Positions 1-64,000 of a DNA stretch of 64,000 nt are shown in pieces (the stretch's first letter is position 1; every line of letters starts with the position of its first letter). Location: positions 2,046,001 to 2,110,000 of the forward strand of contig NZ_CP042172.1 in assembly GCF_005937985.2 (NCBI RefSeq), read 5' to 3'. Origin of the DNA: Arthrobacter sp. KBS0702. Lineage in GTDB: Bacteria > Actinomycetota > Actinomycetes > Actinomycetales > Micrococcaceae. Both the position numbers and the translations under genes were made by a program. A model generated the notes under the pieces. It was given only the letters and a program-made list of their open reading frames with translations, did not search any database and was not told the origin of the DNA.

Positions 1-432
1 CCCCCGCCGCCTCAGCGGGTAGTGGAACCAGGCTGAAACCGATGATTGCGATAATCAGGACTAAACGGGCAGTGAACGGTCCACGCATGAATTCCCCACA
101 ATTCTTCGTTGAATCGGATCACCCATTTCGACCTGGCGTCGAGCCGCGCGGTCACGGTTCAGATGTAGTCCAGGTCCTGGGTGTGCCGGGCTGCGTTTTT
201 GAAGACCTAGGTGAATTCCAAGGTCGACGATGGCTTCGGGAGGTGGAGCGGGAAGACCGGGGTAACCGCCCCGGGAGCCCTCATCCTAACGAGCCCCGAG
301 ACGCAACTTCCTCAGTGGCGCGTACCTGTTAACCCCCGCACCATACGCGTTAATGCGGTTGCCTTACTTATCGCCTGCTTGCTCGACATATGGCTAGGCG
401 CCGCGAGGCATCCCGTGGGCTATCGTGGTGCC
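1..432. other. No recognisable gene
   Basis: I find no convincing coding region here. The open frames crossing this stretch have no recognisable motif and no ribosome-binding site, and the longest one only continues into the VOC gene that starts at 433. The segment may hold the promoter of that gene or degraded sequence from a gene left of the window. Confidence 0.4.
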
Positions 433-810
433 ATGCCGAGCCAGCTAGCTACAGTTGCCATCGACGCGATCAATCCACAGGTGGTGGCCGACTTCTGGTG
501 CGCCGTCCTCGGCTGGCATGTCCTCGAAGCGGACACTGGCATCATCAGCATCGGGCCGCGCGACAAGACGCACCCTTCCATCGATGTGATCGCGGTCCCT
601 GAGCGCAAAACTGTCAAGAACCGGCTGCACTTCGACCTGCGCGCCGACGGCGTGACGACTGCCGAGGAGCTCGGGCGGCTGCTGGCCCTCGGGGCAAGGC
701 GCAAGGACGTGGGCCAAGGCCCGGACGTCAGCTGGGTGGTACTGGCTGATCCCGAGGGCAACGAGTTCTGCCTGCTGTCCCGCTCCGTCCAGGACGTGGA
801 CCAAGACTAG
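433..810 (+). CDS. VOC superfamily (glyoxalase-like) protein
   Basis: This encodes 125 residues, a typical length for a single glyoxalase-like VOC subunit. The visible pattern is an N-terminal strand and helix (NPQVVADFWCAVLGW), a central HFDLR strand and a C-terminal DPEGNEFCLL strand, as in the bleomycin-resistance/glyoxalase fold. Such proteins bind a divalent metal and act on small molecules, or sequester a toxin, as dimers in the cytoplasm. The substrate cannot be read. The ATG at 433 was chosen because the fold starts there; the frame is open further upstream but that part has no VOC features. The downstream dehydrogenase begins 10 bases after the stop, so the two are probably co-transcribed. 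Confidence 0.75.
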   Translation: MPSQLATVAIDAINPQVVADFWCAVLGWHVLEADTGIISIGPRDKTHPSIDVIAVPERKTVKNRLHFDLRADGVTTAEELGRLLALGARRKDVGQGPDVSWVVLADPEGNEFCLLSRSVQDVDQD

Positions 811-820
811 GGGGAACTGC

Positions 821-1588
821 GTGACACGCATCTTCATCACCGGCTCCGCCGCTGGGCTGGGGCTCGGCGCCGCTGTGACCTTGCTCGACGAGGGCCACGA
901 CGTCGTCCTTCACGCCCGCACTCCCGAACGGACAAAAGACCTCGGTGCCCTGGCTGCCCGGGCGGCCGGCGTCGTCGTCGGCGATCTCAGCAGCGGAGCG
1001 GAAACCCGTTCACTGGCCAAGCAGGTGAACAGCATCGGCCGCATGGACGCCGTCATCCACAACGCGGGCACCTACCTTGAGCCAACACGTGGTAGCACCC
1101 CCGAGGGGCACGCACGGACGCTGGCAGTGAACACCTTGGCGCCGTACCTGCTCACGGGGCTGATCGAGAGGCCCGACCGCTTGATCTTCCTCAGCAGCGG
1201 CCTGCACCGGAGCGGCGGCGGCCCACTGCAGGACATTGACTGGACCCAGCGGCGCTGGAACGCCGGCCAGGCGTACGCCGAGAGCAAGCTCTACGCCACC
1301 ACGCTCGCCTTCGCGGTCGCGCGCCGCTGGCCCAGCGTGCTGAGCAACGCCGTCGACCCCGGCTGGGTACCCACCAAGATGGGCGGTCCCGGAGCGCCCG
1401 ATGACCTGGAAATGGGGCACCTGACTCAGACCTGGCTGGCCACCAGCTCCGACCCGGCCGCACTCACCAGCGGCGGCTATTGGCACCACCGCACCCTTCG
1501 CAGCCCTGCCGCCGAGGCCCTGGACCCCGGTTTCCAGGACCGGCTCCTGGGTCTGCTCGGGGACCTGACCGGCGTCACCTTGTTCTGA
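821..1588 (+). CDS. Short-chain dehydrogenase/reductase (SDR)
   Basis: A 255-residue classical SDR starting at GTG, with a GGGGGA ribosome-binding site just upstream. The NAD(P)-binding TGSAAGLG motif is near residue 8, the structural HNAG motif is in the middle, and the catalytic Tyr-x-x-x-Lys (YAESK) lies at residues 152-156, with serines upstream in LSSGLH. It probably oxidises or reduces an alcohol/ketone in the cytoplasm; the overall look is of the retinol-dehydrogenase-like subgroup. It is convergent with the 3-hydroxyacyl-CoA dehydrogenase, whose stop codon lies one base away. The substrate is unknown, but the neighbouring monooxygenase suggests ketone or alcohol metabolism. Confidence 0.82.
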   Translation: MTRIFITGSAAGLGLGAAVTLLDEGHDVVLHARTPERTKDLGALAARAAGVVVGDLSSGAETRSLAKQVNSIGRMDAVIHNAGTYLEPTRGSTPEGHARTLAVNTLAPYLLTGLIERPDRLIFLSSGLHRSGGGPLQDIDWTQRRWNAGQAYAESKLYATTLAFAVARRWPSVLSNAVDPGWVPTKMGGPGAPDDLEMGHLTQTWLATSSDPAALTSGGYWHHRTLRSPAAEALDPGFQDRLLGLLGDLTGVTLF

Positions 1589-1589
1589 G

Positions 1590-2447
1590 TCAGTACGTAT
1601 AGAAACCTTCGCCCGTCGCGACGCCGAGCTTGCCCTGGTCGATGTAGTTGTCCTTGAGGTACCGGGCGAACGCCTGCGACCCGACGTCCCTGGACGACGA
1701 CGCAATGTTGTACGCGGTTCCCAGGCCCACGACGTCGAAGATCTGGAACGGTCCGCTCGGCGCTCCGGTGGCGATGCGCCACGTCTTGTCGATCGTTTCC
1801 GGGCTGGCCACGCCCTGCAGCAAGAGGCCGGCGGCCGCGTTCAGGAGCGGGACCAGCAGCGAATTCAGGACGTAGCCGGCCTTCTCCTTCCTGATCTCGA
1901 TCGGCTCCAGCCCGCTGTTTTTCGCGAACTCGACGACGGCGTCGAACGCGGCCGGGTCGGTGTCGGCAGTGCCCATCACCTCGGCGATGTTCTGCGCCCA
2001 GATGTTGTTGGCGTAATGGAGGGCGAGGAAGCGGTCGGCGCGGCCGGTCGATTCCTTGAGGTCGCTGGGCAGCAGCGTCGACGAATTCGTGGCGAAGATG
2101 GTCTTGGCCGGGGCCAGGTCCGCGAGCTTGCGGTAGACCTCCCGCTTAAGTTCGAGCACTTCGGGGACGGCCTCGATCACGAGGTCTGCATCGGCGACGG
2201 CGTCCCCCAGGTCTGCGGTCAGGCGCAGCTTGCCCAGGGCCGCCTCGGCTTTCCCCTCCGCGGCGCCGGCAACCTTCGCTGCGCGGTAGGTGCCGGCAAG
2301 CCGCGCAAAGCGCGCCTCGGCCTTCACGAGGGCGTCGGCGTCAATGTCATAGGCGGTGACGGCGAATCCGTGGAAGGCGGCCTGGTAGGCGATTTGCGAG
2401 CCGAGCACGCCGGTGCCGAGCACTGTCAACGTCTTGATGTGGGGCAT
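1590..2447 (-). CDS. 3-hydroxyacyl-CoA (3-hydroxybutyryl-CoA) dehydrogenase
   Basis: A 285-residue protein, the usual length for the stand-alone enzyme. It has an N-terminal GTGVLGSQIA Rossmann loop, an ATNSSTLLPS segment and the LHYAN segment that carries the catalytic histidine, then the all-helical C-terminal domain. It should oxidise a 3-hydroxyacyl-CoA with NAD+ in fatty-acid or short-chain acyl-CoA breakdown. The ATG at 2447 has an AAAGGAAG site upstream; a longer frame to 2474 lacks one. It lies 26 bases after the TetR gene on the same strand, so the two probably form an operon divergent from the monooxygenase-hydrolase gene. A fragment nearly identical to its C-terminal 17 residues occurs again at 8842-8895. 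Confidence 0.88.
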   Translation of the reverse strand: MPHIKTLTVLGTGVLGSQIAYQAAFHGFAVTAYDIDADALVKAEARFARLAGTYRAAKVAGAAEGKAEAALGKLRLTADLGDAVADADLVIEAVPEVLELKREVYRKLADLAPAKTIFATNSSTLLPSDLKESTGRADRFLALHYANNIWAQNIAEVMGTADTDPAAFDAVVEFAKNSGLEPIEIRKEKAGYVLNSLLVPLLNAAAGLLLQGVASPETIDKTWRIATGAPSGPFQIFDVVGLGTAYNIASSSRDVGSQAFARYLKDNYIDQGKLGVATGEGFYTY

Positions 2448-2473
2448 CTGCGTTCTTCCTTTCGACGCTGGCA

Positions 2474-3106
2474 TTACCGGCGTCCGGGGTTGTCGGTTCC
2501 ATAGATACTGCGGATCCAGATGGTTGATAGCACATCCAGGGCGTGGGATTCTTCGATGGCGGGCGTTTCATGGTTGAGAACCGCTGTGATCACCCGCTCG
2601 TTCATCAGGTTGAGGCTTACCGCCAGGTCCCGCGCGTCGACCCCCTGTGGCGCAGCCCCTCGATCCTGTTCGGACTGGATCACGTCACTCGAGAAGTCGG
2701 CCCAGGACTGCATCGACTTGGACCAAAGCGCACCCACCGCCTCGTTCCGGGCGCGCGCTCCGATGGCCGCGCTGGCGACGCCGCGGTGGGCCACGAACAC
2801 CTCGACGAACATGCCGATGGAGCGCGTCCACGCGCCAGCGGGGTCGCTCGCGAAATCCCGCGGCAGTGCGCCCACCCGGTGTTCCACCTCGGTAATCACT
2901 CGGTCGAGGAGGGCCAGCAGCACTTCGTCTTTGGAGGAGAAGTAGAAATAGAAAGTAGGGCGTGAGATGCCGGCGCCCCGGGCAAGATCCTCGATCGCGA
3001 TCTCGTCGAAAGCCCGCTCGCCGAGGAGCGCCTCGGCGGTGAGCAGAATAGAGTCTTGGCGCTCATCCCCCGAGACCCTTGTGCTGCGTCGTCCTCGCTG
3101 AACCAT
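2474..3106 (-). CDS. TetR family regulator, EthR-like position
   Basis: A 210-residue TetR-type repressor. The N-terminal helix-turn-helix is clear (AIEDLARGAGISRPTFYFYF, about residues 40-60), followed by a ligand-binding helical domain. It is transcribed divergently from a Baeyer-Villiger monooxygenase, the same layout as ethR-ethA of mycobacteria, and the 69-base gap between them carries overlapping inverted repeats. It most likely represses the monooxygenase-hydrolase gene and itself, and is released by a substrate-like ligand; this is inference from layout. The ATG at 3106 has AGGATGGG upstream. Confidence 0.85.
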   Translation of the reverse strand: MVQRGRRSTRVSGDERQDSILLTAEALLGERAFDEIAIEDLARGAGISRPTFYFYFSSKDEVLLALLDRVITEVEHRVGALPRDFASDPAGAWTRSIGMFVEVFVAHRGVASAAIGARARNEAVGALWSKSMQSWADFSSDVIQSEQDRGAAPQGVDARDLAVSLNLMNERVITAVLNHETPAIEESHALDVLSTIWIRSIYGTDNPGRR

Positions 3107-3128
3107 GGGCCCATCCTAGCCCCACGAC

Positions 3129-3153
3129 TCAACACCCTGTTGACTCTCTCAAC
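3129..3153. promoter_or_regulatory. Overlapping inverted repeats, putative TetR operator
   Basis: TCAACA-CCC-TGTTGA (3129-3143) is a perfect inverted repeat. Its right half also pairs with the next element as GTTGA-CTCTC-TCAAC (3139-3153), giving three alternating half sites. It lies between the divergent TetR and monooxygenase genes and overlaps the predicted -35 box of the latter, as expected of a repressor operator. No binding data. Confidence 0.6.
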
Positions 3154-3169
3154 TCCGAGTCGATAGCTT
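3140..3169 (+). promoter_or_regulatory. Predicted promoter, leaderless monooxygenase mRNA
   Basis: A -35-like TTGACT (3140-3145) and a -10-like TAGCTT (3164-3169) are separated by 18 bases. The ATG of the monooxygenase starts 7 bases after the -10 box and no ribosome-binding site is visible, so the transcript may be leaderless, as is common in Actinobacteria. The -35 box sits inside the inverted repeats. Confidence 0.5.
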
Positions 3170-3175
3170 GGTCTC

Positions 3176-5587
3176 ATGAGCGAACACGTGGATGTGTTGA
3201 TTGTCGGCGCCGGGCTAAGCGGCATAGGTTTCGCCAGCCGGCTGAAGCGCGAGCTGCCCGGAAAGACCTTCACGATTCTTGAGTCCCGCGGCGCGGTGGG
3301 TGGCACCTGGGATCTTTTCCGCTATCCGGGCGTCCGCTCCGACAGCGACATGTACACGCTCGGCTACTCCTTCCGGCCCTGGGCCGGCGCCAAGGCCATC
3401 GCCGACGGCGACTCCATCCGCGAGTACATCGAGGCGACTGTTGCCGACGAAGGCCTCGCACCGCAGCTCCGGCTCAATCACCGGGTGATCTCGGCCGAAT
3501 GGTCAAGCGACACCGCACTGTGGACGGTGACGGCAGTCCCGACGTCGGGCGGAGAATACCGGGCTGACGATGCGTCCGGCCCCGGCGAGTCTGTCACGTT
3601 TACCTGTTCGTTCCTGTCCGTCTGCTCCGGTTACTACCGCTACGACGAGGGATTCACCCCGGCCATTGAGGGGGCCGAGACGTTTGCGGGCTCGATCGTC
3701 CACCCGCAGCACTGGCCGGCCGACCTCGAGTACGCGGGCAAGCAGGTGGTGATCATCGGCAGCGGGGCCACCGCCGTGACACTCGTGCCCTCGATGGCAA
3801 AGTCGGCCGCCAAGGTGACGATGCTCCAGCGCTCCCCCACCTACATCGCCCCCGTGCCGTCGCGGGACCACCTGGCCGACCGCCTCCGAGGCAAGCTGCC
3901 GGCGCAACTGGCGTACGACGTCGTGCGCGCCAAGAACATTCTCTTTTCGATGTTCACCTACCAACTCAGCCGACGGCGGCCGGAGACAATGAAGGCAATC
4001 CTCCGGAAGTCGGCCATCGCCAAACTGCCGGACGGCTTTGCGGTCGACACGCACCTGGCGCCGTCCTATGAGCCCTGGGACCAGCGGCTCTGCGCGATCC
4101 CCAATGGCGATCTCTACCGTGCGATCAGTGCCGGCACCGCCGAGATCGTGACAGACACGATCTCGCGGATCACCCCGGACGGGATTGACCTAGCCTCGGG
4201 CGGGTCGATCCCGGCCGACGTCATCGTCACGGCAACGGGACTGAACCTGCTGGTGATTGGCGGCATGACGCTCACCGTTGACGGCGACCCCGTGGACGTC
4301 GGCAAAACGTTGACCTACAAGGGCATGATGCTCGACGGCGTCCCCAACTTTGCGCTCACCGTCGGCTACACCAACGCCTCCTGGACGCTCAAAGCGGACC
4401 TGGTGGCTGGGTACGTCTGCCGGGTGCTGAAGTACCTCGACCGCCGGAACCTGCAGTGGGTGGCACCGGCCGCGCCTGCCGAGGTGGCCCAGGGTGAGCT
4501 GTCCTCCCTGATTGACCTGAAGGCCGGCTACATCTTCCGCGGGGCAGGTCAGCTGCCCCGGCAGGGCGCGGGCTCACCCTGGCGGCTGCACCAGAACTAC
4601 TTCCGCGACTTCGCCCTGCTGCGCGCAGGGCGGCTGACGGACCGGGTCCGTTTCGGCCGGCGGGGCCAACGCGTGCAGCCCGCCGGCGGCACGGCACTCC
4701 GGCCGCGGGACCCGCTGGCATTGCCCGGCGCCGGATACGTCGACGCCGGCGGTGCGCGGCTGCGGTCCCGGAAAACCGGCAACGGGAACCCCGTGCTGCT
4801 CCTGCATGGCATCGGCCAGAGCCTGGAGGACTGGAACGAGCAACACGAGCGACTCTCGGCACGCCACACCGTCATCAGCGTGGACCTGCCCGGCTTCGGC
4901 TATTCCGACCGTGTTCCGGGGCAGGCGACGCTGGCGAAGCTTGCGGGCGTACTCCCGGGCTTCCTCGACGCTCTTGGGGTGCACGAGCCGCTGCCCGTGA
5001 TGGGCAACTCGCTCGGCGGCGCCGTCGCCATGAAGCTAGCTGCGGACCACCCGGACCGCGTCTCGGCCCTGGTCCTTGCCAACAGCGCGGGTTTCGGCAA
5101 GGAGGTCGCACTGGTGCTGCGCCTGCTCGCGGTCAGGCCGCTCGCTGCACTCCTCATGCACCCCGACGAGGCGGCTTCACACCGCACGGTCCAGGCACTC
5201 TTCTATGACAAGGAACTGGTGACCGGTGACCGCGTCGGCCATGCCTTCGCGCTGTCGCAGCGGGCCACACACCGCAAGACACTGCTCGACGTCGCCCGCG
5301 ACCTCGGAACCGTTTCCGGCGTCCGGGCCGAATGGCGGACGGCCCTTATCCAGGCGTTGGCGCAGTCGGCCGTTCCCACGCTTGTGGTGTGGGGAACCCA
5401 CGACCACATCCTCCCCCACAGCCATCTGGCGGCGGCGGTCAAGGCCTTCCCGCACGCCGAGTCGTACGTCTTCTCGAAGACCGGACACATGCCCCAGATC
5501 GAACGGCCCGACGAGTTCGCCGAAGTAGTAGAGGAGTTCCTCGCCCGGGTCCCTGCGGTCCTGTCCGGAAGCGATAGCTCTCGCTAG
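3176..5587 (+). CDS. Baeyer-Villiger monooxygenase fused to alpha/beta-hydrolase
   Basis: An 803-residue two-domain protein. Residues 1 to about 490 are an EthA-type flavin monooxygenase: FAD loop GAGLSG near residue 12, the Baeyer-Villiger fingerprint FAGSIVHPQHWP at 170-181, and a second nucleotide-binding loop GSGATAV. After a linker, residues from about 520 to the end form an alpha/beta-hydrolase with LLLHGIG oxyanion strand, nucleophile Ser612 in GNSLGG, Asp743 and His771. The first domain would convert a ketone to an ester or lactone with NADPH and O2 and the second could hydrolyse that ester, so the fusion may channel the product. EthA-like enzymes alone are about 490 residues. The reading frame is continuous with no sign of a frameshift. 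The specific substrate is unknown. Confidence 0.88.
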   Translation: MSEHVDVLIVGAGLSGIGFASRLKRELPGKTFTILESRGAVGGTWDLFRYPGVRSDSDMYTLGYSFRPWAGAKAIADGDSIREYIEATVADEGLAPQLRLNHRVISAEWSSDTALWTVTAVPTSGGEYRADDASGPGESVTFTCSFLSVCSGYYRYDEGFTPAIEGAETFAGSIVHPQHWPADLEYAGKQVVIIGSGATAVTLVPSMAKSAAKVTMLQRSPTYIAPVPSRDHLADRLRGKLPAQLAYDVVRAKNILFSMFTYQLSRRRPETMKAILRKSAIAKLPDGFAVDTHLAPSYEPWDQRLCAIPNGDLYRAISAGTAEIVTDTISRITPDGIDLASGGSIPADVIVTATGLNLLVIGGMTLTVDGDPVDVGKTLTYKGMMLDGVPNFALTVGYTNASWTLKADLVAGYVCRVLKYLDRRNLQWVAPAAPAEVAQGELSSLIDLKAGYIFRGAGQLPRQGAGSPWRLHQNYFRDFALLRAGRLTDRVRFGRRGQRVQPAGGTALRPRDPLALPGAGYVDAGGARLRSRKTGNGNPVLLLHGIGQSLEDWNEQHERLSARHTVISVDLPGFGYSDRVPGQATLAKLAGVLPGFLDALGVHEPLPVMGNSLGGAVAMKLAADHPDRVSALVLANSAGFGKEVALVLRLLAVRPLAALLMHPDEAASHRTVQALFYDKELVTGDRVGHAFALSQRATHRKTLLDVARDLGTVSGVRAEWRTALIQALAQSAVPTLVVWGTHDHILPHSHLAAAVKAFPHAESYVFSKTGHMPQIERPDEFAEVVEEFLARVPAVLSGSDSSR

Positions 5588-5716
5588 ACCGACGGCCCGC
5601 CCGTCAAGAATTCCCACACAGAAGAAGGCCCCGACACCCCGCCCGCGGGCAATGCTTCCTGACCGGGGCCCGCGTCTGGCCGTCACACGGCCTGCGGCGT
5701 AGTCTGGGCACAGGTT

Positions 5717-7888
5717 TTGAGCGCACTAGCTGGTCAGAAAATGGCGCCGAAGAAACGAATCGGATCTCGTGTGGCCGCGACCCTTTGGAGGGTCCTCGGA
5801 TTCCTCACCGTGAGCGCCCTCAGCGGAGTCCTCGCAGCCAGCCTGGCCATCCCCGGCGTCGCCGCCGCCGGCCTCGCCGTCAGCAGGTCGATTATCTTCT
5901 TCAACAACCTCCCTTCCGAACTCAAGGTGGATCCGCCGTCGCAGGCAACCAAAGTGCTGACCGCGGACGGCAAACCGATCGCCACCTTCTTCGCGGAGAA
6001 CCGTGTAAGGGTGAGGCTGGACCAGATGTCGCCCTACATTAGGGACGCGATTGTCGCCATCGAAGACAGCCGCTTTTTCCAGCACGCCGGCGTCGACCCG
6101 CAAGGTATTCTGCGCGCCGTCGCCTTCGACCTGATCAGCGGCGGCCGGCAAGGCGCCTCCACGCTGACCCAGCAGTACGTCACGAACGTCACCAATGAAT
6201 CGTTGTTGTCCGCGGACAAGACCGATCAGGTCATCCTCAGCGGGCAGAAGAGTATCGGCGATAAGGTGCGCGAGATGAAGGTAGCCATCGAGCTGGAAAA
6301 GCGTTACACCAAGGACCAGATCCTCGAAGGCTATCTCAACATCGTGTTCTTCAACCGGGACGCCTATGGCATCGAGGCCGCGGCACGGCATTTCTTCAGC
6401 ACCACCGCCAAAGACCTCACGCTGCCGCAGGCGGCCCTGCTGGCCGGCCTGGTCAACAGCCCCAGCTTCTACGATCCCGCCACCCATCCGGAAAACTCCC
6501 TCAAGCGCCGCAACCAGGTCCTGGACAAGATGCTGAGCGAGCGGAAGATCTCCCACGCCGAACACGACGCCGCCGTCGCCGTCGGCGTGGACCTGAAGCT
6601 CACAGCCGCGAAACAAGGCTGTGCAGCGGCGGACATCGCGCCGTACTTTTGCGACTACATCGCCCACCTGATCCTCAACAACCCGGCCTACGGCGTCGAT
6701 GCCGCGGATCGGGAGAAGAAGCTGTACCGCGGCGGCCTGACCATTACCACCACGCTGGACAGCAGGCTGCAGGGGGCAGCGCAGGCACAGGTCGATGCTA
6801 CGGCCGGGGCCAACCCGGACAAGTGGGGCGCATCCTTGGTCTCCATCGAACCGGGCACCGGCAGGATCGTTGCCATGGCGCAAAATACCGTTTTTCTCCC
6901 GGAGCCGGGGAAATTTGATACGCAACTGAACTTCAATGTGGATTCCAAGGACGCCAAGGGGAACGACCTCAACGGCGCCGGCGGGTTCCAACCCGGGTCC
7001 ACCATGAAGCCGTTTACCTTTGCGGAGTGGCTCAATGAAGGCAAGTCGATGGTGGCTGTTGTGGACGCTTCCCGGCGGCGCTATCCGCTGGACTTTCCTT
7101 GGAAGTCCAGCTGCGGAAAGGTCCTGGGCGCCTACGACACGGCGCAGGCCGCCCTCGGCGCCGCGGAGGATCTTAAGAACAACGACGAGGGCTACTACCG
7201 CAGGATGCCCGTCAATTACGGGCTCTACAACTCCATCAACACCGCAACCTTCGCTGAAGCCACCCAACTGGACTTCTGCGGCATCCAGAAAATAGTGGAT
7301 GCCGTCGGACTCCACAGCGGCGTGGATAACGCCCCGGTGAACATGCACCAGCTCGGCAACCTGCTCGGGGCCATCGGCGTGGCGCCGCTGCACCTGGCCA
7401 ACGCGTTTGCCACGTTTGCCGCTGACGGCAGGTACTGTGCCCCGATCGCCGTCGCCGCCGTGAAGGATGCAGGGGGTCGGGACCTCCCGGCCCAAGTCAG
7501 CGAATGTCGCAACGCGCTCAAGCCCGAGGTAGCCCGCGGCGTGAATTCGGTGCTCCAGGACGTGCTGAAACGGGGGTCCGGAATCTATATCGAACCCAAG
7601 GTCCAGAACCATGTGCCCGCTGCGGCCAAGACCGGGACTTCCAACACCAACGGCGCCACCTGGGTGGTCGGCTACACCTCCGGGCTGGCGACCGCGTCCT
7701 TCTTCGGGGACACCCTGGCGGGCCAGAAACGGCCGGGCCAAAATGTCACCATCAACGGCAAGTTCTACAAGGCCGTTGACGGATACATGCTCGCCGGTCC
7801 GCAGTGGGCGAATTACATGCTCCAAGTGGCGGGACTCTACCCGGCCGCGCCGTTTCCTCCGCCGCCGGCGTCCATGACCAAGCCCTAA
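5717..7888 (+). CDS. Class A penicillin-binding protein (transglycosylase/transpeptidase)
   Basis: A 723-residue bifunctional peptidoglycan synthase. A cytoplasmic N-terminus is followed by one membrane segment (about residues 22-55), then the glycosyltransferase domain with EDSRFFQHAGVD and GASTLTQQY, and the transpeptidase domain with the three penicillin-binding motifs: STMK, SIN and KTGT. It polymerises and cross-links cell-wall glycan on the outer face of the membrane. The frame starts at TTG 5717, with CACAGG just upstream; an ATG at 5741 is the alternative start. The C-terminal end is short, a few residues of proline-rich sequence, without PASTA domains. It appears to be a single-gene unit. 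Confidence 0.92.
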   Translation: MSALAGQKMAPKKRIGSRVAATLWRVLGFLTVSALSGVLAASLAIPGVAAAGLAVSRSIIFFNNLPSELKVDPPSQATKVLTADGKPIATFFAENRVRVRLDQMSPYIRDAIVAIEDSRFFQHAGVDPQGILRAVAFDLISGGRQGASTLTQQYVTNVTNESLLSADKTDQVILSGQKSIGDKVREMKVAIELEKRYTKDQILEGYLNIVFFNRDAYGIEAAARHFFSTTAKDLTLPQAALLAGLVNSPSFYDPATHPENSLKRRNQVLDKMLSERKISHAEHDAAVAVGVDLKLTAAKQGCAAADIAPYFCDYIAHLILNNPAYGVDAADREKKLYRGGLTITTTLDSRLQGAAQAQVDATAGANPDKWGASLVSIEPGTGRIVAMAQNTVFLPEPGKFDTQLNFNVDSKDAKGNDLNGAGGFQPGSTMKPFTFAEWLNEGKSMVAVVDASRRRYPLDFPWKSSCGKVLGAYDTAQAALGAAEDLKNNDEGYYRRMPVNYGLYNSINTATFAEATQLDFCGIQKIVDAVGLHSGVDNAPVNMHQLGNLLGAIGVAPLHLANAFATFAADGRYCAPIAVAAVKDAGGRDLPAQVSECRNALKPEVARGVNSVLQDVLKRGSGIYIEPKVQNHVPAAAKTGTSNTNGATWVVGYTSGLATASFFGDTLAGQKRPGQNVTINGKFYKAVDGYMLAGPQWANYMLQVAGLYPAAPFPPPPASMTKP

Positions 7889-7962
7889 GCCTCGTTTCCA
7901 CCTCGGCACGGAGTCCGACGACAGCTCTTGCTCTCCGCAGCCGCTGCGCGTATGAGAGAAGC

Positions 7963-8811
7963 ATGAGCTCGCAACGAGACGTCCTCCACGGACGCGTAGC
8001 GGTCGTGACCGGCTCGACACGCGGTCTGGGGTTCGCCATGGCGCGCCTGCTGGGGCACCAGGGGGCGACGGTGGTGCTTGCGTCAAGATCGGACGTCGAC
8101 GTCGCCGCCGCAGTGGCGCGGCTGCGGACGGAAGGGATCGCGGCGTCCGGACGTCGCTGCGACACCGGGGAGCTCGCCGACGTGGAGGCCCTTCGCGACG
8201 AGGCGCTAAGCCGCGGGACGCTCGATATCTGGGTCAACAACGCCGGAGTCTCCGGCGTCTTCGGGCCTACGGCGTCCACGCCGGTCGACGACTTCACGCG
8301 GGTGGTGCGCACGAATATCCTCGGCACGTTCCACGGGTCGAGAGTTGCGTTGCCGGTGTTCCTCGGCCAGGGCCGCGGCGACCTCGTCAACGTCTACGGC
8401 CAAGGCGACCGGGGGCCCGTGCCGCTGCAGAATGCCTACGCGTCGAGCAAGTGCTGGGTCCGGCAGTTCACCCAGACGTTGCGGCTGGAGACCAGAGGCA
8501 CCGGCGTCCGGGTGCATGGCATGAACCCGGGGCTGGTGGTGACGGACCTATTGGGGCACGTCACGTCCCAGCAGGGGTACGACCATCGACTGGGCGCGCT
8601 GCAGGTGGTCGTCGGATTGTGGGGACAGACGCCCGACGACGCCGTGCGCCCCCTCCTCGATCTCGTAACATCGGACACGGCCGAGTTCCGGTATCTGACG
8701 AAGACCACCATGGTGACCCGTGGGGTGCGCAACGTGCTGGCCGGACGGCTCCGCCGGGCCAACCGCATGCCCCTAAGCGTCACGGTCCTGGACACGAACG
8801 GCCGCGGCTGA
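7963..8811 (+). CDS. Short-chain dehydrogenase/reductase, catalytic Ser replaced
   Basis: A 282-residue SDR with TGSTRGLG near residue 17, NNAGVSG, and Tyr-x-x-x-Lys as YASSK. The serine usually found about 13 residues before the tyrosine is not visible: the segment reads VNVYGQGDRG, with Gly at that position and no serine near it. The protein may use another residue, work poorly or have a different chemistry. The C-terminus has an extra 50-residue tail after the Rossmann fold. The ATG at 7963 follows GAGAGAAG; the frame is open upstream but overlaps the end of the PBP gene. Like the first SDR, it is followed on the opposite strand by a 3-hydroxyacyl-CoA dehydrogenase tail, here only a fragment. 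Confidence 0.78.
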   Translation: MSSQRDVLHGRVAVVTGSTRGLGFAMARLLGHQGATVVLASRSDVDVAAAVARLRTEGIAASGRRCDTGELADVEALRDEALSRGTLDIWVNNAGVSGVFGPTASTPVDDFTRVVRTNILGTFHGSRVALPVFLGQGRGDLVNVYGQGDRGPVPLQNAYASSKCWVRQFTQTLRLETRGTGVRVHGMNPGLVVTDLLGHVTSQQGYDHRLGALQVVVGLWGQTPDDAVRPLLDLVTSDTAEFRYLTKTTMVTRGVRNVLAGRLRRANRMPLSVTVLDTNGRG

Positions 8812-8841
8812 CACCTGCGGCAGCTATGGCGCCGGTAAGAC

Positions 8842-8895
8842 TCAGTACCGGTAAAAGCCCTCGCCCGTCGCGACGCCGAGTTTGCCCTTGTCGAT
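8842..8895 (-). pseudogene. C-terminal remnant of a 3-hydroxyacyl-CoA dehydrogenase
   Basis: Read on the minus strand these bases give IDKGKLGVATGEGFYRY followed by a TGA stop. The intact enzyme at 1590-2447 ends IDQGKLGVATGEGFYTY, so 15 of 17 residues match, and the DNA is clearly alike over about 55 bases. Upstream on the minus strand the similarity stops abruptly and there is no gene body. It is a 3' fragment of a lost paralogue. Confidence 0.8.
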
Positions 8896-8899
8896 GCAC

Positions 8900-8965
8900 G
8901 CCGCAGTGGTGGAGGAGTTCCTCTCCCGTCGTGTGGCGGGCGAGAGGCCGCCGTCGTCTGCTCCG
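8900..8965 (+). pseudogene. Possible C-terminal remnant of the monooxygenase-hydrolase gene
   Basis: The plus frame reads AAVVEEFLSRRVAGERPP, close to the segment AEVVEEFLARVPA at the C-terminus of the fused hydrolase that ends at 5587. There is no gene body in front of it; it abuts the dehydrogenase tail at 8895. The match is short, so this is weaker than the dehydrogenase fragment, but the order and orientation of both tails copy the intact locus. Confidence 0.5.
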
Positions 8966-9028
8966 ACCGACATCGCCGTTGCCCAGGGAGTCTGCCGCGA
9001 GCATGATGACTTGAATGGAGGAAACGTT

Positions 9029-9640
9029 GTGAATAAGAATCGCCTGGAGGCGTTCAGCGACGGCGTCCTGGCCATCATCATCACGATCATGGTCCTGGAA
9101 CTGCGGGCGCCGGAGGAACCGACCTGGTCCGGCCTGGCCGCCGTCCTGCCGACCTTCCTCAGCTACCTGCTCAGCTTCGTCTACGTGGGTATCTACTGGA
9201 ACAACCACCACCACATGATCCACCTGGCCGACTCAGTCAACGGCTCAGTCCTCTGGGCCAACCTGCACCTGCTGTTCTGGCTGTCACTGTTCCCGTTCAG
9301 TACCCGCTGGATGGATGAGTCGGGCTTCGTCGAGGTACCGGTGCTGGTCTACGGGATCAACTTGTTCTGCGCAGCCATCGCCTACTTTGTCCTGCAGCAG
9401 ACGCTGATCCGCCGGCAGGGCCGGGACGGCGCTCTGTCGCGCGCCATCGGCAGGGACTGGAAGGGCAAGGCGTCGCCGTTGATCTACCTGGCGGGCATAG
9501 CTACCGCGTCCGTGCAGCCGTTGCTCGGGCTTGCGCTGTACACGGCGGTGGCCCTGATCTGGCTCGTTCCGGACCGCAGGGTTGAACACTTCGTCACGCA
9601 AGGGGGTCGGGGCCAGAACGGCGAACGACGCACAGGGTAA
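9029..9640 (+). CDS. TMEM175 (DUF1211) family potassium channel
   Basis: A 203-residue integral membrane protein with about six hydrophobic segments. The first carries the family signature NRLEAFSDGVLAI, whose FSDG lines the pore helix; the next segments include IYWNNHHHM and WANLHLLFWLSLFPF, also typical. Bacterial members have six segments and form tetramers that conduct potassium. The GTG at 9029 was chosen because GGAGGAAA lies 5 bases upstream; the frame is open further left only because it runs through the hydrolase remnant. No operon partner is evident. Confidence 0.88.
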   Translation: MNKNRLEAFSDGVLAIIITIMVLELRAPEEPTWSGLAAVLPTFLSYLLSFVYVGIYWNNHHHMIHLADSVNGSVLWANLHLLFWLSLFPFSTRWMDESGFVEVPVLVYGINLFCAAIAYFVLQQTLIRRQGRDGALSRAIGRDWKGKASPLIYLAGIATASVQPLLGLALYTAVALIWLVPDRRVEHFVTQGGRGQNGERRTG

Positions 9641-9735
9641 ATACTTGGCCTCGCCTGTAACTCCTGGCCACATTCCGGAAACTTTGTTTTCAAGCGGGCA
9701 TTCAGCCCGCTGTCACAGAACTTGGGGGTTACACA

Positions 9736-10485
9736 ATGAATTCACACCGCGCCGCATTCCTCACGGCAGTCGCCATGGCGGGAATCTCCGCCAGCCTCGT
9801 CCTGGCCGGCTGCGGGTCGCAGCCCGGAACTCCTGCCACAGCCCCGGACCTTGCCGTGAGTAACACGGCAGAGCGCACGGCAACACTGAACGTACCGGCG
9901 TCGTCGTCACCGACTGCCCCCTCTACCGGCGGGGTACCGGCGTCGAAGGCTCCCGCCCCATCGGCGAAGCACGCGTCCCCGGCGCTGAAGACCTTCACTT
10001 TCCCGGATGGCCACATCTCCTTCGCCTACCCGGAGGCCTGGACGGTGCGGACCATACTCCCGCAGGCCGGTCTTCCCGGAGTTGAAGCGATCGTCGCCGA
10101 CGCTGCGGGCAACGATCTGCTCACCCTGGCCAACGGCGTCAACGCCGGCTGCACGGGCGGTCCCGTGTCGCGACAGGTCTTCGACCAAGCCGCGGTTCCC
10201 GGAATGGCGGGGCCGAACGATACGGAACCCGGTTTCGGCTTCGTTGCGGAATCCGCTGGCAACGGCGACGCCTACTTCATGGGGCTCGCCGATCCCCGGT
10301 CGCTGAAAGAAGGCGACGGCGTCTCGTCCTGGTGCAATCTCGTCCCCACAGCAAACGGCGGACTTTTCACCCGTGTTCACTTCAACGACCCGGGCTTCCC
10401 GAACAAGGGCGCAGCCAAGGCCTGGATGGCGACCGATCAGTACGCCCAGCTCAAGGCGCTGATACTGAGCCTGCGCTACGCCTGA
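9736..10485 (+). CDS. Secreted lipoprotein of unknown function
   Basis: A 249-residue protein with a lipoprotein signal peptide: two N-terminal basic charges, a hydrophobic stretch and the lipobox LAGC, with the acylated cysteine near residue 26. A Ser/Thr/Pro/Ala-rich spacer (about residues 28-80) is followed by a globular domain starting TFTFPDGHISFAYPEAWTV, a pattern seen in surface proteins that probably fold as a small beta-rich domain. It should sit on the outer face of the membrane. I do not recognise a specific family. It is monocistronic and ends at a strong terminator. Confidence 0.75.
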   Translation: MNSHRAAFLTAVAMAGISASLVLAGCGSQPGTPATAPDLAVSNTAERTATLNVPASSSPTAPSTGGVPASKAPAPSAKHASPALKTFTFPDGHISFAYPEAWTVRTILPQAGLPGVEAIVADAAGNDLLTLANGVNAGCTGGPVSRQVFDQAAVPGMAGPNDTEPGFGFVAESAGNGDAYFMGLADPRSLKEGDGVSSWCNLVPTANGGLFTRVHFNDPGFPNKGAAKAWMATDQYAQLKALILSLRYA

Positions 10486-10493
10486 GCCTTCTT

Positions 10494-10530
10494 GTCCGGC
10501 CCGGCCGCCTTACCGGCAGCCGGGCCGGAC
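10494..10530. terminator. Bidirectional hairpin between convergent genes
   Basis: Perfect 12-base arms GTCCGGCCCGGC and GCCGGGCCGGAC with a 13-base loop, between the ends of the lipoprotein gene (plus) and the dioxygenase gene (minus). There is no long T-tract, but the position and stem strength support termination for both. Confidence 0.75.
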
Positions 10531-10532
10531 CT

Positions 10533-11330
10533 TTAGGTCAGGGTCCAGGAACGCTTGGACAGTCCGAACCAGAATCCGTCGATTGCGGTTTTGGCGTTCA
10601 GGTCGCCAGACTCGTAGGCCGCTCCGAGCGCAACATACAGCGGGGCCCAGTGTTCACTGCGGGGATGCGCCTCGCGGGCTGCCGGAGCCTTGTGGAGGAA
10701 GTCCAGGATGGAGTCGACGTCGCCGCGCGCCACGGCTTCCTCGGCCCAGTGATCGAACTCCCGGGAGACCGACGGCGGGGTGCTGTCGGGTCCGCCGGCG
10801 GGGTTGAACCAGCGCAGGTTGTGCGTGGTGAAGCCGGAGCCGACGATCAGCGTGCCGCGGTCGCGCAGCGGCGCCAGCGACTTGCCCAGATTGAACAGGC
10901 CCTGCGGATCCAGGGTGGGCATGGACATCTGCACCACCGGTACGTCAGCGTCCGGGAACATCTCCTTGAGCGGGACGTAGGCGCCGTGGTCCAGGCCGCG
11001 GAACTCGTCGCGTTCGACGTGGTGGCCGTGGCCTGCCACGAGCTTCTCCACCTCGGTGGCGAGCTCGGGAGCCTGCGGCGCGTCGTAAGTGACGTCGTAG
11101 TACTTCTGGGCGAAGCCGCCGAAGTCGTAGACCAGTCCGGGGTTTCGCTTGGTGGCGCTGAGCGTGACCGGGGCGTTTTCCCAATGAGCGGACACCATCA
11201 GGATGTCCTTGGGCTTGTCAAAGGTGCCGGACCAATTCTTGAGTTCGCGGGTCCACGTGGCGTCGTCAGCCAGCGGCGGCGCGCCATGGCTGAGGAAGAG
11301 AACCGGAGGGCGGTCGAGTGTCGAAGTCAT
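10533..11330 (-). CDS. DODA-type extradiol ring-cleavage dioxygenase
   Basis: A 265-residue member of the LigB-type, 4,5-DOPA dioxygenase (YgiD-like) family. Visible metal-site histidines are in LFLSHGAPPL, in the VSAHW segment, in LDHGAYVPL and in TTHNLRWF. Such enzymes use non-haem iron or zinc and O2 to open catechol-type rings in the cytoplasm; the physiological substrate in bacteria is usually unknown. Length and motif order are normal. It starts at ATG 11330, only 6 bases after a predicted -10 box, so the mRNA may be leaderless. No other aromatic-degradation gene lies nearby. Confidence 0.87.
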   Translation of the reverse strand: MTSTLDRPPVLFLSHGAPPLADDATWTRELKNWSGTFDKPKDILMVSAHWENAPVTLSATKRNPGLVYDFGGFAQKYYDVTYDAPQAPELATEVEKLVAGHGHHVERDEFRGLDHGAYVPLKEMFPDADVPVVQMSMPTLDPQGLFNLGKSLAPLRDRGTLIVGSGFTTHNLRWFNPAGGPDSTPPSVSREFDHWAEEAVARGDVDSILDFLHKAPAAREAHPRSEHWAPLYVALGAAYESGDLNAKTAIDGFWFGLSKRSWTLT

Positions 11331-11336
11331 GACTTC

Positions 11337-11367
11337 AGCTTAGCCGGATTTACTTGAAGGTTCAAGT
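11337..11367 (-). promoter_or_regulatory. Predicted promoter with inverted repeat for the dioxygenase
   Basis: On the minus strand a -35-like TTGAAC (11360-11365) and a -10-like TAAGCT (11337-11342) are 17 bases apart. The perfect repeat ACTTGAA-GG-TTCAAGT (11352-11367) covers the -35 box. MerR-type operators often have this ACTTGAA-type form, but no MerR gene is in the window, so the regulator is not identified. Confidence 0.5.
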
Positions 11368-11390
11368 GTATACCTGAGCCCAGTCCCTGC

Positions 11391-12332
11391 CTAGGTACGG
11401 TCACGGCCCCGGTAAAGACGCCGGTAACCGGACGGCGTCGTGTTGAGCTCACGCATGAAGTGAAGCCTGAAGTTGGCCGTCGTTCCCAGCCCGCACCGGG
11501 CCGCGATCGCTTCCATGGTCAGATCGGTTGTTTCCAGCAGTCGGCACGCCTCGGCAATCCGCTGGCCGGTCAGCCAGCGCAGCGGCGTCGTCCCTGCTTC
11601 GGCCAGGAATCTTCGGGCGAAGGTGCTTGGCGCCCATCCGGCGTGGGCGGCCAGGTCCCCCACAGAGAGCGGCTCCGCCATGTGCTGGCGCGCCCAGGTG
11701 CATGTTGGGCCAAACTGGGCCAGTGGCACAGCAACGGGACGTTCAATGAACTGGGCCTGCCCGCCCTCGCGGTGCGGCGCAACGACCATGCGCCGGGCGA
11801 TGCGGTTGGCCGTTTCTGTTCCATAGTCCTTGCGGACCAGGTGAAGGCACAGGTCGATGCCGGCGGCGACGCCGGCGCTGGTGCTGATGGCGCCGTCGTC
11901 GACGTACAGGACTTCCGCGTCAACGGTCACCGCGGGGTGCAGGGTCTGGAGCTGCTGCGCATTCCTCCAGTGGGTGGCTGCCCGCCTGCCATCCAGGAGC
12001 CCCGCAGCTGCGAGCGCAAAGGCACCAGTACACACCGAGACCACCCGGGCCCCGCCGGCGGCCGCCTGACGAAGTGCGTCGCTTACAGCTGCAGGGGGGT
12101 CGTTGAGGGGCTCGAATCCCGGCACCACGATCGTATTGGCAGTTGCCAAGGCATCGAGTCCCGCTGCGGCGTAGACAGGGAATCCCGACGTCGTGGCAAT
12201 CATGCCGGGCTCCGCCGCGCAGATTCGGAACGAATACCTTTCCCGCTCGTCCTCGTGGCCGAAGACCTGCGCAGGTATGGCGAGGTCGAAGGCGACGACC
12301 CCGGGCAACGCCAGCGCAACCACGTGATGCAT
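11391..12332 (-). CDS. GlxA family AraC-type regulator with DJ-1/PfpI domain
   Basis: A 313-residue regulator. Residues 1 to about 180 are a DJ-1/PfpI-like sensor domain with the elbow segment VSVCTGAFALAAAGLLDG. The C-terminal 110 residues hold two AraC-type helix-turn-helix motifs (LSVGDLAAHAGWAPSTFARRF and LTMEAIAARCGLGTTANFRLHF). Such proteins usually activate a nearby gene in response to a small molecule. The gene is divergent from the secreted DJ-1-like protein at 12444, whose first domain has the same LDGxxATxHW pattern, so that operon is a plausible target. The start at 12332 is the annotated ATG (MHHVVALALPG). Confidence 0.88.
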   Translation of the reverse strand: MHHVVALALPGVVAFDLAIPAQVFGHEDERERYSFRICAAEPGMIATTSGFPVYAAAGLDALATANTIVVPGFEPLNDPPAAVSDALRQAAAGGARVVSVCTGAFALAAAGLLDGRRAATHWRNAQQLQTLHPAVTVDAEVLYVDDGAISTSAGVAAGIDLCLHLVRKDYGTETANRIARRMVVAPHREGGQAQFIERPVAVPLAQFGPTCTWARQHMAEPLSVGDLAAHAGWAPSTFARRFLAEAGTTPLRWLTGQRIAEACRLLETTDLTMEAIAARCGLGTTANFRLHFMRELNTTPSGYRRLYRGRDRT

Positions 12333-12443
12333 GAAGTTACTGTACCCACCAGCCGGGCTCCGGAACCTGCTGGAGCAGAATCCTTTTCATAGGAGGTATT
12401 TTTACCACTCTCCCCCAAGCACCGAAGCTGACAGCGTTGGGCT

Positions 12444-13865
12444 ATGCGCAAATATCCAAGGACACTGCACCGGCTGGGCCACGCCGCCCTGGCCGTCGCC
12501 CTCGCGGGTGCCGCCCTCGCCTCCGTCCTGCTCGCCGGCACTGCCGTGATCAGGCACGACCTCGGTTTGGGCTCTGCGAACGCCAGTCCCGTTGGGCCTG
12601 CTCCCAACGCCCCGAAGCCGGCGGCCGGAACGATCCACGTTGCCATCGTTCTGGGCCGAAGCGGGACCGAGGCGGCCGATGCACTGGCCCCCTACGAGGT
12701 TTTCGCCCGGTCGCCCAAATTCGCCGTGACAACGGTTGCGGAAGCCAGGCTGCCCGTCCAGCTGGTGGGTGGCCCCGCGGTCGTACCGACAAGCACTTTC
12801 GCCGAGGTGGACAGCGGAACGACGCCCGCACCGGACCTGCTGGTGGTGCCCGCGGTCGAGGACCCAACCGGAGACAGCGAGGCCGCCACAAGATCCTGGA
12901 TCGTTCGGCAATCCGCCCAGGGCATCCATATCCTCGGGATCTGCGCCGGGTCCGTGCTGCTCGCCGAGGCGGGAGTGCTCGACGGGCACCGCGCCACCTC
13001 GCACTGGTCACGGATCGGCTCACTGCAAAAGAGCCGGCCCGGCGTGCAGTGGATCGGCGGTCAGCGCTTCGTCCAGGACGGCCCGATGACGACGACGGCC
13101 GGCGTGACGTCCGGCATCCCCGGGGCACTGCAGCTTATCCATGACCTGGCCGGGCCGGCGGAAGCTGCGCGGGTCGGCGCGGAGGTCGGTTATCCGGGCT
13201 GGTCACCGACCGGGAGCACGGCCATTACCGAACAGGCTTTCAGCGCCAGCGACGCGCCCGTCGCGCTCAATGCGGCACTCCCCTGGTTCCGGCCCACCGT
13301 CGGCGTCGGCCTGACCGACGGCATCGGCGAGATTGACGCCGTCGCGCCCTTCGAGGTGTATGCCGTCTCCGGTGCCGCACGAACGGTTGCTGTCGCCGCC
13401 ACACCGTCTGTCACAACCCGCCACGGGATGGTTCTGCTCACAGCGCCTCCGTCCACTGGCTGGCCGGCGATGGAGCGGTTGATCCTGCCCGGAAGCGCCG
13501 CAGACGACCCGCGGCTCACCACGTGGGCAGCGCAACGGGCCCTCAGCACAACCGCCCTGCCGGCGCCGTCGCACCCTGGCACGGCCTTCGATGCCGCCCT
13601 CGAGGATTTGTCCCGGCGTGCAGGCAGCGCCGCGGCCACTTCGACGGCCAAATTCATCGATTACCCCACCGCCCAGCTCCGGCTGCACACCGACACGACA
13701 GACACCCGCTCACTGTGGCTCAGCGCCCTGGCGGTGGCCGCCGCCGTCGGCATCGGCGCGCTGCCCGGACTGATCCGCTCCGCCATCCGCAAAGCACCGT
13801 CCACAACACCCGCAACGGCATCCGCACCCCGCCGTGCCGCCAGCCCAGAAGGAAACATGTCATGA
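12444..13865 (+). CDS. Membrane-anchored tandem DJ-1/PfpI-like protein
   Basis: A 473-residue protein with an N-terminal hydrophobic segment (about residues 12-32) and a second one near residue 430, so most of the chain should lie outside the cytoplasm. Residues about 60-255 are a DJ-1/PfpI domain with the elbow ILGICAGSVLLAEAGVLDG containing the conserved cysteine. Residues about 280-385 look like a second, shortened copy (VGLTDGIGEIDAVAPFEVY) without the cysteine elbow. The catalytic role is unknown. The stop overlaps the start of the next gene by four bases (ATGA), so translation is coupled. The divergent GlxA-type regulator is the likely controller. Confidence 0.75.
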   Translation: MRKYPRTLHRLGHAALAVALAGAALASVLLAGTAVIRHDLGLGSANASPVGPAPNAPKPAAGTIHVAIVLGRSGTEAADALAPYEVFARSPKFAVTTVAEARLPVQLVGGPAVVPTSTFAEVDSGTTPAPDLLVVPAVEDPTGDSEAATRSWIVRQSAQGIHILGICAGSVLLAEAGVLDGHRATSHWSRIGSLQKSRPGVQWIGGQRFVQDGPMTTTAGVTSGIPGALQLIHDLAGPAEAARVGAEVGYPGWSPTGSTAITEQAFSASDAPVALNAALPWFRPTVGVGLTDGIGEIDAVAPFEVYAVSGAARTVAVAATPSVTTRHGMVLLTAPPSTGWPAMERLILPGSAADDPRLTTWAAQRALSTTALPAPSHPGTAFDAALEDLSRRAGSAAATSTAKFIDYPTAQLRLHTDTTDTRSLWLSALAVAAAVGIGALPGLIRSAIRKAPSTTPATASAPRRAASPEGNMS

Positions 13866-14869
13866 CCACCACCGCCCCCAGCGGAAAATCGCGCAGGATC
13901 CGGAAGATTTGGATCGCCCTTGCCACCTTGGCAGCGCTGGCAGCCGCCTCCACCGCAACCAATCTGGTGATCGAGAAGGCCGAACGTTCCTCGATCGCTC
14001 CCTACGGCGAGAGGGTGCCGGTCAGCCACGGCACGCTGAACGTCTACCGCACCGCCGGCGGCCGGGGACCTGGCGAAAGGGGCGCGGGCACGGTCGGCCC
14101 CGGCAAGACGATAGTGCTGATGAGCGGGCTGGGCACTGCGGCGCCGGCCCTCGACTTCGCCCCGCTCATCCGCGAGCTCGGCGGCTACGACGTTGTGGTC
14201 GTGGAGGGATTCGGTTACGGGTACAGCGACATGTCCCCCAAGGAACGGACCGTTGAGAACATCACCGCGGAACTGCATGAAGCGCTGTCGAAAATGCACG
14301 TCGGCGGACCCTACATCCTCGCAGGCCATTCCATCGCCGGTCTATACACCCTCTACTACGCGAACCAGTACCGGACGGAAGTCTCGGCAGTCATCGGAAT
14401 AGATCCCACGGTCCCGGCCGCCGGCGCCGGCCATCCCGACGCCAGCGCCGCTCCGGACGGCGTCAACTGGGGCCGCCTGCTCTCCACCACGGGAATTGTT
14501 CGCTGGGCCAGTGCCCTTGCCCCCGCTCTTGTCGAACCGGACGGCGACGGCTACTCGGCGGCCGAACGTGAGCAGATGCGCCGGATGAGCAGCTGGAACT
14601 TCGGCAATGCCGCGGTCGGCGACGAGACAAACCGGATCGCGGAGAATGCTCATACGGTGCAGGGTCTCCGTTACGCGGACGATCTCCCCGTCCTGACGTT
14701 TCTGGCCGGAGAGGGAATCCCTCCGAAGCAGGCCCTCCACGAGGAACGGCTGCGTAACGTCAGGCATCACGCCGTGGTTGTGCTCCCCGGCGGACATTAC
14801 CTCCACTGGACGCAAGCCCGGGCCATGGCGCAGCACATCACGGCCTTCCTCAGCCAGGCACCCCGGTGA
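13862..14869 (+). CDS. Membrane-anchored alpha/beta-hydrolase
   Basis: A 335-residue hydrolase. It has an N-terminal membrane or signal segment (about residues 15-35), an LMSGLGT oxyanion strand, the nucleophile elbow GHSIAG, and a likely catalytic histidine in LPGGHYLHW. It probably acts outside the membrane on an ester or amide of unknown identity. Its ATG overlaps the stop of the DJ-1-like gene (ATGA), so the two form an operon and their products may cooperate at the cell surface. GAAGGAAAC upstream of the overlap serves as the ribosome-binding site. Confidence 0.82.
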   Translation: MTTTAPSGKSRRIRKIWIALATLAALAAASTATNLVIEKAERSSIAPYGERVPVSHGTLNVYRTAGGRGPGERGAGTVGPGKTIVLMSGLGTAAPALDFAPLIRELGGYDVVVVEGFGYGYSDMSPKERTVENITAELHEALSKMHVGGPYILAGHSIAGLYTLYYANQYRTEVSAVIGIDPTVPAAGAGHPDASAAPDGVNWGRLLSTTGIVRWASALAPALVEPDGDGYSAAEREQMRRMSSWNFGNAAVGDETNRIAENAHTVQGLRYADDLPVLTFLAGEGIPPKQALHEERLRNVRHHAVVVLPGGHYLHWTQARAMAQHITAFLSQAPR

Positions 14870-14885
14870 CGCACGATGGGTTGAC

Positions 14886-15229
14886 CGGGGAGCGGCCCAC
14901 GCCGCCCATGATGCCGGGCTCGACGGCTTCTGGTCACTCCCGGGCCGGGCCTGTTGTACCTCCCGGGCTATGCACCGGTGGCCATCACTGAACGCATCAC
15001 CATCCTCGTGATCCCCGTCGACGCCGCACCCGCCATGATCGTTCCGAGCTTGATCGTCCCGAGGCTCAAGCGGCCCGACGCCGAAGCGGCCGCTGGCGCC
15101 TCAATGCTGCGGATCACCGACTGGACTGACGGGAGCGACCCCTACGCGGAATCCGCAGCTCTGTCGGCCGGCACCGGACGGTATGCCGTCTCCGAGTCGG
15201 CCTGGGCCGTCACTTTCCTCGGCACATAA
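14886..15229 (+). pseudogene. Broken N-terminal domain of an M24 (Xaa-Pro) peptidase
   Basis: The frame reading AAHAAHDAGLDG (14892-14930) must shift by one base near 14932 to continue as LLVTPGPGLLYLPGYAPV and then ITERITILVIP up to AVTFLGT, where a TAA stop follows. Together this is the creatinase/prolidase N-terminal domain of an Xaa-Pro peptidase. A single-base deletion explains the shift, and the whole metal-binding catalytic domain is missing. It begins 16 bases after the hydrolase stop and ends before a terminator. It is a decaying gene remnant. Confidence 0.75.
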
Positions 15230-15277
15230 GTCTTACAGTCGCCGGACACCAGCCGCCCTCCCTTGCGCCGGCTAAAG

Positions 15278-15312
15278 AAAGGACCCCGCACGCGTCTGAG
15301 TGGGGGTCCTTT
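15278..15312 (+). terminator. Intrinsic terminator
   Basis: Arms AAAGGACCCC and GGGGTCCTTT pair perfectly around a 15-base loop, followed by TCGGTTTTC. It closes the DJ-1-like/hydrolase unit and the peptidase remnant. Confidence 0.8.
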
Positions 15313-15401
15313 CGGTTTTCGAAGAGCTCACCGGTGGGACTGCGGGCCGGCCGCGGGATGACGTCCGTAGAGTGTCTGTGTGGACCGGTACCCTCGGGAT
15401 C

Positions 15402-16175
15402 ATGACTGAAAGCCCTCAACTGGTGAAACGAACACGCGATTGGATCTCCAGTGCCCGGTCATTTCACGCCCGGCAGCTCACCACGCACCGCAGGGTTAGA
15501 CGCCTCGGAAAGACGCGACTGACCTTCACCACCGGCCAGGCCCTGACGAATCTGGGCGCCTTTTTCCTGGCCGGGTCAACAGGCACAGCAACCCTGCCGG
15601 ATTGGGCAGTCGTTGGTGTCTTGGTCGTGGGGTTTCTCTTGGGCAGGTTCCTGTTTCCCATCCCGGTCAGCAGCATCGCCAGCCGGCGGGGCCCAAGCGA
15701 TGTGGTGAGCAGAACCTCTGCGGAGCTGGACCGTATGACGCCGGAGGAAATCCGGGTTTACGAGAACAACATGGTGCTAAAGCACAGGCTCAAGGACTCC
15801 AGGGGGCTCGGCGCCGAACAGGCACTGCTACGCCAGCAAGAGGCGGCTCGAAATGCGGAGGAAGCCGCGGGTCTGGCCTCCGGAAACCTAAGCGGGCTGT
15901 CGTTGGCTGACGCGCAAGCCTTCGGCTCCGTTGCCGCACAGCATAAGCTCCTCGACAGCCAGTGGCTGGCCTACGAAGTTGACCCGAAACTGCAGTTCGA
16001 TTTCCCGGCCATGTCCGACGCCGCTTTCCCCGCTACCGCGGCCATGATCAGGGCCAGGCGCAACGCCGAGCAGGCGAAGTCAGAATCCAACACGGCCAGC
16101 TACCGGTCCGCCGTGGCGGAGTTCCGCCAGGCGCTGACTGCAGCCGAGGCCGCCGCCGGGGTGCCCCGGAGGTAG
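15402..16175 (+). CDS. Membrane protein of unknown function
   Basis: A 257-residue protein. The first 45 residues are basic, two hydrophobic segments lie at about 45-62 and 67-87, and the rest is a charged, Ala/Glu/Gln-rich helical domain with likely coiled coil (about 125-175). It should be anchored in the membrane with a large soluble C-terminal part. I do not recognise a family. The ATG at 15402 is chosen because the basic, amphipathic N-terminus starts there; an in-frame GTG lies about 30 bases upstream. No clear ribosome-binding site is seen. Confidence 0.65.
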   Translation: MTESPQLVKRTRDWISSARSFHARQLTTHRRVRRLGKTRLTFTTGQALTNLGAFFLAGSTGTATLPDWAVVGVLVVGFLLGRFLFPIPVSSIASRRGPSDVVSRTSAELDRMTPEEIRVYENNMVLKHRLKDSRGLGAEQALLRQQEAARNAEEAAGLASGNLSGLSLADAQAFGSVAAQHKLLDSQWLAYEVDPKLQFDFPAMSDAAFPATAAMIRARRNAEQAKSESNTASYRSAVAEFRQALTAAEAAAGVPRR

Positions 16176-16338
16176 CCGCCGGAGTCCCAAAATCCATCCA
16201 GGGAACGAAGAAGGCCCGCGGCGGCTGAAAGGTCCGCCATTCCGAAGTCAAAGGCTTGTTTGAGGATACGATGCAGTCAAACACGCGTCCGGCGTAGCGG
16301 GGTCGAGCGTGTTGGAACTGACCGTTTTGGGGAACACA

Positions 16339-16482
16339 GTGAAGCGTAGGACAAGGATTATCCTGGCAGCGGTGCTGGCTGTTAGCGCCGTTGCCTTACT
16401 TTCTGTCCGGTCCGCCGAGGAGAAGGTCACCGCAGACGCGGTCTCCCCCTCCGAGCGCTTCACCATTGACCGCCGCGCTTAG
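16339..16482 (+). CDS. 47-residue single-span membrane peptide
   Basis: A GTG start at 16339 follows GGGGA by 5 bases. The product has the form basic head (VKRRTR), one hydrophobic stretch (IILAAVLAVSAVALLSV) and a short polar tail ending TIDRRA. It is 73 bases upstream of the DUF4230 gene on the same strand, so the two may be co-transcribed. Function unknown. The good ribosome-binding site and the membrane-peptide layout are the evidence that it is real; no homology can be checked here. Confidence 0.6.
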   Translation: MKRRTRIILAAVLAVSAVALLSVRSAEEKVTADAVSPSERFTIDRRA

Positions 16483-16555
16483 CTGAGCCACGAGGATTAC
16501 TAGACCAACCTTTCCGCTGTCAGGCGGTGCGACCAACAATACGAAAAATGGGGCA

Positions 16556-17233
16556 ATGACAACCACAGCAACATCCAATGCAAATCCGGTTACTCCGCCA
16601 CCGCCGGGTTCCGGCCGGAAGGTTTCGTTGAAGAGAGGCATAGCACTTTTGCTAGTTGGCGCACTAGTCGCGATAGGCGGAGTGGCTGCGGCGAACGCGT
16701 TTGGATTCAATCCGTTCCATTCGGGCGGGAACGAAGGGGACCGCCCAGTCCTGATGTCGATTAAGAACGCCAGCCGATACCACGCCGCCGTCGGCAACAT
16801 GGAGGTAGTTGTCGAGTTCAAGCCCGACGACACCCCCGCATGGGTGCCCGGCTTTATCGCTGGACGGCGCACGCTATTTGTCGCGGCCGGCACCGTCGAT
16901 GCTTACGTTGACCTGTCGGGACTCAACGAAAAGGACTTGAAGTTGTCCCCTGACGGAAAATCGGTCACGGTGCGCCTGCCCGAGGCTCAGCTCGACAAGC
17001 CCAATCTCGACATGGAGCGGTCCCGTATGTTCGATCAAGAGCGCGGCATCTTTGACGGGATCGCCGATGCATTTGCCGCGCCGGACCAGGCAAAACTGTA
17101 CAAGCTCGCCGAGACAAAGTTCACCGCCGCTGCGGAGGGCTCTGAGCTGCGGAAGCGGGCCACCGAAAACACCAAGGCATTTCTGACTACCCTGTGCGGA
17201 TCACTCGGGGTGCAAGTCACCTTCGTAGATTAG
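16556..17233 (+). CDS. DUF4230 family membrane-anchored protein
   Basis: A 225-residue protein. After a polar 28-residue N-terminus there is one membrane segment (about residues 30-48), then an extracytoplasmic domain with the DUF4230 pattern: an N-terminal strand IKNASRYHAAVGNMEVVVE, the GTVDAYVDLSGL region, and a long C-terminal helical part ending in TTLCGSLGVQVTFVD. The family is widespread but has no assigned function. A GGGG sequence sits 4 bases before the ATG. It may be co-transcribed with the 47-residue peptide gene and ends at a strong terminator. Confidence 0.8.
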   Translation: MTTTATSNANPVTPPPPGSGRKVSLKRGIALLLVGALVAIGGVAAANAFGFNPFHSGGNEGDRPVLMSIKNASRYHAAVGNMEVVVEFKPDDTPAWVPGFIAGRRTLFVAAGTVDAYVDLSGLNEKDLKLSPDGKSVTVRLPEAQLDKPNLDMERSRMFDQERGIFDGIADAFAAPDQAKLYKLAETKFTAAAEGSELRKRATENTKAFLTTLCGSLGVQVTFVD

Positions 17234-17287
17234 GGCCGTCGGCACGGCCGGCGGAGGTGCTGGCCGAGTGGATTCTCTTTTCCGCAG

Positions 17288-17323
17288 AAACGACCCCGCA
17301 TGCAAGAGCGTGCGGGGTCGTTT
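17288..17323 (+). terminator. Intrinsic terminator after DUF4230 gene
   Basis: Perfect 13-base arms AAACGACCCCGCA and TGCGGGGTCGTTT with a 10-base loop, followed by TCGCTTGG. It ends the DUF4230 transcript; the accessory block begins beyond it. Confidence 0.85.
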
Positions 17324-17670
17324 CGCTTGGGTCACACGAGTGTAGATGGACAGGCTACTTGGTCCTGAGGACCGTTTCCTGTCGGCTATTTTCGCGGTGG
17401 TATTGGCCTGGTTCCGCCTCTCCAGGGACAGGCAAGATGGTCCTTTTCTACACCCGAAGGAAAGACCCGGAGGCCAGTCCAAGCGGGGCTCGCGGAAAGC
17501 CTGCACTTGGCGCCTGCAATTCTGCACCGCGCGAAGGAAGGCTACTGAGCCGGCGCCTGACCCAACGTGTTACTGGGCGATGTCCAAGATCAGCGGCATG
17601 TGGTCAGAGGAACATTTCTTCGTGCCGCCGCTGTCATTGAGCCTTCTGCGACTGCGAGACCCGAAACGGG
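17324..17670. other. Intergenic stretch before the accessory block
   Basis: No supported gene. Open frames run through it on the plus strand, but they have no start signals or recognisable motif, and one runs into the antisense of the DUF262 gene. This is the left boundary of the lower-GC accessory region. I saw no obvious direct repeat or integrase. Confidence 0.45.
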
Positions 17671-19662
17671 TCAATCCGCTAGGACGGCCTCGTCAAGGAT
17701 CCCCGCAGAGTGGATGTCAACATCGTAGCCAGCCTCTCGAAGATCCTCGCGGAGCACGTTCACCATTGCCCGGTCGTGCTGGCGAATCGCCGTTCTGTCC
17801 CATATGGTTCCGCTCTTGACCAAGTCCGACATTAGTTGAAGTTTAGTGCTCTGCCTGACGATCTCTGTCTTGTTCGCCTTGTAGGGGGGCAGGTTGTTGC
17901 TGAATTTGGAGTTCGTGCTGACACTGACTAGCGCGAGGTTTCCGAACATGTGGAGCTCCTTATCATCAGGCGTCACCAGTTCCCAGCCGTCATCGTCCCG
18001 GTTGGCGTACTGAGGGAAGAAGTGCTCTACGGAGTTCCGGTACACGAAAGTGAAGTTGGGGTCGGCCGGGGAGTCGGGACCGGCACCCTCCGTTGCCAAG
18101 AGGTAGTCAAGGTAGGTGAACACGATCCGCTCAATATTGAACCCGGCTGGCTGGGACCCGACAAAGAATGCTTGCTGCACCTTCTGGCGCGCGTGTGTCC
18201 TTAAGACGGCGAGGATCGATTGAGCCGCGTCCTGCTGCGTCAGGCCGATGATCGGTTCGCGTAGGATTCTCGTGATCCAGTGCATTGTCCGCGGAGAGGT
18301 GTAGGTGACTCGGAACATTGATTGAAGCAGCAGCACGTCGCGTGTTGCATCGTCAACGGGGGTGTCTTCCCACTCCGCTCTGTCGGGCGAGAAGGCGTTG
18401 GGAAAGCGCGCATTGACCGTATTGCGATTGCCTTGTTGAGAGGCTGACTCTCCCCGGGTCAGGCGTTTGAGAGACCAGGCGCCGTCGTCAGCGTTGGTTG
18501 CCGTGAACTCACGCTTGAGAACGTAATTGTCCAGCACGAACTTGCATCGCAGGAGAACCTCGATGAACCGCTTGACCCGGTCCGACCGCTGAGTCTCGGA
18601 GAGAGGTTTGAAATCGATTTCGAAAAGCTTGATCAACTTGCCGTCGTCGAGGTGGCCATCGACGTCGTCCTCGCCGTCCTTCTCCCTCAGAACTTTTAGC
18701 GCGTGAAGGAGCAGAGTTGGGAACTTGATGGGGGACTCGAACCTGCGACTTTCGGAGTCTTCCTCGGTTGGCCCCGCAGGGGTTCTGGCGTAGAGCCGGA
18801 GCGCTTCGCCCAAGCTCACGCCCGCACTCCGGCTCACGCCGCTCCGGGCGTGAGCCTGCGGCCTTATGAGGCTCAGGTCATCGAATGTCGAAACCGTAAG
18901 GCCGTCCCATCTCGGACTAAATATTTTGTCTCGCAAGTCGGTGTTGTTTGGAGTCAGCGCCATTTGAATGTACGAGTTCATCTCAGCGCAGGCGTCCCAG
19001 ACCCACGCGAGGCAAGCCCTATCGTCCTCAACCTCCCCCGCCTCGTTGCGCAGGTAACTCATTAGTCGCGCCTTGATAATGTCGACCTGCTCCAGCTGCT
19101 GGCCACGGGTGTTCATGATCTCGAAGTACTTATTCAAGTCGGTCTGTACAGGGAGAATCGCTCGCACGAGCTGCACGTTATCCTCCAGGAATCTCTGAAA
19201 AGTGTCTCGTTCTTCGGGGGTCCTGAACTTCGCCATGCGCGACTTGATCACCTGAAAGCCCAGGTGGATGCCGGCACCTTCGTCATCGTCCGAAGTCGTG
19301 AGGCGCGTCAGCGCTTGGGTCGCATTCCTCCGAGATTGATACGTGAGTTGCGCCTTCGGAGCGACTCCGAGGTGCGTCAATAGCATCAACAGGGTTGTCA
19401 GTCGTTGCTGACCATCAACGACCTCAAAGGTCACGCCATCCCTCCTGAGGTCGGGAGGCTTCCGGGCCACTATCAAATTACCTAAGAAGTAATCGTCAGC
19501 TTCCGCCTGTGCTGCCGCCCACACGTCATCAATGAGTTGCTCGATCTGCTCAACGCCCCAGGCATAGTTGCGCTGATAGATTGGAATTTCGTAGTGCGTT
19601 TTCACCTCATCAAAGAGCTCGCCGACCGTAAACAAATTCGCTGCTAATTTTTCGATCATCAA
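17671..19662 (-). CDS. DUF262 + HNH-like (DUF1524) protein, GmrSD type
   Basis: A 663-residue protein. The N-terminal DUF262 (ParB/sulfiredoxin-like nucleotide-binding) domain is clear from IPIYQRNYAW near residue 28 and VVDGQQRLTTLL near residue 75. Near residue 545 the segments SVEHFFPQ and HMFGNLALVS, with NSKFSNN, match the HNH-nuclease pattern of DUF1524. This is the GmrSD layout, known as a type IV enzyme that cuts modified phage DNA. Its ATG overlaps the stop of the upstream DUF262 gene by four bases, so the two are translated together. The substrate is unknown, and both the gene and its partner are lower in GC than the flanks. Confidence 0.85.
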   Translation of the reverse strand: MMIEKLAANLFTVGELFDEVKTHYEIPIYQRNYAWGVEQIEQLIDDVWAAAQAEADDYFLGNLIVARKPPDLRRDGVTFEVVDGQQRLTTLLMLLTHLGVAPKAQLTYQSRRNATQALTRLTTSDDDEGAGIHLGFQVIKSRMAKFRTPEERDTFQRFLEDNVQLVRAILPVQTDLNKYFEIMNTRGQQLEQVDIIKARLMSYLRNEAGEVEDDRACLAWVWDACAEMNSYIQMALTPNNTDLRDKIFSPRWDGLTVSTFDDLSLIRPQAHARSGVSRSAGVSLGEALRLYARTPAGPTEEDSESRRFESPIKFPTLLLHALKVLREKDGEDDVDGHLDDGKLIKLFEIDFKPLSETQRSDRVKRFIEVLLRCKFVLDNYVLKREFTATNADDGAWSLKRLTRGESASQQGNRNTVNARFPNAFSPDRAEWEDTPVDDATRDVLLLQSMFRVTYTSPRTMHWITRILREPIIGLTQQDAAQSILAVLRTHARQKVQQAFFVGSQPAGFNIERIVFTYLDYLLATEGAGPDSPADPNFTFVYRNSVEHFFPQYANRDDDGWELVTPDDKELHMFGNLALVSVSTNSKFSNNLPPYKANKTEIVRQSTKLQLMSDLVKSGTIWDRTAIRQHDRAMVNVLREDLREAGYDVDIHSAGILDEAVLAD

Positions 19663-21050
19663 CCGGCCAACCTATCCAAGAGCCGCATCAAATCCTGCTC
19701 ATGCTTTGGGATGTCGTCTCGTCCTTTGACCTCGACGCGTAACCGCCGAAGTTCGGTCGAGGTCTCAGCACTCCGAAGAAGAACGAAAGCCGATGCACTG
19801 TGGTCTATGGAACTGGCGTGGTTGTTCACGGTGACTAGCTGAAGCCGCTGGTAGCTCGTCCGGAGGGTGTAGGCCCACGTGAACAACCGGCTCTTTGCCT
19901 CGCGAATCTCGACCTCGCCGAATTTGTTTGTGTAGTAGAGCAGTGCTGCCAGATAAAGCTCGGAAACGTATCGATACCTTGCTCGCGATGGGAGCTCGCG
20001 AAAGTCGTCGTCCGTGGACGCGAAGTGGCCCCAAGACTTTTCCTTGCCCTCGTTCCCGTCCTGTTCATCGAAGCCCTCTTCGCGGAGTCTTCGTAATTCT
20101 GCCAACATGAACGTAACCATCTCGAAGAAGGACCGTCCTGCGACCACGGGTGCGTCGATTTGGAAGCGCGTTCGGTTGGTCGTCCGGTTCGCTTCATCGG
20201 AGTGCTCAACCCAGGCCGCGAGCATAGGCACGGCGGTTTGAGCAGCGAGGTGGTAGCGCGCGGCGGGCGTGCTTGCCAATTTGGGTGTCAAGCCCTTGAA
20301 GGAGTCGATGTATCGCGTTGAGAAAGTTGGTGCCGAAAGTCCACGCGTCCACCGCTTGATACGCCAAAGGTACGTTGAGAAGAGCCGGTCGAGCTCTGCA
20401 TCGGGGACATTCTGCCAACCCTCGACGAGGGCTTCTCGCATAGCGTCAGACTCGTCGCTCATCTCGCGCAGATGGTATGCCTTCAGCAAATCGTGTGGCA
20501 GCAGGGACTTGCCCCGATAGTTCTGTGAGTCGAAAACCCGAAAAGCCTCGTCCGCGTCATCCGTCTCCACTCGAATGATTTCGCAGGTGCTACGGATGAA
20601 GTCAGCAAAAGCTTCAGCTGGCTCCTCCATGTGTCTGACACGACGGGCCAACTCTGTACGGACCCGAACTACGCGAGCGGCTGGGTCCTCCTGCTCGATC
20701 GGCAGGACCTCGATATGGCCTTCGCTCGCCTCATCAAGTAGATCCAGCAATATTGTCAGGGTCAAGAGACGCTGCTGGCCGTCGACAACGTGGATCTGAA
20801 CATTCTCGTTGTCCCTATGGAGGATAACGGCGCCGAGCACATACGAAGGCCATTGAACCTGGTCCGCATGTGGCAAAGCGTTCGGCGCAGCGTTTTCTGC
20901 CTTGAATGCCTCACGGATGTCGTCGAAAAGTTGGAGCGCAGTGGCAGGTTCCCAGCTGTAGGGCCTTTGATAGGACGGGATCGTCAGTCCTTCATCTAAT
21001 AGCTCACCAACGGTGACAACTCTGACGCCCTTCTCGCGATCAATAGCCAC
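19659..21050 (-). CDS. DUF262 protein without nuclease domain
   Basis: A 463-residue protein. The DUF262 signatures IPSYQRPYSW near residue 24 and VVDGQQRLLTL lie in the N-terminal half. The C-terminal part is helical, ending in LMRLLDRLAG, and I see no HNH motif there. The GTG start at 21050 follows GAGGGGGG, a strong site; the frame extends to 21077 without one. It is the first gene of a coupled pair with the 663-residue nuclease protein and is probably its regulatory or sensing partner. Confidence 0.82.
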   Translation of the reverse strand: MAIDREKGVRVVTVGELLDEGLTIPSYQRPYSWEPATALQLFDDIREAFKAENAAPNALPHADQVQWPSYVLGAVILHRDNENVQIHVVDGQQRLLTLTILLDLLDEASEGHIEVLPIEQEDPAARVVRVRTELARRVRHMEEPAEAFADFIRSTCEIIRVETDDADEAFRVFDSQNYRGKSLLPHDLLKAYHLREMSDESDAMREALVEGWQNVPDAELDRLFSTYLWRIKRWTRGLSAPTFSTRYIDSFKGLTPKLASTPAARYHLAAQTAVPMLAAWVEHSDEANRTTNRTRFQIDAPVVAGRSFFEMVTFMLAELRRLREEGFDEQDGNEGKEKSWGHFASTDDDFRELPSRARYRYVSELYLAALLYYTNKFGEVEIREAKSRLFTWAYTLRTSYQRLQLVTVNNHASSIDHSASAFVLLRSAETSTELRRLRVEVKGRDDIPKHEQDLMRLLDRLAG

Positions 21051-21189
21051 ACGACACCCCCCTCGCAGATTGGGCAACCAACCTGCAGCCCGTCATTGAG
21101 ACTCTAGAGGACTAGCTGCCCTACACAGTGTTTCGGGTATCGATCTACAGCGCGTGTCCTATGAGAGCTCTGCTTCGCGGCACGGGTAG

Positions 21190-21324
21190 ACCTATACCAA
21201 AGATGAACTGGCAAAGCTGAAGAGCTACCAGAAAGCTGACCTCCCGATCGTCGATATAGCAGCCGCCGTGGAACGAACCGTGCTCGGAACCGGAAGGCGA
21301 ATGATTGACCTTCAGGTGCCCTAA
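21190..21324 (+). pseudogene. Possible relic of a helix-turn-helix protein
   Basis: The frame gives TYTKDELAKLKSYQKADLPI, then VDIAAAVERTVLGTGRRMIDLQVP and a TAA stop. The pattern (acidic start, LPIVDIAAAVERT turn) resembles a Myb-like or Sin3-like DNA-binding helix-turn-helix. A TAG stop lies immediately upstream and there is no start codon, so at most this is a 3' fragment. Low certainty. Confidence 0.3.
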
Positions 21325-21438
21325 TCCTGGGCACCAGGACCCGCTTATAGTTCCAGTCCTAAGATGGAACCAGTGTCGGAACAAGGAGGACAGGCCGTAA
21401 ACTTCAGGGACGGAATTTTGAAATTGGGGGCAACAATC

Positions 21439-21705
21439 ATGCCAGAAGCTACCTACGGTTCGGCTGCGGTGAGGCCTGCTGCCTCGACCCCTCAGCTTGG
21501 TGCGCTAACGGATGTATTGCACAAGCTGAGGATCTTGGCCGGCCAGAACAAGCTGCCGACGGGTGCACAGCCCTCGCGACGCAATTTCGCTGCCTTGCGC
21601 GCAGTTTGCCGCGATAAACCTAGGAACCTTCTGTCTCGTCTCACCGAGTCGCCCCATGCGGGCCTAGCGGCACTGTCCTCGACGTTGCTTCTCACGAAAG
21701 GCTAG
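21439..21705 (+). CDS. Unknown small protein, first of a gene pair
   Basis: An 88-residue protein, Ala/Leu/Arg-rich and probably helical, with no motif that I recognise. The ATG at 21439 has GGGGG 8 bases upstream; the frame is open to 21364, but that ATG has no ribosome-binding site. Its stop is 3 bases before the next ATG, so the two genes are coupled. A toxin-antitoxin or two-part defence unit is possible from the layout, but no sequence evidence supports either. Confidence 0.5.
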   Translation: MPEATYGSAAVRPAASTPQLGALTDVLHKLRILAGQNKLPTGAQPSRRNFAALRAVCRDKPRNLLSRLTESPHAGLAALSSTLLLTKG

Positions 21706-21708
21706 GCC

Positions 21709-22524
21709 ATGCTGATCAAGCCCGTGTCGCTCCTCCGAGACCTGCACTTATTGGACACTCCTGTGGCCTACGTCCGCAGATCAGATGTCCATCTGCTTAC
21801 CGCCAGGCGGAACGCCTGGAACAACAAAATGCTTAATCGATACACGACTACCGCACCCGCTTTCAGTACCGTAATGTCGGCGTGGAAATCAGCGGAGGGG
21901 CGAAGGGGGCCTGGAACCTATTTCGAGATTGACGAGATACCGTCGTTGGTGTTCGATCTTGACGGGTTTAGCTTGGTCGTAATCCACATTAATGCTTCTC
22001 AGGTGTTCAAATCTTGGAAGATTCCTGCGGCACTGGCCCCCCGTGATTCCCCGATGACGGGTCTTGAGGTCCTTAGATTGTTTTCCGGCGGTCATTACAG
22101 GGAAGCATCGTCAGGTTGGCGAATTTCTGACGGAGAACCTCACGTCATCCTTGGAATCGTGGAAAGCGCCGCAGTTGCCACTTCCTATGGCGAGACTCAC
22201 GTTCTTTTGAGGCGCTCATCACCTAAGTCCGGAAAGTTGACCTTCAACATTGCGCAAAGGACTGGCGCCAATGCTGCGCATCTGGAACGCATAATTGAAG
22301 AGTTAGGCCACCTGACTCTTCAAAAATACCCCGTACACGACATCCACCAGTGGGGCGGCGAGTATTTCTGCAAAACGGACACCAGGAAGCTCTATAACAC
22401 AGAACCGCAGCGCCTGAACGACTACGGATTTCCGGTCCCCCTCACCGCAGCTCACGAGCCCCCGGCGTTCTGCGCGGCGTGCCTCCGATGGTTTAACGGC
22501 AGGCGCCCCGAAGGGGGCGGATAA
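21709..22524 (+). CDS. Unknown 271-residue protein, second of a gene pair
   Basis: The protein has a mixed alpha/beta look. Segments that stand out are the hydrophobic SLVFDLDGFSLVVIHINASQ, the acidic EIDEIPS before it, and a C-terminal FCAACLRWF with a CxxC that could bind zinc together with an earlier FCKTD. I do not recognise a family. AAAGG lies 8 bases before the ATG and the 88-residue gene ends 3 bases upstream. The codon use is less GC-biased than in the flanking backbone, which fits an acquired gene. Confidence 0.6.
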   Translation: MLIKPVSLLRDLHLLDTPVAYVRRSDVHLLTARRNAWNNKMLNRYTTTAPAFSTVMSAWKSAEGRRGPGTYFEIDEIPSLVFDLDGFSLVVIHINASQVFKSWKIPAALAPRDSPMTGLEVLRLFSGGHYREASSGWRISDGEPHVILGIVESAAVATSYGETHVLLRRSSPKSGKLTFNIAQRTGANAAHLERIIEELGHLTLQKYPVHDIHQWGGEYFCKTDTRKLYNTEPQRLNDYGFPVPLTAAHEPPAFCAACLRWFNGRRPEGGG

Positions 22525-22943
22525 CACCGAGCCCTGGGCTTGCGTTGAAAGCTCTGATTGGCACCTAGTTCAGCACGTAGTGGTCGGTGCGGCAGGCTAG
22601 CTCCCGGCGAGAATCGCCAGATACGGACCAGCGTGATTCCGGGGTTTGTTGGACTACTGCTCAGCGGTCGCAAAACCGGCAGGGCTATCGACTTGAGTGG
22701 CTTGAAAAGGACTCTCCCGATTACGGTCCTGGCTCAAACGACGCAACGGCTCGTCAAACGTCCTCGGGAACAACACCGTGGCCACACTTTGGGGTCAACC
22801 AGGACCGCCTGAGCCGGTAGGCGCCCACAGGGAAGCTTGGGTATCCCCGCCCCAAAAGATCAACCTATTGGCACACTGACCCGGATAGGTGGGCGGGTCA
22901 GGGACACCCGCTGCTCGATCCCGACCGGCACGTGACCTGCGGA
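22525..22943. other. Intergenic stretch with one hairpin
   Basis: No supported gene. A hairpin with 8-base arms CTGACCCG (22876-22883) and CGGGTCAG (22894-22901) lies downstream of the minus-strand gene that ends at 22944 and could terminate it, but there is no T-tract. Nothing else recognised. Confidence 0.4.
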
Positions 22944-23414
22944 CTAGGTAAGTTCCTGGAATGCAGTTTGGAGCTTCCCTGTCACATCTAGGCCGGAAGT
23001 TCGAGCCGCGGCCATCCGTATCCGCCATCCTTGGCTGTGGGGTTTAGCTATTGACTCTGCTTCATCCCTGGATAGCTCGCGCGCCCAATCAATCATCCAA
23101 GTCGCCCGATCTATGGCCACAACGATGGCAGCATCAAATTCAAATTCCTTGAAGGCCCAGTGCCTGAGGTCTCCTTTCGGAAGCGATCTCATCTTGACCT
23201 GGAGCCCCCGGTCGTCACTAGTAATCACATCCACGGATTTCGTCCCAACCGGCGCCAGCCGCCCGTTGTATGCCACGGCGACGGTCCGCTCAATAAGCTC
23301 GCCAGCAAGTGATGAAGACGTTCGCACATGGCCGCGGCTTGTAATCTCTTCGTCGATTCCGCTCCGTAGCACGAGCAAGTCACCCAAGGACATTTGGTGT
23401 AAGTGGATGTTCAT
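22944..23414 (-). CDS. PD-(D/E)XK-like (DUF6998-type) protein
   Basis: A 156-residue protein. The segment GTKSVDVITSDDRGLQVKMR has the spacing of a restriction-endonuclease-like core, with an Asp strand followed by Q-x-K, and the next strands DAAIVVAID fit the same fold. I believe this is the DUF6998 type seen near defence genes. An N-terminal helical part (SLGDLLVLRSGIDEEI) precedes it. If active it would bind or cut DNA. The ATG at 23414 is the only plausible start. It stands alone between unknown regions of the accessory block. Confidence 0.55.
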   Translation of the reverse strand: MNIHLHQMSLGDLLVLRSGIDEEITSRGHVRTSSSLAGELIERTVAVAYNGRLAPVGTKSVDVITSDDRGLQVKMRSLPKGDLRHWAFKEFEFDAAIVVAIDRATWMIDWARELSRDEAESIAKPHSQGWRIRMAAARTSGLDVTGKLQTAFQELT

Positions 23415-24030
23415 GCACCCATGTAATCAGTTAGAAGCTAATTCTCGACGAAGTCGCGGCTGTGTTTACAAGACCTAGTGGAGATCTAAGGAATCCGAGC
23501 TTTGTTCCGGCTCGGTAACTAAAGCGCCTCAAGCTGCACGACTCGGGCAGTACACGACCGACGCTCCTTCTCGCGTCTTTCATCAACGCCTGCCCTGCGC
23601 AGGGGCCAGGATCGGGACAGATCGCGTCTCAAGCTCGGCTGGACGCACCCGTCGGCTGGCTCTTGTTGCCTGTGGAGTGAGCTTCCTTGAAATTCGTACT
23701 GGCAGCGAGCGGCCCATCAGCGGAAGCTCGGCGTCGCAGCCATGGCTGATCCGCGCGCTTTTGCCGAGTGCGTGGCCAGGCGGAAGATCACCGACACGAA
23801 CGCCTCGATTGGACGTACGAGCCCGCCGGAGACCAGAACTACATGGGGAAATTCCTCTTCATCGCCGAAACTACAGGCCCGACGGCCTCTGAACCGCTGA
23901 ACGTTGCGCCATGCTTCGAGCTCGTAAGCCGAGGGTTCTGTCATGCCGCAAGTTCGGTGGCCCAGTTGGGTTTGTATTGTGCAAGTCCTTTCAGACGCCC
24001 CAGTGCGGTGTGCGACGTCAGGCCCCGAAC
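23415..24030. other. Intergenic stretch
   Basis: No supported gene. A minus frame at 23717-23944 begins MTEPSAYELEAWRNVQRFRG and then loses any pattern; it may be the stub of a larger gene, but I cannot support it. The rest has no motif, repeat or clear promoter. Its base composition is mixed, as in a decayed accessory region. Confidence 0.4.
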
Positions 24031-24306
24031 CTAATCAAGTAAATCGTGCTCGCCTACCTCGCCGCGCCTCTGCGCTACTTTCATGGCGACCCGCACTGCC
24101 TTTACTCGGATGTAATTGAACGTCCTGACGACTTCTCCCGGCGACGCGTTGCTTGTCTCCAGGGACCACCGGACCAGGCAGTCGTACTCCTCGCGCTCCT
24201 CAAGGTCCTCAGGCAGGGAGTTTTCGGGCACGGACGCCATGTAAGCGTCGGCAAGGCTGTGGCAGTGCTCCCCGGTGTAGTAGTTTTTTACGAAGCCGGC
24301 CTCCAT
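24031..24306 (-). CDS. Small acidic protein, unusual or missing start
   Basis: A 91-residue acidic protein ending GEVGEHDLLD, with a helical pattern (ADAYMASVPENSLPEDLEER). No family recognised. The first in-frame ATG is at 24306, but the best ribosome-binding site, AGGAG, is about 45 bases further upstream, at the end of an open frame that continues with IKGNAYSAELAAAMEAGF. The spacing puts an ATA codon where a start would be, so either ATA is the start or the real start has been lost. It lies downstream of the large repeat protein gene. Confidence 0.45.
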   Translation of the reverse strand: MEAGFVKNYYTGEHCHSLADAYMASVPENSLPEDLEEREEYDCLVRWSLETSNASPGEVVRTFNYIRVKAVRVAMKVAQRRGEVGEHDLLD

Positions 24307-24385
24307 GGCCGCGGCCAGTTCTGCGCTGTATGCGTTGCCTTTTATTGTGTACTCCTCTTTTGTTGAGGGTCGTCATCCGACCGCA

Positions 24386-24413
24386 CCCCTCCGGGCCGCA
24401 TAGCCCCGAGGGG
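24386..24413. terminator. Possible hairpin between 24306 and 24559 genes
   Basis: CCCCTCCGGG and CCCCGAGGGG pair with one mismatch around an 8-base loop. It lies after the stop of the large repeat protein gene (minus strand) and before the small acidic gene. There is no strong T-tract on the minus side. Confidence 0.4.
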
Positions 24414-24558
24414 CGTTCTTTCCACAATTCGGAAAATGACGTCGACTGCCAGTTTTCCTATGATCCCATTTCGATGTATCTAACGGCGATGCACCCGCCC
24501 TCGCTGCTACGGCCGCCCACGGGAGCGGCTTACGTATAGGCGTCCTGCTTCCGCTCCT

Positions 24559-27500
24559 TCAGTCGTCAGAAGCGTCCACCTCGGGAGGGAAGACTGCTAA
24601 ATGCCAGCGCAGAAGTCCGGCGTCCCTGCATTCCCGGCCGATCCGCAGCCCGTCCAGGAGTTTCTTAGCAGCGGATTCCCTGGGCACGTCAGTGACGTGC
24701 CAGTTCGGGTTTTCGCCAGTTGGGGCTTCCCAGCCGGCGGAAACCAGGAAGTCCGAATTGAGCGGCCAGACATCAGCAGAAAGAAATTCCTCAGAAACAA
24801 GTTCCAAGGACAAACCGGATTCGCGCGGAGTGGCCTGCGCATATGGTGCACAGTCCTCCCCCGTTCCGTACCCGTATTCGATGCTGAGGAAGTCGTCATC
24901 TTTGAGCCACAGCAGCTCGTCCGTCAGCGACTCCACAGCATCGGCCCACAGAATCACTTGTCCGGATCCTTCCGTGGCCAAGCTCTGCCATTCGCCTTGG
25001 CCGTTGGAGGGCGAACTCGTCCTAGCCTCCCCCGACGGTAGTTTCTTAGACCACCTAAGTTGCGCGGGATTCGTCACGCCGCGGCATTCCCGCAAGCCGG
25101 CGAGGAGAGTTGACGCGATGTCCCCTAGCGGGACGGACTCCTTGATCCACACGTCATTCGCATCTCGGACGGCTGCCCAGCCCAGTTCGAGCATCCGTCT
25201 GACATCCTGGGGCCAGTCCTCGGTCCCGACTACAAGGGCTGAGGGGAATGAGCAATCGGCCCCCTCTGCCGTGATTGTTGCCGTCGCAAACAGCGGAATA
25301 TCCAGGTCCTCGCCTTCTTCCACGACCCGGATCTCGAATGAGGCGCCCTCCGGAGTCTCGGACACGGTTTCGGAGACCTCGTGTTGGACTCGGCGCCACT
25401 CGTTCTCAAAGTCGCCTGCTGGGTCCTCCCCGGCCAGGTCCGTGCTCCCCGCCACCAACCTCAGTCCATTACTCAAGACCCCAAACTCGGCGTGCATGCT
25501 GAGCAGCGATGGTCGTTCCACTCCCCGCACGACCTGCTGTTTCACCCAGTCGTCGTATGCGAATTCAGTCTCAGGAGAATGATCTAGCTCCGATGCCGTT
25601 TCTGAAAAGTCGAGCGCAGCATGGATGAAGTCCTGTCCCTGCCAGTTCCGTGCCTGCAGGATCGGGGAAAGGCCTACCGCAGTTAGGGCCCCATTCCACG
25701 AGCCTCCGCCGAGCAGAGCGGACACAGTTTCAGCTGGGACCGGCCAGTCCAGGTAGTCGGATTCATCAAGAAGTTCTCGGAACCGGGCCCGGCCCAGATC
25801 GTACTCCCGCGCGTAGAGCTGCCTACCCGGTGCACGATTCAGCTGCCTCAACGCCCCCAGAACGAAACACACCCCACTTCGCCGCGCTGAGGCAGGCGCA
25901 CCGGACAAGAAGCGTTCGAGGTCCTCCACGACGCGTACTTCCGCCGGTGAAAGCGGTTCAGCCAGGTCTGCGCTGAGCCCCTCGAGCATGCCGTAAACCG
26001 CGAAGACGCCATAGTCGAGATAGGGGGAATGGCAGCCCATCGGGTAGTCGACGTTAAGGATTACTTCGGGGCAGATTTCCCTGTAGAGGTCGGCAGCCAG
26101 GCTGTGCAGCCAGTGGAACCTGTGCTTAAGAACCATGGACCTGCGCACTGATTCCGGCTCTTGGCCACCATAAACAAGGCCGCGATCCACGTCGTCCTGG
26201 ATGAGTTGACGCAGCGAACGGATTTCCGCCGCGATGGCGTCCGCACGGCTTTGTTCGTGCTCGTCCGTTACGGCGTCCCTAAGACGGTTAAGGAACCGCT
26301 TTGGGGACTCAGCAACTTCATACAGGGTGGCTATCCGCTCCCCCTGGGCGTAAGCGTCCACAATCATTTCCCAGCTTTGGCTCCAACCGGTCGAAGTTAC
26401 CTCAGGTACGTTCGTCGACGGCAGATTCGAGTCCTCCTGGAGCAGGCGCAGGGAGGCCTCGACGTCGGTCCCGGCGTTCACGACTCCCCGCATGACCCCG
26501 CTGGCCCAATTGGCCAAGGACGCTTCTGCCTTTTCACCGCCCGGAGCCGGGAGCCGGCCGAACCGCGACAAGAACTCCGTGTAGTCGATAAGCCGTTGTT
26601 CGTGGCGGACTTCGCGCGCCGACTTCAAGGTGTCCGCATACTCAAGCACACGCGAGATCTCGTTAGAGATTGACGCTCCAGCCGTGCGGAGCTTGCGGTG
26701 CTTGACCAACCACGCATAGACCGTTGATGCGGATCCTGGGATGTGGCCTGCTGCCTTCAGCGCCGCCATGACTCTTACGGACTCCGCGTTCTCCCGGTCA
26801 AGGTTGGCCTGCCTCTTCTTGGGGGGCTCAACGGTCTTAGCGGTCGCCGCTATTCTGCTGCACTCGGCTATGAGTTCAGTGATTTTTTCATTGATTTCCG
26901 CACCGCCGGCTGGCCGGGAACCGTCGAGACGCCGCTTGACCCAAAAGGCAAGGTTTTTTTCGTCCTTCGGCGCCAACTTCGCGAACCCGGGCATGCGTCC
27001 GTTAGCTTTGACGAATTCACTCAACTCCTCCAAGCGCGAATCACGTTTGTGATCTGTGTGGGCCTTAAGTCGGTCCGCCAGCGCCAGCACTTCCAGGGTT
27101 TCCGGCGCCATTTCGGCGCCCGCATCGCGAAGGCGACGCGCATTTACGATCCAGCCGTGTGTCTGGCTGTCTTCGGTGCTTGAAGGGACGTGGTCGGCGC
27201 ACTCAAGCACCTTTCGTACTCTCTCCCTTGCCCCGATCTCGTTGAATTCTGCGCGCGATGGGTACTTGTCGTAGAGATCGAGGATGCTCTGGCGGCGCTC
27301 GGCGTACTCGCTGGGCTCGTACGCGCGGGTGCTTTCGCGAGCGTGGTTACGCATCCAAGCCGCAATCGTCCGCTCTTTCTCCTCATCCAGACTGAGCGCA
27401 CCGGTGTCGGCGAAGCTGGCCCGAGGAATGTGCCCGTGTTGGGCGCACCATTCCTGGGCCTCCAGCAGCATTGCCTCAGGATCAGCGTTCCTCCTGGTCG

Positions 27501-28116
27501 CCAGGGCGCCGGGAACTGTGCTAAGCAATTTGATGTCATCCTGCGGCATGGTCCCATCTTTGAACGACATGAGCTTGTTGATGAGCCACAGGGCGAGCCC
27601 GCGCTCTTCTTCCCGCGTGCTCAGTGGCATCCGCCCGTGCTCGGCGTGGAATGCCTCGAGGTCCGCAACCCATTCTGCGAGTGGGCGGACTCTTCGCGTT
27701 GAACTAGCCGGCACCAAGGGCTCAAGCAAGTCCGAGCGTTCGGCGGAAAGTTCTCCCTTATTGCGTGCGATAACCTGAAAATTCAGCCATGCAGCGAGAC
27801 TGCGTTCGGATGGATTGACGGCCCCGTAAAGCGGGCGCCGTCCGTTTGAGCGAATGAATTCTGCGAGCTCCGTAATGCGATCTGCATACGTCTGCCGCGG
27901 AGTAAGCGCGTCCCCAAGATCCTCGAGCAGTCTCAGACGATCCTCGGCCAGCTTGCCGGCGTTCCTCAGCGTCTGCTGCGAAATAACCCACCGTCCCAAG
28001 GCGGCTTCGACCGCGTCCTTGGACTCTGCCCTTGGGCGGCGGCCGGTTTGCTCAATGAACGCCTTTAGATCACCGTAGCGGGCCATGAACCGGTGTTGCT
28101 GGTCTTCGAGTGACAT
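24559..28116 (-). CDS. Giant helicase-associated-repeat protein with chaperone-like tail
   Basis: A 1185-residue protein. Residues about 15-562 hold roughly eight copies of one unit of the form LxxFxxxxGRxP...E..LaxWl...(r).G.L, for example DLKAFIEQTGRRP (17-29), ELAEFIRSNGRRP (83-95), DLEAFHAEHGRMP (152-164), ELSEFVKANGRMP (364-376) and DYTEFLSRFGRLP (511-523). This is the helicase-associated repeat pattern, but no helicase motif is present. The middle is helical. The last 300 residues contain two related segments, LELGWAAVRDANDVW and VSAGWEAPTGENPNWHV, each followed by LLxGLRxxR...LRW, resembling TY-Chap-type domains. The ATG at 28116 has AGGA upstream. It may recognise nucleic acid or protein in defence; function unknown. 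Confidence 0.7.
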   Translation of the reverse strand: MSLEDQQHRFMARYGDLKAFIEQTGRRPRAESKDAVEAALGRWVISQQTLRNAGKLAEDRLRLLEDLGDALTPRQTYADRITELAEFIRSNGRRPLYGAVNPSERSLAAWLNFQVIARNKGELSAERSDLLEPLVPASSTRRVRPLAEWVADLEAFHAEHGRMPLSTREEERGLALWLINKLMSFKDGTMPQDDIKLLSTVPGALATRRNADPEAMLLEAQEWCAQHGHIPRASFADTGALSLDEEKERTIAAWMRNHARESTRAYEPSEYAERRQSILDLYDKYPSRAEFNEIGARERVRKVLECADHVPSSTEDSQTHGWIVNARRLRDAGAEMAPETLEVLALADRLKAHTDHKRDSRLEELSEFVKANGRMPGFAKLAPKDEKNLAFWVKRRLDGSRPAGGAEINEKITELIAECSRIAATAKTVEPPKKRQANLDRENAESVRVMAALKAAGHIPGSASTVYAWLVKHRKLRTAGASISNEISRVLEYADTLKSAREVRHEQRLIDYTEFLSRFGRLPAPGGEKAEASLANWASGVMRGVVNAGTDVEASLRLLQEDSNLPSTNVPEVTSTGWSQSWEMIVDAYAQGERIATLYEVAESPKRFLNRLRDAVTDEHEQSRADAIAAEIRSLRQLIQDDVDRGLVYGGQEPESVRRSMVLKHRFHWLHSLAADLYREICPEVILNVDYPMGCHSPYLDYGVFAVYGMLEGLSADLAEPLSPAEVRVVEDLERFLSGAPASARRSGVCFVLGALRQLNRAPGRQLYAREYDLGRARFRELLDESDYLDWPVPAETVSALLGGGSWNGALTAVGLSPILQARNWQGQDFIHAALDFSETASELDHSPETEFAYDDWVKQQVVRGVERPSLLSMHAEFGVLSNGLRLVAGSTDLAGEDPAGDFENEWRRVQHEVSETVSETPEGASFEIRVVEEGEDLDIPLFATATITAEGADCSFPSALVVGTEDWPQDVRRMLELGWAAVRDANDVWIKESVPLGDIASTLLAGLRECRGVTNPAQLRWSKKLPSGEARTSSPSNGQGEWQSLATEGSGQVILWADAVESLTDELLWLKDDDFLSIEYGYGTGEDCAPYAQATPRESGLSLELVSEEFLSADVWPLNSDFLVSAGWEAPTGENPNWHVTDVPRESAAKKLLDGLRIGRECRDAGLLRWHLAVFPPEVDASDD

Positions 28117-28282
28117 AGCCGTCCTAGTCTCCAATTCCTCAAGCCTTAAGGAGGCCCACTTCACGCGCTTGTGTGCAGTGGGCCGGGGGTCCCCCGATAC
28201 CGTAACGGCTGGGGTGCCTGTTCTCTGGCCGCAACTTCAAGGATTCGAATAACGGGAAGACAACGAATCCTCTTAGGCCTGC

Positions 28283-28948
28283 CTACCCCGGAATCTGGAT
28301 CCGTGCCGCTTCCTGGAGCAGCGGATCGGCAATCATCACCGTTACCGGCCCGACCGCGACGTCGAAGGCGACGAAGCCCCGCGACTTGTCCCCCGGCATA
28401 ACATCCCCTGCAGGCAGCTGGTTGTCGGCGAACATCTGGAGGTCGGCCTTCCGCCCATTGGCGTCCTTGGCCGAGAAGTACAACGGATTGGACGTGGTCT
28501 TCCCCGATTCTGTTTCCCACAGCACCTCCAGCAGCAGGAAACTGCCGCTCTTGGGTGCGGTCGCGAACGCCGTCGTCGTGACAGCGTCAGTGCGGACCGC
28601 AGAAACCACCGTGATCCGGGCGACGTTGCCGTTGCGCATCTTGACACTGAAGGGAACGCCGACGGCGGGAGCGGCCGGAGCCGCCGTCGCGGGCGGCGCT
28701 GCTGGCGCGGCGGCCGGCACAGCAGCCGCCGAGGCAGAAGCCGGCTCGGAAGCAGCCGCGGCAGCGGACGAAGGCGGCCCTGCGGGAGCGGCTTCGCTCA
28801 CCTGCTTGGAGCCGCCGGAGCACGACCCCAGCGCGATGCCCAGTACCAGGACACCGGCCGGGATGAGGAACCGCTTCTTCTTGAAGAACGGACGGGCCTC
28901 GGTGGAGGCGGTTTCGGCGTCGGGCGCCGGAGGTAACTGCTGGGTCAT
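28283..28948 (-). CDS. DUF4352 membrane-anchored or lipoprotein
   Basis: A 221-residue protein. A charged N-terminus (FFKKKRF) precedes a hydrophobic segment ending ALGSC, which could be a membrane anchor or a lipobox, then an Ala/Pro/Ser-rich spacer and a C-terminal beta-rich domain with FLLLEVLWET and VAFDVAVG, the DUF4352 immunoglobulin-like pattern. It is exported and anchored at the membrane. The ATG at 28948 was chosen because the frame upstream is untypical. It follows the 210-residue coiled-coil gene on the same strand, 44 bases away, so the two are probably co-transcribed. Confidence 0.75.
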   Translation of the reverse strand: MTQQLPPAPDAETASTEARPFFKKKRFLIPAGVLVLGIALGSCSGGSKQVSEAAPAGPPSSAAAAASEPASASAAAVPAAAPAAPPATAAPAAPAVGVPFSVKMRNGNVARITVVSAVRTDAVTTTAFATAPKSGSFLLLEVLWETESGKTTSNPLYFSAKDANGRKADLQMFADNQLPAGDVMPGDKSRGFVAFDVAVGPVTVMIADPLLQEAARIQIPG

Positions 28949-28992
28949 GAGGGTGATGCCTTTCTCGGATGATGGTGGGTTGCTGCTGGCTG

Positions 28993-29625
28993 TTACTGCT
29001 TTTCCCATTTGCCGCAGCGGCTGGACTTGAAGTCCTGGCCGGCAGACAAAGCCACGGTGGGCCGGCCACCGCCAGGAATGTCGTTCTCGATGATGTTGCT
29101 GCCGTTGCTGCCAGTGGCGTAGATGCCCCAGTAGCAGGTGGAGCCGACGTCGCCGGCCGCGCGGTAGGTTCCCGGTTCGATGTCCTTACCGACAGTCCAG
29201 GTGCCGTCGCCGATCGCGTTGGCTGCCTTGGTCTTTTCGGCGCCGGTCACAGCCTCTTCGCGCTTCTTCACCGCGGCTTCAGCAGTCTTGTTGGCCGCTT
29301 CCGCCGCGCCGACTGCCGATTCGCGGGCGCCCACCTTGGACTCGCGCGTAGCCATGCCGCCCTCCAGTGAGTCGTACTTTGTCTTCAGCGACGCGAAGTC
29401 GGATTTGGCTGAGTCGCGCTCCGACTCAACAGATGCCTTCTCCCCGGCCAGCGTTGCGTAGGCGTCGCTTGCCTTCGGATCCGGAAGGGTCGAGCCGAAG
29501 GCGGCAGCCCCGGCCAGGATCGCAACCGCAGCGACGGCTGCCAGGATGCGCTTTGTGCGGCGCGGTTTTCGCGGTTCGGCGGCAGGCGCGTCACCGCCGG
29601 CCGGGCTGGTCTCGGTGTTCAACAT
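28993..29625 (-). CDS. Membrane-anchored coiled-coil surface protein
   Basis: A 210-residue protein. A basic N-terminus (PRKPRRTKR) is followed by a membrane segment (about residues 27-47), a long coiled coil (about 60-125, repeats of Ala/Lys/Glu) and a C-terminal domain with GDGTWTVGKDIEPGTYRAAG and TCYWGIYATGSNG. The last part is a domain common in secreted actinobacterial proteins and has no assigned function. GAGGACGAG lies just before the ATG. It heads an operon with the DUF4352 protein and probably acts at the envelope. Confidence 0.75.
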   Translation of the reverse strand: MLNTETSPAGGDAPAAEPRKPRRTKRILAAVAAVAILAGAAAFGSTLPDPKASDAYATLAGEKASVESERDSAKSDFASLKTKYDSLEGGMATRESKVGARESAVGAAEAANKTAEAAVKKREEAVTGAEKTKAANAIGDGTWTVGKDIEPGTYRAAGDVGSTCYWGIYATGSNGSNIIENDIPGGGRPTVALSAGQDFKSSRCGKWEKQ

Positions 29626-29862
29626 GTCTCGTCCTCTACTCATGGATGGGCTGAACGGCGGCGGGATACCGATCCCCCAATGCGTGGTTCCCCGCCGCCG
29701 CCGCAGCTCCGCGAGATCCCGCCGTAGCTGCAAGATCGAAGCTAGGCCCATCGAAGCCGATTCCACGCGCCAAAAACTGATAACCCCCCTTATCAGAAAA
29801 TCAGCCCTGCACACCCGAGCCTCCGCTAGGCTGGGCGAACGCCATCAGAAGGGGGGACCGCC

Positions 29863-31908
29863 GTGGAGGCAGCATGCACACCGCTGAACCTGACGCTGTC
29901 CGACGTCGCGGCCCTGGCCCGCGTCCAGCGCCCGGTCGTTTCCATGTGGCGCAAGCGCAGCGCCGGGTCGGCTCAGCCCTTCCCGGCACCGACAGCACTG
30001 GAGGCCGGCCGCGAGTTGTTCGACGCCGACCAGGTTGGCGCGTGGCTCGAGGCCACCGGTCGCGGCAACAACGCCGAAGCGCGGAACGACGCCGCCGCCT
30101 TTGCGGCACCGGCCACTCGTGACCAGCGGGAGATCTTCAACGCCCTGACCTCGTTATTGGCGCTAAAAGTACTGACCGGCCGGCAACTGGCACCGCTCGG
30201 CACCGACCAGCTGCTGGACGTCGGGGACGAATGCGATCCGGACGACCACTTGCTCTACTCCGAACTTGAGGCCCTTAGGGACGAGCTACCTGCGTTGGCT
30301 AGCTACGCCGACCGATTGACTGACAGTTCATACAGCGCGCCCGCAGCCTTCGAAGGACTCCTGGCCGATCGCTTCCGGACCGGCCTTCGCGAACTTGCAG
30401 ACACAGCCCTCACGGCATCGGCCCTGTCATTGGTCGCGGCGGCCGCCACGGCGCTGGCCGCCACCCTTGACGGCCGTCCGGTCTTTGTCGATCCGACGGC
30501 CGGCGGCGGCGACCTCCTGGTCGCCGTCGTCCGCGAACACGCTGATGCCGCTCCGGTGTCCGTCCTGGTCACGGACGACGACGGCGCTGCCGCGCGCCTG
30601 CTGCGGCGGCGGCTCGCGGTGCACGGTGCCGACACGGGCCGGGTCAACACCTGGAGCGAGGACGGTCTCGCAATCTCCGGGCCGGCCGTTCACGTGGCCC
30701 AGTACCCCTCCCCCGGCAACCCAACCGCCACAGCCGAGGAAATCCTGGCGGGGATCGAAGACGTGGTCCTCCAGATGGACGACGCCCAGCGCGCGGTGCT
30801 GATCGCCCCTGCCCGGGTGCTGTCGAGTCCCCTGACCGGACCAGCCGGCAACCTGCGGGGCGACCTGTTGCGCTCGGGCCGGGTCCGGGCCATCATCCAG
30901 CTGCCGCCGGGTCTGCTCAAGGCCAAGCCTCGGGAGCTCCAGGCCCTCTGGATCCTCGGGCCGTCCTTCGCTGAAGTCCCGATCGTCGACCGCTGGACCA
31001 TGGCGGCGGACCTCAGCACGCGGCAGCTCACGCAGGACGTCAGCCAGGACCTGGTCAGCGACGTCGTGGCCTCGATGGGCGACCGCTGGACTCTTCGTGC
31101 GCATTCCTTCCGCTTCGCGCGCCTCATTCCCACCCGCAGCCTGCTGGCCAGCAAGGGACCCCTCGTACCGGCGGCCGCGCCAGCGGCGACGCGGGCCAGG
31201 GCCGGCGCCGAGTCAGCGCTCAGGATTGACGAACTGCTCAGGTCAGGGAACTTCGGGTCTACGGAGGCCGGGCTTATGGTCGAGCCGGTGGGGGCTCCGG
31301 CGGCAACAGGCACCGCTAAGATCGAGGACCTGCTCCGCGCGGGCACCCTCCGGTACATCAAGGGCAACCGGATCCCGGAGGCAACCGCGACCACACCAGA
31401 CGGCACCAGGCTCCTCGGACCGGCGGACCTCCTCAACCCGCACACTGCGCCGCGGCGCTACATCGACCTTCTCGACTTTGCCGCCGGCAATCCTTCCGGC
31501 CGGCTCACCGAACCGGGCGACGTCGTCTTCTGCACCAGCCCCCGGCCCGCCGCCCTGGTGGACATGCAAGGCGGATCCGCCGTCGTGTTCCCCGCCCGCG
31601 TGCTCCGGATCGACGCCGGCGACCCCGGCGGCCTGCTGCCCGACGTCGTCGCCGCGGACATCAACGCGCTCCCCGGGGCGGACAAATCCTGGCGCCAGTG
31701 GCGCCTGCGCCGCGTGCCGGACGCCCAACGTAACCAGCTCGACGCATCCCTTGCCCGGCTGCAACACGGGCAGCATCTGGCGCGTGAACGCCTCAAACGG
31801 CTGGAGGAACTCGCTACCCTGATTACGGACGGCGTAGCGGGCGGAAGCCTCACCCTGACAGACCCCAGCACTAAGCTCGCCGAACCACAGACCAAAGGAA
31901 TCCAGTAA
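29863..31908 (+). CDS. HTH + degenerate N6-adenine methylase-like protein
   Basis: A 681-residue protein starting at GTG after GGGGGGA. The N-terminus has a helix-turn-helix (LTLSDVAALARVQRPVVSMWR). The middle has a methylase-type motif I, FVDPTAGGGDLL, near residue 207, but where NPPF/Y should follow the chain reads HVAQYPSPGNP (about 276), so the catalytic motif is missing. The C-terminal half has a helical and beta pattern resembling a target-recognition domain. It overlaps hsdM (TAATG) and so is the first gene of the type I operon. It may be a sensing or regulatory subunit that lost methylation; actinobacterial type I loci often carry such a gene. Confidence 0.72.
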   Translation: MEAACTPLNLTLSDVAALARVQRPVVSMWRKRSAGSAQPFPAPTALEAGRELFDADQVGAWLEATGRGNNAEARNDAAAFAAPATRDQREIFNALTSLLALKVLTGRQLAPLGTDQLLDVGDECDPDDHLLYSELEALRDELPALASYADRLTDSSYSAPAAFEGLLADRFRTGLRELADTALTASALSLVAAAATALAATLDGRPVFVDPTAGGGDLLVAVVREHADAAPVSVLVTDDDGAAARLLRRRLAVHGADTGRVNTWSEDGLAISGPAVHVAQYPSPGNPTATAEEILAGIEDVVLQMDDAQRAVLIAPARVLSSPLTGPAGNLRGDLLRSGRVRAIIQLPPGLLKAKPRELQALWILGPSFAEVPIVDRWTMAADLSTRQLTQDVSQDLVSDVVASMGDRWTLRAHSFRFARLIPTRSLLASKGPLVPAAAPAATRARAGAESALRIDELLRSGNFGSTEAGLMVEPVGAPAATGTAKIEDLLRAGTLRYIKGNRIPEATATTPDGTRLLGPADLLNPHTAPRRYIDLLDFAAGNPSGRLTEPGDVVFCTSPRPAALVDMQGGSAVVFPARVLRIDAGDPGGLLPDVVAADINALPGADKSWRQWRLRRVPDAQRNQLDASLARLQHGQHLARERLKRLEELATLITDGVAGGSLTLTDPSTKLAEPQTKGIQ

Positions 31909-33551
31909 TGCCCGCCGCAAAAAGAAGTACAGCGCTGAAGGTGGACCTCGCCCCGTCCACTATGAAGGAACTCAAGGATACGCTCTGGAAGGCCGCAGAC
32001 AAGCTGCGCGGATCCATGGATGCTTCCCAGTACAAGGACGTGATCCTCGGCTTGGTGTTCCTCAAGTACGTCTCGGACGCCTTCGAGGAGCGCCGGGGGC
32101 AGATCCAGGCCGAGCTGGAAGCCGACGGGCTTAACGAGGAACAGATCGCCCAGTTGATCGACGACGTGGACGAGTACACCGGCCGCGGCGTGTTCTGGGT
32201 GTCGGAACGGGCACGCTGGACCTACTTGGCCGAGAACGCCAAGGGCCTGCCCGCGATGGACGGCGCCGAGCCCAAGCAGATCGGTCAGCTCATCGATGAA
32301 GCCATGGACCTCATCATGGCGGACAACAAGAGCCTCGCCGCGACGCTCCCGCGCATCTACAACCGGGACAACGTGGACCAACGGCGCCTCGGCGAGCTGC
32401 TGGACCTGTTCAACTCGGCCCGCTTCACCGGCCAGGGCGCAAGCAAGGCCCGCGACCTGCTCGGCGAGGTGTACGAGTACTTCCTGGAGAAGTTTGCCAA
32501 GGCCGAGGGCAAGCGCGGCGGCGAGTTCTACACCCCCGCCGGCGTCGTCCGTGTCCTCGTGGAGGTTCTGGAGCCGCATAGGGGCCGGGTCTACGACCCC
32601 TGCTGCGGCTCCGGCGGCATGTTTGTTCAGGCCGAGAAGTTCCTGGCGGCGCACAACATGGAGGGCTCGGACATCTCCGTCTACGGCCAGGAGCTCAACG
32701 AGCGCACCTGGCGGATGGCCAAGATGAACCTCGCCATCCACGGCCTCAACGCCAACCTCGCCTCCCGCTGGGGTGACACCTTCGCCCGCGACCAGCACCC
32801 CGAGCTCATCGGCAACAACGGCGCGGACTTCATCATGGCCAACCCGCCGTTCAACATCAAAGACTGGGCCCGCTCCGAGTCCGACCCCCGCTGGAAGTAC
32901 GGCGTGCCCCCGGCCGGCAACGCCAACTACGCATGGATCCAGCACATCATCTCCAAGCTGGCTCCCGGCGGCAGCGCCGGCGTGGTCATGGCCAACGGCT
33001 CCATGTCCTCCAACTCCGGCGGCGAGGGCGAGATCCGAGCCCAGCTCGTGGAGGCGGACCTGGTCTCCTGCATGGTCGCCCTGCCCACGCAGCTTTTCAG
33101 GAGCACTCCTATCCCCGTGTGTACATGGTTCTTTGCCAAGGACAAGACCGCCGGCAAAAGCGGCTCCGTTGACCGCACCGGGCAGGTGCTCTTCATCGAC
33201 GCCCGGAACCTCGGCTACATGGTGGACCGTGCCGAACGCGCCCTCGCGGACGAGGACATCGCCAAGATCGCCAACACCTACCACGCCTGGCGCGGCACCG
33301 CTTCGGCAGTTGAGTCGGGGCTCGCCTACGACGACGAAGCCGGCTTCTGCTACTCGGCCAGCCTCGCAGAGGTCAAAGCCGCGGACTATGCGCTGACGCC
33401 GGGACGGTTCGTCGGGGCAGCCGATGTGGACGACGACGGCGAGCCTATCGACGAGAAGATAGCGAGGCTCTCAAAGGAGCTGTTTGCGCACTTTGAGGAG
33501 TCTGCGCGGCTAGCCGCAGTTGTGCGCGAACAGTTGGGGCGAGTCCTGTGA
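31908..33551 (+). CDS. hsdM: Type I restriction-modification methyltransferase (HsdM)
   Basis: A 547-residue M subunit. The N-terminal helical domain (MKELKDTLWKAADKLRGSMD) is followed by the methylase core with FYTPAGVV, motif I VYDPCCGSGGMF and the catalytic MANPPFNIKDW. It transfers a methyl group from SAM to adenine at the sequence set by the S subunit, protecting the host DNA. The ATG overlaps the stop of the upstream gene, and the stop overlaps the GTG of hsdS, so all are translated together. All catalytic motifs are intact. Confidence 0.95.
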   Translation: MPAAKRSTALKVDLAPSTMKELKDTLWKAADKLRGSMDASQYKDVILGLVFLKYVSDAFEERRGQIQAELEADGLNEEQIAQLIDDVDEYTGRGVFWVSERARWTYLAENAKGLPAMDGAEPKQIGQLIDEAMDLIMADNKSLAATLPRIYNRDNVDQRRLGELLDLFNSARFTGQGASKARDLLGEVYEYFLEKFAKAEGKRGGEFYTPAGVVRVLVEVLEPHRGRVYDPCCGSGGMFVQAEKFLAAHNMEGSDISVYGQELNERTWRMAKMNLAIHGLNANLASRWGDTFARDQHPELIGNNGADFIMANPPFNIKDWARSESDPRWKYGVPPAGNANYAWIQHIISKLAPGGSAGVVMANGSMSSNSGGEGEIRAQLVEADLVSCMVALPTQLFRSTPIPVCTWFFAKDKTAGKSGSVDRTGQVLFIDARNLGYMVDRAERALADEDIAKIANTYHAWRGTASAVESGLAYDDEAGFCYSASLAEVKAADYALTPGRFVGAADVDDDGEPIDEKIARLSKELFAHFEESARLAAVVREQLGRVL

Positions 33552-34753
33552 GCAAGGGAGTCGTGCCGCTGCGAGAAATTGCCGAAATCGAGGTCGGCTA
33601 CGCATTCAAGAGTAGCGAGTTCTCCTCGGACGCTAGTGGAGTGAAACTATTGCGGGGAGACAACATTGCTCCTGGATCGGTTCGTTGGGACCGCACCGAA
33701 CGATGGCCGGAGTCGGCGCCAGTTGCCAGCCGTTACAGGCTGCAAGCTGGAGATATCGTGCTAGCTATGGATAGGCCCTGGGTGGGAGGCGGTCTGAAGT
33801 TCGCTCGGGTTCGGGCCGTAGATCTGCCTGCATACCTAGTCCAGCGAGTTGCTCGAATACGCGCGTCGGAAGGTACCAATCAAGATTATCTTTCCGCTGT
33901 CATTGGAGGTCAGGCCTTCACTGATTACATCCTTTCAGTGCAGACCGGGACGTCAATTCCGCATATCAGCTCCCGCCAGATAGGCGCCTTCGAAGTCCAA
34001 TTGCACGGACTCGCAGATCAATCTGCGATAGCCGGCGTACTCGGACCGCTCAATGACAAAATTGCCGTCAATACTAAAGTCGCCAAGACGGCCATGATGC
34101 TTGCCGAAAAGTTGTACATTCGAGAGTGTGCTTCGTCGCAATACACCATGCAGCCGCTGGGCCGTTTTGCGACGACCGTGTTGGGGGGAACGCCTAGCCG
34201 GGACAACCTAGAGTTCTGGAGTGAGGGCACGGTGCCTTGGCTAAACTCGGGCAAAGCCAACGAAGACCGTATTATCCAGCCTTCCGAATACATCACCGAA
34301 GCGGCACTACAACGCAGCGCGGCAAAATTGATGCCAGAAGGTGCAACGGTTATTGCGATTACGGGTGCCACCCTCGGGCAGGTCGCTCGCCTGGAAATCG
34401 AAGCCAGCGGAAACCAGTCACTTGTGGGCGTCTGGACGGAAGAAAGGGCGCTCAACGACTGGCTTCACTTTGCAATACGCGAGCAGATTCCAGAACTGCT
34501 GAAAAAGGCGACCGGTGCTGCGCAACAGCACGTCAATAAGCGAGACGTTGACGCTCTCGAAGTACCTTTTGTCGTTTCTCAGGGGCTCGCCAGGTTCTCC
34601 GACATCGCCAGCCCGCTGTTGCGGGCGGCAGCCGCCGCCGACGTCCAAAACCTCAGCCTCACAGCCACCCGGGACGCCCTCCTCCCGCAACTGATGTCCG
34701 GCAAGCTCCGGGTCATGGATGCCGAAAAGGTCCTGGAGAACGCGGGAGTATGA
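33548..34753 (+). CDS. hsdS: Type I restriction specificity subunit (HsdS)
   Basis: A 401-residue S subunit with two target-recognition halves: the first from about residue 5 (PLREIAEIEVGYAFKSSEF) and the second from about 200 (PLGRFATTVLGGTPSRDN), separated by conserved helical spacers such as LNDKIAVN. These halves choose the bipartite DNA site. The GTG at 33548 overlaps the stop of hsdM. The central part (about 33.6-34.6 kb) is clearly lower in GC than hsdM and hsdR, as expected for domains exchanged between strains. The recognised sequence cannot be predicted. Confidence 0.92.
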   Translation: MSKGVVPLREIAEIEVGYAFKSSEFSSDASGVKLLRGDNIAPGSVRWDRTERWPESAPVASRYRLQAGDIVLAMDRPWVGGGLKFARVRAVDLPAYLVQRVARIRASEGTNQDYLSAVIGGQAFTDYILSVQTGTSIPHISSRQIGAFEVQLHGLADQSAIAGVLGPLNDKIAVNTKVAKTAMMLAEKLYIRECASSQYTMQPLGRFATTVLGGTPSRDNLEFWSEGTVPWLNSGKANEDRIIQPSEYITEAALQRSAAKLMPEGATVIAITGATLGQVARLEIEASGNQSLVGVWTEERALNDWLHFAIREQIPELLKKATGAAQQHVNKRDVDALEVPFVVSQGLARFSDIASPLLRAAAAADVQNLSLTATRDALLPQLMSGKLRVMDAEKVLENAGV

Positions 34754-34849
34754 GGTCGGACGAACTGATTTGAGCCAGCGGCTCTGATTCCAAAGCAGGG
34801 CTTGCATAAAAATCTGAGCATGACATCCGGTCCATCAGGGGGAACCAAC

Positions 34850-37800
34850 GTGACAGCAACACCCGCCGTAGCCTTTTCCGAAGCCGACTGGGAAGGCATG
34901 GCCCTGGAACTCCTGGCCGAACCACTCGGCTGGCGACCCGGTGCCGGGCAAGACATCGCGCCTGGCACCGGTGCGCGGGATTCCTGGGACGAACTGCTGA
35001 TCCGCCCCCGGCTACTCACAGCCCTGCAACGCTTCAACCCGACGGTTCCCGCCCAGTACCTGCAGCAGGCCCTCGCAGAGATCGCCTCGCCCAAGTCCAA
35101 CGACGCCATCACCGAGAACCACCGCATCCACAACTACCTCGTGGACGGCTACCGGCTCAGCTACATTGACTCGGACGGCAACGAGGCCAACCCCACCATC
35201 CACCTGCTCAGCTCCGATCCGGACCAGAACGACTGGCTCGCGGTCAACCAGGTCACCCTGGTGCAGGGCGACTACAAACGCCGCTTCGACGTCGTGCTCT
35301 ACTGCAACGGCATGCCGGTGAGCATCATCGAACTGAAGAAGGCCGGCAGCGCCACGGCCGACGTTGCCTCCGCGCACGCCCAGCTGCAAACCTACCTGCG
35401 CGAGTTCCCCATGGCGTTCCGCTTCTGCGTGTTCACGCTCGCCTCGGACGGGATCCAGGCCAAGTACGGCACGCCGTTCACTCCCCTGAACCACTTCTCA
35501 CCGTGGAACGTCGACGACGACGGCGTGCCCGTCGCGCCTGGATACATAGAAGACGGCGAAGCCGTAACCGCGCTGGAGACAGCGCTGCAGGGACTCTTTA
35601 ACCAGGAGCGGTTCCTCCAGCTGGTCCGCAACTTCACAGCATTCGATGAAGGATCGGACGGGCTGTCCAAGAGGATCGCGAAGCCGCACCAGTACTTTGC
35701 CGTGACCAAAGCGGTGGGCAGCACCGTCCAAGCGGTGGAGAGTAACGGCAAGGCCGGCGTCGTCTGGCACACCCAGGGCTCGGGCAAGTCCATGGAAATG
35801 GAGCTCTACGCCAACCTGGTGGCCCGGCATCCGAAGCTAAAGAACCCCACCGTTGTCGTCATCACCGACCGCAACGAACTCGACGGCCAGCTCTTCGAGG
35901 GCTTTAGCCGCAGCCTGCTGCTGGCCGAATCCCCCAAACAGATCCGAAAACGTTCCGAACTGCGGGACGAGCTGAGCAACCGCACCACTGGTGGCATCTA
36001 CTTCACCACGCTGCAGAAGTTCGGCCGGAGCAAGTCGGAGAAGGACGCCGGCGCCGAGCACCCGCTGCTGTCCGAGCGGCGCAACATCATCGTGGTGGTG
36101 GACGAGGCGCACCGCTCGCACTACGACGACCTGGACGGCTACGCCCGGCACCTCCGCGACGCTTTGCCGCACGCGACGTTGATTGCCTTCACCGGAACAC
36201 CGATCTCCTTCGACGACCGCAACACCCAAGACGTTTTCGGCGAATACATCGATATTTACGACCTCTCCCGGGCGGTGGAGGACGGCGCCACGGTACCGGT
36301 CTACTTCGAGCCGCGGCTGATCAAAATAGGGCTGGCGTCGGACGTCACGGAGGAGATCCTGGACCAGGCAGCCGACGAGGCCACCCTGGGGCTGGACGAA
36401 ACCGAGCGGGCGCGGATCGAGGCGAGTGTCGCCGTCGTGAACGCCGTGTACGGTGCGCCGCAGCGGATCGCGGCGCTGGCCGCTGACCTGGTGGTGCACT
36501 GGGAGAACCGCAGGGCCCGGATGGGGAAGTTCATCGAGGCGCCGGGCAAGGCGATGATCGTGGGCGGGACGCGGGAAATCTGCGCGAAGCTGTACACGGC
36601 CATCGTGGAGCTGCGGCCGGACTGGCACTCCGATGACCTGGCCAAGGGCAAGATCAAGGTGGTCTACTCCGGGACAGCGTCCGACGTTCCGCCGGTCTCC
36701 GATCACGTGCGCCGAGACTCTGCGAACGCTGCGGTGAAGGAACGGCTCAAGGATGTGGACGACGAGCTGGAGCTGGTGATCGTCAAAGACATGATGCTCA
36801 CCGGCTTCGACGCCCCGCCGCTGCACACCCTGTACCTGGACCGGCCGCTCAAGGGCGCGCTGCTGATGCAGACCCTGGCCCGCGTTAACCGCACTTTCCG
36901 GGGCAAGGAGGACGGTTTGCTGGTGGCGTACGCCCCGCTCGCGGAGAACCTGGCCAAGGCTTTGGGCGAGTATACGCAGTCCGACCAGGCGAACAAGCCG
37001 GTGGGCAAGAACATTGATGAAGCCGCTGTGGCTGCACGTGGGTTGGTGGAGACCCTGCGGGGGCTGCTTGCCGGCTATGACTGGAAGGCCGTCCTGATGA
37101 AGGGCGGTCCGAAGGCGTTTGTGTCCGCCGCGACCGGGGCGGCCAACTACCTGCGCAGCCCGGAGACGCCCGGAAACCAGCCTGCCGAAGGCGAGGAGAC
37201 GCTGGCCTCGAAGTACAGGCGGTTCTCCAGCCAGCTCTCCCGAGCATGGGCGCTCTGCTCGGGGTCCGAGACCTTGGCGGAACTGCGGCCGGAGATCCAG
37301 GTCTACGAAGAGACCCGGGTGTACATGGCCAAGTTCGACGCCGCAGACCGGCAGGCCAGCGGCGAGCCGGTGCCGGAGGAGATCCAGCGGCTGCTGGGCA
37401 ACCTGATCGCGTCCGCAACGTCTTCGGGCGAGGTCCTGGACATCTACGAGGCTGCCGGCATGCCGAAGCCCTCGCTGGATGACCTGACACCGGAGTTCAT
37501 CGCCAAGACCCAACAGGCACGGAACCCGCAGCTGGCCATCGAGGCGCTGCGGAAACTCATCTCGGATGAATCGGCGAAGACGACCCGCAACAACGTGATT
37601 CGGCAGCGCGCCTTCTCCGAACGGATCACGGAGCTGATGAAGAAGTACACCAACCAGCAGCTCACATCTGCCGAAGTTATCGCTGAGTTGGTGGAGCTCG
37701 CCCGGGAGGTCGCCGCCGAAGGCAACCGCGGCGCGCAGTTCACTCCCCCGCTGAACACAGACGAACTAGCCTTCTACGACGCTGTGGCCTCGAACGAATC

Positions 37801-38050
37801 GGCCGTCGAAGTCCAGGGCGAAGGTGTCCTGGCCGATATCGCGCGCGAGCTCGTGTCCGTGATGCGCCGGGACGTACGTACGGACTGGACAGTGCGCGAT
37901 GACGTCCGCGCCAAGCTGCGGTCCTCGATCAAGCGACTCCTGGTCCGTTTCGGCTACCCGCCGGACAAGCAGCCCGAAGCAATCAAGCTTGTCATGGAAC
38001 AGATGGAATCCATGGCACCGCGGTTTGCCGGCTCAAATCCGACGGTATGA
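34850..38050 (+). CDS. hsdR: Type I restriction endonuclease subunit (HsdR)
   Basis: A 1066-residue R subunit. The N-terminus holds a PD-(D/E)XK nuclease core (RRFDVVLY near 145 and IIELKKAG near 160). The motor follows with Walker A HTQGSGKS near 306 and the DEAH-box VVDEAHRSHYDD near 416, then the helicase motif MLTGFDAPPLHTLYLDRPL. The GTG at 34850 has AGGGGGA upstream; a TTG at 34802 opens the same frame but has no ribosome-binding site. It translocates and cuts unmethylated DNA. It belongs to the hsdM/hsdS operon, about 100 bases after hsdS. Confidence 0.93.
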   Translation: MTATPAVAFSEADWEGMALELLAEPLGWRPGAGQDIAPGTGARDSWDELLIRPRLLTALQRFNPTVPAQYLQQALAEIASPKSNDAITENHRIHNYLVDGYRLSYIDSDGNEANPTIHLLSSDPDQNDWLAVNQVTLVQGDYKRRFDVVLYCNGMPVSIIELKKAGSATADVASAHAQLQTYLREFPMAFRFCVFTLASDGIQAKYGTPFTPLNHFSPWNVDDDGVPVAPGYIEDGEAVTALETALQGLFNQERFLQLVRNFTAFDEGSDGLSKRIAKPHQYFAVTKAVGSTVQAVESNGKAGVVWHTQGSGKSMEMELYANLVARHPKLKNPTVVVITDRNELDGQLFEGFSRSLLLAESPKQIRKRSELRDELSNRTTGGIYFTTLQKFGRSKSEKDAGAEHPLLSERRNIIVVVDEAHRSHYDDLDGYARHLRDALPHATLIAFTGTPISFDDRNTQDVFGEYIDIYDLSRAVEDGATVPVYFEPRLIKIGLASDVTEEILDQAADEATLGLDETERARIEASVAVVNAVYGAPQRIAALAADLVVHWENRRARMGKFIEAPGKAMIVGGTREICAKLYTAIVELRPDWHSDDLAKGKIKVVYSGTASDVPPVSDHVRRDSANAAVKERLKDVDDELELVIVKDMMLTGFDAPPLHTLYLDRPLKGALLMQTLARVNRTFRGKEDGLLVAYAPLAENLAKALGEYTQSDQANKPVGKNIDEAAVAARGLVETLRGLLAGYDWKAVLMKGGPKAFVSAATGAANYLRSPETPGNQPAEGEETLASKYRRFSSQLSRAWALCSGSETLAELRPEIQVYEETRVYMAKFDAADRQASGEPVPEEIQRLLGNLIASATSSGEVLDIYEAAGMPKPSLDDLTPEFIAKTQQARNPQLAIEALRKLISDESAKTTRNNVIRQRAFSERITELMKKYTNQQLTSAEVIAELVELAREVAAEGNRGAQFTPPLNTDELAFYDAVASNESAVEVQGEGVLADIARELVSVMRRDVRTDWTVRDDVRAKLRSSIKRLLVRFGYPPDKQPEAIKLVMEQMESMAPRFAGSNPTV

Positions 38051-38118
38051 GACCAAGGCTCGATAGTGCCCGCGTAAACAGTGTCATTCTAATTTCTACG
38101 TCTTGAAAGTTGCCCTCA

Positions 38119-39855
38119 GTGAGATTGCAAGAATTTGCAGTAACCAATTTTAGAAGCATCATCAACACGGAACGATTTGCTCTCGGGGATTTCACGGTCC
38201 TCATCGGTCCCAACAATGAAGGAAAATCGAATTTGCTGCGGGCGCTTGAGTTGGGCCTTGCATATTTGAAAGGCTGGGCCAGGCTCCCAAGCAACTACGG
38301 TAAATCGACGGTTCCGCACGAAATTTTGACCCACGACTGGTTGGCGCATTGGGATGAGCCTGCCCCTCGCGTCCCTAGGTACGAGTACTCAAGAGACTTT
38401 CCGATCGACCACAAGAACTACGGAGATGAAACCGGGCAGACCACGATCCGCCTCACCTTCACGCTCACGGAGGCGGAATCTCTGACTTTCAAGGAGGTTA
38501 CAGGCTCACAAAATAACGGAACATTACCCATCCGCCTGACCCTGACGAAATCCTCCGTAAAACTCGAAATATTGAAGCCCGGTCGAGGAAACTCCGTCCT
38601 TGCCGCGAAATCCGTACAGATTGTACAGAGAGTTACAAGCGCACTGGACTTCAAGTATGTGCCGACCGTACGTAGCTCTGAGATCGTCATGCAGCTTGTG
38701 ACCGATCTGACACAGCGCCAGCTGAGGACGCTTGCCTTGGAAGAGGATTATGCGAGCCTCACTGCGCAGCTAGGAGAGCTGCGCGACAAGGCCCTTGCCC
38801 AAGTTGACAGGTCGCTCACTTCATCCCTTCGCACGTTCCTTCCGGAGCTACAGTCGATTCGTCTGCAAACTCAAGACACGCGCGATCTTCTGCGCGTCCG
38901 ATCTATCCATCTCAACGACGGTGTGGAGACCTCGCTCCAGCAGAAGGGTGACGGGATTCAGAGTCTTGCCGCAATATCACTTATGCAAGAAGCGGCTAGC
39001 GCAACGTCTGAGGCAGAGGCATTCATGCTGGCTGTCGAGGAGCCCGAATCGCATCTACATCCGGACGCGATACACCAAGTCCGGCGGCGACTGGAAGACA
39101 TAGCGGAAAAACAACAGGTGGTTATCTCAACCCATAGCCCGCTTCTCGTTAACCGGTCTGACTTTTCGTCCAACATTATCGTGGAGGGGAACAAGGCGCG
39201 CGCCTGCAAGTCGTTAGAAGAGTTGCGTGATTGCCTCGGCGTCCAGCCAACTGACAACCTGATGACCGCCCGCCTGGCTATCCTAGTGGAAGGGCTAACG
39301 GATGAAACAGCGCTTACGTCGATATTAAGTGAACGATCCGAAAAGCTAGCGTCCGCTCTCAAATACCGTCAGATAGTATTCATTGCCACTAAGGGAGCGG
39401 GAAAGATCGCAAATCGGTTGACGGCACTTCGACCGTTGATCACCCCCGTCTTCGTCGCGTTTGATAAGGACCAAGCAGGAGAACAAGCTATAAAATCAAG
39501 CATCCAGCTAGGTCTCTTGAATAAATCCGATTATCTCGTCTTCAGTTCGAAGGGTCTACGCGAATCTGAATTAGAGGACTTCTACGATACGTCGATTACG
39601 ATCGCCGCAGCCCGTAAGGTAACGGGTCTCACTCTTGGCGCCAAGGACCTCAACCCGCGAAACTGCAAATGGTCGCGCCGGGTCGAACGCGCGCTCGACC
39701 AGTACGGAATTGTCTTTGACCAAGATACGATTGACGAGATCAAGATTGAAGCTGCACGGCTCGTAGCCGCCAGTCCAACTACGTCGCTGAAGCTCGAGTG
39801 GTCCGAAATCGTGACCACCATGGTCTCTCGGCTGGAGAGTAAGCTCAACGACTAG
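38119..39855 (+). CDS. OLD family ATPase with TOPRIM nuclease domain
   Basis: A 578-residue protein. The ABC-type ATPase has Walker A IGPNNEGKSNLL near residue 34, then signature and Walker B AVEEPESHLHP near 315 with ISTHSPLLV after it. The C-terminal TOPRIM domain shows ILVEGLTDETAL and VFVAFDKDQAG. This is the overcoming-lysogenisation-defect layout; such proteins (for example in Gabija, or stand-alone) are defence nucleases. No UvrD-like helicase (GajB) follows, so it is a stand-alone type. The GTG at 38119 sits 9 bases after GAAAG; TTG 38110 has no spacing. It lies right after hsdR, is markedly lower in GC and ends in its own terminator. Confidence 0.85.
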   Translation: MRLQEFAVTNFRSIINTERFALGDFTVLIGPNNEGKSNLLRALELGLAYLKGWARLPSNYGKSTVPHEILTHDWLAHWDEPAPRVPRYEYSRDFPIDHKNYGDETGQTTIRLTFTLTEAESLTFKEVTGSQNNGTLPIRLTLTKSSVKLEILKPGRGNSVLAAKSVQIVQRVTSALDFKYVPTVRSSEIVMQLVTDLTQRQLRTLALEEDYASLTAQLGELRDKALAQVDRSLTSSLRTFLPELQSIRLQTQDTRDLLRVRSIHLNDGVETSLQQKGDGIQSLAAISLMQEAASATSEAEAFMLAVEEPESHLHPDAIHQVRRRLEDIAEKQQVVISTHSPLLVNRSDFSSNIIVEGNKARACKSLEELRDCLGVQPTDNLMTARLAILVEGLTDETALTSILSERSEKLASALKYRQIVFIATKGAGKIANRLTALRPLITPVFVAFDKDQAGEQAIKSSIQLGLLNKSDYLVFSSKGLRESELEDFYDTSITIAAARKVTGLTLGAKDLNPRNCKWSRRVERALDQYGIVFDQDTIDEIKIEAARLVAASPTTSLKLEWSEIVTTMVSRLESKLND

Positions 39856-39891
39856 GAAAAATCCTCCCCGGCGCGCATTTTGTCCCAAGAA

Positions 39892-39926
39892 TCAGTGTCC
39901 CGCACGAGTAGCGTACGGGACACTGA
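39892..39926 (+). terminator. Intrinsic terminator
   Basis: Perfect 11-base arms TCAGTGTCCCG and CGGGACACTGA with a 13-base loop, then CTCTTGC. It ends the OLD-like gene and also lies downstream of nrdF on the other strand. Confidence 0.8.
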
Positions 39927-39957
39927 CTCTTGCAGTTGAATGAAGACGAGACGAGAA

Positions 39958-40965
<1,008 letters not shown>

Positions 40966-40972
40966 TTAAAGC

Positions 40973-41004
40973 GTACGACGGCGGGCGGGCGCCCGCCGTC
41001 GTAC
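40973..41004 (-). terminator. Hairpin between nrdE and nrdF
   Basis: Perfect 14-base arms GTACGACGGCGGGC and GCCCGCCGTCGTAC with a GGGC loop, followed on the minus strand by TTTAACTAG. It could act as a partial terminator or stabiliser that lowers nrdF relative to nrdE, or mark a separate nrdF promoter downstream. Confidence 0.65.
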
Positions 41005-41016
41005 TCAAGCAAAATC

Positions 41017-41030
41017 AACCGATATCGGTT
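41017..41030. repeat. 14-base palindrome AACCGATATCGGTT
   Basis: A perfect palindrome at the nrdE stop codon, 12 bases from the nrdE/nrdF hairpin. Its role is not known; it might be an operator for nrdF or chance. Confidence 0.35.
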
Positions 41031-43203
41031 ACAACATGCACGAGACACAGTTGTCCACCTCGGTCCCTTCCAGCGCGAGCTGGCGGAGACGGATGTAGTA
41101 GATGGTCTTGATGCCCTTCTTCCAGGCGTAGATCTGGGCCTTGTTGATGTCGCGCGTGGTGGCGGTGTCCTTGAAGAACAGCGTCAGGGACAGGCCCTGG
41201 TCCACGTGCTGCGTGGCAGCGGCGTAGGTGTCGATGACCTTCTCGTAGCCGATCTCGTACGCGTCCTGGTAGTACTCCAGGTTGTCGTTCGTCAGGTACG
41301 GCGCCGGGTAGTAGACGCGGCCCAGCTTGCCTTCCTTGCGGATCTCGATCTTGGACGCCACCGGGTGGATCGAGGAGGTGGAGTTGTTGATGTAGGAGAT
41401 CGAACCGGTCGGCGGGACGGCCTGCAGGTTCTGGTTGTAGATGCCGTGCTCCATGACGGAAGCCTTCAGCTCGCGCCAGTCATCCTGGGTCGGGATGTGG
41501 ATGTGGGCGAACAGTTCGGCAACCTTCGCCGTCTGCGGGACCCATTGCCGGTCCGTGTACTTGTCGAAGAATTCGCCGGACGCGTACTTGGACTTCTCGA
41601 AGCCGCCGAAGGTCTGGCCGGTCTGGATGGCCAGCAGGTTGGAGGCGCGGACCGCGTGGAACACCACCGTGTAGAAGTAGATGTTGGTGAAGTCCAGGCC
41701 CTCCTCGGACCCGTAGTGGACCCGCTCGCGGGCCAGGTAGCCGTGCAGGTTCATCTGGCCGAGGCCGATCGCGTGGCTCTGGTCGTTGCCGCGGGCGATC
41801 GAGGGCACCGAGGTGATGTTGGACATGTCCGAGACGGCCGAGAGCGAGCGGATGGCCGTCTCGATGGTCAGGCCGAAGTCCGGCGAGTCCATGGCCTTGG
41901 CAATGTTCATCGAACCCAGGTTGCAGGAGATGTCCTTGCCGGTGGTGTCGTAGGACAGGTCATCGTGGTACGTCGTGGGCTGGGAAACCTGGAGGATCTC
42001 CGAGCACAGGTTGGACATGATGATCTTGCCGTCGATCGGGTTTTCCCGGTTCACGGTGTCCTCGAACATGATGTACGGGTAGCCGGATTCGAACTGGATC
42101 TCGGCGAGGGTCTGGAAGAACTCGCGGGCCTTGATCTTGGTCTTCTTGATCCGGGAATCGTCCACCATCTCGTAGTACTTCTCGGTGACCGAGACGTCGG
42201 AGAACGGCATGCCGTAGACCTTTTCGACGTCGTACGGCGAGAACAGGTACATGTCCTCGTCCTTCTTGGCCAGCTCGAAGGTGATGTCCGGGATCACGAC
42301 GCCGAGGGAGAGGGTCTTGATGCGGATCTTCTCGTCCGCGTTCTCGCGCTTGGTGTCCAGGAAGCGGTAGATGTCCGGGTGGTGGGCGTGCAGGTAGACC
42401 GCGCCGGCACCCTGGCGGGCACCGAGCTGGTTGGCGTAGGAGAAGCTGTCCTCGAGGAGCTTCATCACCGGGATGACGCCGGAGGACTGGTTCTCGATCT
42501 GCTTGATCGGCGCGCCGACCTCGCGGATGTTGGTCAGCGCGAACGCCACGCCGCCGCCGCGCTTGGAGAGCTGCAGCGCGGAGTTGATGGACCGGCCGAT
42601 CGACTCCATGTTGTCTTCGATGCGGAGCAGGAAGCAGGAGACCAGCTCGCCGCGCTGCTTCTTGCCGGCGTTCAGGAACGTCGGGGTAGCCGGCTGGAAG
42701 CGGCCCTCGATGATCTCGTCCACCATCTGGGTGGCGAGCTTCTCGTCGCCGCGGGCCAGGTGCAGGGCCACCATGCAGACGCGGTCCTCGTAGCGCTCCA
42801 GGAAGCGCTTACCGTCGAACGTCTTCAGCGTGTAGGAGGTATAGAACTTGAAAGCGCCGAGGAAGGTCTCGAAGCGGAACTTCTTCTTGTACGCGCGGTT
42901 GAAGAGCTCGCGGATGAAGTTCATCGTGTACTGGTCGAGGGTTTCGCGCTCGTAGTACTCGTTCTTGACGAGGTAGTCGAGCTTTTCCTCGAGGTCGTGG
43001 AAGAACACGGTGTTGTTGTTCACGTGCTGCAGGAAGTACTGGTGCGCGGCTTCGCGGTCGGCCTCGAACTGGATCTCGCCGTTGGGGCCGTACAGGTTCA
43101 GCATGGCGTTGAGCTCGTGGTAGCCCAGGCCCTGGTAGGCGGCCGGCATGGCCGGCTTCTCGCCGGGGACGGTGTGTTTCTCGACGGCGGTGTTACCGGC
43201 CAT
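41029..43203 (-). CDS. nrdE: Class Ib ribonucleotide reductase, large subunit
   Basis: A 724-residue R1E protein that reduces ribonucleoside diphosphates. The catalytic region has NLCSEILQ, the C-terminal NCVSCML contains the redox-active CxxC, and [18 protein letters not shown] is in the radical-transfer area. No ATP-cone is present, as is usual for class Ib. The ATG at 43203 follows GGGAG by 7 bases; the frame to 43332 is open but overlaps nrdI and lacks family sequence. It is between nrdI and nrdF. Confidence 0.96.
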
Positions 43204-43217
43204 GTGGGAACTCCCGG

Positions 43218-43703
43218 TCACTTCGGTGTCTGCGACAGTCGTGTCCAAAATTCTTCCAATCCTTGTTGTACTCGGCTGACGTCTTCCGGCGTCCCCATGA
43301 GTTCGAAACGATATAGGTGCGGGACCTGGCATTTGGCGGCGATGATGTCGCCGGCCATGCAGTAGTTGTCCCCAAAGTTCGTGTTGCCCGCCCCGATCAC
43401 TCCACGGAGCTGTTGCCGGTTCCTCGGATCGTTCAGAAAGCGGATGACCTGCTTCGGAACGGATCCCTCTCCCCCGGTCCCCCCGTAGGTGGGAAGCACC
43501 AGCACGTAGGGTTCGGTCGCCAGCAGTGCCGGTTCCCTCGCGTGGAGGGGGATGCGGGCGGCGTCGAGACCCAGCTTCTGCACGAAGCGTTTGGTGTTCT
43601 CTGAGGTGGAGGAGAAGTAGATGAGGTGGCTGCCGGTGGTGCGGACCGTGGCTGAGTCCACGGTGGTCGCTGCCAGCGGCGGTCCGGCGGTTGCCAGTGC
43701 CAT
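43218..43703 (-). CDS. nrdI: NrdI flavodoxin-like protein
   Basis: A 161-residue flavodoxin-like protein that delivers oxidant for the metal cofactor of NrdF. The phosphate-binding loop [28 protein letters not shown] and [14 protein letters not shown] are characteristic of NrdI. The ATG at 43703 follows GAGGTG; a GTG at 43712 is an alternative. It sits between nrdH and nrdE and its stop is 14 bases before nrdE. Confidence 0.93.
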
Positions 43704-43745
43704 GGGAGTCACCTCATCCGACGTGGTGGTGCTGTGTGGAGGCTT

Positions 43746-43991
43746 TCAGGCGACCGCGACGGCGGCGGCCTGCGCCAGTTCTTCGATCTTGTCCGGGCGG
43801 AAGCCGGACCAGTGGTCCTGGTCGGTGACGACGACCGGAGCCTGCATGTAGCCCAGGGACTTGAGGCGTTCGAGGGCCTCGGCATCCTGGGAGATGTCGA
43901 CGCTCTGGTAGGCGATGCCCTTCTTGTCGAGAGCGCGGTAGGTAGCGTTGCACTGTACGCAAGCCGGCTTCGTGTAAACCGTAACGGTCAT
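43746..43991 (-). CDS. nrdH: NrdH glutaredoxin-like redoxin
   Basis: An 81-residue redoxin that supplies electrons to NrdE. The active site is CVQC near residue 11, and the WSGFRPDKI signature lies near residue 60. It is the first gene of nrdHIEF, with AGGGG upstream of the ATG and a predicted promoter about 110 bases further upstream. It is standard in length and sequence. Confidence 0.95.
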   Translation of the reverse strand: MTVTVYTKPACVQCNATYRALDKKGIAYQSVDISQDAEALERLKSLGYMQAPVVVTDQDHWSGFRPDKIEELAQAAAVAVA

Positions 43992-44104
43992 GTCCTGAGT
44001 CCCCTTTGTTGAAGTCTGTGGTTCGTGTCCGGTGGGGCCGACTCGGAGCAGGAATCCTTATCCGTTACTGGCCTCGCCCTGCGGTCTGCAACCGCTTCGC
44101 TCGA

Positions 44105-44133
44105 ACTGTATGTCGATACTACATGTAGTGCAA
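44105..44133 (-). promoter_or_regulatory. Predicted nrdHIEF promoter
   Basis: On the minus strand TTGCAC (-35, 44128-44133) and TACAGT (-10, 44105-44110) are exactly 17 bases apart. The palindrome ACTACATGTAGT lies across the spacer and -35, so binding of a repressor there would block RNA polymerase. Confidence 0.6.
44118..44129. promoter_or_regulatory. NrdR-box-like palindrome
   Basis: ACTACATGTAGT is a perfect palindrome close to the NrdR box consensus (ACACWATATATWGTGT type) and overlaps the nrdH promoter. A weaker partner with the same TACNNGTA core (TACAAGTA) is at 44164-44171, 44 bases away centre to centre. NrdR boxes normally come as pairs upstream of nrd operons. Confidence 0.65.
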
Positions 44134-44189
44134 GAGCCCCGCTTGAACCCCAAGATGATGTATTACAAGTATGTCATTTAACGCACCTT

Positions 44190-44275
44190 TAATCCACAGG
44201 CGAGGGCCCTCAAAATGTCCGGATTTCAGCCATTTTCCAGGACACAATCCACACCCTGTGGAGTACTTAGCCACA
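44190..44275. promoter_or_regulatory. Cluster of DnaA-box-like sequences upstream of nrdH
   Basis: Four near matches to TTATCCACA lie in 86 bases: TAATCCACA (44190-44198), CAATCCACA (44245-44253), TGTGGAGTA (reverse, 44257-44265) and TTAGCCACA (44267-44275). DnaA controls nrd genes in E. coli, so DnaA-linked control of nrdHIEF here is plausible; the boxes are imperfect. Confidence 0.45.
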
Positions 44276-44350
44276 ATTAACCACCCCGCGTGTCGCAATC
44301 TGGACGGCGTGTCGCGGGTTCTCTCAAGAGGGTCCGGGAGTGGGGCGAAG

Positions 44351-44364
44351 CACTACATGTAGTG
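44351..44364. promoter_or_regulatory. Second CACTACATGTAGTG palindrome
   Basis: A perfect 14-base palindrome with the same core as the NrdR-box-like site at 44118. It lies 230 bases further from nrdH, next to the terminator of the fatty-acid operon. It may be a distal NrdR site that forms a loop, or the remains of another promoter. Confidence 0.5.
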
Positions 44365-44378
44365 GCTGAAGGCACAAG

Positions 44379-44408
44379 AAAGGCGGGCACCAACCGGTGC
44401 CCGCCTTT
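44379..44408 (-). terminator. Terminator of the lipid-modification operon
   Basis: Perfect 13-base arms AAAGGCGGGCACC and GGTGCCCGCCTTT with an AACC loop, 60 bases after the last methyltransferase stop on the minus strand. Confidence 0.8.
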
Positions 44409-44469
44409 CCTCACGGTGACTCGCCTAACAAGGCCCCGCCGGGGGTCCGCCGCTGCGTAGTCCGAAGCG

Positions 44470-45711
44470 CTACTCCGGGCGGCTGCAGAGGATCTGTTCC
44501 ACGCCCATCCGGCCCTCGGCGAAGCTGCGCAGCGCGCCGACCAGGTACAGCCGCCAGACCCGGGCGATCTCCTCGCCCATCATCTCGACGGCGGCGTCGT
44601 GGTTCTGCTCGAACCGCGCGTACCAGGCCTCGAGCGTGCGGACGTAGTCACGGCGCATCGCCTCGACGGCTTCGACCTCGAATCCGGCGCCCTCCAGGAA
44701 TCCCAGGGTCTCCCCCACCGGGCGCATGTGCATGTCCGGGGCGATGAACGACTCGATGAACGGGCCGCCGCCGGGGTGCTTGCCGCGCCGGGACATCTGC
44801 TGCACGAGCACCCGGCCGCCGGGGTCCACGTTGTTGAACAGCGCGGCGGCGTACACCGGGTAGTTCCGCTGCCCGACGTGTTCGCCCATCTCAAGCGAGG
44901 CGACGGCGTCGAACGGGCCGTCCGGGATCTCGCGGTAGTCCTGCACCCGGATCTCCACGCGGCCCTCCAGGCCGCGTTCCTTGATCCGGGCGTCGATGAA
45001 CGCCTTCTGTTCCCTGGAGAGCGTGACGCCGACGACGTCGACGCCGTAGTGCTGCGCGGCGTGCAGGCTGAGTGAGCCCCAGCCGCAGCCAACGTCGAGC
45101 AGCCGCATCCCGGGACGGAGCCCGAGCTTGCGGCAGACCAGGTCGAGCTTGTCCCGCTGGGCGTCCTCGAGGCCATAGCCTGGCGCGGCGTTCCCGCGGG
45201 AGTCCGTCCAGTAGCCGCTCGAATAGGCCATCTGCGGGTCCAGGATCAGGGCGTAGAAATCGTTGCTCAGGTCGTAGTGGTGGCTGATGGCGGCGCGGTC
45301 GCGGATCAGGCTGTGCAGCCGCCCCTTGACGCGGGCCTGGCTGGCCGGCGGCTCGGGCGGGGCGCCCAGGGCGCCGGCTTCCCTGGCGATCCGGGCGACG
45401 CCGGCGAGCACGGCCGGGGTGGGGCGAATCCCGGACAGGCCGCGGTCCCGGACGACCTTCCACAAGTGCTCGAGGGCCGCGTTAAGGTCGCCGTCGACGT
45501 CCAGTTCGCCGGTGACGTACGCCTGGGCCGCGCCCAGCTCCCCCGGCGCCCAGAGCAGCCGGCGGATGGCGTCCGGGGACTTGAGCCGAACGACCGGGGC
45601 CCCGGCGGGGCCTGCCTCGCTGCCGTCCCACACGATCAGCCGGACGGGCAGCTCGCCGCCGACCAGCGGTCGGAGGACGTCCGCGATGGTGCTTGCCAGC
45701 GCCCCGCTCAT
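44470..45711 (-). CDS. Cyclopropane-fatty-acid-synthase-like methyltransferase
   Basis: A 413-residue SAM methyltransferase. An N-terminal lipid-binding-like domain is followed by the core with HYDLSNDFYALILD, SAM motif LLDVGCGWGSL and the C-terminal VEQILCS. It would transfer a methyl group to a double bond of membrane-lipid acyl chains. The ATG at 45711 overlaps the stop of the second methyltransferase by 4 bases; the upstream frame is not coding. It is the last gene of four in the operon. It may make cyclopropane, 10-methyl or furan-type products; the sequence does not decide. Confidence 0.85.
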   Translation of the reverse strand: MSGALASTIADVLRPLVGGELPVRLIVWDGSEAGPAGAPVVRLKSPDAIRRLLWAPGELGAAQAYVTGELDVDGDLNAALEHLWKVVRDRGLSGIRPTPAVLAGVARIAREAGALGAPPEPPASQARVKGRLHSLIRDRAAISHHYDLSNDFYALILDPQMAYSSGYWTDSRGNAAPGYGLEDAQRDKLDLVCRKLGLRPGMRLLDVGCGWGSLSLHAAQHYGVDVVGVTLSREQKAFIDARIKERGLEGRVEIRVQDYREIPDGPFDAVASLEMGEHVGQRNYPVYAAALFNNVDPGGRVLVQQMSRRGKHPGGGPFIESFIAPDMHMRPVGETLGFLEGAGFEVEAVEAMRRDYVRTLEAWYARFEQNHDAAVEMMGEEIARVWRLYLVGALRSFAEGRMGVEQILCSRPE

Positions 45712-47150
45712 CCCGCCGTCCGTTCGCCGGAAGCCGCGGTCGCGCCGGTGCCGGTCTTGGGGGCCACTCGGTCCAAGACGATCTGCTGCACGTTCAGGTA
45801 CCCGGTCTCGAAGCCGGCGCGGGAGTAGCACAGGTAGAACAGCCACATCCGCTGGAAGATCTCGTCGAAGCCGAGGGCGCGGACCTCCTCGGCCCTAGCC
45901 ATAAAGCGCTCCTCCCACAGCCGCAGCGTCTGGGCGTAGTGCTCGCCCATGGCGAGGCGTTCGCGGACGCGGAGCCCGGTCTGCTTCTCGGTGATCTCCT
46001 CAATGGCCCGGACGGAGGGGATGACGCCGCCGGGGAAAATGTACTTGTGCACCCAGGTGTAGCTGGTCCGGGTGGCGATCAGCCGGTCGTGGCCGATGGT
46101 GATCGCCTGGATGGCGACCTTCCCGCCGGGGGCGAGCACCCGTTCGATCGTCTGGAAGTAGGTGGCCCAGTACTCGTAGCCGACCGCCTCGATCATTTCG
46201 ACCGAGACGACGGCGTCGTACTCGCCCTCCACGGCCCGGTAGTCCTTGAGTTCGATCGTGACGGCGTCGGCGTAGCCTGCCTCGGCCACGCGCTGGCGTG
46301 CCAGTTCCTGCTGTTCGCTGGAGAGGGTCACGGAGTAGACCGTTGCCCCGCGGGCGGCAGCACGGAGGGCGAGCTCGCCCCAGCCGGTGCCGATCTCCAG
46401 CACGCGGGTTCCTGCCGTGACGCCGGCCTTGTCCAGGAGACGGTCGATCTTGGCCTGCTGCGCGGCGGCCAGGCCGTCCCACGCAACGTGACCGAGCGCC
46501 TCGCCGCTCTCCGGGAAGAGGGCGCTGGAGTAGGTCATGGTGCTGTCCAGGAAGGTCGCGAAGAGCTCGTTGGACAGGTCGTAGTGCCGCGAGATGTTGG
46601 AGCGGGTGTTCTGCTCCGAGTTCCTTTCGGTGCGCGGGGTGCGGGGCAGGTAGAGGCCGCGCAGCTTCTGCAGCGGCTCGGGGACCAGCGTCCCGACCCG
46701 GGCGGCGAAGACCTCCATCACTGCCGTGAGGTTGTCTGCGTCCCAGTCCCCGGCCATGTAGGACTCCCCCAGCCCGATCAGGCCGCCGTCACCCAGGCGT
46801 GCCGCGAAGGCCTCCGGCCGGTTCATGGTCATCACGGGGTACGGCTCGCCGGACGGCGACTTTCCGCCGGCGGCCTTGCCCAGGACGGTGCCGTCCGGGT
46901 AGCGCACCTCCAGCGGAAGGCTGCGCACCGCGGCGCGGAAGATGGCGTCCGCGATCCGGCCGGCGAGCCGGGCCTTGAGGCTGGACGGCACCGCGGCGAT
47001 GCTGGGCCAAATCCCGGCATCGATGACGGCGGGCGGCTGCGGCACCGTGTAGGGCACGCCGTGGTTGGACTGCGCGTTTTTCAGCGCAGTCTTGGACTGC
47101 GCTGGGCTCTTCTCCACCGGGTGGGATCCGGTCGCTTCGGTCATGGTCAC
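45708..47150 (-). CDS. Cyclopropane-fatty-acid-synthase-like methyltransferase
   Basis: A 480-residue paralogue of the next gene. HYDLSNELFATFLD, the SAM motif VLEIGTGWGELAL and WHYAQTLRLWEERF-type C-terminal sequence (here EHYAQTLRLW) are clear. GTG 47150 overlaps the DUF1365 stop and follows GGAGG by 8 bases. The two methyltransferases in one operon suggest either two steps on the acyl chain or different substrate positions. It acts at the membrane surface on phospholipid chains. Confidence 0.87.
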   Translation of the reverse strand: MTMTEATGSHPVEKSPAQSKTALKNAQSNHGVPYTVPQPPAVIDAGIWPSIAAVPSSLKARLAGRIADAIFRAAVRSLPLEVRYPDGTVLGKAAGGKSPSGEPYPVMTMNRPEAFAARLGDGGLIGLGESYMAGDWDADNLTAVMEVFAARVGTLVPEPLQKLRGLYLPRTPRTERNSEQNTRSNISRHYDLSNELFATFLDSTMTYSSALFPESGEALGHVAWDGLAAAQQAKIDRLLDKAGVTAGTRVLEIGTGWGELALRAAARGATVYSVTLSSEQQELARQRVAEAGYADAVTIELKDYRAVEGEYDAVVSVEMIEAVGYEYWATYFQTIERVLAPGGKVAIQAITIGHDRLIATRTSYTWVHKYIFPGGVIPSVRAIEEITEKQTGLRVRERLAMGEHYAQTLRLWEERFMARAEEVRALGFDEIFQRMWLFYLCYSRAGFETGYLNVQQIVLDRVAPKTGTGATAASGERTAG

Positions 47151-47878
47151 TGGACTGCCTCCTGTGAGGGGTGATGTGGTCGTTTGATGACGGGCAGCCG
47201 ACGTGCCCAAAGTTTGATTCCCTGCCAGCGGATCTGCGCGGCGACCCGCAGCGGCGCCAGCGGGACGGCGAGCGCCGCGGCCAGGATGTTCGGCACGGTG
47301 GCTTCGCGGCGGACACCGTCCATGGTGGCGACGAAGGGTTTCTGTCCCTCGCGCTCCAGCACGATCGAGACCGCGAGCCGTTCACCGGGCTCCGGGAGCT
47401 TCATCCGGTACTGGCCTTCGACGTCGTTGAACGGCGAGACGTAGAACGCCTTGGGCACGCTGGCCCGGCCGGCGTCGTCGGTCTCCAGCAGGTAGCAGTG
47501 CCGCTCCCCGTAGGTGTTGTGGACCTCGGCGACCACGCAGCGCAGTTCGCCGGCGGCGTCGTGGCACCAGAACAGGCTCAGCGGGTTGAAAACGTGCCCG
47601 AAGACGCGGGCGCTGGCCAGCATGGTGATCCGGCCGCCGCCCAGGGTGATTCCTTCGGTGGCGAGGTAGCGCTCGACGTTGCCGCGCAGCGTCCCGTCCG
47701 GGTCGCCCAGGTGGTCCCCCACCCTGAAGCCGGCCAGCGGCGAGAGCCAGCGGGGCAGCTTGGGCAGGGCATCGACGTCGACATACCAGCTGTAGCTGCG
47801 GTAAGTGAAGGCGTTCTTCAGCGGGGTGCGCCGCACGTGCGCGATGGAGGTGCGGTAAATGGCTGCGGGGCTGCTCAT
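47147..47878 (-). CDS. DUF1365 family protein
   Basis: A 243-residue protein with the family pattern YRTSIAHVRRTPLKNAFTYRSY at the N-terminus, SARVFGHVFNPLSLFWCHD in the middle, and AEVHNTYGERHCYLL. DUF1365 is nearly always found beside FAD oxidoreductases and cyclopropane-fatty-acid synthases; its own reaction is not known. The ATG at 47878 overlaps the stop of the FAD gene by four bases. Confidence 0.88.
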   Translation of the reverse strand: MSSPAAIYRTSIAHVRRTPLKNAFTYRSYSWYVDVDALPKLPRWLSPLAGFRVGDHLGDPDGTLRGNVERYLATEGITLGGGRITMLASARVFGHVFNPLSLFWCHDAAGELRCVVAEVHNTYGERHCYLLETDDAGRASVPKAFYVSPFNDVEGQYRMKLPEPGERLAVSIVLEREGQKPFVATMDGVRREATVPNILAAALAVPLAPLRVAAQIRWQGIKLWARRLPVIKRPHHPSQEAVQ

Positions 47879-49293
47879 GCGCCCTCCAGGGACGTCTGGA
47901 GTACCGCTGCCTGCGGCCCGGCTGCGCTGGCGGCCTCCCACTCCCGTCCCAGCCGTGCGGCGGCGCGGACGCCGGAGAGGGCGCCGTCTTCGTGGAAGCC
48001 CCAGCCGTGGTAGGCACCGGCGAACGCCAGGCGGCTGTCGCCGAGACCCAGGATCTGCTGCTGGGCGCGCAGCGACTCCGGGGTGTACTGCGGGTGTTCG
48101 TAGACCATCTGTTCAAGCACGGCACCATCCCCGATCAGTTCGGACTCGCCGAGGCTCACAATGTAGCGCTTGCCGTCCGCCGGTTCCAGCCGTTGCAGCC
48201 GCGTCATGTCGTAGCTGACCAGGACCCGGTCCGGCCGGGCGTCGCAGGAGGGCAGGCGGTAGTTCCACGACGCCTTGGCGTTATCGCTGGCAGGCAGCAC
48301 GGCGTCATCGCGGTGGAAGACCGTGTGGTTGACCGAGTAGGGCATGCCGGCGAGCGCTTCGCGTTCGGCCGGCGAGGCGTCCTCAAGCATCCGGAGCGCC
48401 TGCGCCGGGTGGGTGGCGATCACGACGGCGTCGAAGGTCTCCGTGCTCTCCTGGCCGTTGCCCGCAGCTGTGGTGATTTCCACTCCGTCGGCGTGGCGGC
48501 GGACGCGGCTGACCGGGCTGGCGAGCCGGACGTCGGTCAGCGTCGCGGCGAGCTTGTCCACGTAGCTGCGGGAGCCGCCGGTGACGGTGCGCCACTGCGG
48601 GGAGCCTTTGACGCCGAGGAGTCCGTGGTGGCCGAGGAAAGTGAAGAGGTACCGGGCCGGGTACGCCAGGGCGGTGGTCGGGTCGCAGGACCAGACGGCG
48701 CTGACCACCGGGGTCATGAAATGGACAATGAAGTAGCTGCTGAACTTTTCCCGGTCCAGGAACTCGCCCAAGGTCAGCTCGGCAGCGCCGGAGGTGGCGG
48801 CGCCGGCGTTGCCGGCCCCGGGCTTTTCGTGGGCGGCCCTGTCCGCCTCCGCCAGCAGGGCACGGGCCCGGCGGTAGAAGCGTCCGACCTCCAGCAGCAT
48901 CTTCAAGTAGCGGCCGCGCAGCAGGGTGGAAGGCCGGGGAATGATCCCCCGCGCACCGCCCCGGGCGCCCGCGTACTCCAGGCCGCAGCCGTCGCAGCGG
49001 ATGGACATGCTCATTTCCGAGTCCTGGGTCTGCACGCCCAGTTCCTTGAAGAGCCGCAGCAGGGTGGGGTAGGTCCGCTCGTTGTGGACGATGAAGCCGG
49101 TGTCGATACCCAGCACCGTCCCGTCCGACTGCGGGACATCGTGCGTGTGGGCGTGGCCGCCGAGCCGCGCGTCCGCTTCGAAGACCGTGACGTGGTCCCG
49201 CCGGTTCAGCACATAGGCGGCGGTCAGCCCGGCCACCCCGCTGCCAATCACGGCAATGCGCCGTCCGTCCGGGATGCTTGCTGCTTGCTGCAC
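47875..49293 (-). CDS. FAD-dependent amine-oxidase-like oxidoreductase
   Basis: A 472-residue flavoprotein with the dinucleotide loop RIAVIGSGVAGLTAAYVL and a second strand TVFEADARLGGHAHT. In operons of this type with DUF1365 and Cfa-like enzymes, a related flavoprotein desaturates the methylated acyl chain on the way to furan fatty acids (UfaD in Rhodobacter), so a desaturase role is possible. The GTG at 49293 follows AGGAG by 8 bases. It is the first of four overlapping genes and is divergent from a LysR regulator. Confidence 0.85.
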   Translation of the reverse strand: MQQAASIPDGRRIAVIGSGVAGLTAAYVLNRRDHVTVFEADARLGGHAHTHDVPQSDGTVLGIDTGFIVHNERTYPTLLRLFKELGVQTQDSEMSMSIRCDGCGLEYAGARGGARGIIPRPSTLLRGRYLKMLLEVGRFYRRARALLAEADRAAHEKPGAGNAGAATSGAAELTLGEFLDREKFSSYFIVHFMTPVVSAVWSCDPTTALAYPARYLFTFLGHHGLLGVKGSPQWRTVTGGSRSYVDKLAATLTDVRLASPVSRVRRHADGVEITTAAGNGQESTETFDAVVIATHPAQALRMLEDASPAEREALAGMPYSVNHTVFHRDDAVLPASDNAKASWNYRLPSCDARPDRVLVSYDMTRLQRLEPADGKRYIVSLGESELIGDGAVLEQMVYEHPQYTPESLRAQQQILGLGDSRLAFAGAYHGWGFHEDGALSGVRAAARLGREWEAASAAGPQAAVLQTSLEGA

Positions 49294-49465
49294 TGGTCTG
49301 CTCCTGTTGCTTCGCCTGAATTGCCCTGAGGGATCTACTTATGGACAATTCGTTACCGCGGGGCCGCCGGATGAGTGTGAATTCATACCGGCTGGTTGGG
49401 AACCAATGTGCCAGAATGAAGCGGGATTTCGCACCCGCCTCACCGTAGCCACCGAAGGGCAACCC

Positions 49466-50386
49466 TTGATCAACCCCGTGCACCTCCGAACGCTCGTGGA
49501 AGTGGTCCGGCTGGGCTCGTTCGCGGCGGCCGCCACACGGCTCGGCTACACGGCCTCGGCGGTATCGCAGCAGATGTCCGCACTGGAGCGGGACACCGGC
49601 GTGGCGCTCTTCCAGCGCTCGGCCCGGAGCATCCACCCCACGGAGGCTGCCGTCGTGATGACCCGGCACGCGGCAAAGGTCCTCACCGATATTGACACGC
49701 TGATGGCAGCGGCGGCCCGGACCCACGACAGCACCAGCCAAGAGCTCCGGCTGGGCATCTTCCCGTCCCTGGCCACCTACGTCCTCCCCCGCATCCTGCA
49801 GAACCCGGCCTGGCGGAAGCTCGGCATCGAGCTGCGGGTGTCCGTGGCCGAACCGGGCCAGACCATCCAGGGCCTGCGCACCGGCGGCGAACTCGACGTC
49901 GCGCTGGTCTACCAGGTGGGCCAGTCCGGTCTCGCCTGGCCGCACACGGTCAACCGCCAGTGGATCGGCGACGACGACTTCCGGGTGGTGCTGCCCGCGG
50001 CCTGGGGCATCGGCCCGGAGTCCAAGGTCGCGGCCGACCACCTCTCCGACATGCCTTGGATCATGCACCACCCCGGTACGTCGGATGCCACGGTGATCGA
50101 GCGGCTCTTCGCCAGCTGTAACCTGCACCCACGCGTGGTGGCCAACAGCGACGACTTCCACGCCAGCCTGGAAATGGCGGCCGCCGGCCTGGGCGCGGCA
50201 CTGGTTCCGGAACTGGCCCTGCTGCATCGGCCCCCGGGAGTGGTGGTGCTGGACGTCCCGGAAATCCGGCTGGCCCGCAATGTTTTCGCGCTGTTGCCCA
50301 AGGAGCAGCAGACGGCCCAGGTCCAGCTGTTCGTGGAGCTGCTCTCCGACACGCTACACAAGCTCGGCACCACGCGCCGGGACTGA
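49466..50386 (+). CDS. LysR family transcriptional regulator
   Basis: A 306-residue regulator. The N-terminal helix-turn-helix is clear (VHLRTLVEVVRLGSFAAAAT... with SQQMSALERDTG), followed by the periplasmic-binding-like effector domain. It starts at TTG 49466, with GAAGGG 6 bases upstream; the open frame goes further to 49256 but without LysR sequence. It is divergent from the lipid-modification operon with about 170 bases between, so it may control that operon or itself; this is from layout only. It is convergent with the aldehyde dehydrogenase. Confidence 0.87.
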   Translation: MINPVHLRTLVEVVRLGSFAAAATRLGYTASAVSQQMSALERDTGVALFQRSARSIHPTEAAVVMTRHAAKVLTDIDTLMAAAARTHDSTSQELRLGIFPSLATYVLPRILQNPAWRKLGIELRVSVAEPGQTIQGLRTGGELDVALVYQVGQSGLAWPHTVNRQWIGDDDFRVVLPAAWGIGPESKVAADHLSDMPWIMHHPGTSDATVIERLFASCNLHPRVVANSDDFHASLEMAAAGLGAALVPELALLHRPPGVVVLDVPEIRLARNVFALLPKEQQTAQVQLFVELLSDTLHKLGTTRRD

Positions 50387-50422
50387 GCCCGAGACCCGCG
50401 GCAGCCCTTCGGGGTCTTGGCC

Positions 50423-51850
50423 CTACGTGCCGGTCTTCTTACCGGCGGTCTTGCCGCTCTTCTTTCCGCGTTTCCCGGCCGGGGCCACCAGGGTGCTGAT
50501 GATCCGGTCCTTGGTCTTCGTGTAGGGCGGGTAGATCAGCTCCAACGTGTCCGGCCTGAGCGGCTTGGACAGGGTGGAGCGCTCGTGCGAGAAGGTCCTG
50601 AGCGAATGTTCGCCGTGGTAGGCGCCCATGCCGCTGTTACCCACCCCGCCGAACGGCAGCCCCGGCACCGTCAGATGCGCGGCCGGGACGTCGAAGCACA
50701 GCGCCCCCGACGAGGTCCGTTCGGAGAATGCCCGGCGCGTGCCGGCGTCGTTGCTGAAGACGTACAGCGCCAGCGGCTTGGCCGCGGCGTTGATCACGCG
50801 GATCGCCTCGTCCATGCCGCTGACCGGCACCAGCGGCAGCAACGGGCCGAAGATTTCCTCCCCCATCACCGAGTCGCCGGGAGCCGGGCGCAGCAGGGTC
50901 GGAGCGAAGTGCCGGCTGGCGGCGTCGCGCCCGCCGCCGTGGACCACGGTGCTGCCGTCCGCGAGGGCGGCCAGCCGGTCGAAGTGCTTATCGTTGACGA
51001 TCCGGCCGTAGGATTCGCTCCGGGCCGAATCCTCGCCGAAGAGGGCCCGGATGGCCTTGACCAGCTCGCGTTGCAGCGACACGAGCACCTCCTCCGTGGC
51101 GAGGACGTAGTCCGGAGCCACACAGGTCTGCCCGGCGTTCATGAACCTGCCCCAGGCCAGCCGCTTTGCCGCCTTGGCCAGGTCGGTGGAGGCGTCCACG
51201 TAAGCCGGGGACTTGCCGCCCAGTTCCAGGGTCACGGGCGTCAGGTGCTCGGCGGCGGCCCGCAGCACCACCTTGGCTGCCGCTTCCCCTCCGGTGAAAA
51301 AGATGTGGTCGAAGCGCAGCGCCAGCAGCTCCGTGGTCTCGGGGATGCCGCCCTCAACGACCCGGACCGCCTCCGGCAGGAACTCCGGGACCCAGCGGGC
51401 CAGGGCGGCGGAGGTGGCCGGGGCGTGCTCGCTGGGCTTGAGCACCACGGTGTTGCCCGCGGCCAGTGCGCCGGCCAGGGGCGCCAGCAGCAGCTGCAGC
51501 GGATAGTTCCACGGGCCGATCACCAGCACCACGCCCAGGGGTGTGAGCTCGGTCCAGGCCTTGGCCGGCTGGACGGCGAGCGGCACGGACACCGGCCGCG
51601 GTCGCAGCCACGCCGCCAGGTGCTTCTCCAGGTGCGCGGCTTCCGCCGTGACAAAGCCGATCTCCGTCAGCTGCGCCTCGGTTTCGTGTTTGCCCAGGTC
51701 CGCGCCGAGCGCTGCGGCAAATTCCCGGCGCCGCTCAATCAGCATCCGCCGCAGGCTGCCGAGCTGTTCCAGCCGCCACGCCAGCGGACGGGTGGTTCCG
51801 TTGTCAAAGATTTCACGGGCACGGGCGACGGTGGCGGCGGCTGACTGCAT
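50423..51850 (-). CDS. Aldehyde dehydrogenase family protein
   Basis: A 475-residue NAD(P)-dependent dehydrogenase. The conserved LELGGKSP region carries the general-base Glu and GQTCVAPDYV holds the catalytic cysteine; PFGGVGNSGMG is near the C-terminus. It would oxidise an aliphatic or aromatic aldehyde to the acid. The C-terminus ends in a basic tail (AGKRGKKSGKTAGKKTGT) not usual for the family. The ATG at 51850 is chosen because the family N-terminus starts there; the open frame goes on upstream over the neighbouring gene. Substrate unknown. Confidence 0.9.
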   Translation of the reverse strand: MQSAAATVARAREIFDNGTTRPLAWRLEQLGSLRRMLIERRREFAAALGADLGKHETEAQLTEIGFVTAEAAHLEKHLAAWLRPRPVSVPLAVQPAKAWTELTPLGVVLVIGPWNYPLQLLLAPLAGALAAGNTVVLKPSEHAPATSAALARWVPEFLPEAVRVVEGGIPETTELLALRFDHIFFTGGEAAAKVVLRAAAEHLTPVTLELGGKSPAYVDASTDLAKAAKRLAWGRFMNAGQTCVAPDYVLATEEVLVSLQRELVKAIRALFGEDSARSESYGRIVNDKHFDRLAALADGSTVVHGGGRDAASRHFAPTLLRPAPGDSVMGEEIFGPLLPLVPVSGMDEAIRVINAAAKPLALYVFSNDAGTRRAFSERTSSGALCFDVPAAHLTVPGLPFGGVGNSGMGAYHGEHSLRTFSHERSTLSKPLRPDTLELIYPPYTKTKDRIISTLVAPAGKRGKKSGKTAGKKTGT

Positions 51851-51949
51851 CCGATCAATGTACCGGTCGGCCGCCCCGCAACGGGCCCGGTATCGGATAA
51901 ATCCCCGGCGATGCTGGAACGGACCAGTTTTGAGGACTATGTTGAAGTC

Positions 51950-52456
51950 ATGAGCAAGGTAGCGAGCCAGCACTTTGGAGAGATCGAGCTCAACCACGGG
52001 CGTGACCATAATTTCGCCGCGAAACACGAACTCGCGGGCCAGCCCCTGGAACTTGACCTCAGTGTCAATGCGCATGACCACTTCGACGAGGCCGCCATGC
52101 ACAAGGTTGACTACCGGCTGCGTTTCCTGCCCGAGCTTGTGGACCAGGTGCGCGAAATGATCGCCGAAGAGCTGGAGCAGGAAGGCACCAGCCCGCAGGA
52201 GTACCTCCGCTTCCACTGCAACGCCATCAAGCCCGAGCACCTGAAGCAGGTCTTCGGCGTCACGGACAAGGCGCAGCTGACCAACCAGGTCTTCCTCAAG
52301 GCCCTGAAGCTGGGCCACGTGGGGATCTTCCCCGGCCAGCCGGAGCGCTACTTCGTCCTCGACTTCACCCTCGGCGCCCACTTCACCGACGAGATCCTGG
52401 TGGCCTCCGCAGACGAGGACGGCGTCGTCGACGACGAGATCGTCTGGGAATCCTGA
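51950..52456 (+). CDS. DUF2004 family protein
   Basis: A 168-residue acidic protein with HFGEIELNHGRDHNFAAKHE at the N-terminus and ILVASADEDGVVDDEIVWES at the end, the DUF2004 pattern. It has no assigned function; it is probably soluble. An ATG at 51911 in the same frame is an alternative start, but the family sequence begins near 51950. It is divergent from the aldehyde dehydrogenase and ends at a strong hairpin before metE. Confidence 0.75.
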   Translation: MSKVASQHFGEIELNHGRDHNFAAKHELAGQPLELDLSVNAHDHFDEAAMHKVDYRLRFLPELVDQVREMIAEELEQEGTSPQEYLRFHCNAIKPEHLKQVFGVTDKAQLTNQVFLKALKLGHVGIFPGQPERYFVLDFTLGAHFTDEILVASADEDGVVDDEIVWES

Positions 52457-52478
52457 ATCGAGTGCTCCGGCACGGCGG

Positions 52479-52523
52479 ACGACGGCGGCCGGTCACCCGT
52501 GCAGGGTGGCCGGCCGCCGTCGT
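52479..52523. terminator. Bidirectional hairpin between DUF2004 and metE
   Basis: Perfect 14-base arms ACGACGGCGGCCGG and CCGGCCGCCGTCGT with a 17-base loop, between convergent gene ends. Confidence 0.8.
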
Positions 52524-52538
52524 GGGTGGTGCAGCAGG

Positions 52539-54872
52539 CTACTTGGCCGCTTCCAGCAACTCTGCGCGCACCGTCTTGGCCGCGTGCACGAGGTTGCGCA
52601 GGGACTCCTCGGTCTCGGCGTAGCCGCGGGTCTTCAGGCCGCAGTCCGGGTTGACCCACAGCTGGCGGGACGGGACGTGCTTGACCGCGGTGCTGAGCAA
52701 CTCGGTGACTTCCTGCTCGCCCGGGACGCGCGGCGAGTGGATGTCGTAGACGCCCGGACCCACGCCGCGGCCGAAGCCGTGCGACTCAAGGTCATGGACC
52801 ACCTCCATCCGGGAGCGCGCGGCCTCGATCGACGTGACGTCGGCGTCGAGGCCGTCGATGGCGTCGATGATCGCGCCGAACTCGGAGTAGCACAGGTGCG
52901 TGTGAACCTGGGTACTGTCCGCGGCGCCAGCGGTGGCGAGGCGGAAGGACTTCACGGACCAGTCCAGGTACGCGGCCTGCTCGGCCTTGCGCAGCGGCAG
53001 GAGTTCGCGCAGCGCCGGCTCGTCGACCTGGATGACCTTGATGCCGGCCGCTTCGAGGTCCGCGATCTCGTCCCGGAGCGCCAGGGCCACCTGGTTGGCG
53101 GTCTCACCGAGGGGCTGGTCGTCGCGGACGAACGACCACGCGAGGATGGTGACCGGCCCGGTGAGCATGCCCTTCATCGGCGTGCCGGTCAGGGACTGCG
53201 CGTAGCGGGCCCATTCGACCGTGATCGGGGCGCTGCGGGTCACGTCGCCCCAGAGGATGGACGGGCGGGTGCAACGGGAACCGTAGGACTGGACCCAGCC
53301 GTGCACGGTGACGTCAAAGCCTTCGAGGTTCTCGGCAAAATATTGGACCATGTCGTTGCGCTCGGGCTCGCCGTGGACCAGGACGTCGAAGCCGAGCTCT
53401 TCCTGCAGCTCCACCACGCGCTTGATCTCGTCCTTCATCAGCTGCTGGTACTGCTCCGTGGTGAGCTCGCCCTTGTTGGCGCGGGCCCGGGCGGTGCGGA
53501 TTTCGGCGGTCTGCGGGAACGAGCCGATGGTGGTGGTTGGCAACGGCGGCAGGTGCAGGGCCTCGGTCTGCGCGGCTTCACGGACGCCGTACGCGGAGCG
53601 GCTGAAGTCGGCCTCGGTCAGGGCGGCCGCGCGGTTCCGGACCTCGGCCCGTCGGACGCCGTCGGCTGCGGCGCGGTCGGCGATGATACGGGTGGCCTCC
53701 TCGATGGCCGGCCGGACGGCGTCGGGGTCGGTGAGCAGGCCAGCCAGGGTGACAACCTCGGTGGCCTTTTGGTCGGCGAAGGCCAGCCAGCTGCGCAGCT
53801 GCTCGGAGAGCTGGACCTCCTCGTCGACGTCGTGCGGGACGTGCTGAGTGGAGGTGGATGTGCTGACAGCGAGCCGGGCCACGGACTTCTTCAGTTCGGC
53901 GATCTTCGCCGCGGAGGCCGCGAGGTCGTTGCGCCAGATGTTGTGGCCGTCCACGACGCCGGCGACCAAGGTCTTGTTGCCGAGCCCGGCGAGGGCCGCG
54001 GCGGAGGGAACCTCGCCCTTGAAGACGTCCAGGTGCAGGGCGTCGATGCCGGTAGCCGCGAGAGTGCCAAGCTGGCCGTTGAGGGCGCCGTACGGGGTGG
54101 AGACGAACAGCTGCGGGCGGTTTGTGGCCGCAGCGAGGACCTCATACGAGCGTGCGACGGCGGCGTCGATTTCCGCTGCCGCGGTGTCCTGGTCCACCAC
54201 CAGGGCGGGCTCGTCGAGCTGGACCCAGCCGGCGCCTGCGGCGGCAAGCCGCTCCAGCAGTGCGGCGTACACGGGCAGGATGTCCTCGAGGCGGGACAGC
54301 GGGCTGAACCCGGCCGGGGCGTCGTCGGAGGCCTTGCTCAGCAACAGGAACGTGACCGGGCCGACGAGGTACGGGCGGGTCTCCACGCCGTGGGCGAGGG
54401 CGTAGGCGAATTCCTCGACGATCCGGTGGGAGGTCAGCGCGAAGGCGGTTTCCGGGCCGATTTCCGGGACGAGGTAGTGGTAGTTGGTGTCGAACCACTT
54501 GGTCATTTCCAGCGGCTGCTGGTCCTTCGTGCCGCGGGCCAGGGTGAAGTAGCCGTCGATGTCGAGCTGGCCGTCGGCGTTCAGGAGGTTGCCGAAGCGG
54601 GCGGGCACGGCACCCAGGTGGGCCGCGGCGTCGAGCACCTGATCATAGTAGGAGAAGGTGCCGGGAATGGCCGCGGCCTCGGCCAGGCCCAGGCCCTGCA
54701 GGCGCTTGGCGGTGCCGAGCTGGATTTCCTTGGCCGCGGCATCCAGGGCGGCGGCGTCAATCTTGCCCGCCCAGTAGGCCTCGACGGCCTTCTTAAGCTC
54801 ACGACGGCGGCCGATGCGCGGGTAGCCGAGGATAGAGGCGGACGGGAAGGGGGTGTGGAGCTGTTCAGTCAT
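52539..54872 (-). CDS. metE: Cobalamin-independent methionine synthase
   Basis: A 777-residue enzyme that methylates homocysteine with 5-methyltetrahydrofolate. Both halves are present; the zinc ligands appear as HLCYSEFG and the PDCG cysteine near the C-terminus. Length is normal. CAAGGAC stands 6 bases before the ATG. It lies just after metF on the same strand (59 bases), so the two form a methionine operon: MetF makes the methyl donor and MetE uses it. Confidence 0.96.
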   Translation of the reverse strand: MTEQLHTPFPSASILGYPRIGRRRELKKAVEAYWAGKIDAAALDAAAKEIQLGTAKRLQGLGLAEAAAIPGTFSYYDQVLDAAAHLGAVPARFGNLLNADGQLDIDGYFTLARGTKDQQPLEMTKWFDTNYHYLVPEIGPETAFALTSHRIVEEFAYALAHGVETRPYLVGPVTFLLLSKASDDAPAGFSPLSRLEDILPVYAALLERLAAAGAGWVQLDEPALVVDQDTAAAEIDAAVARSYEVLAAATNRPQLFVSTPYGALNGQLGTLAATGIDALHLDVFKGEVPSAAALAGLGNKTLVAGVVDGHNIWRNDLAASAAKIAELKKSVARLAVSTSTSTQHVPHDVDEEVQLSEQLRSWLAFADQKATEVVTLAGLLTDPDAVRPAIEEATRIIADRAAADGVRRAEVRNRAAALTEADFSRSAYGVREAAQTEALHLPPLPTTTIGSFPQTAEIRTARARANKGELTTEQYQQLMKDEIKRVVELQEELGFDVLVHGEPERNDMVQYFAENLEGFDVTVHGWVQSYGSRCTRPSILWGDVTRSAPITVEWARYAQSLTGTPMKGMLTGPVTILAWSFVRDDQPLGETANQVALALRDEIADLEAAGIKVIQVDEPALRELLPLRKAEQAAYLDWSVKSFRLATAGAADSTQVHTHLCYSEFGAIIDAIDGLDADVTSIEAARSRMEVVHDLESHGFGRGVGPGVYDIHSPRVPGEQEVTELLSTAVKHVPSRQLWVNPDCGLKTRGYAETEESLRNLVHAAKTVRAELLEAAK

Positions 54873-54931
54873 GGGAAAGTCCTTGGTGTTTTGTCGGGGG
54901 AAGTCACGTCAGGTTGTGTCGAAGCGGAAGC

Positions 54932-55906
54932 TCAGCTGGCGAGCTGCTGGCCGGCGCCGCGGCCCATGGCCCCGGCGCGGCTGCCGGCGCGGTGCGGGCG
55001 CGGCAGCGCGAGCTTGTCCAGCACCTCGAGGGCGCTGGTGTGCTCGTTGAAGGTGTAGAGGTGGAGTCCGGGAGCGCCGGCGTCCAGTGCGGCGTTGGCC
55101 AGCTCCACGGTGGCGGCGACGCCGATCCGGTTGCGTTCGACGTCGGTGCTGGCGGCCGCGAGCTTTTCGATCAGCTCCGGGGCCGGCTCCACGCCGGTGA
55201 GTTCGCCCAGACGGGTGAGCCGGCGGATGCTGGTCAGCGGCATCACGCCTGGGATGATCGGGATGGTGACGCCGGCCCGGCGCGCCCGGGCCAGCAGCTG
55301 AGCGTACTGCTCGGTATGGAAGAAGACCTGGGTGATGGCGAAGTCGGCGCCGGAACGCTGCTTGGCGAGCAGCACCTCGACGTCGTGCGCCTCACTCGGT
55401 GATTCGGGATGCCGGGTGGGATAGGCGGCGACGCCGACCGCCACTTTGCCGGCGCACAGCAGCGCCGAGCGGCGCTGTTCGACGCGCCGGATGAGCTCGA
55501 TCAGGTCCTGGGCGTACCGCAGCGAGCCGTCCGCCGGGAGTTCACCGTCCTTCGGCTGGTCGCCGCGCAGCGCGAGGATGCCGCGGACGCCGACGTCGAG
55601 CAGTTCGCCGATGATCTCGGCCAGCTCCTGCGGGGTGTTGCCCACGCAGGTCAGGTGCGCCAGCGGGCGCAGCGAGGTGTCCTGCACCAGGCGCCGGATG
55701 AGTTCGACGGCGGTGCTCCGGTTGGACCCGTTCGCCCCGTAGGTCACGGACACGTAGTCGGGGCTGGTGGATTCCAGTTCCCCGATGGTGGTCCAGAGCG
55801 ATTCCGCGGCCGCGGGCGACCTGGGCGGAAAGAGCTCGTAGGACAGGGCCAGCGGGGCCGCTCCGGCGAGGTTTGGATGTGCGTCAATAAGGCTTGGTGG
55901 AGACAT
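54932..55906 (-). CDS. metF: 5,10-methylenetetrahydrofolate reductase
   Basis: A 324-residue flavoprotein with the TIM-barrel sequence of MTHFR: LSYELFPPRS at the start, VSVTYGANGSNR, GILALRGDQPKDG and FAITQVFFHTEQY. It reduces methylene-THF to methyl-THF for MetE. The ATG at 55906 follows CCAAGGAC; the frame to 55993 has no family sequence. It is first in the metF-metE operon. It ends with a basic, Gly-rich tail. Confidence 0.94.
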   Translation of the reverse strand: MSPPSLIDAHPNLAGAAPLALSYELFPPRSPAAAESLWTTIGELESTSPDYVSVTYGANGSNRSTAVELIRRLVQDTSLRPLAHLTCVGNTPQELAEIIGELLDVGVRGILALRGDQPKDGELPADGSLRYAQDLIELIRRVEQRRSALLCAGKVAVGVAAYPTRHPESPSEAHDVEVLLAKQRSGADFAITQVFFHTEQYAQLLARARRAGVTIPIIPGVMPLTSIRRLTRLGELTGVEPAPELIEKLAAASTDVERNRIGVAATVELANAALDAGAPGLHLYTFNEHTSALEVLDKLALPRPHRAGSRAGAMGRGAGQQLAS

Positions 55907-56309
55907 TTGCGTCCTTGGCTGTGAGCCATTGCCGCCAGCTGGGGCCGGAGAACCGGCCGGCGCTGACGCCAATGAGTTGAGTTTGGGGAACACGGAGGGA
56001 ACTTCAGCAGGACGCAGCCGCGACTGTTACGCCTGATACGAAGCTGTCCGTGAGCAAATGTCAGGCCCACATGGGGGCACCCACACCCTCCTGGCCGCCA
56101 CCTGGATTTCTCGAGTGGCCGGCCTGCAGCGGAGGATCGCTGACACGTTACCGCGGTAACTTGTCTACGACTTTAGGGGCCGCAGAAGCGCGAAACAAGT
56201 CGCGCACCGAATTAAGACGCGCCTTTACGCCGCTGAACCGGGTGTGGCAGAACATTATTCGCCTGCGTGAGCTCTCCCCATGCCTGCGGCGCAGGTCTAT
56301 CCTGTTGCC
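55907..56309. other. metF leader and divergent promoter region
   Basis: This 400-base gap holds the metF 5' leader and, to the right, the promoter of the 65-residue gene. The leader contains a GC-rich hairpin (GGCCGG-AGAA-CCGGCC, 55943-55958). I looked for SAM-I, SAM-IV and SAH riboswitch cores and found no convincing match. A 14-base palindrome at 56147 is listed separately. No gene seen. Confidence 0.5.
56147..56160. promoter_or_regulatory. Palindrome GTTACCGCGGTAAC, LacI/ROK-like operator
   Basis: A perfect 14-base palindrome of the form seen in many LacI-type operators. It lies 150 bases before the 65-residue gene and about 240 bases upstream of the metF start. A ROK regulator is encoded 400 bases away on the right. 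No further evidence. Confidence 0.4.
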
Positions 56310-56507
56310 ATGATTCAGCTTCCAGCAAGTTACCAGGACTATCTCGCCGGCAAGAGCGAGAGCCTCATCAACACCGTCCGGCCCGTGCTGATGCAGTCGG
56401 CGGCGGACAAGCTGCACGGTGTCCGGGTGGTGGTGCACCCGCACGATCATCAGGCCCACCTGGATGACACGATCCCCTTCGGCACGGTTGTCGAGGACAT
56501 CGACTGA
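56310..56507 (+). CDS. Conserved-looking 65-residue protein
   Basis: A small soluble protein MIQLPASYQDYLAGKSESL..., ending GTVVEDID, with a central basic-histidine stretch (VVVHPHDHQAH). The ATG at 56310 follows GTTGCC, without a strong ribosome-binding site. The codon use is typical of the backbone and the reading frame is better formed than its neighbours. No family known to me; possibly a conserved actinobacterial small protein. Confidence 0.5.
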   Translation: MIQLPASYQDYLAGKSESLINTVRPVLMQSAADKLHGVRVVVHPHDHQAHLDDTIPFGTVVEDID

Positions 56508-56512
56508 TTTCT

Positions 56513-56539
56513 GCCCGGCTGTGGCGCGGCCTGCCGGGC
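56513..56539. terminator. Hairpin between convergent 65-residue gene and ROK gene
   Basis: Arms GCCCGGC and GCCGGGC pair around a 13-base loop, between the two stop codons. No T-tract on either side, so moderate confidence. Confidence 0.5.
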
Positions 56540-56543
56540 GGCT

Positions 56544-57797
56544 CTAACCGTCGAGCAGGAGGCGCTGGGAGCGGGGCGCAAGCGTGTGCTCCAGGACCAG
56601 GCACGCCGCACCGATTGCTCCCACGTCCTCTCCCACACCCGTGCCCACCACTTCGATCCCGTGGATCTTGCGGGTGGCGCTGTTCTCGGCCACAAGCTCG
56701 GGGACCAGTCTCAGGTACGTCTCCGAGAGGCAGCTCCAGAACGGTCCCCCAAAGACGACGCGGTCCACATCCAGGGTGTTGGTGATCACGGACACGGCCC
56801 GGGCCACGAGCACCGCGGAACTGTCAATGATCTCGGCGGCCTTTGCGTCGCCCCCGTAGGCCTGGGCGCATAGCTGGGCAAACCGTTCCTGGACGGCGGG
56901 GCCGTTGGTTTCCCCGCGAGGTCCATCGAGTACGCCGGCCTCCACGGCCCGGGCCACGAGCACCTGCGGGATCGCCGCGGACTTCACGCAGCCGTGCAGC
57001 CCGCAGTCACAAAGTGGCCCGTCGGGGTCCACCACAATGTGCCCGATTTCGCCGGCGTTTCCGGACGTGCCCCGAACTACCTCGTCGTTGAGCACGATTC
57101 CGCAGCCGATCCCGGTGCCCATATACATGAAGATGAAGCTCCCGGCCCCGCTGGGTCCCCCGGCCCACGTCTCCGCGACTGCGGCGCTGGTGACGTCCTT
57201 GTCCACGAGGGTGGACAAGCCGGTTGCCTGCACGAGGGCGTCCCGAAGCGGGACGCGGTCCCAGCCGAGCAGGAGTGGGGGGTCGACCACGGCGCCCTCA
57301 TTGAGGTCGATCGGACCAGGTGAGGCGACGCCGAGTCCGGCGATCTTGGCCGGGTCGACGCCGGACTCCGCGATCAGCTGGCGGATCTCGGCCGCGATGG
57401 TGTCAATGACGGCGCCGGGGTCGGCGCCGGACGGGGTCTTGATCCGGGAGTGTTTGACCACGTCGCCCACGAGGTCCAGCACCACGAAGGTCGTCACCGC
57501 GGGGTCCAGATGCACGCCGACGGCGTACATCCCGCCCGGGTTCAGCCTCAGCATGGTCCGGGGCTTCCCCGGCCCGGTGCCTTCCTTGCCCGCCTCGACA
57601 ATCAGGTTCTGGTCCAGCAGGCGGCGGGAAATATTCGAGATCGTCTGAGGCGACAGCCCGACAATCTTGGCCAGTTCAACCCTGCTCAGGCCGACGGGCG
57701 AGCGCCGGATCGCATCCAGGATGACCGTGAGGTTAAAATCCCCCATCCGGGGCAGGTTCGTTCCCCGTCTCGGCGCGGGCTGCCGGATCTCGGTCAC
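56544..57797 (-). CDS. ROK family transcriptional regulator
   Basis: A 417-residue protein. The N-terminus is a winged helix (LSRVELAKIVGLSPQTISNISRRL). The rest is a sugar-kinase-like ROK domain with GVGVASPGPID-type motif (GLGVASPGPIDLNEG), MGTGIGCGIVLND and the zinc-binding CDCGLHGCVKS. It should be a repressor of sugar or metabolite genes that responds to a small molecule. The GTG at 57797 follows AGAGG; an upstream GTG at 57827 is the alternative. No target operon is adjacent. Confidence 0.88.
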   Translation of the reverse strand: MTEIRQPAPRRGTNLPRMGDFNLTVILDAIRRSPVGLSRVELAKIVGLSPQTISNISRRLLDQNLIVEAGKEGTGPGKPRTMLRLNPGGMYAVGVHLDPAVTTFVVLDLVGDVVKHSRIKTPSGADPGAVIDTIAAEIRQLIAESGVDPAKIAGLGVASPGPIDLNEGAVVDPPLLLGWDRVPLRDALVQATGLSTLVDKDVTSAAVAETWAGGPSGAGSFIFMYMGTGIGCGIVLNDEVVRGTSGNAGEIGHIVVDPDGPLCDCGLHGCVKSAAIPQVLVARAVEAGVLDGPRGETNGPAVQERFAQLCAQAYGGDAKAAEIIDSSAVLVARAVSVITNTLDVDRVVFGGPFWSCLSETYLRLVPELVAENSATRKIHGIEVVGTGVGEDVGAIGAACLVLEHTLAPRSQRLLLDG

Positions 57798-57929
57798 TGA
57801 TACCTCTAACGTCTTCGGCGGAAGCACTGCTGATCTCAGAATCGTACGTCACGCGCGCCCCTGAGCCCCATACAGCGGCTTCATAGTTGAACCGTTTTCC
57901 GCCGGGCGCCCGGCTTTCTCCGGTCGTGG

Positions 57930-59093
57930 TCAGGGCCGCGGCGCGCGGACGCTCGCGGTGACGGTGAATTTCGTATTGCGGCCGACCTCGCGAGTGGGCC
58001 CAACCAGCCGTTCCAGCGCGGGCCGGTAGTGCAGGTGGCTGTTGAACACCGTCCAAAGTTCTCCGCCGGGGTCCAGGACCCTGGCGGCCGCTTCGATCAG
58101 CTTGATCCCGGCCCCGGCATGGACGGCTGCTCCAAGGTGGAAGGGCGGATTGAGCAGGACCAGCCCGGTTCCGCCGTCGGGCAGCGTGCTCATGGCGTCG
58201 TCCTGCAGGACGTCGATCTGCCCGTGGAGGCCGTTGGCGCGGGCCGTTTCCCGGGCGGATTCGACGGCAGCCGCGGATCTGTCAGTGGCCGTGACGCGGG
58301 CGTCCGGGTGCCTTCGGGCGTACATCGCGGCCAGGATTCCGGTGCCGCAGCCCAGGTCGACGGCGTGCCGGACGCCGGGCATCTGCGGCAGGAAGCCCAG
58401 CAGGAAACGCGTGCCGATATCCAGCCCGGTGCCGGCGAAGACGGCGCCGCGTGCGCAGACGGTGAGGTCCAGTTCGGCGTTGCGCTCGGTGACCGGGTAG
58501 GGCGGAGTGGCTCCAACGGCCTTGGGTGCCCGGGCCAGCAGGATCCGGGACTTTTGCCGCGCCAACTGCGGCTGCACCTCGCCGAAGTAGCGTTCCAGCA
58601 CCGCATTCATGCCCAGGCTCATGTGCTTGACCCTGCCGCCGGCCAGCAGCACTACACCGGGCGCAGCGTGCCGGGCGACGGCGTCGGCGATCTCCTCGAG
58701 TTCAGCGAGGGACCGCGGCAGCTGGAGCAGCACCAGCCCGGCGCCCTCCACCGCGGCGCCCAGCGGCAGCTGGTCGAAGCGGTCGGTGACCCCGACGGCG
58801 GCAGCGTTATGCCGCAGCGCCCGTTCGCCGGTGATCAGGTCCTGATGCACCCGGACGGTGTCTTCCTGTGTCCCGTTTTCCCGGCCCAGCGCCAGCAGGC
58901 CGAGGGTCAACGCCCCGTACCGGTCGCCCACGACGGCGACTCTGGCGCCGGGGGCGATCACACCGGAGGCCCGCAGCTCGGCGGCGGTGTCCAGCAACAA
59001 CCGGTCGGTGGCGTCCCAGGCCTGCAGGTTGGCGGCCTCGACGTCGGGAAACCGCCGCAGCCGGGAGAAGAGAAGATCCAGGGTACTTTGCAC
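57930..59093 (-). CDS. RlmG/RsmC-like rRNA methyltransferase
   Basis: A 387-residue protein with two class I methylase folds. The first half is a degenerate copy. The second half has the SAM motif AVDLGCGTGILAAMYA and the catalytic VLLNPPFHLGAAVH. This is the layout of enzymes that methylate guanine N2 in rRNA (RlmG, RsmC). The precise site is not known. The ATG at 59093 lies just before the next gene's end. Gene order is that of an ordinary backbone region. Confidence 0.85.
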   Translation of the reverse strand: MQSTLDLLFSRLRRFPDVEAANLQAWDATDRLLLDTAAELRASGVIAPGARVAVVGDRYGALTLGLLALGRENGTQEDTVRVHQDLITGERALRHNAAAVGVTDRFDQLPLGAAVEGAGLVLLQLPRSLAELEEIADAVARHAAPGVVLLAGGRVKHMSLGMNAVLERYFGEVQPQLARQKSRILLARAPKAVGATPPYPVTERNAELDLTVCARGAVFAGTGLDIGTRFLLGFLPQMPGVRHAVDLGCGTGILAAMYARRHPDARVTATDRSAAAVESARETARANGLHGQIDVLQDDAMSTLPDGGTGLVLLNPPFHLGAAVHAGAGIKLIEAAARVLDPGGELWTVFNSHLHYRPALERLVGPTREVGRNTKFTVTASVRAPRP

Positions 59094-59102
59094 CGTTTTA
59101 CG

Positions 59103-60251
59103 TTATCCCGAACCGGACAGCAGTTTGACGATCCCGGCCACGGCCGCCCGGCCCGCACGGTTGGCCCCGATGGTGGACGAGGAGGGGCCGTAGCCCACGA
59201 GATGGACCCGGGGTTCCGCGGCGACCTGCGTGCCGTCCATGGCAATGCCGCCGCCGGGTCCGCGCAGGTGCAGTGGCGCGAGGTGTTCCAGCTCGGCCCG
59301 GAAGCCGGTGGCCCAGAGGATGACGTCGGCGGCCAGGAAGCTTCCGTCCGCCAGCCGCACTCCCCCGGGTTCGATGCCGGTGAACATGGGGTGCCGTTGG
59401 AGCACGCCGCGGGCGGCAGCGGCCCGCAGGGCCGGGGTCCAGATCAGGCCCGTGGCGGCGACGACGCTCTGCGGCGGAAGCCCTTGGCGGACCCGCTCCT
59501 CGACGAGGGCGACGGCGTCGTGGCCTGCCTGCCGGTCGAAGGCTGCGTCGCGCCAGACCGGTTCCCGCCGGGTGAACCAGGTGGTGCCGGTGACCTTTGA
59601 GATCTCGTCGAGCAGTCCGACCGCGGAGATGCCGCCGCCCACCACGATCACGTGCCGCCCGCGGAATTCGTCGGCCGAGACGTAGTCCGCCACATGCAGC
59701 TGCCGGCCGCGGAAGCTGGATTGGCCCGGGTAGATGGGCCAGAAGGGGCGGGTCCACGTGCCGGTGGCGTTGATCACGGCGCGGGCTGACCATACCCCGC
59801 GCGAGGTGGCGATGCGGAGCCGTCCGGCCGGGTTGCTGTCCTCGCGGCTGACGGAGCGGACCTTCACGGGGCGCACGATGGCCAGGCCCAGCTCGGCCTC
59901 ATAGCCGCCGAAGTAGCGGCTCAGGAAGGTCGAGCTTGCCTCGGCCGGGTCCACCGTGGGCTGCGGGATGCCGGGGAGATCGCTGATGCCGTTCACGGTG
60001 GCCATCAACAAACTTTTCCAGCGGTGCCGCCACGCCCCGCCGGGGCCCTCTTCGGCGTCGAACACGACATAGGTCAATGGACGGGCGGCGCCCTCCGGGT
60101 CCGCGGACCCCGGGCCTCTTCCCTCCTGGCCGGTTACCGGCGGCAGGGCCGGGACGAAGCCGCGGCGCTGCAGGTGGTAGGCAGCGGATAGTCCCGCCTG
60201 GCCGGCGCCGATGACCACGACGTCGGCAAACCCCGGGTCGGCTTGGTTCAC
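59103..60251 (-). CDS. Flavin-containing monooxygenase-like oxidoreductase
   Basis: A 382-residue flavoprotein with FAD loop VVVIGAGQAGLSAAYHL and a second nucleotide loop HVIVVGGGISAVGLL. These are the marks of FMO/CzcO-like proteins, which bind NADPH. No Baeyer-Villiger fingerprint seen. Substrate unknown. GTG 60251 with AGGATGGG upstream. Confidence 0.82.
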   Translation of the reverse strand: MNQADPGFADVVVIGAGQAGLSAAYHLQRRGFVPALPPVTGQEGRGPGSADPEGAARPLTYVVFDAEEGPGGAWRHRWKSLLMATVNGISDLPGIPQPTVDPAEASSTFLSRYFGGYEAELGLAIVRPVKVRSVSREDSNPAGRLRIATSRGVWSARAVINATGTWTRPFWPIYPGQSSFRGRQLHVADYVSADEFRGRHVIVVGGGISAVGLLDEISKVTGTTWFTRREPVWRDAAFDRQAGHDAVALVEERVRQGLPPQSVVAATGLIWTPALRAAAARGVLQRHPMFTGIEPGGVRLADGSFLAADVILWATGFRAELEHLAPLHLRGPGGGIAMDGTQVAAEPRVHLVGYGPSSSTIGANRAGRAAVAGIVKLLSGSG

Positions 60252-60281
60252 GGTCCCATCCTAGTTGAGGGTTAAACAAAG

Positions 60282-60310
60282 CAAGGTCCCGCTCATCAAG
60301 CGGAACCTTG
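60282..60310 (-). terminator. Terminator after first tRNA-Ala
   Basis: Arms CAAGGTCCCGCT and AGCGGAACCTTG pair with one G-T mismatch around a short loop. On the minus strand it lies 6 bases after the tRNA 3' end and is followed by TTTGTTTAA. Confidence 0.7.
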
Positions 60311-60315
60311 TTCGG

Positions 60316-60388
60316 TGGAGCTGAGGGGACTCGAACCCCTGACCCCCTGCATGCCATGCAGGTGCGCTACCAGCTGCGCCACAGCCCC
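60316..60388 (-). tRNA. tRNA-Ala (GGC)
   Basis: The minus strand gives a 73-base cloverleaf: GGGGCTG acceptor arm pairing with CAGCTCC, the anticodon stem CCTGC/GCAGG with loop ATGGCAT (anticodon GGC), and the T arm AGGGG TTCGAGT CCCCT. The discriminator is A at 60316, followed by CC. Identical to the copy at 60572. Confidence 0.96.
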
Positions 60389-60534
60389 GAATACGTCGTT
60401 GACCCACCCGCTGAGAGCCGGTTCGATCAAGCAACCTGATTAGCTTAATCTACATTCGCCGTTGATGCTAATCGGCGCGCGGCGCGGCGTGGAAGGGGCA
60501 ACTGGCGGCGTCCCAGGCAGCGGGAACAAAAAAA

Positions 60535-60564
60535 ATCCGCCGGAATCTTTCGATTCCGGCGGAT
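60535..60564 (-). terminator. Strong terminator after second tRNA-Ala
   Basis: Perfect 13-base arms ATCCGCCGGAATC and GATTCCGGCGGAT with a TTTC loop; on the minus strand a run of eight T follows. It lies 7 bases after the tRNA 3' end. Confidence 0.92.
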
Positions 60565-60571
60565 CATCCGG

Positions 60572-60644
60572 TGGAGCTGAGGGGACTCGAACCCCTGACC
60601 CCCTGCATGCCATGCAGGTGCGCTACCAGCTGCGCCACAGCCCC
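60572..60644 (-). tRNA. tRNA-Ala (GGC), second identical copy
   Basis: Same 73 bases as at 60316-60388, the two copies being identical over 80 bases including a few flanking ones. It is on the minus strand, each copy having its own terminator. A recent tandem duplication is likely. Confidence 0.96.
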
Positions 60645-60761
60645 GAATTTTCGTTGCTCCGGTTTCGTTCTCTCCGAAGCAACTCAAATATCTTAGATCA
60701 GCACTTCTGAAAATTCCAAATCGGGCATATTCAGGGTCTGGCGCCGCCGCGGCTGCGCCAC

Positions 60762-61163
60762 CTACTCGGTTTCGCTGGCGGCGCCGGCCTTGGCCGAGGC
60801 GTCGTCCCCCAGTTGCAGGTCAACGACCGGGCAGTCCTTCCAGAGGCGCTCCAGGGCGTAGAACACGCGGTCTTCCTCGTGCTGGACGTGGATCACGACG
60901 TCGGCGTAGTCCAGCAGCACCCAGCGGCCGCCGGAACGTCCTTCGCGGCGCACCGGCTTGAGGTCGAACTTCGACAGTTCATCCTCGATGCCGTCGACAA
61001 TGGCGTTGACCTGGCGCTCGGACGGGGCCGAGGCGATCAGGAACACGTCTGCCAGGGCAAGCCGCTCGCTGACGTCGAGGGCCACAATGTCGTCGGCCAA
61101 TTTTTCCGCGGCCGCGTGGGCGGCGTGGCGGGCTGTGGCGATGGATGAATCGGTTGCAGTCAC
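60762..61163 (-). CDS. rsfS: Ribosome silencing factor RsfS
   Basis: A 133-residue RsfS/Iojap protein, which binds ribosomal protein L14 and blocks subunit joining in starvation. The signatures are ALADVFLIASAPSERQV, GRSGGRWVLLDYADVVIHV and YALERLWKD. GTG 61163 follows AAGGAG. It is downstream of nadD and a membrane protein, the order commonly found in Actinobacteria. Confidence 0.94.
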   Translation of the reverse strand: MTATDSSIATARHAAHAAAEKLADDIVALDVSERLALADVFLIASAPSERQVNAIVDGIEDELSKFDLKPVRREGRSGGRWVLLDYADVVIHVQHEEDRVFYALERLWKDCPVVDLQLGDDASAKAGAASETE

Positions 61164-61177
61164 GGGACTCCTTGGTG

Positions 61178-61211
61178 ATTTTAGAAACTGTTGAGATTTA
61201 GAAACTGTTGA
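61178..61211. repeat. Tandem 17-base direct repeat upstream of rsfS
   Basis: TTTAGAAACTGTTGA occurs at 61180-61194 and 61197-61211, a 17-base period, just upstream of the rsfS ribosome-binding site. It may be polymerase slippage or regulator half sites spaced by about 1.6 turns. Confidence 0.6.
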
Positions 61212-61283
61212 AGGCTAAGCCTGCACGGTCCGGCCGCATTCCTTCGCGGACCGGCGTCGCGTGGGTTGCTGCGGGGTGGGCGG

Positions 61284-62567
61284 CTAGTGGCCCATTCCCG
61301 TAACGATCAGGATGATTCCGGCGATGAGCGCCAGCACGCCCAGGGCCAGGACGCTGAGCTGGAGGGCGCGCAGGCGTTGTGCCCTGCCCAGTCCGGCCGT
61401 AGCGGCGTCCAGCGGGTCCAGCCCGTAGGCGGCGTTGGCAGCCACCGGCGGGCGGGCAGCGAGGTCCTCTTCGGCCGCTTCGGGAACCACTTGGGCGGCC
61501 GGAATTGCCGGCCGGGTTCCTGCCGCCTGCGCGGCCGCTTCCGCCCGGGCCAGGACGCCGGCCCGGCCCTTCACCGGCCCGGACTCCCGCAGCCGGGACA
61601 GGCCGGGACGGCGCGCGGCGCGCGGCTGCACCTTGGGGCTGGGGTTGGTGGCGACGGGGACGTGTGTTGTGGCGGGGAGTTTCATGACGGGCCGCTCCAC
61701 GCCTGGGACCTCGACAAATTCCAGCGGGGTCACCATGGCGAGGTTGCTCGCCGTCGAGGGATCGTTGCGCGGCGGTTCGTTGCGCGGCGCCGGCTGGCTG
61801 TTCTGCTCGGCCAGCTTTTGCTTGGCGGCGGCCCGGCGGTTGAGCACGGCGGCGCGCTCGGCCAGGGCGATCTGCTCGGCGAGCACTTCCGGGTTGACGG
61901 CGTCCGGGTCCGTGGCGGCGATGTGCTCCATCTTCGCCACTTGGTTGCGGGCCTGCTCGGCAAGGAGCTCTCGTGCTGCCAGGGCCTGCTCGACGCTCAT
62001 GCCCTCGGGCAGTTTACCGCCCGGGCCGGGCATTCCGGCGTCGGGGGCCGCGGGGGCCTTGGGCGCGGACGGGGTCTCCGGTTCCCCGGCAGCCGGCGCG
62101 ACGACAGGGTGCGAGCGTGTCCGCGGCGACGGCATCGGCACAATTGGATTGGCCGACGTGGCAGGGGCCGTCTCTTCTGCGAGCTGCTGGAGGCGGAGCT
62201 GCCGGCGCGTGGGCGGTCCGCCGGGAGACAGCTGGCCTTCCTTCTCGGCCAGTTCCTTGATGGTGCGCAGTGCTGCGCGGTCCCGGGCGCGGATTTGGGA
62301 AGAGCGCTGGGCCGCTGACGTGGTCCTGACGGAGTCCACCGGACCGGGGACACGGCGGCGGCCGGTGGTTTCGGCCTCTGTCGGTTCTTCGGGGCGCTCG
62401 GAGAAGGCGGGATTTGCGCCGCCCTGCCCGGCGCCGGCCGCACCGTCGCCCTCCGGGGCAGCCGGAACAGCACCGGCACCAGCGGTGCCGGCATTCACGT
62501 CCTGGCGTTCATCCCTGGCCTGGCGCAATTCGCGGCGGCTGCGGATGGGAGGCTGTTCCTGACTCAT
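61284..62567 (-). CDS. Large low-complexity protein with C-terminal membrane anchor
   Basis: A 427-residue protein. Most of it is disordered and rich in Ala, Pro, Arg and Glu, with short helical parts (QALAARELLAEQARNQVAKM). The last 30 residues form one membrane segment (LSVLALGVLALIAGIILIV). It is therefore a tail-anchored cytoplasmic protein. No function known. The ATG at 62567 was chosen as the start of the basic helix MSQEQPPIRSRREL; the frame upstream overlaps nadD. It lies between nadD and rsfS as in related genomes. Confidence 0.75.
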   Translation of the reverse strand: MSQEQPPIRSRRELRQARDERQDVNAGTAGAGAVPAAPEGDGAAGAGQGGANPAFSERPEEPTEAETTGRRRVPGPVDSVRTTSAAQRSSQIRARDRAALRTIKELAEKEGQLSPGGPPTRRQLRLQQLAEETAPATSANPIVPMPSPRTRSHPVVAPAAGEPETPSAPKAPAAPDAGMPGPGGKLPEGMSVEQALAARELLAEQARNQVAKMEHIAATDPDAVNPEVLAEQIALAERAAVLNRRAAAKQKLAEQNSQPAPRNEPPRNDPSTASNLAMVTPLEFVEVPGVERPVMKLPATTHVPVATNPSPKVQPRAARRPGLSRLRESGPVKGRAGVLARAEAAAQAAGTRPAIPAAQVVPEAAEEDLAARPPVAANAAYGLDPLDAATAGLGRAQRLRALQLSVLALGVLALIAGIILIVTGMGH

Positions 62568-62574
62568 TGAAGGC

Positions 62575-63246
62575 TCATTCGGTGCTGGCGGTTTGGTTTG
62601 TTTCGAGGACGGGACGGGACTCCAGGCGATCCGGTTCCGGGTCGGCCCGGCCGTCGTACAGGTCGTACTTGGCGATGTACTGGACCACGCCGTCGGGCAC
62701 GAGGTACCAGACAGGGTTTCCGGCAGCGACGCGGGCCCGGCAGTCCGTGGAAGATATCGCCATGGCGGGCACCTCCAGCAGGCTGACGTCATCGCGGCCC
62801 ATGCCGTCCAGGACGTGTCCGGGCCGCGTCACCCCGACGAAGTGCGCGAGCGACCACAGCTCGTCGATATCTTTCCAGGACAGGATCTGCGCCAGCGCGT
62901 CGGCGCCGGTGATGAAGAAGAGATCGGCGTGCGGGCGCAGCGTGCGAAGGTCACGCAGGGTGTCGATGGTGTAGGTGGGGCCGGGCCTGTCGACGTCGAC
63001 CCGGCTCACCGTGAACCGCGGATTCGAAGCGGTGGCGATGACGGTCATGAGGTACCGGTGTTCGGCCTCGCTGACTTTCTTGCTGCTCTTCTGCCATGGC
63101 TGCCCGGTGGGAACAAATACCACTTCGTCGAGGCCGAACTTCGCCGCGACCTCACTGGCCGCGACGAGGTGGCCGTGATGGATCGGATCGAACGTGCCGC
63201 CCATCACACCCAGCCGCAGGCGGCGCGTCGCGCCGTGCTGCTTCAC
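62575..63246 (-). CDS. nadD: Nicotinate-nucleotide adenylyltransferase
   Basis: A 223-residue enzyme of NAD synthesis that adenylates nicotinate mononucleotide. [15 protein letters not shown] is the phosphate-binding and HxGH motif; ISSTDCRAR near the end is the ISSTxIR-type motif. GTG 63246 is taken as the start; there is no strong ribosome-binding site. It forms a minus-strand unit with rsfS and the low-complexity protein. Confidence 0.93.
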
Positions 63247-63259
63247 TGTGGCGGAAATA

Positions 63260-63493
63260 TTAGTGGCCCTGGCCGTGGTCGTGCTTGTTCGGGTGCTGGC
63301 GGTGCGGGTCCGCGTGCTCCTCAACGGCTTCGTGGCGGTTGCCGAGGTTGCCGTAGGACAGCGTGATAAACATCAGTACCAGCAGAATCACGAACATGGT
63401 GCCGCCAATAACGAACGGCGGCGCAATGAGCGGCGCGAGTTCCTCGTGTTCGCCGGCCGCGGCGATGGATGTGGCGATCTGCTGCAACAGCAT
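63260..63493 (-). CDS. Small single-span membrane protein
   Basis: A 77-residue protein with one membrane segment ([21 protein letters not shown], about residues 28-48) and a histidine-rich cytoplasmic or external tail ([14 protein letters not shown]) that could bind metal ions. The ATG at 63493 follows GGGGAG; an upstream TTG would add seven residues. It lies between proA and nadD, a conserved position in Micrococcaceae as far as I know. Function unknown. Confidence 0.8.
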
Positions 63494-63583
63494 GTTCTCC
63501 CCTAGTGAGTTCAAAATTTACGACGGATTTACGACGGCGAAAGATCCCGCCGTTCCTGGCTTCCCTTCCATGTTACCGCGTTG

Positions 63584-64000
63584 CTATGCCCGGATCTGGC
63601 CTTCGCCCTGCACGATCCACTTCGTCGTGGTGAGCTCGGTCAAGCCCATCGGGCCGCGGGCGTGCAGCTTCTGCGTCGAAATACCCACTTCGGCGCCGAG
63701 GCCCAGCTCGCCGCCGTCGGTGAACCGGGTGGACGCGTTCACGATGACCGCTGCCGAATCCACCTCGGCGATGAAACGCTCCGCGTTGGCGAGATCGTTG
63801 GTCAGGATCGCCTCCGTGTGGCCGGTGGACCAGGTTCGGATGTGCTGCACCGCCTCGTCCAGGCTGTCCACCATGGCCACCGCCAGGTCAAGGTCCATGT
63901 ACTCGGTGGCCCAGTCCGCGTCGGTGGCGGGCACCGAGTCCACCCCGCCCGGGAGCGCGGCCCGGATACGTTCGTCCGTGTGCAGGGTGACGCCGGCGGC
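63584..64000 (-). CDS. proA: Gamma-glutamyl phosphate reductase, C-terminal part
   Basis: The minus strand reads in one frame from the window edge to the TAA-type stop at 63584. The 139 residues visible contain [38 protein letters not shown], characteristic of ProA, the second step of proline synthesis. The N-terminal two thirds with the catalytic cysteine lie outside the window; the ATG at 63943 is internal, not the start. Confidence 0.93.

Follow-up and report, generated by a model that had tools for sequence, protein, structure and literature searches.

Helicase-associated (HA) domains, which form arrays in helicases such as P0013 (12 repeats), are held to bind nucleic acids. Iyer et al. 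2022 (PMC9503650) predict that TY-Chap3 is a peptide-binding chaperone in ARG-centric systems. In our alignment, the TY-Chap3 proteins of these systems possess a helical N-terminal part, HNH-repeat-like units and TY-Chap3. In Deinococcus, the YbjN-like protein DR1245 is reported to be a partner of the SSB-like DdrB (PMC3575483), a precedent for a TY-like protein acting with a DNA-bound protein. The open-licence PMC literature yielded nothing useful on the HA domain, no experimental test of TY-Chap3 holding proteins in phage conflict, no tested function for HA arrays or TY-Chap3 in such a setting, and no prior description of the combination and setting reported here. As judged from sequence, both halves of the protein, hereafter TY-HA, belong to known families, and the joining of them is apparently new.

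The TY-HA gene lies in the window, by which we mean the whole 64,000-nucleotide stretch of the Arthrobacter sp. KBS0702 genome (G000) that was analysed. An exact open reading frame on the minus strand encodes the 1185 residues that a sequence-only reading had assigned to 24559..28116; across the same interval, the plus strand contains 20 stops. The sequence AGGA is located a few bases 5′ of the ATG at 28116. Because an alternative GTG would add 16 residues, and the frame is likewise open upstream in three other genomes (G010, G223 and G210), this ATG is only the probable start. The gene and its parts are as follows.

24559..28116, minus strand: TY-HA gene, 1185 aa; probable ATG start at 28116, stop at 24559
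27907..28095, minus strand: HA repeat 1 (residues 8-70); 52 bits versus a shuffle maximum of 10; PDB 2kta match, E 2.2e-5
27706..27894, minus strand: HA repeat 2 (75-137); shuffle test; hhalign to repeat 1, E 4e-14
27499..27687, minus strand: HA repeat 3 (144-206); 37 bits versus a shuffle maximum of 15
27253..27486, minus strand: HA repeat 4 (211-288); 16 bits versus a shuffle maximum of 11.6
27061..27231, minus strand: divergent HA-like repeat 5 (296-352); p = 0.003; matches repeat 7
26854..27051, minus strand: HA repeat 6 (356-421); 25 bits versus a shuffle maximum of 7
26623..26805, minus strand: divergent HA-like repeat 7 (438-498); p = 0.003; matches repeat 5
26419..26610, minus strand: HA repeat 8 (503-566); 20 bits versus a shuffle maximum of 9
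25837..26394, minus strand: helical middle (575-760); aligns to the N-terminal region of TY-Chap3 proteins from ARG systems
25441..25836, minus strand: two HNH_repeat-like helical units (about 761-892); HNH_repeat (PF18780) below the Pfam cut-off
25042..25401, minus strand: TY-Chap3 domain 1 (906-1025); PF22552, 38.4 bits, cut-off 27; alpha-beta elements in the model
24577..24951, minus strand: TY-Chap3 domain 2 (1056-1180); PF22552, 49.9 bits, cut-off 27

TY-HA thus comprises eight HA (PF03457) repeats, of which two are divergent and the other six clear, followed by a helical region and a pair of TY-Chap3 (PF22552) domains. The Pfam HA profile matched in three stretches (90.4 bits in total versus a gathering cut-off of 28.4, E 9.1e-26), which bears out the HA type proposed for the repeats from the sequence. 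Eight segments, with limits drawn by eye, were each scored against 1000 shuffles of themselves using an independent HA profile, which combined the 12 repeats of helicase P0013 with 35 repeats of short HA proteins (13 loci) and excluded the window. For repeats 1-4, 6 and 8, none of the 1000 shuffles reached the score of the segment; for repeats 5 and 7, the p value was 0.003. Since a scan of the whole protein with this profile assigned segments 5 and 7 just 1.4 and -1.5 bits, we regard these two as divergent. Profile-profile alignment by hhalign linked repeats 1, 2, 3, 6 and 8, linked repeat 4 weakly, and paired repeat 5 with repeat 7 (E 1.1e-11). The predicted full-length structure, of low confidence overall (mean pLDDT 50.9), showed consecutive three-helix units that keep step with the eight repeats; between units 5 and 6, the final helix of the one and the initial helix of the other form a single merged helix. 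A single solved structure matched TY-HA, namely 2kta at repeat 1; this entry, named as a putative helicase, holds one HA domain.

TY-HA shares its repeat family with the HA-repeat helicases but has no detected motor: Pfam reported no SF2 helicase motor at E up to 10, as the sequence-only reading had maintained. The lack of a helicase is not in itself unusual, as short HA proteins without one are numerous in the genus. Such stand-alone HA proteins occur in Arthrobacter and relatives, one of them on plasmid pPA-B-2242, and the array is collinear with two of them, from G057 and G102, over several repeats at about 28% identity. Unlike TY-HA, these two proteins (366 and 297 aa) lack the TY-Chap3 half. 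Membership of the family suggests that the array grips nucleic acid; the more specific idea that the repeats read DNA or RNA ends found no support and was dropped.

The paired chaperone-like tail was likewise borne out, with TY-Chap3 matching in two stretches (69.9 bits versus a gathering cut-off of 27, E 3.9e-19). When 11 long TY-Chap3 proteins from the genus were aligned, residues 583-1180 matched the resulting profile end to end (hhalign E 7e-36), and TY-Chap3 domain 1 aligned to the same template domain (E 3.6e-11). The middle is helical, as proposed, and not anonymous, being homologous to the ARG-system TY-Chap3 proteins. HNH_repeat (PF18780) attained 10.5 bits in TY-HA against a cut-off of 26. 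A model of residues 570-1185 built with 84 sequences (pLDDT 80.9) contained two alpha-beta domains, and TY-Chap3 domain 2 accounted for 11 of the 16 invariant columns in a 77-sequence alignment. Compared with the ARG-system proteins, TY-HA carries TY-Chap3 twice and has the array of eight HA repeats in addition. By extension of the prediction made by others (PMC9503650), its TY-Chap3 domains would hold peptides. Because both halves are homologous to separate known modules, TY-HA seems to have joined a stand-alone HA-array protein to a TY-Chap3 protein of the ARG-centric type.

Of 20 stretches taken around matches in the genus, 11 contained a long TY-Chap3 relative (L032-L041 and L043). According to our own gene calls, with families named by Pfam on L032 representatives, an NrtR-like regulator and a NERD-helicase were present in 11/11, ARPP-1 and ARG in 10/11 each, and a helicase-sigma family in 8/11; the eleventh genome (G064) has ARPP-1 by a separate genome search. 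These gene sets match the ARG-centric system as set out by Iyer et al. 2022 (PMC9503650). The genome of the window differs: an ARG-centric system (ADP-ribosylglycohydrolase and ARPP-1) is not present beside TY-HA, and no ARG homologue was detected in G000 at E <= 1e-10. The genus search for ARPP-1 matched 33 of 206 genomes, G000 and G223 not among them; a separate search, which gave no match in any control genome, found none in G000. G223 contains only a distant ARG (32%), and G010 carries an ARG system away from TY-HA. Other TY-Chap3 proteins of the genus also lie away from ARPP-1, for example in G066 near 4.03 Mb and in G023. In G210, the type I restriction cassette beside TY-HA is flanked by the NERD-helicase gene and the PD-(D/E)XK gene of an ARG system. 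The six genes that this system shares with G010 show 70-82% identity to their G010 counterparts, and the ARPP-1 match of G210 is split in two pieces. This 47-kb locus lacks the long and short TY-Chap3-type genes that normally accompany such a system, as well as the helicase-sigma gene, and TY-HA, with its two matches, is the sole source of TY-Chap3 in the entire G210 genome. As two of the four carriers showed no ARG system, TY-HA does not require one in the same genome.

Full-length TY-HA is rare within the genus, occurring in 4 of 206 genomes at E <= 1e-30 (G000, G010, G223 and G210), and searching its own genome gave one match. Among 396 sampled genomes of the order (E <= 1e-20), the own genome provided the only full-length match, and two more matched the TY-Chap3 part. 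A protein search in which 8000 candidates were scored recovered at least 11 homologues (94-100% query cover, 67-92% identity) and one HA helicase; four database homologues have an added DUF6221 domain. The genome-contig search, which may leave out near genomes, confirmed no relative despite the known full-length homologues. Five of 72,556 plasmid records matched, in each case with the best place in the HA part alone. A PADLOC search for known anti-phage systems returned 0 families at E <= 0.001.

A phage origin of TY-HA was considered and rejected: 50,697 phage records contained no match, 41 stretches of viral contigs fitted a pattern with 0 confirmed as relatives, and PHROGs included no family for TY-Chap or HA.

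Selection was assessed by NG86 dN/dS against the three orthologues, the values for G210 being rough because dS exceeds 1. Overall dN/dS was 0.18 (G010), 0.22 (G223) and 0.15 (G210); across the HA array it was 0.13-0.19 and across the middle 0.10-0.38. The two TY domains gave 0.21-0.26 (domain 1) and 0.08-0.09 (domain 2), and the short linker between them was far looser (0.23, 0.68 and 1.42). TY-HA is under purifying selection, with TY domain 2 the most constrained.

The neighbouring genes, which the sequence-only reading had called a defence block, include two GmrSD_N proteins, a type I restriction-modification (RM) system and an OLD-like ATPase, so that the description holds.

17671..21077, minus strand: two GmrSD_N (DUF262) proteins
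24031..24306, minus strand: small gene of the variable slot, 91 aa (elsewhere 88-104 aa), assigned to cluster K3 by clustering
28283..29008, minus strand: putative lipoprotein (by eye) with a weak DUF4352 match; recurrent cassette partner
28993..29814, minus strand: protein with an Rv1352/Rv1906c-type domain; recurrent partner
29863..31908, plus strand: 681-aa cassette protein with motif-I-like DPTAGGG and a weak HsdM-like match
31908..33551, plus strand: HsdM, type I methyltransferase
33548..34753, plus strand: HsdS, type I specificity subunit
34802..38050, plus strand: HsdR, type I restriction subunit
38110..39855, plus strand: OLD-like ATPase/TOPRIM protein

The 681-aa protein occurs in 45 of the 206 genomes of the genus; as it lacks an NPPY/F motif and matches HsdM only weakly (hhalign E 0.031), it was left unassigned. 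A distance of 1.7-4.2 kb separates TY-HA from the 681-aa gene in 4/4 genomes, and that gene is followed by hsdM, hsdS and hsdR, the HsdS of G210 having been confirmed separately; TY-HA thus adjoins a type I RM cassette in each case, rather than occurring in housekeeping contexts only. Past the cassette, G000, G010 and G223 carry ribonucleotide reductase genes, with the identity of those in the window confirmed. Of the 41 further genomes that have the 681-aa gene, 20 were surveyed on its upstream side. A lipoprotein-like cluster, K0, had at least one member in 18/20 loci and two members in 12/20; K2 was found in 8/20, an Hsp70-like protein in 2/20 and LigD in 2/20, and the remainder differed. 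Since its content varies among these loci, the slot is a cargo site. The GC3 of TY-HA (0.69, versus 0.88 for hsdM and 0.93 for nrdE) suits acquisition.

We tentatively favor, as the likeliest reading, that TY-HA is a DNA-anchored, protein-capturing accessory of the restriction island; ranked behind it are, in order, a passenger, a transcription regulator and a factor controlling restriction. The variable slot invites the view that TY-HA is exchangeable cargo serving another purpose, such as plasmid or element maintenance or DNA repair, with no role in defense. Its low GC3 and the presence of HA relatives on large plasmids typed as non-mobilizable are consistent with this, but the purifying selection, strongest at TY domain 2, and the relationship of the TY-Chap3 half to a predicted conflict system argue against it, and we judge it rather unlikely. 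Control of restriction, in which TY-HA would bind HsdRMS or its DNA and tune self-restriction (alleviation) or complex assembly, would account for the constant proximity of the 681aa-HsdM-HsdS-HsdR cassette. Nevertheless, this HsdM occurs in 43 of 206 genus genomes (E <= 1e-200), of which 4 also carry TY-HA and 39 lack it in full length, so that the RM enzyme does not need it; moreover, in the window TY-HA lies on the strand opposite to hsdMSR. We regard this role as distinctly improbable.

The relatives at ARG loci bring a further candidate, a transcription regulator akin to sigma-r4-like HTH proteins, whose HTH, HA and HNH-repeat parts would sit on promoter DNA and whose TY domains would serve either in sensing or in binding to RNA polymerase or an anti-factor. 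Among six short paralogues scanned, neighbors of the long ARG-system TY-Chap3 proteins, Sigma70_r4 exceeded the cut-off in five and HNH_repeat in four, and in 3/3 scanned members of the nearby helicase-sigma family, a helicase is joined to sigma-70 regions. Conversely, Pfam found no Sigma70_r4 match in TY-HA or in the three long relatives scanned (L032:8450-10186, P0014 and P0022), and eight HA repeats were judged unusual for a promoter regulator; this option, too, seems unlikely.

Under the favored reading of a DNA-anchored accessory, TY-HA would be an optional cargo gene retained at the variable slot of the type I restriction island. The HA array, together with the HNH-repeat-like units, would grip DNA, and both TY domains might then bind peptides exposed on proteins that are DNA-associated, damaged or modified; candidate clients are proteins that arrive with a phage or are attacked by it. 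TY-HA could in this way act as a DNA-anchored holdase or adaptor, a protein-capturing layer on top of restriction, with which, to judge from its adjacency, it may co-operate. A bolder extension, which we offer as a long shot, is that TY-HA, like its relatives in ARG systems, shields the host transcription machinery or further DNA-bound proteins from phage-made ADP-ribosylation or other damage, with DNA-anchored TY domains trapping the altered protein while it is on the template. TY-HA would then, in G210, stand in as the sole TY-Chap3 protein for the ARG system and, elsewhere, form an independent protein-guarding layer in restriction islands.

Collectively, TY-HA unites HA arrays and TY-Chap3 in one protein beside restriction genes, and it makes it possible to ask with a single gene whether proteins are held by TY-Chap3 domains during phage conflict. 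One component is apparently common to a predicted ADP-ribose-removal system and a restriction island.

Within loci of the ARG-centric ADP-ribose conflict system (Iyer et al. 2022, PMC9503650), we identified a helicase-sigma protein whose gene lies within an ARG/ARPP-1/NrtR operon.
L032:11164-13707 (fetched genus stretch), (-) strand: helicase-sigma protein, 847 aa; Pfam domains ResIII, Helicase_C and sigma-70 regions
The protein combines in one chain an SF2 helicase, recognised by ResIII and Helicase_C, and sigma-70 regions 1.2, 2 and 4; region 3 is matched below the cut-off only. Clustering placed family members in 8 of the 20 fetched stretches, and all three members scanned shared the helicase and sigma-70 make-up; the word 'sigma' is absent from the main text of PMC9503650. 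In genome G210 (L088/L089), an ARG system encloses the type I restriction-modification cassette together with TY-HA, the 1185-aa repeat protein, and the ARPP-1 match of this genome is split into two pieces.

The variable island slot upstream of the cassette, which holds TY-HA in the window, carries an Hsp70-like gene with three co-directional neighbours in G116, and G006 has the same set.
L121:6381-8144, (+) strand: Hsp70-like protein, 588 aa, island slot of G116

Three further features were recorded in the window.
22944-23414: 156-aa protein, partial PADLOC model match
28283-29814: two overlapping lipoprotein/secreted-like genes
29863-31908: 681-aa cassette protein, upstream of hsdM, with a motif-I-like DPTAGGG
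The first aligns with one half of a PADLOC model for type II methyl-directed restriction, at E 1.3e-8, and also has a DUF6998 match below the cut-off. Of 20 other loci examined, 18 had the cassette accompanied by at least one relative of the lipoprotein/secreted-like pair. The 681-aa protein, in which no NPPY/F motif was found, occurs in 45 of 206 genus genomes and is possibly a degenerate HsdM/HsdS-like partner.
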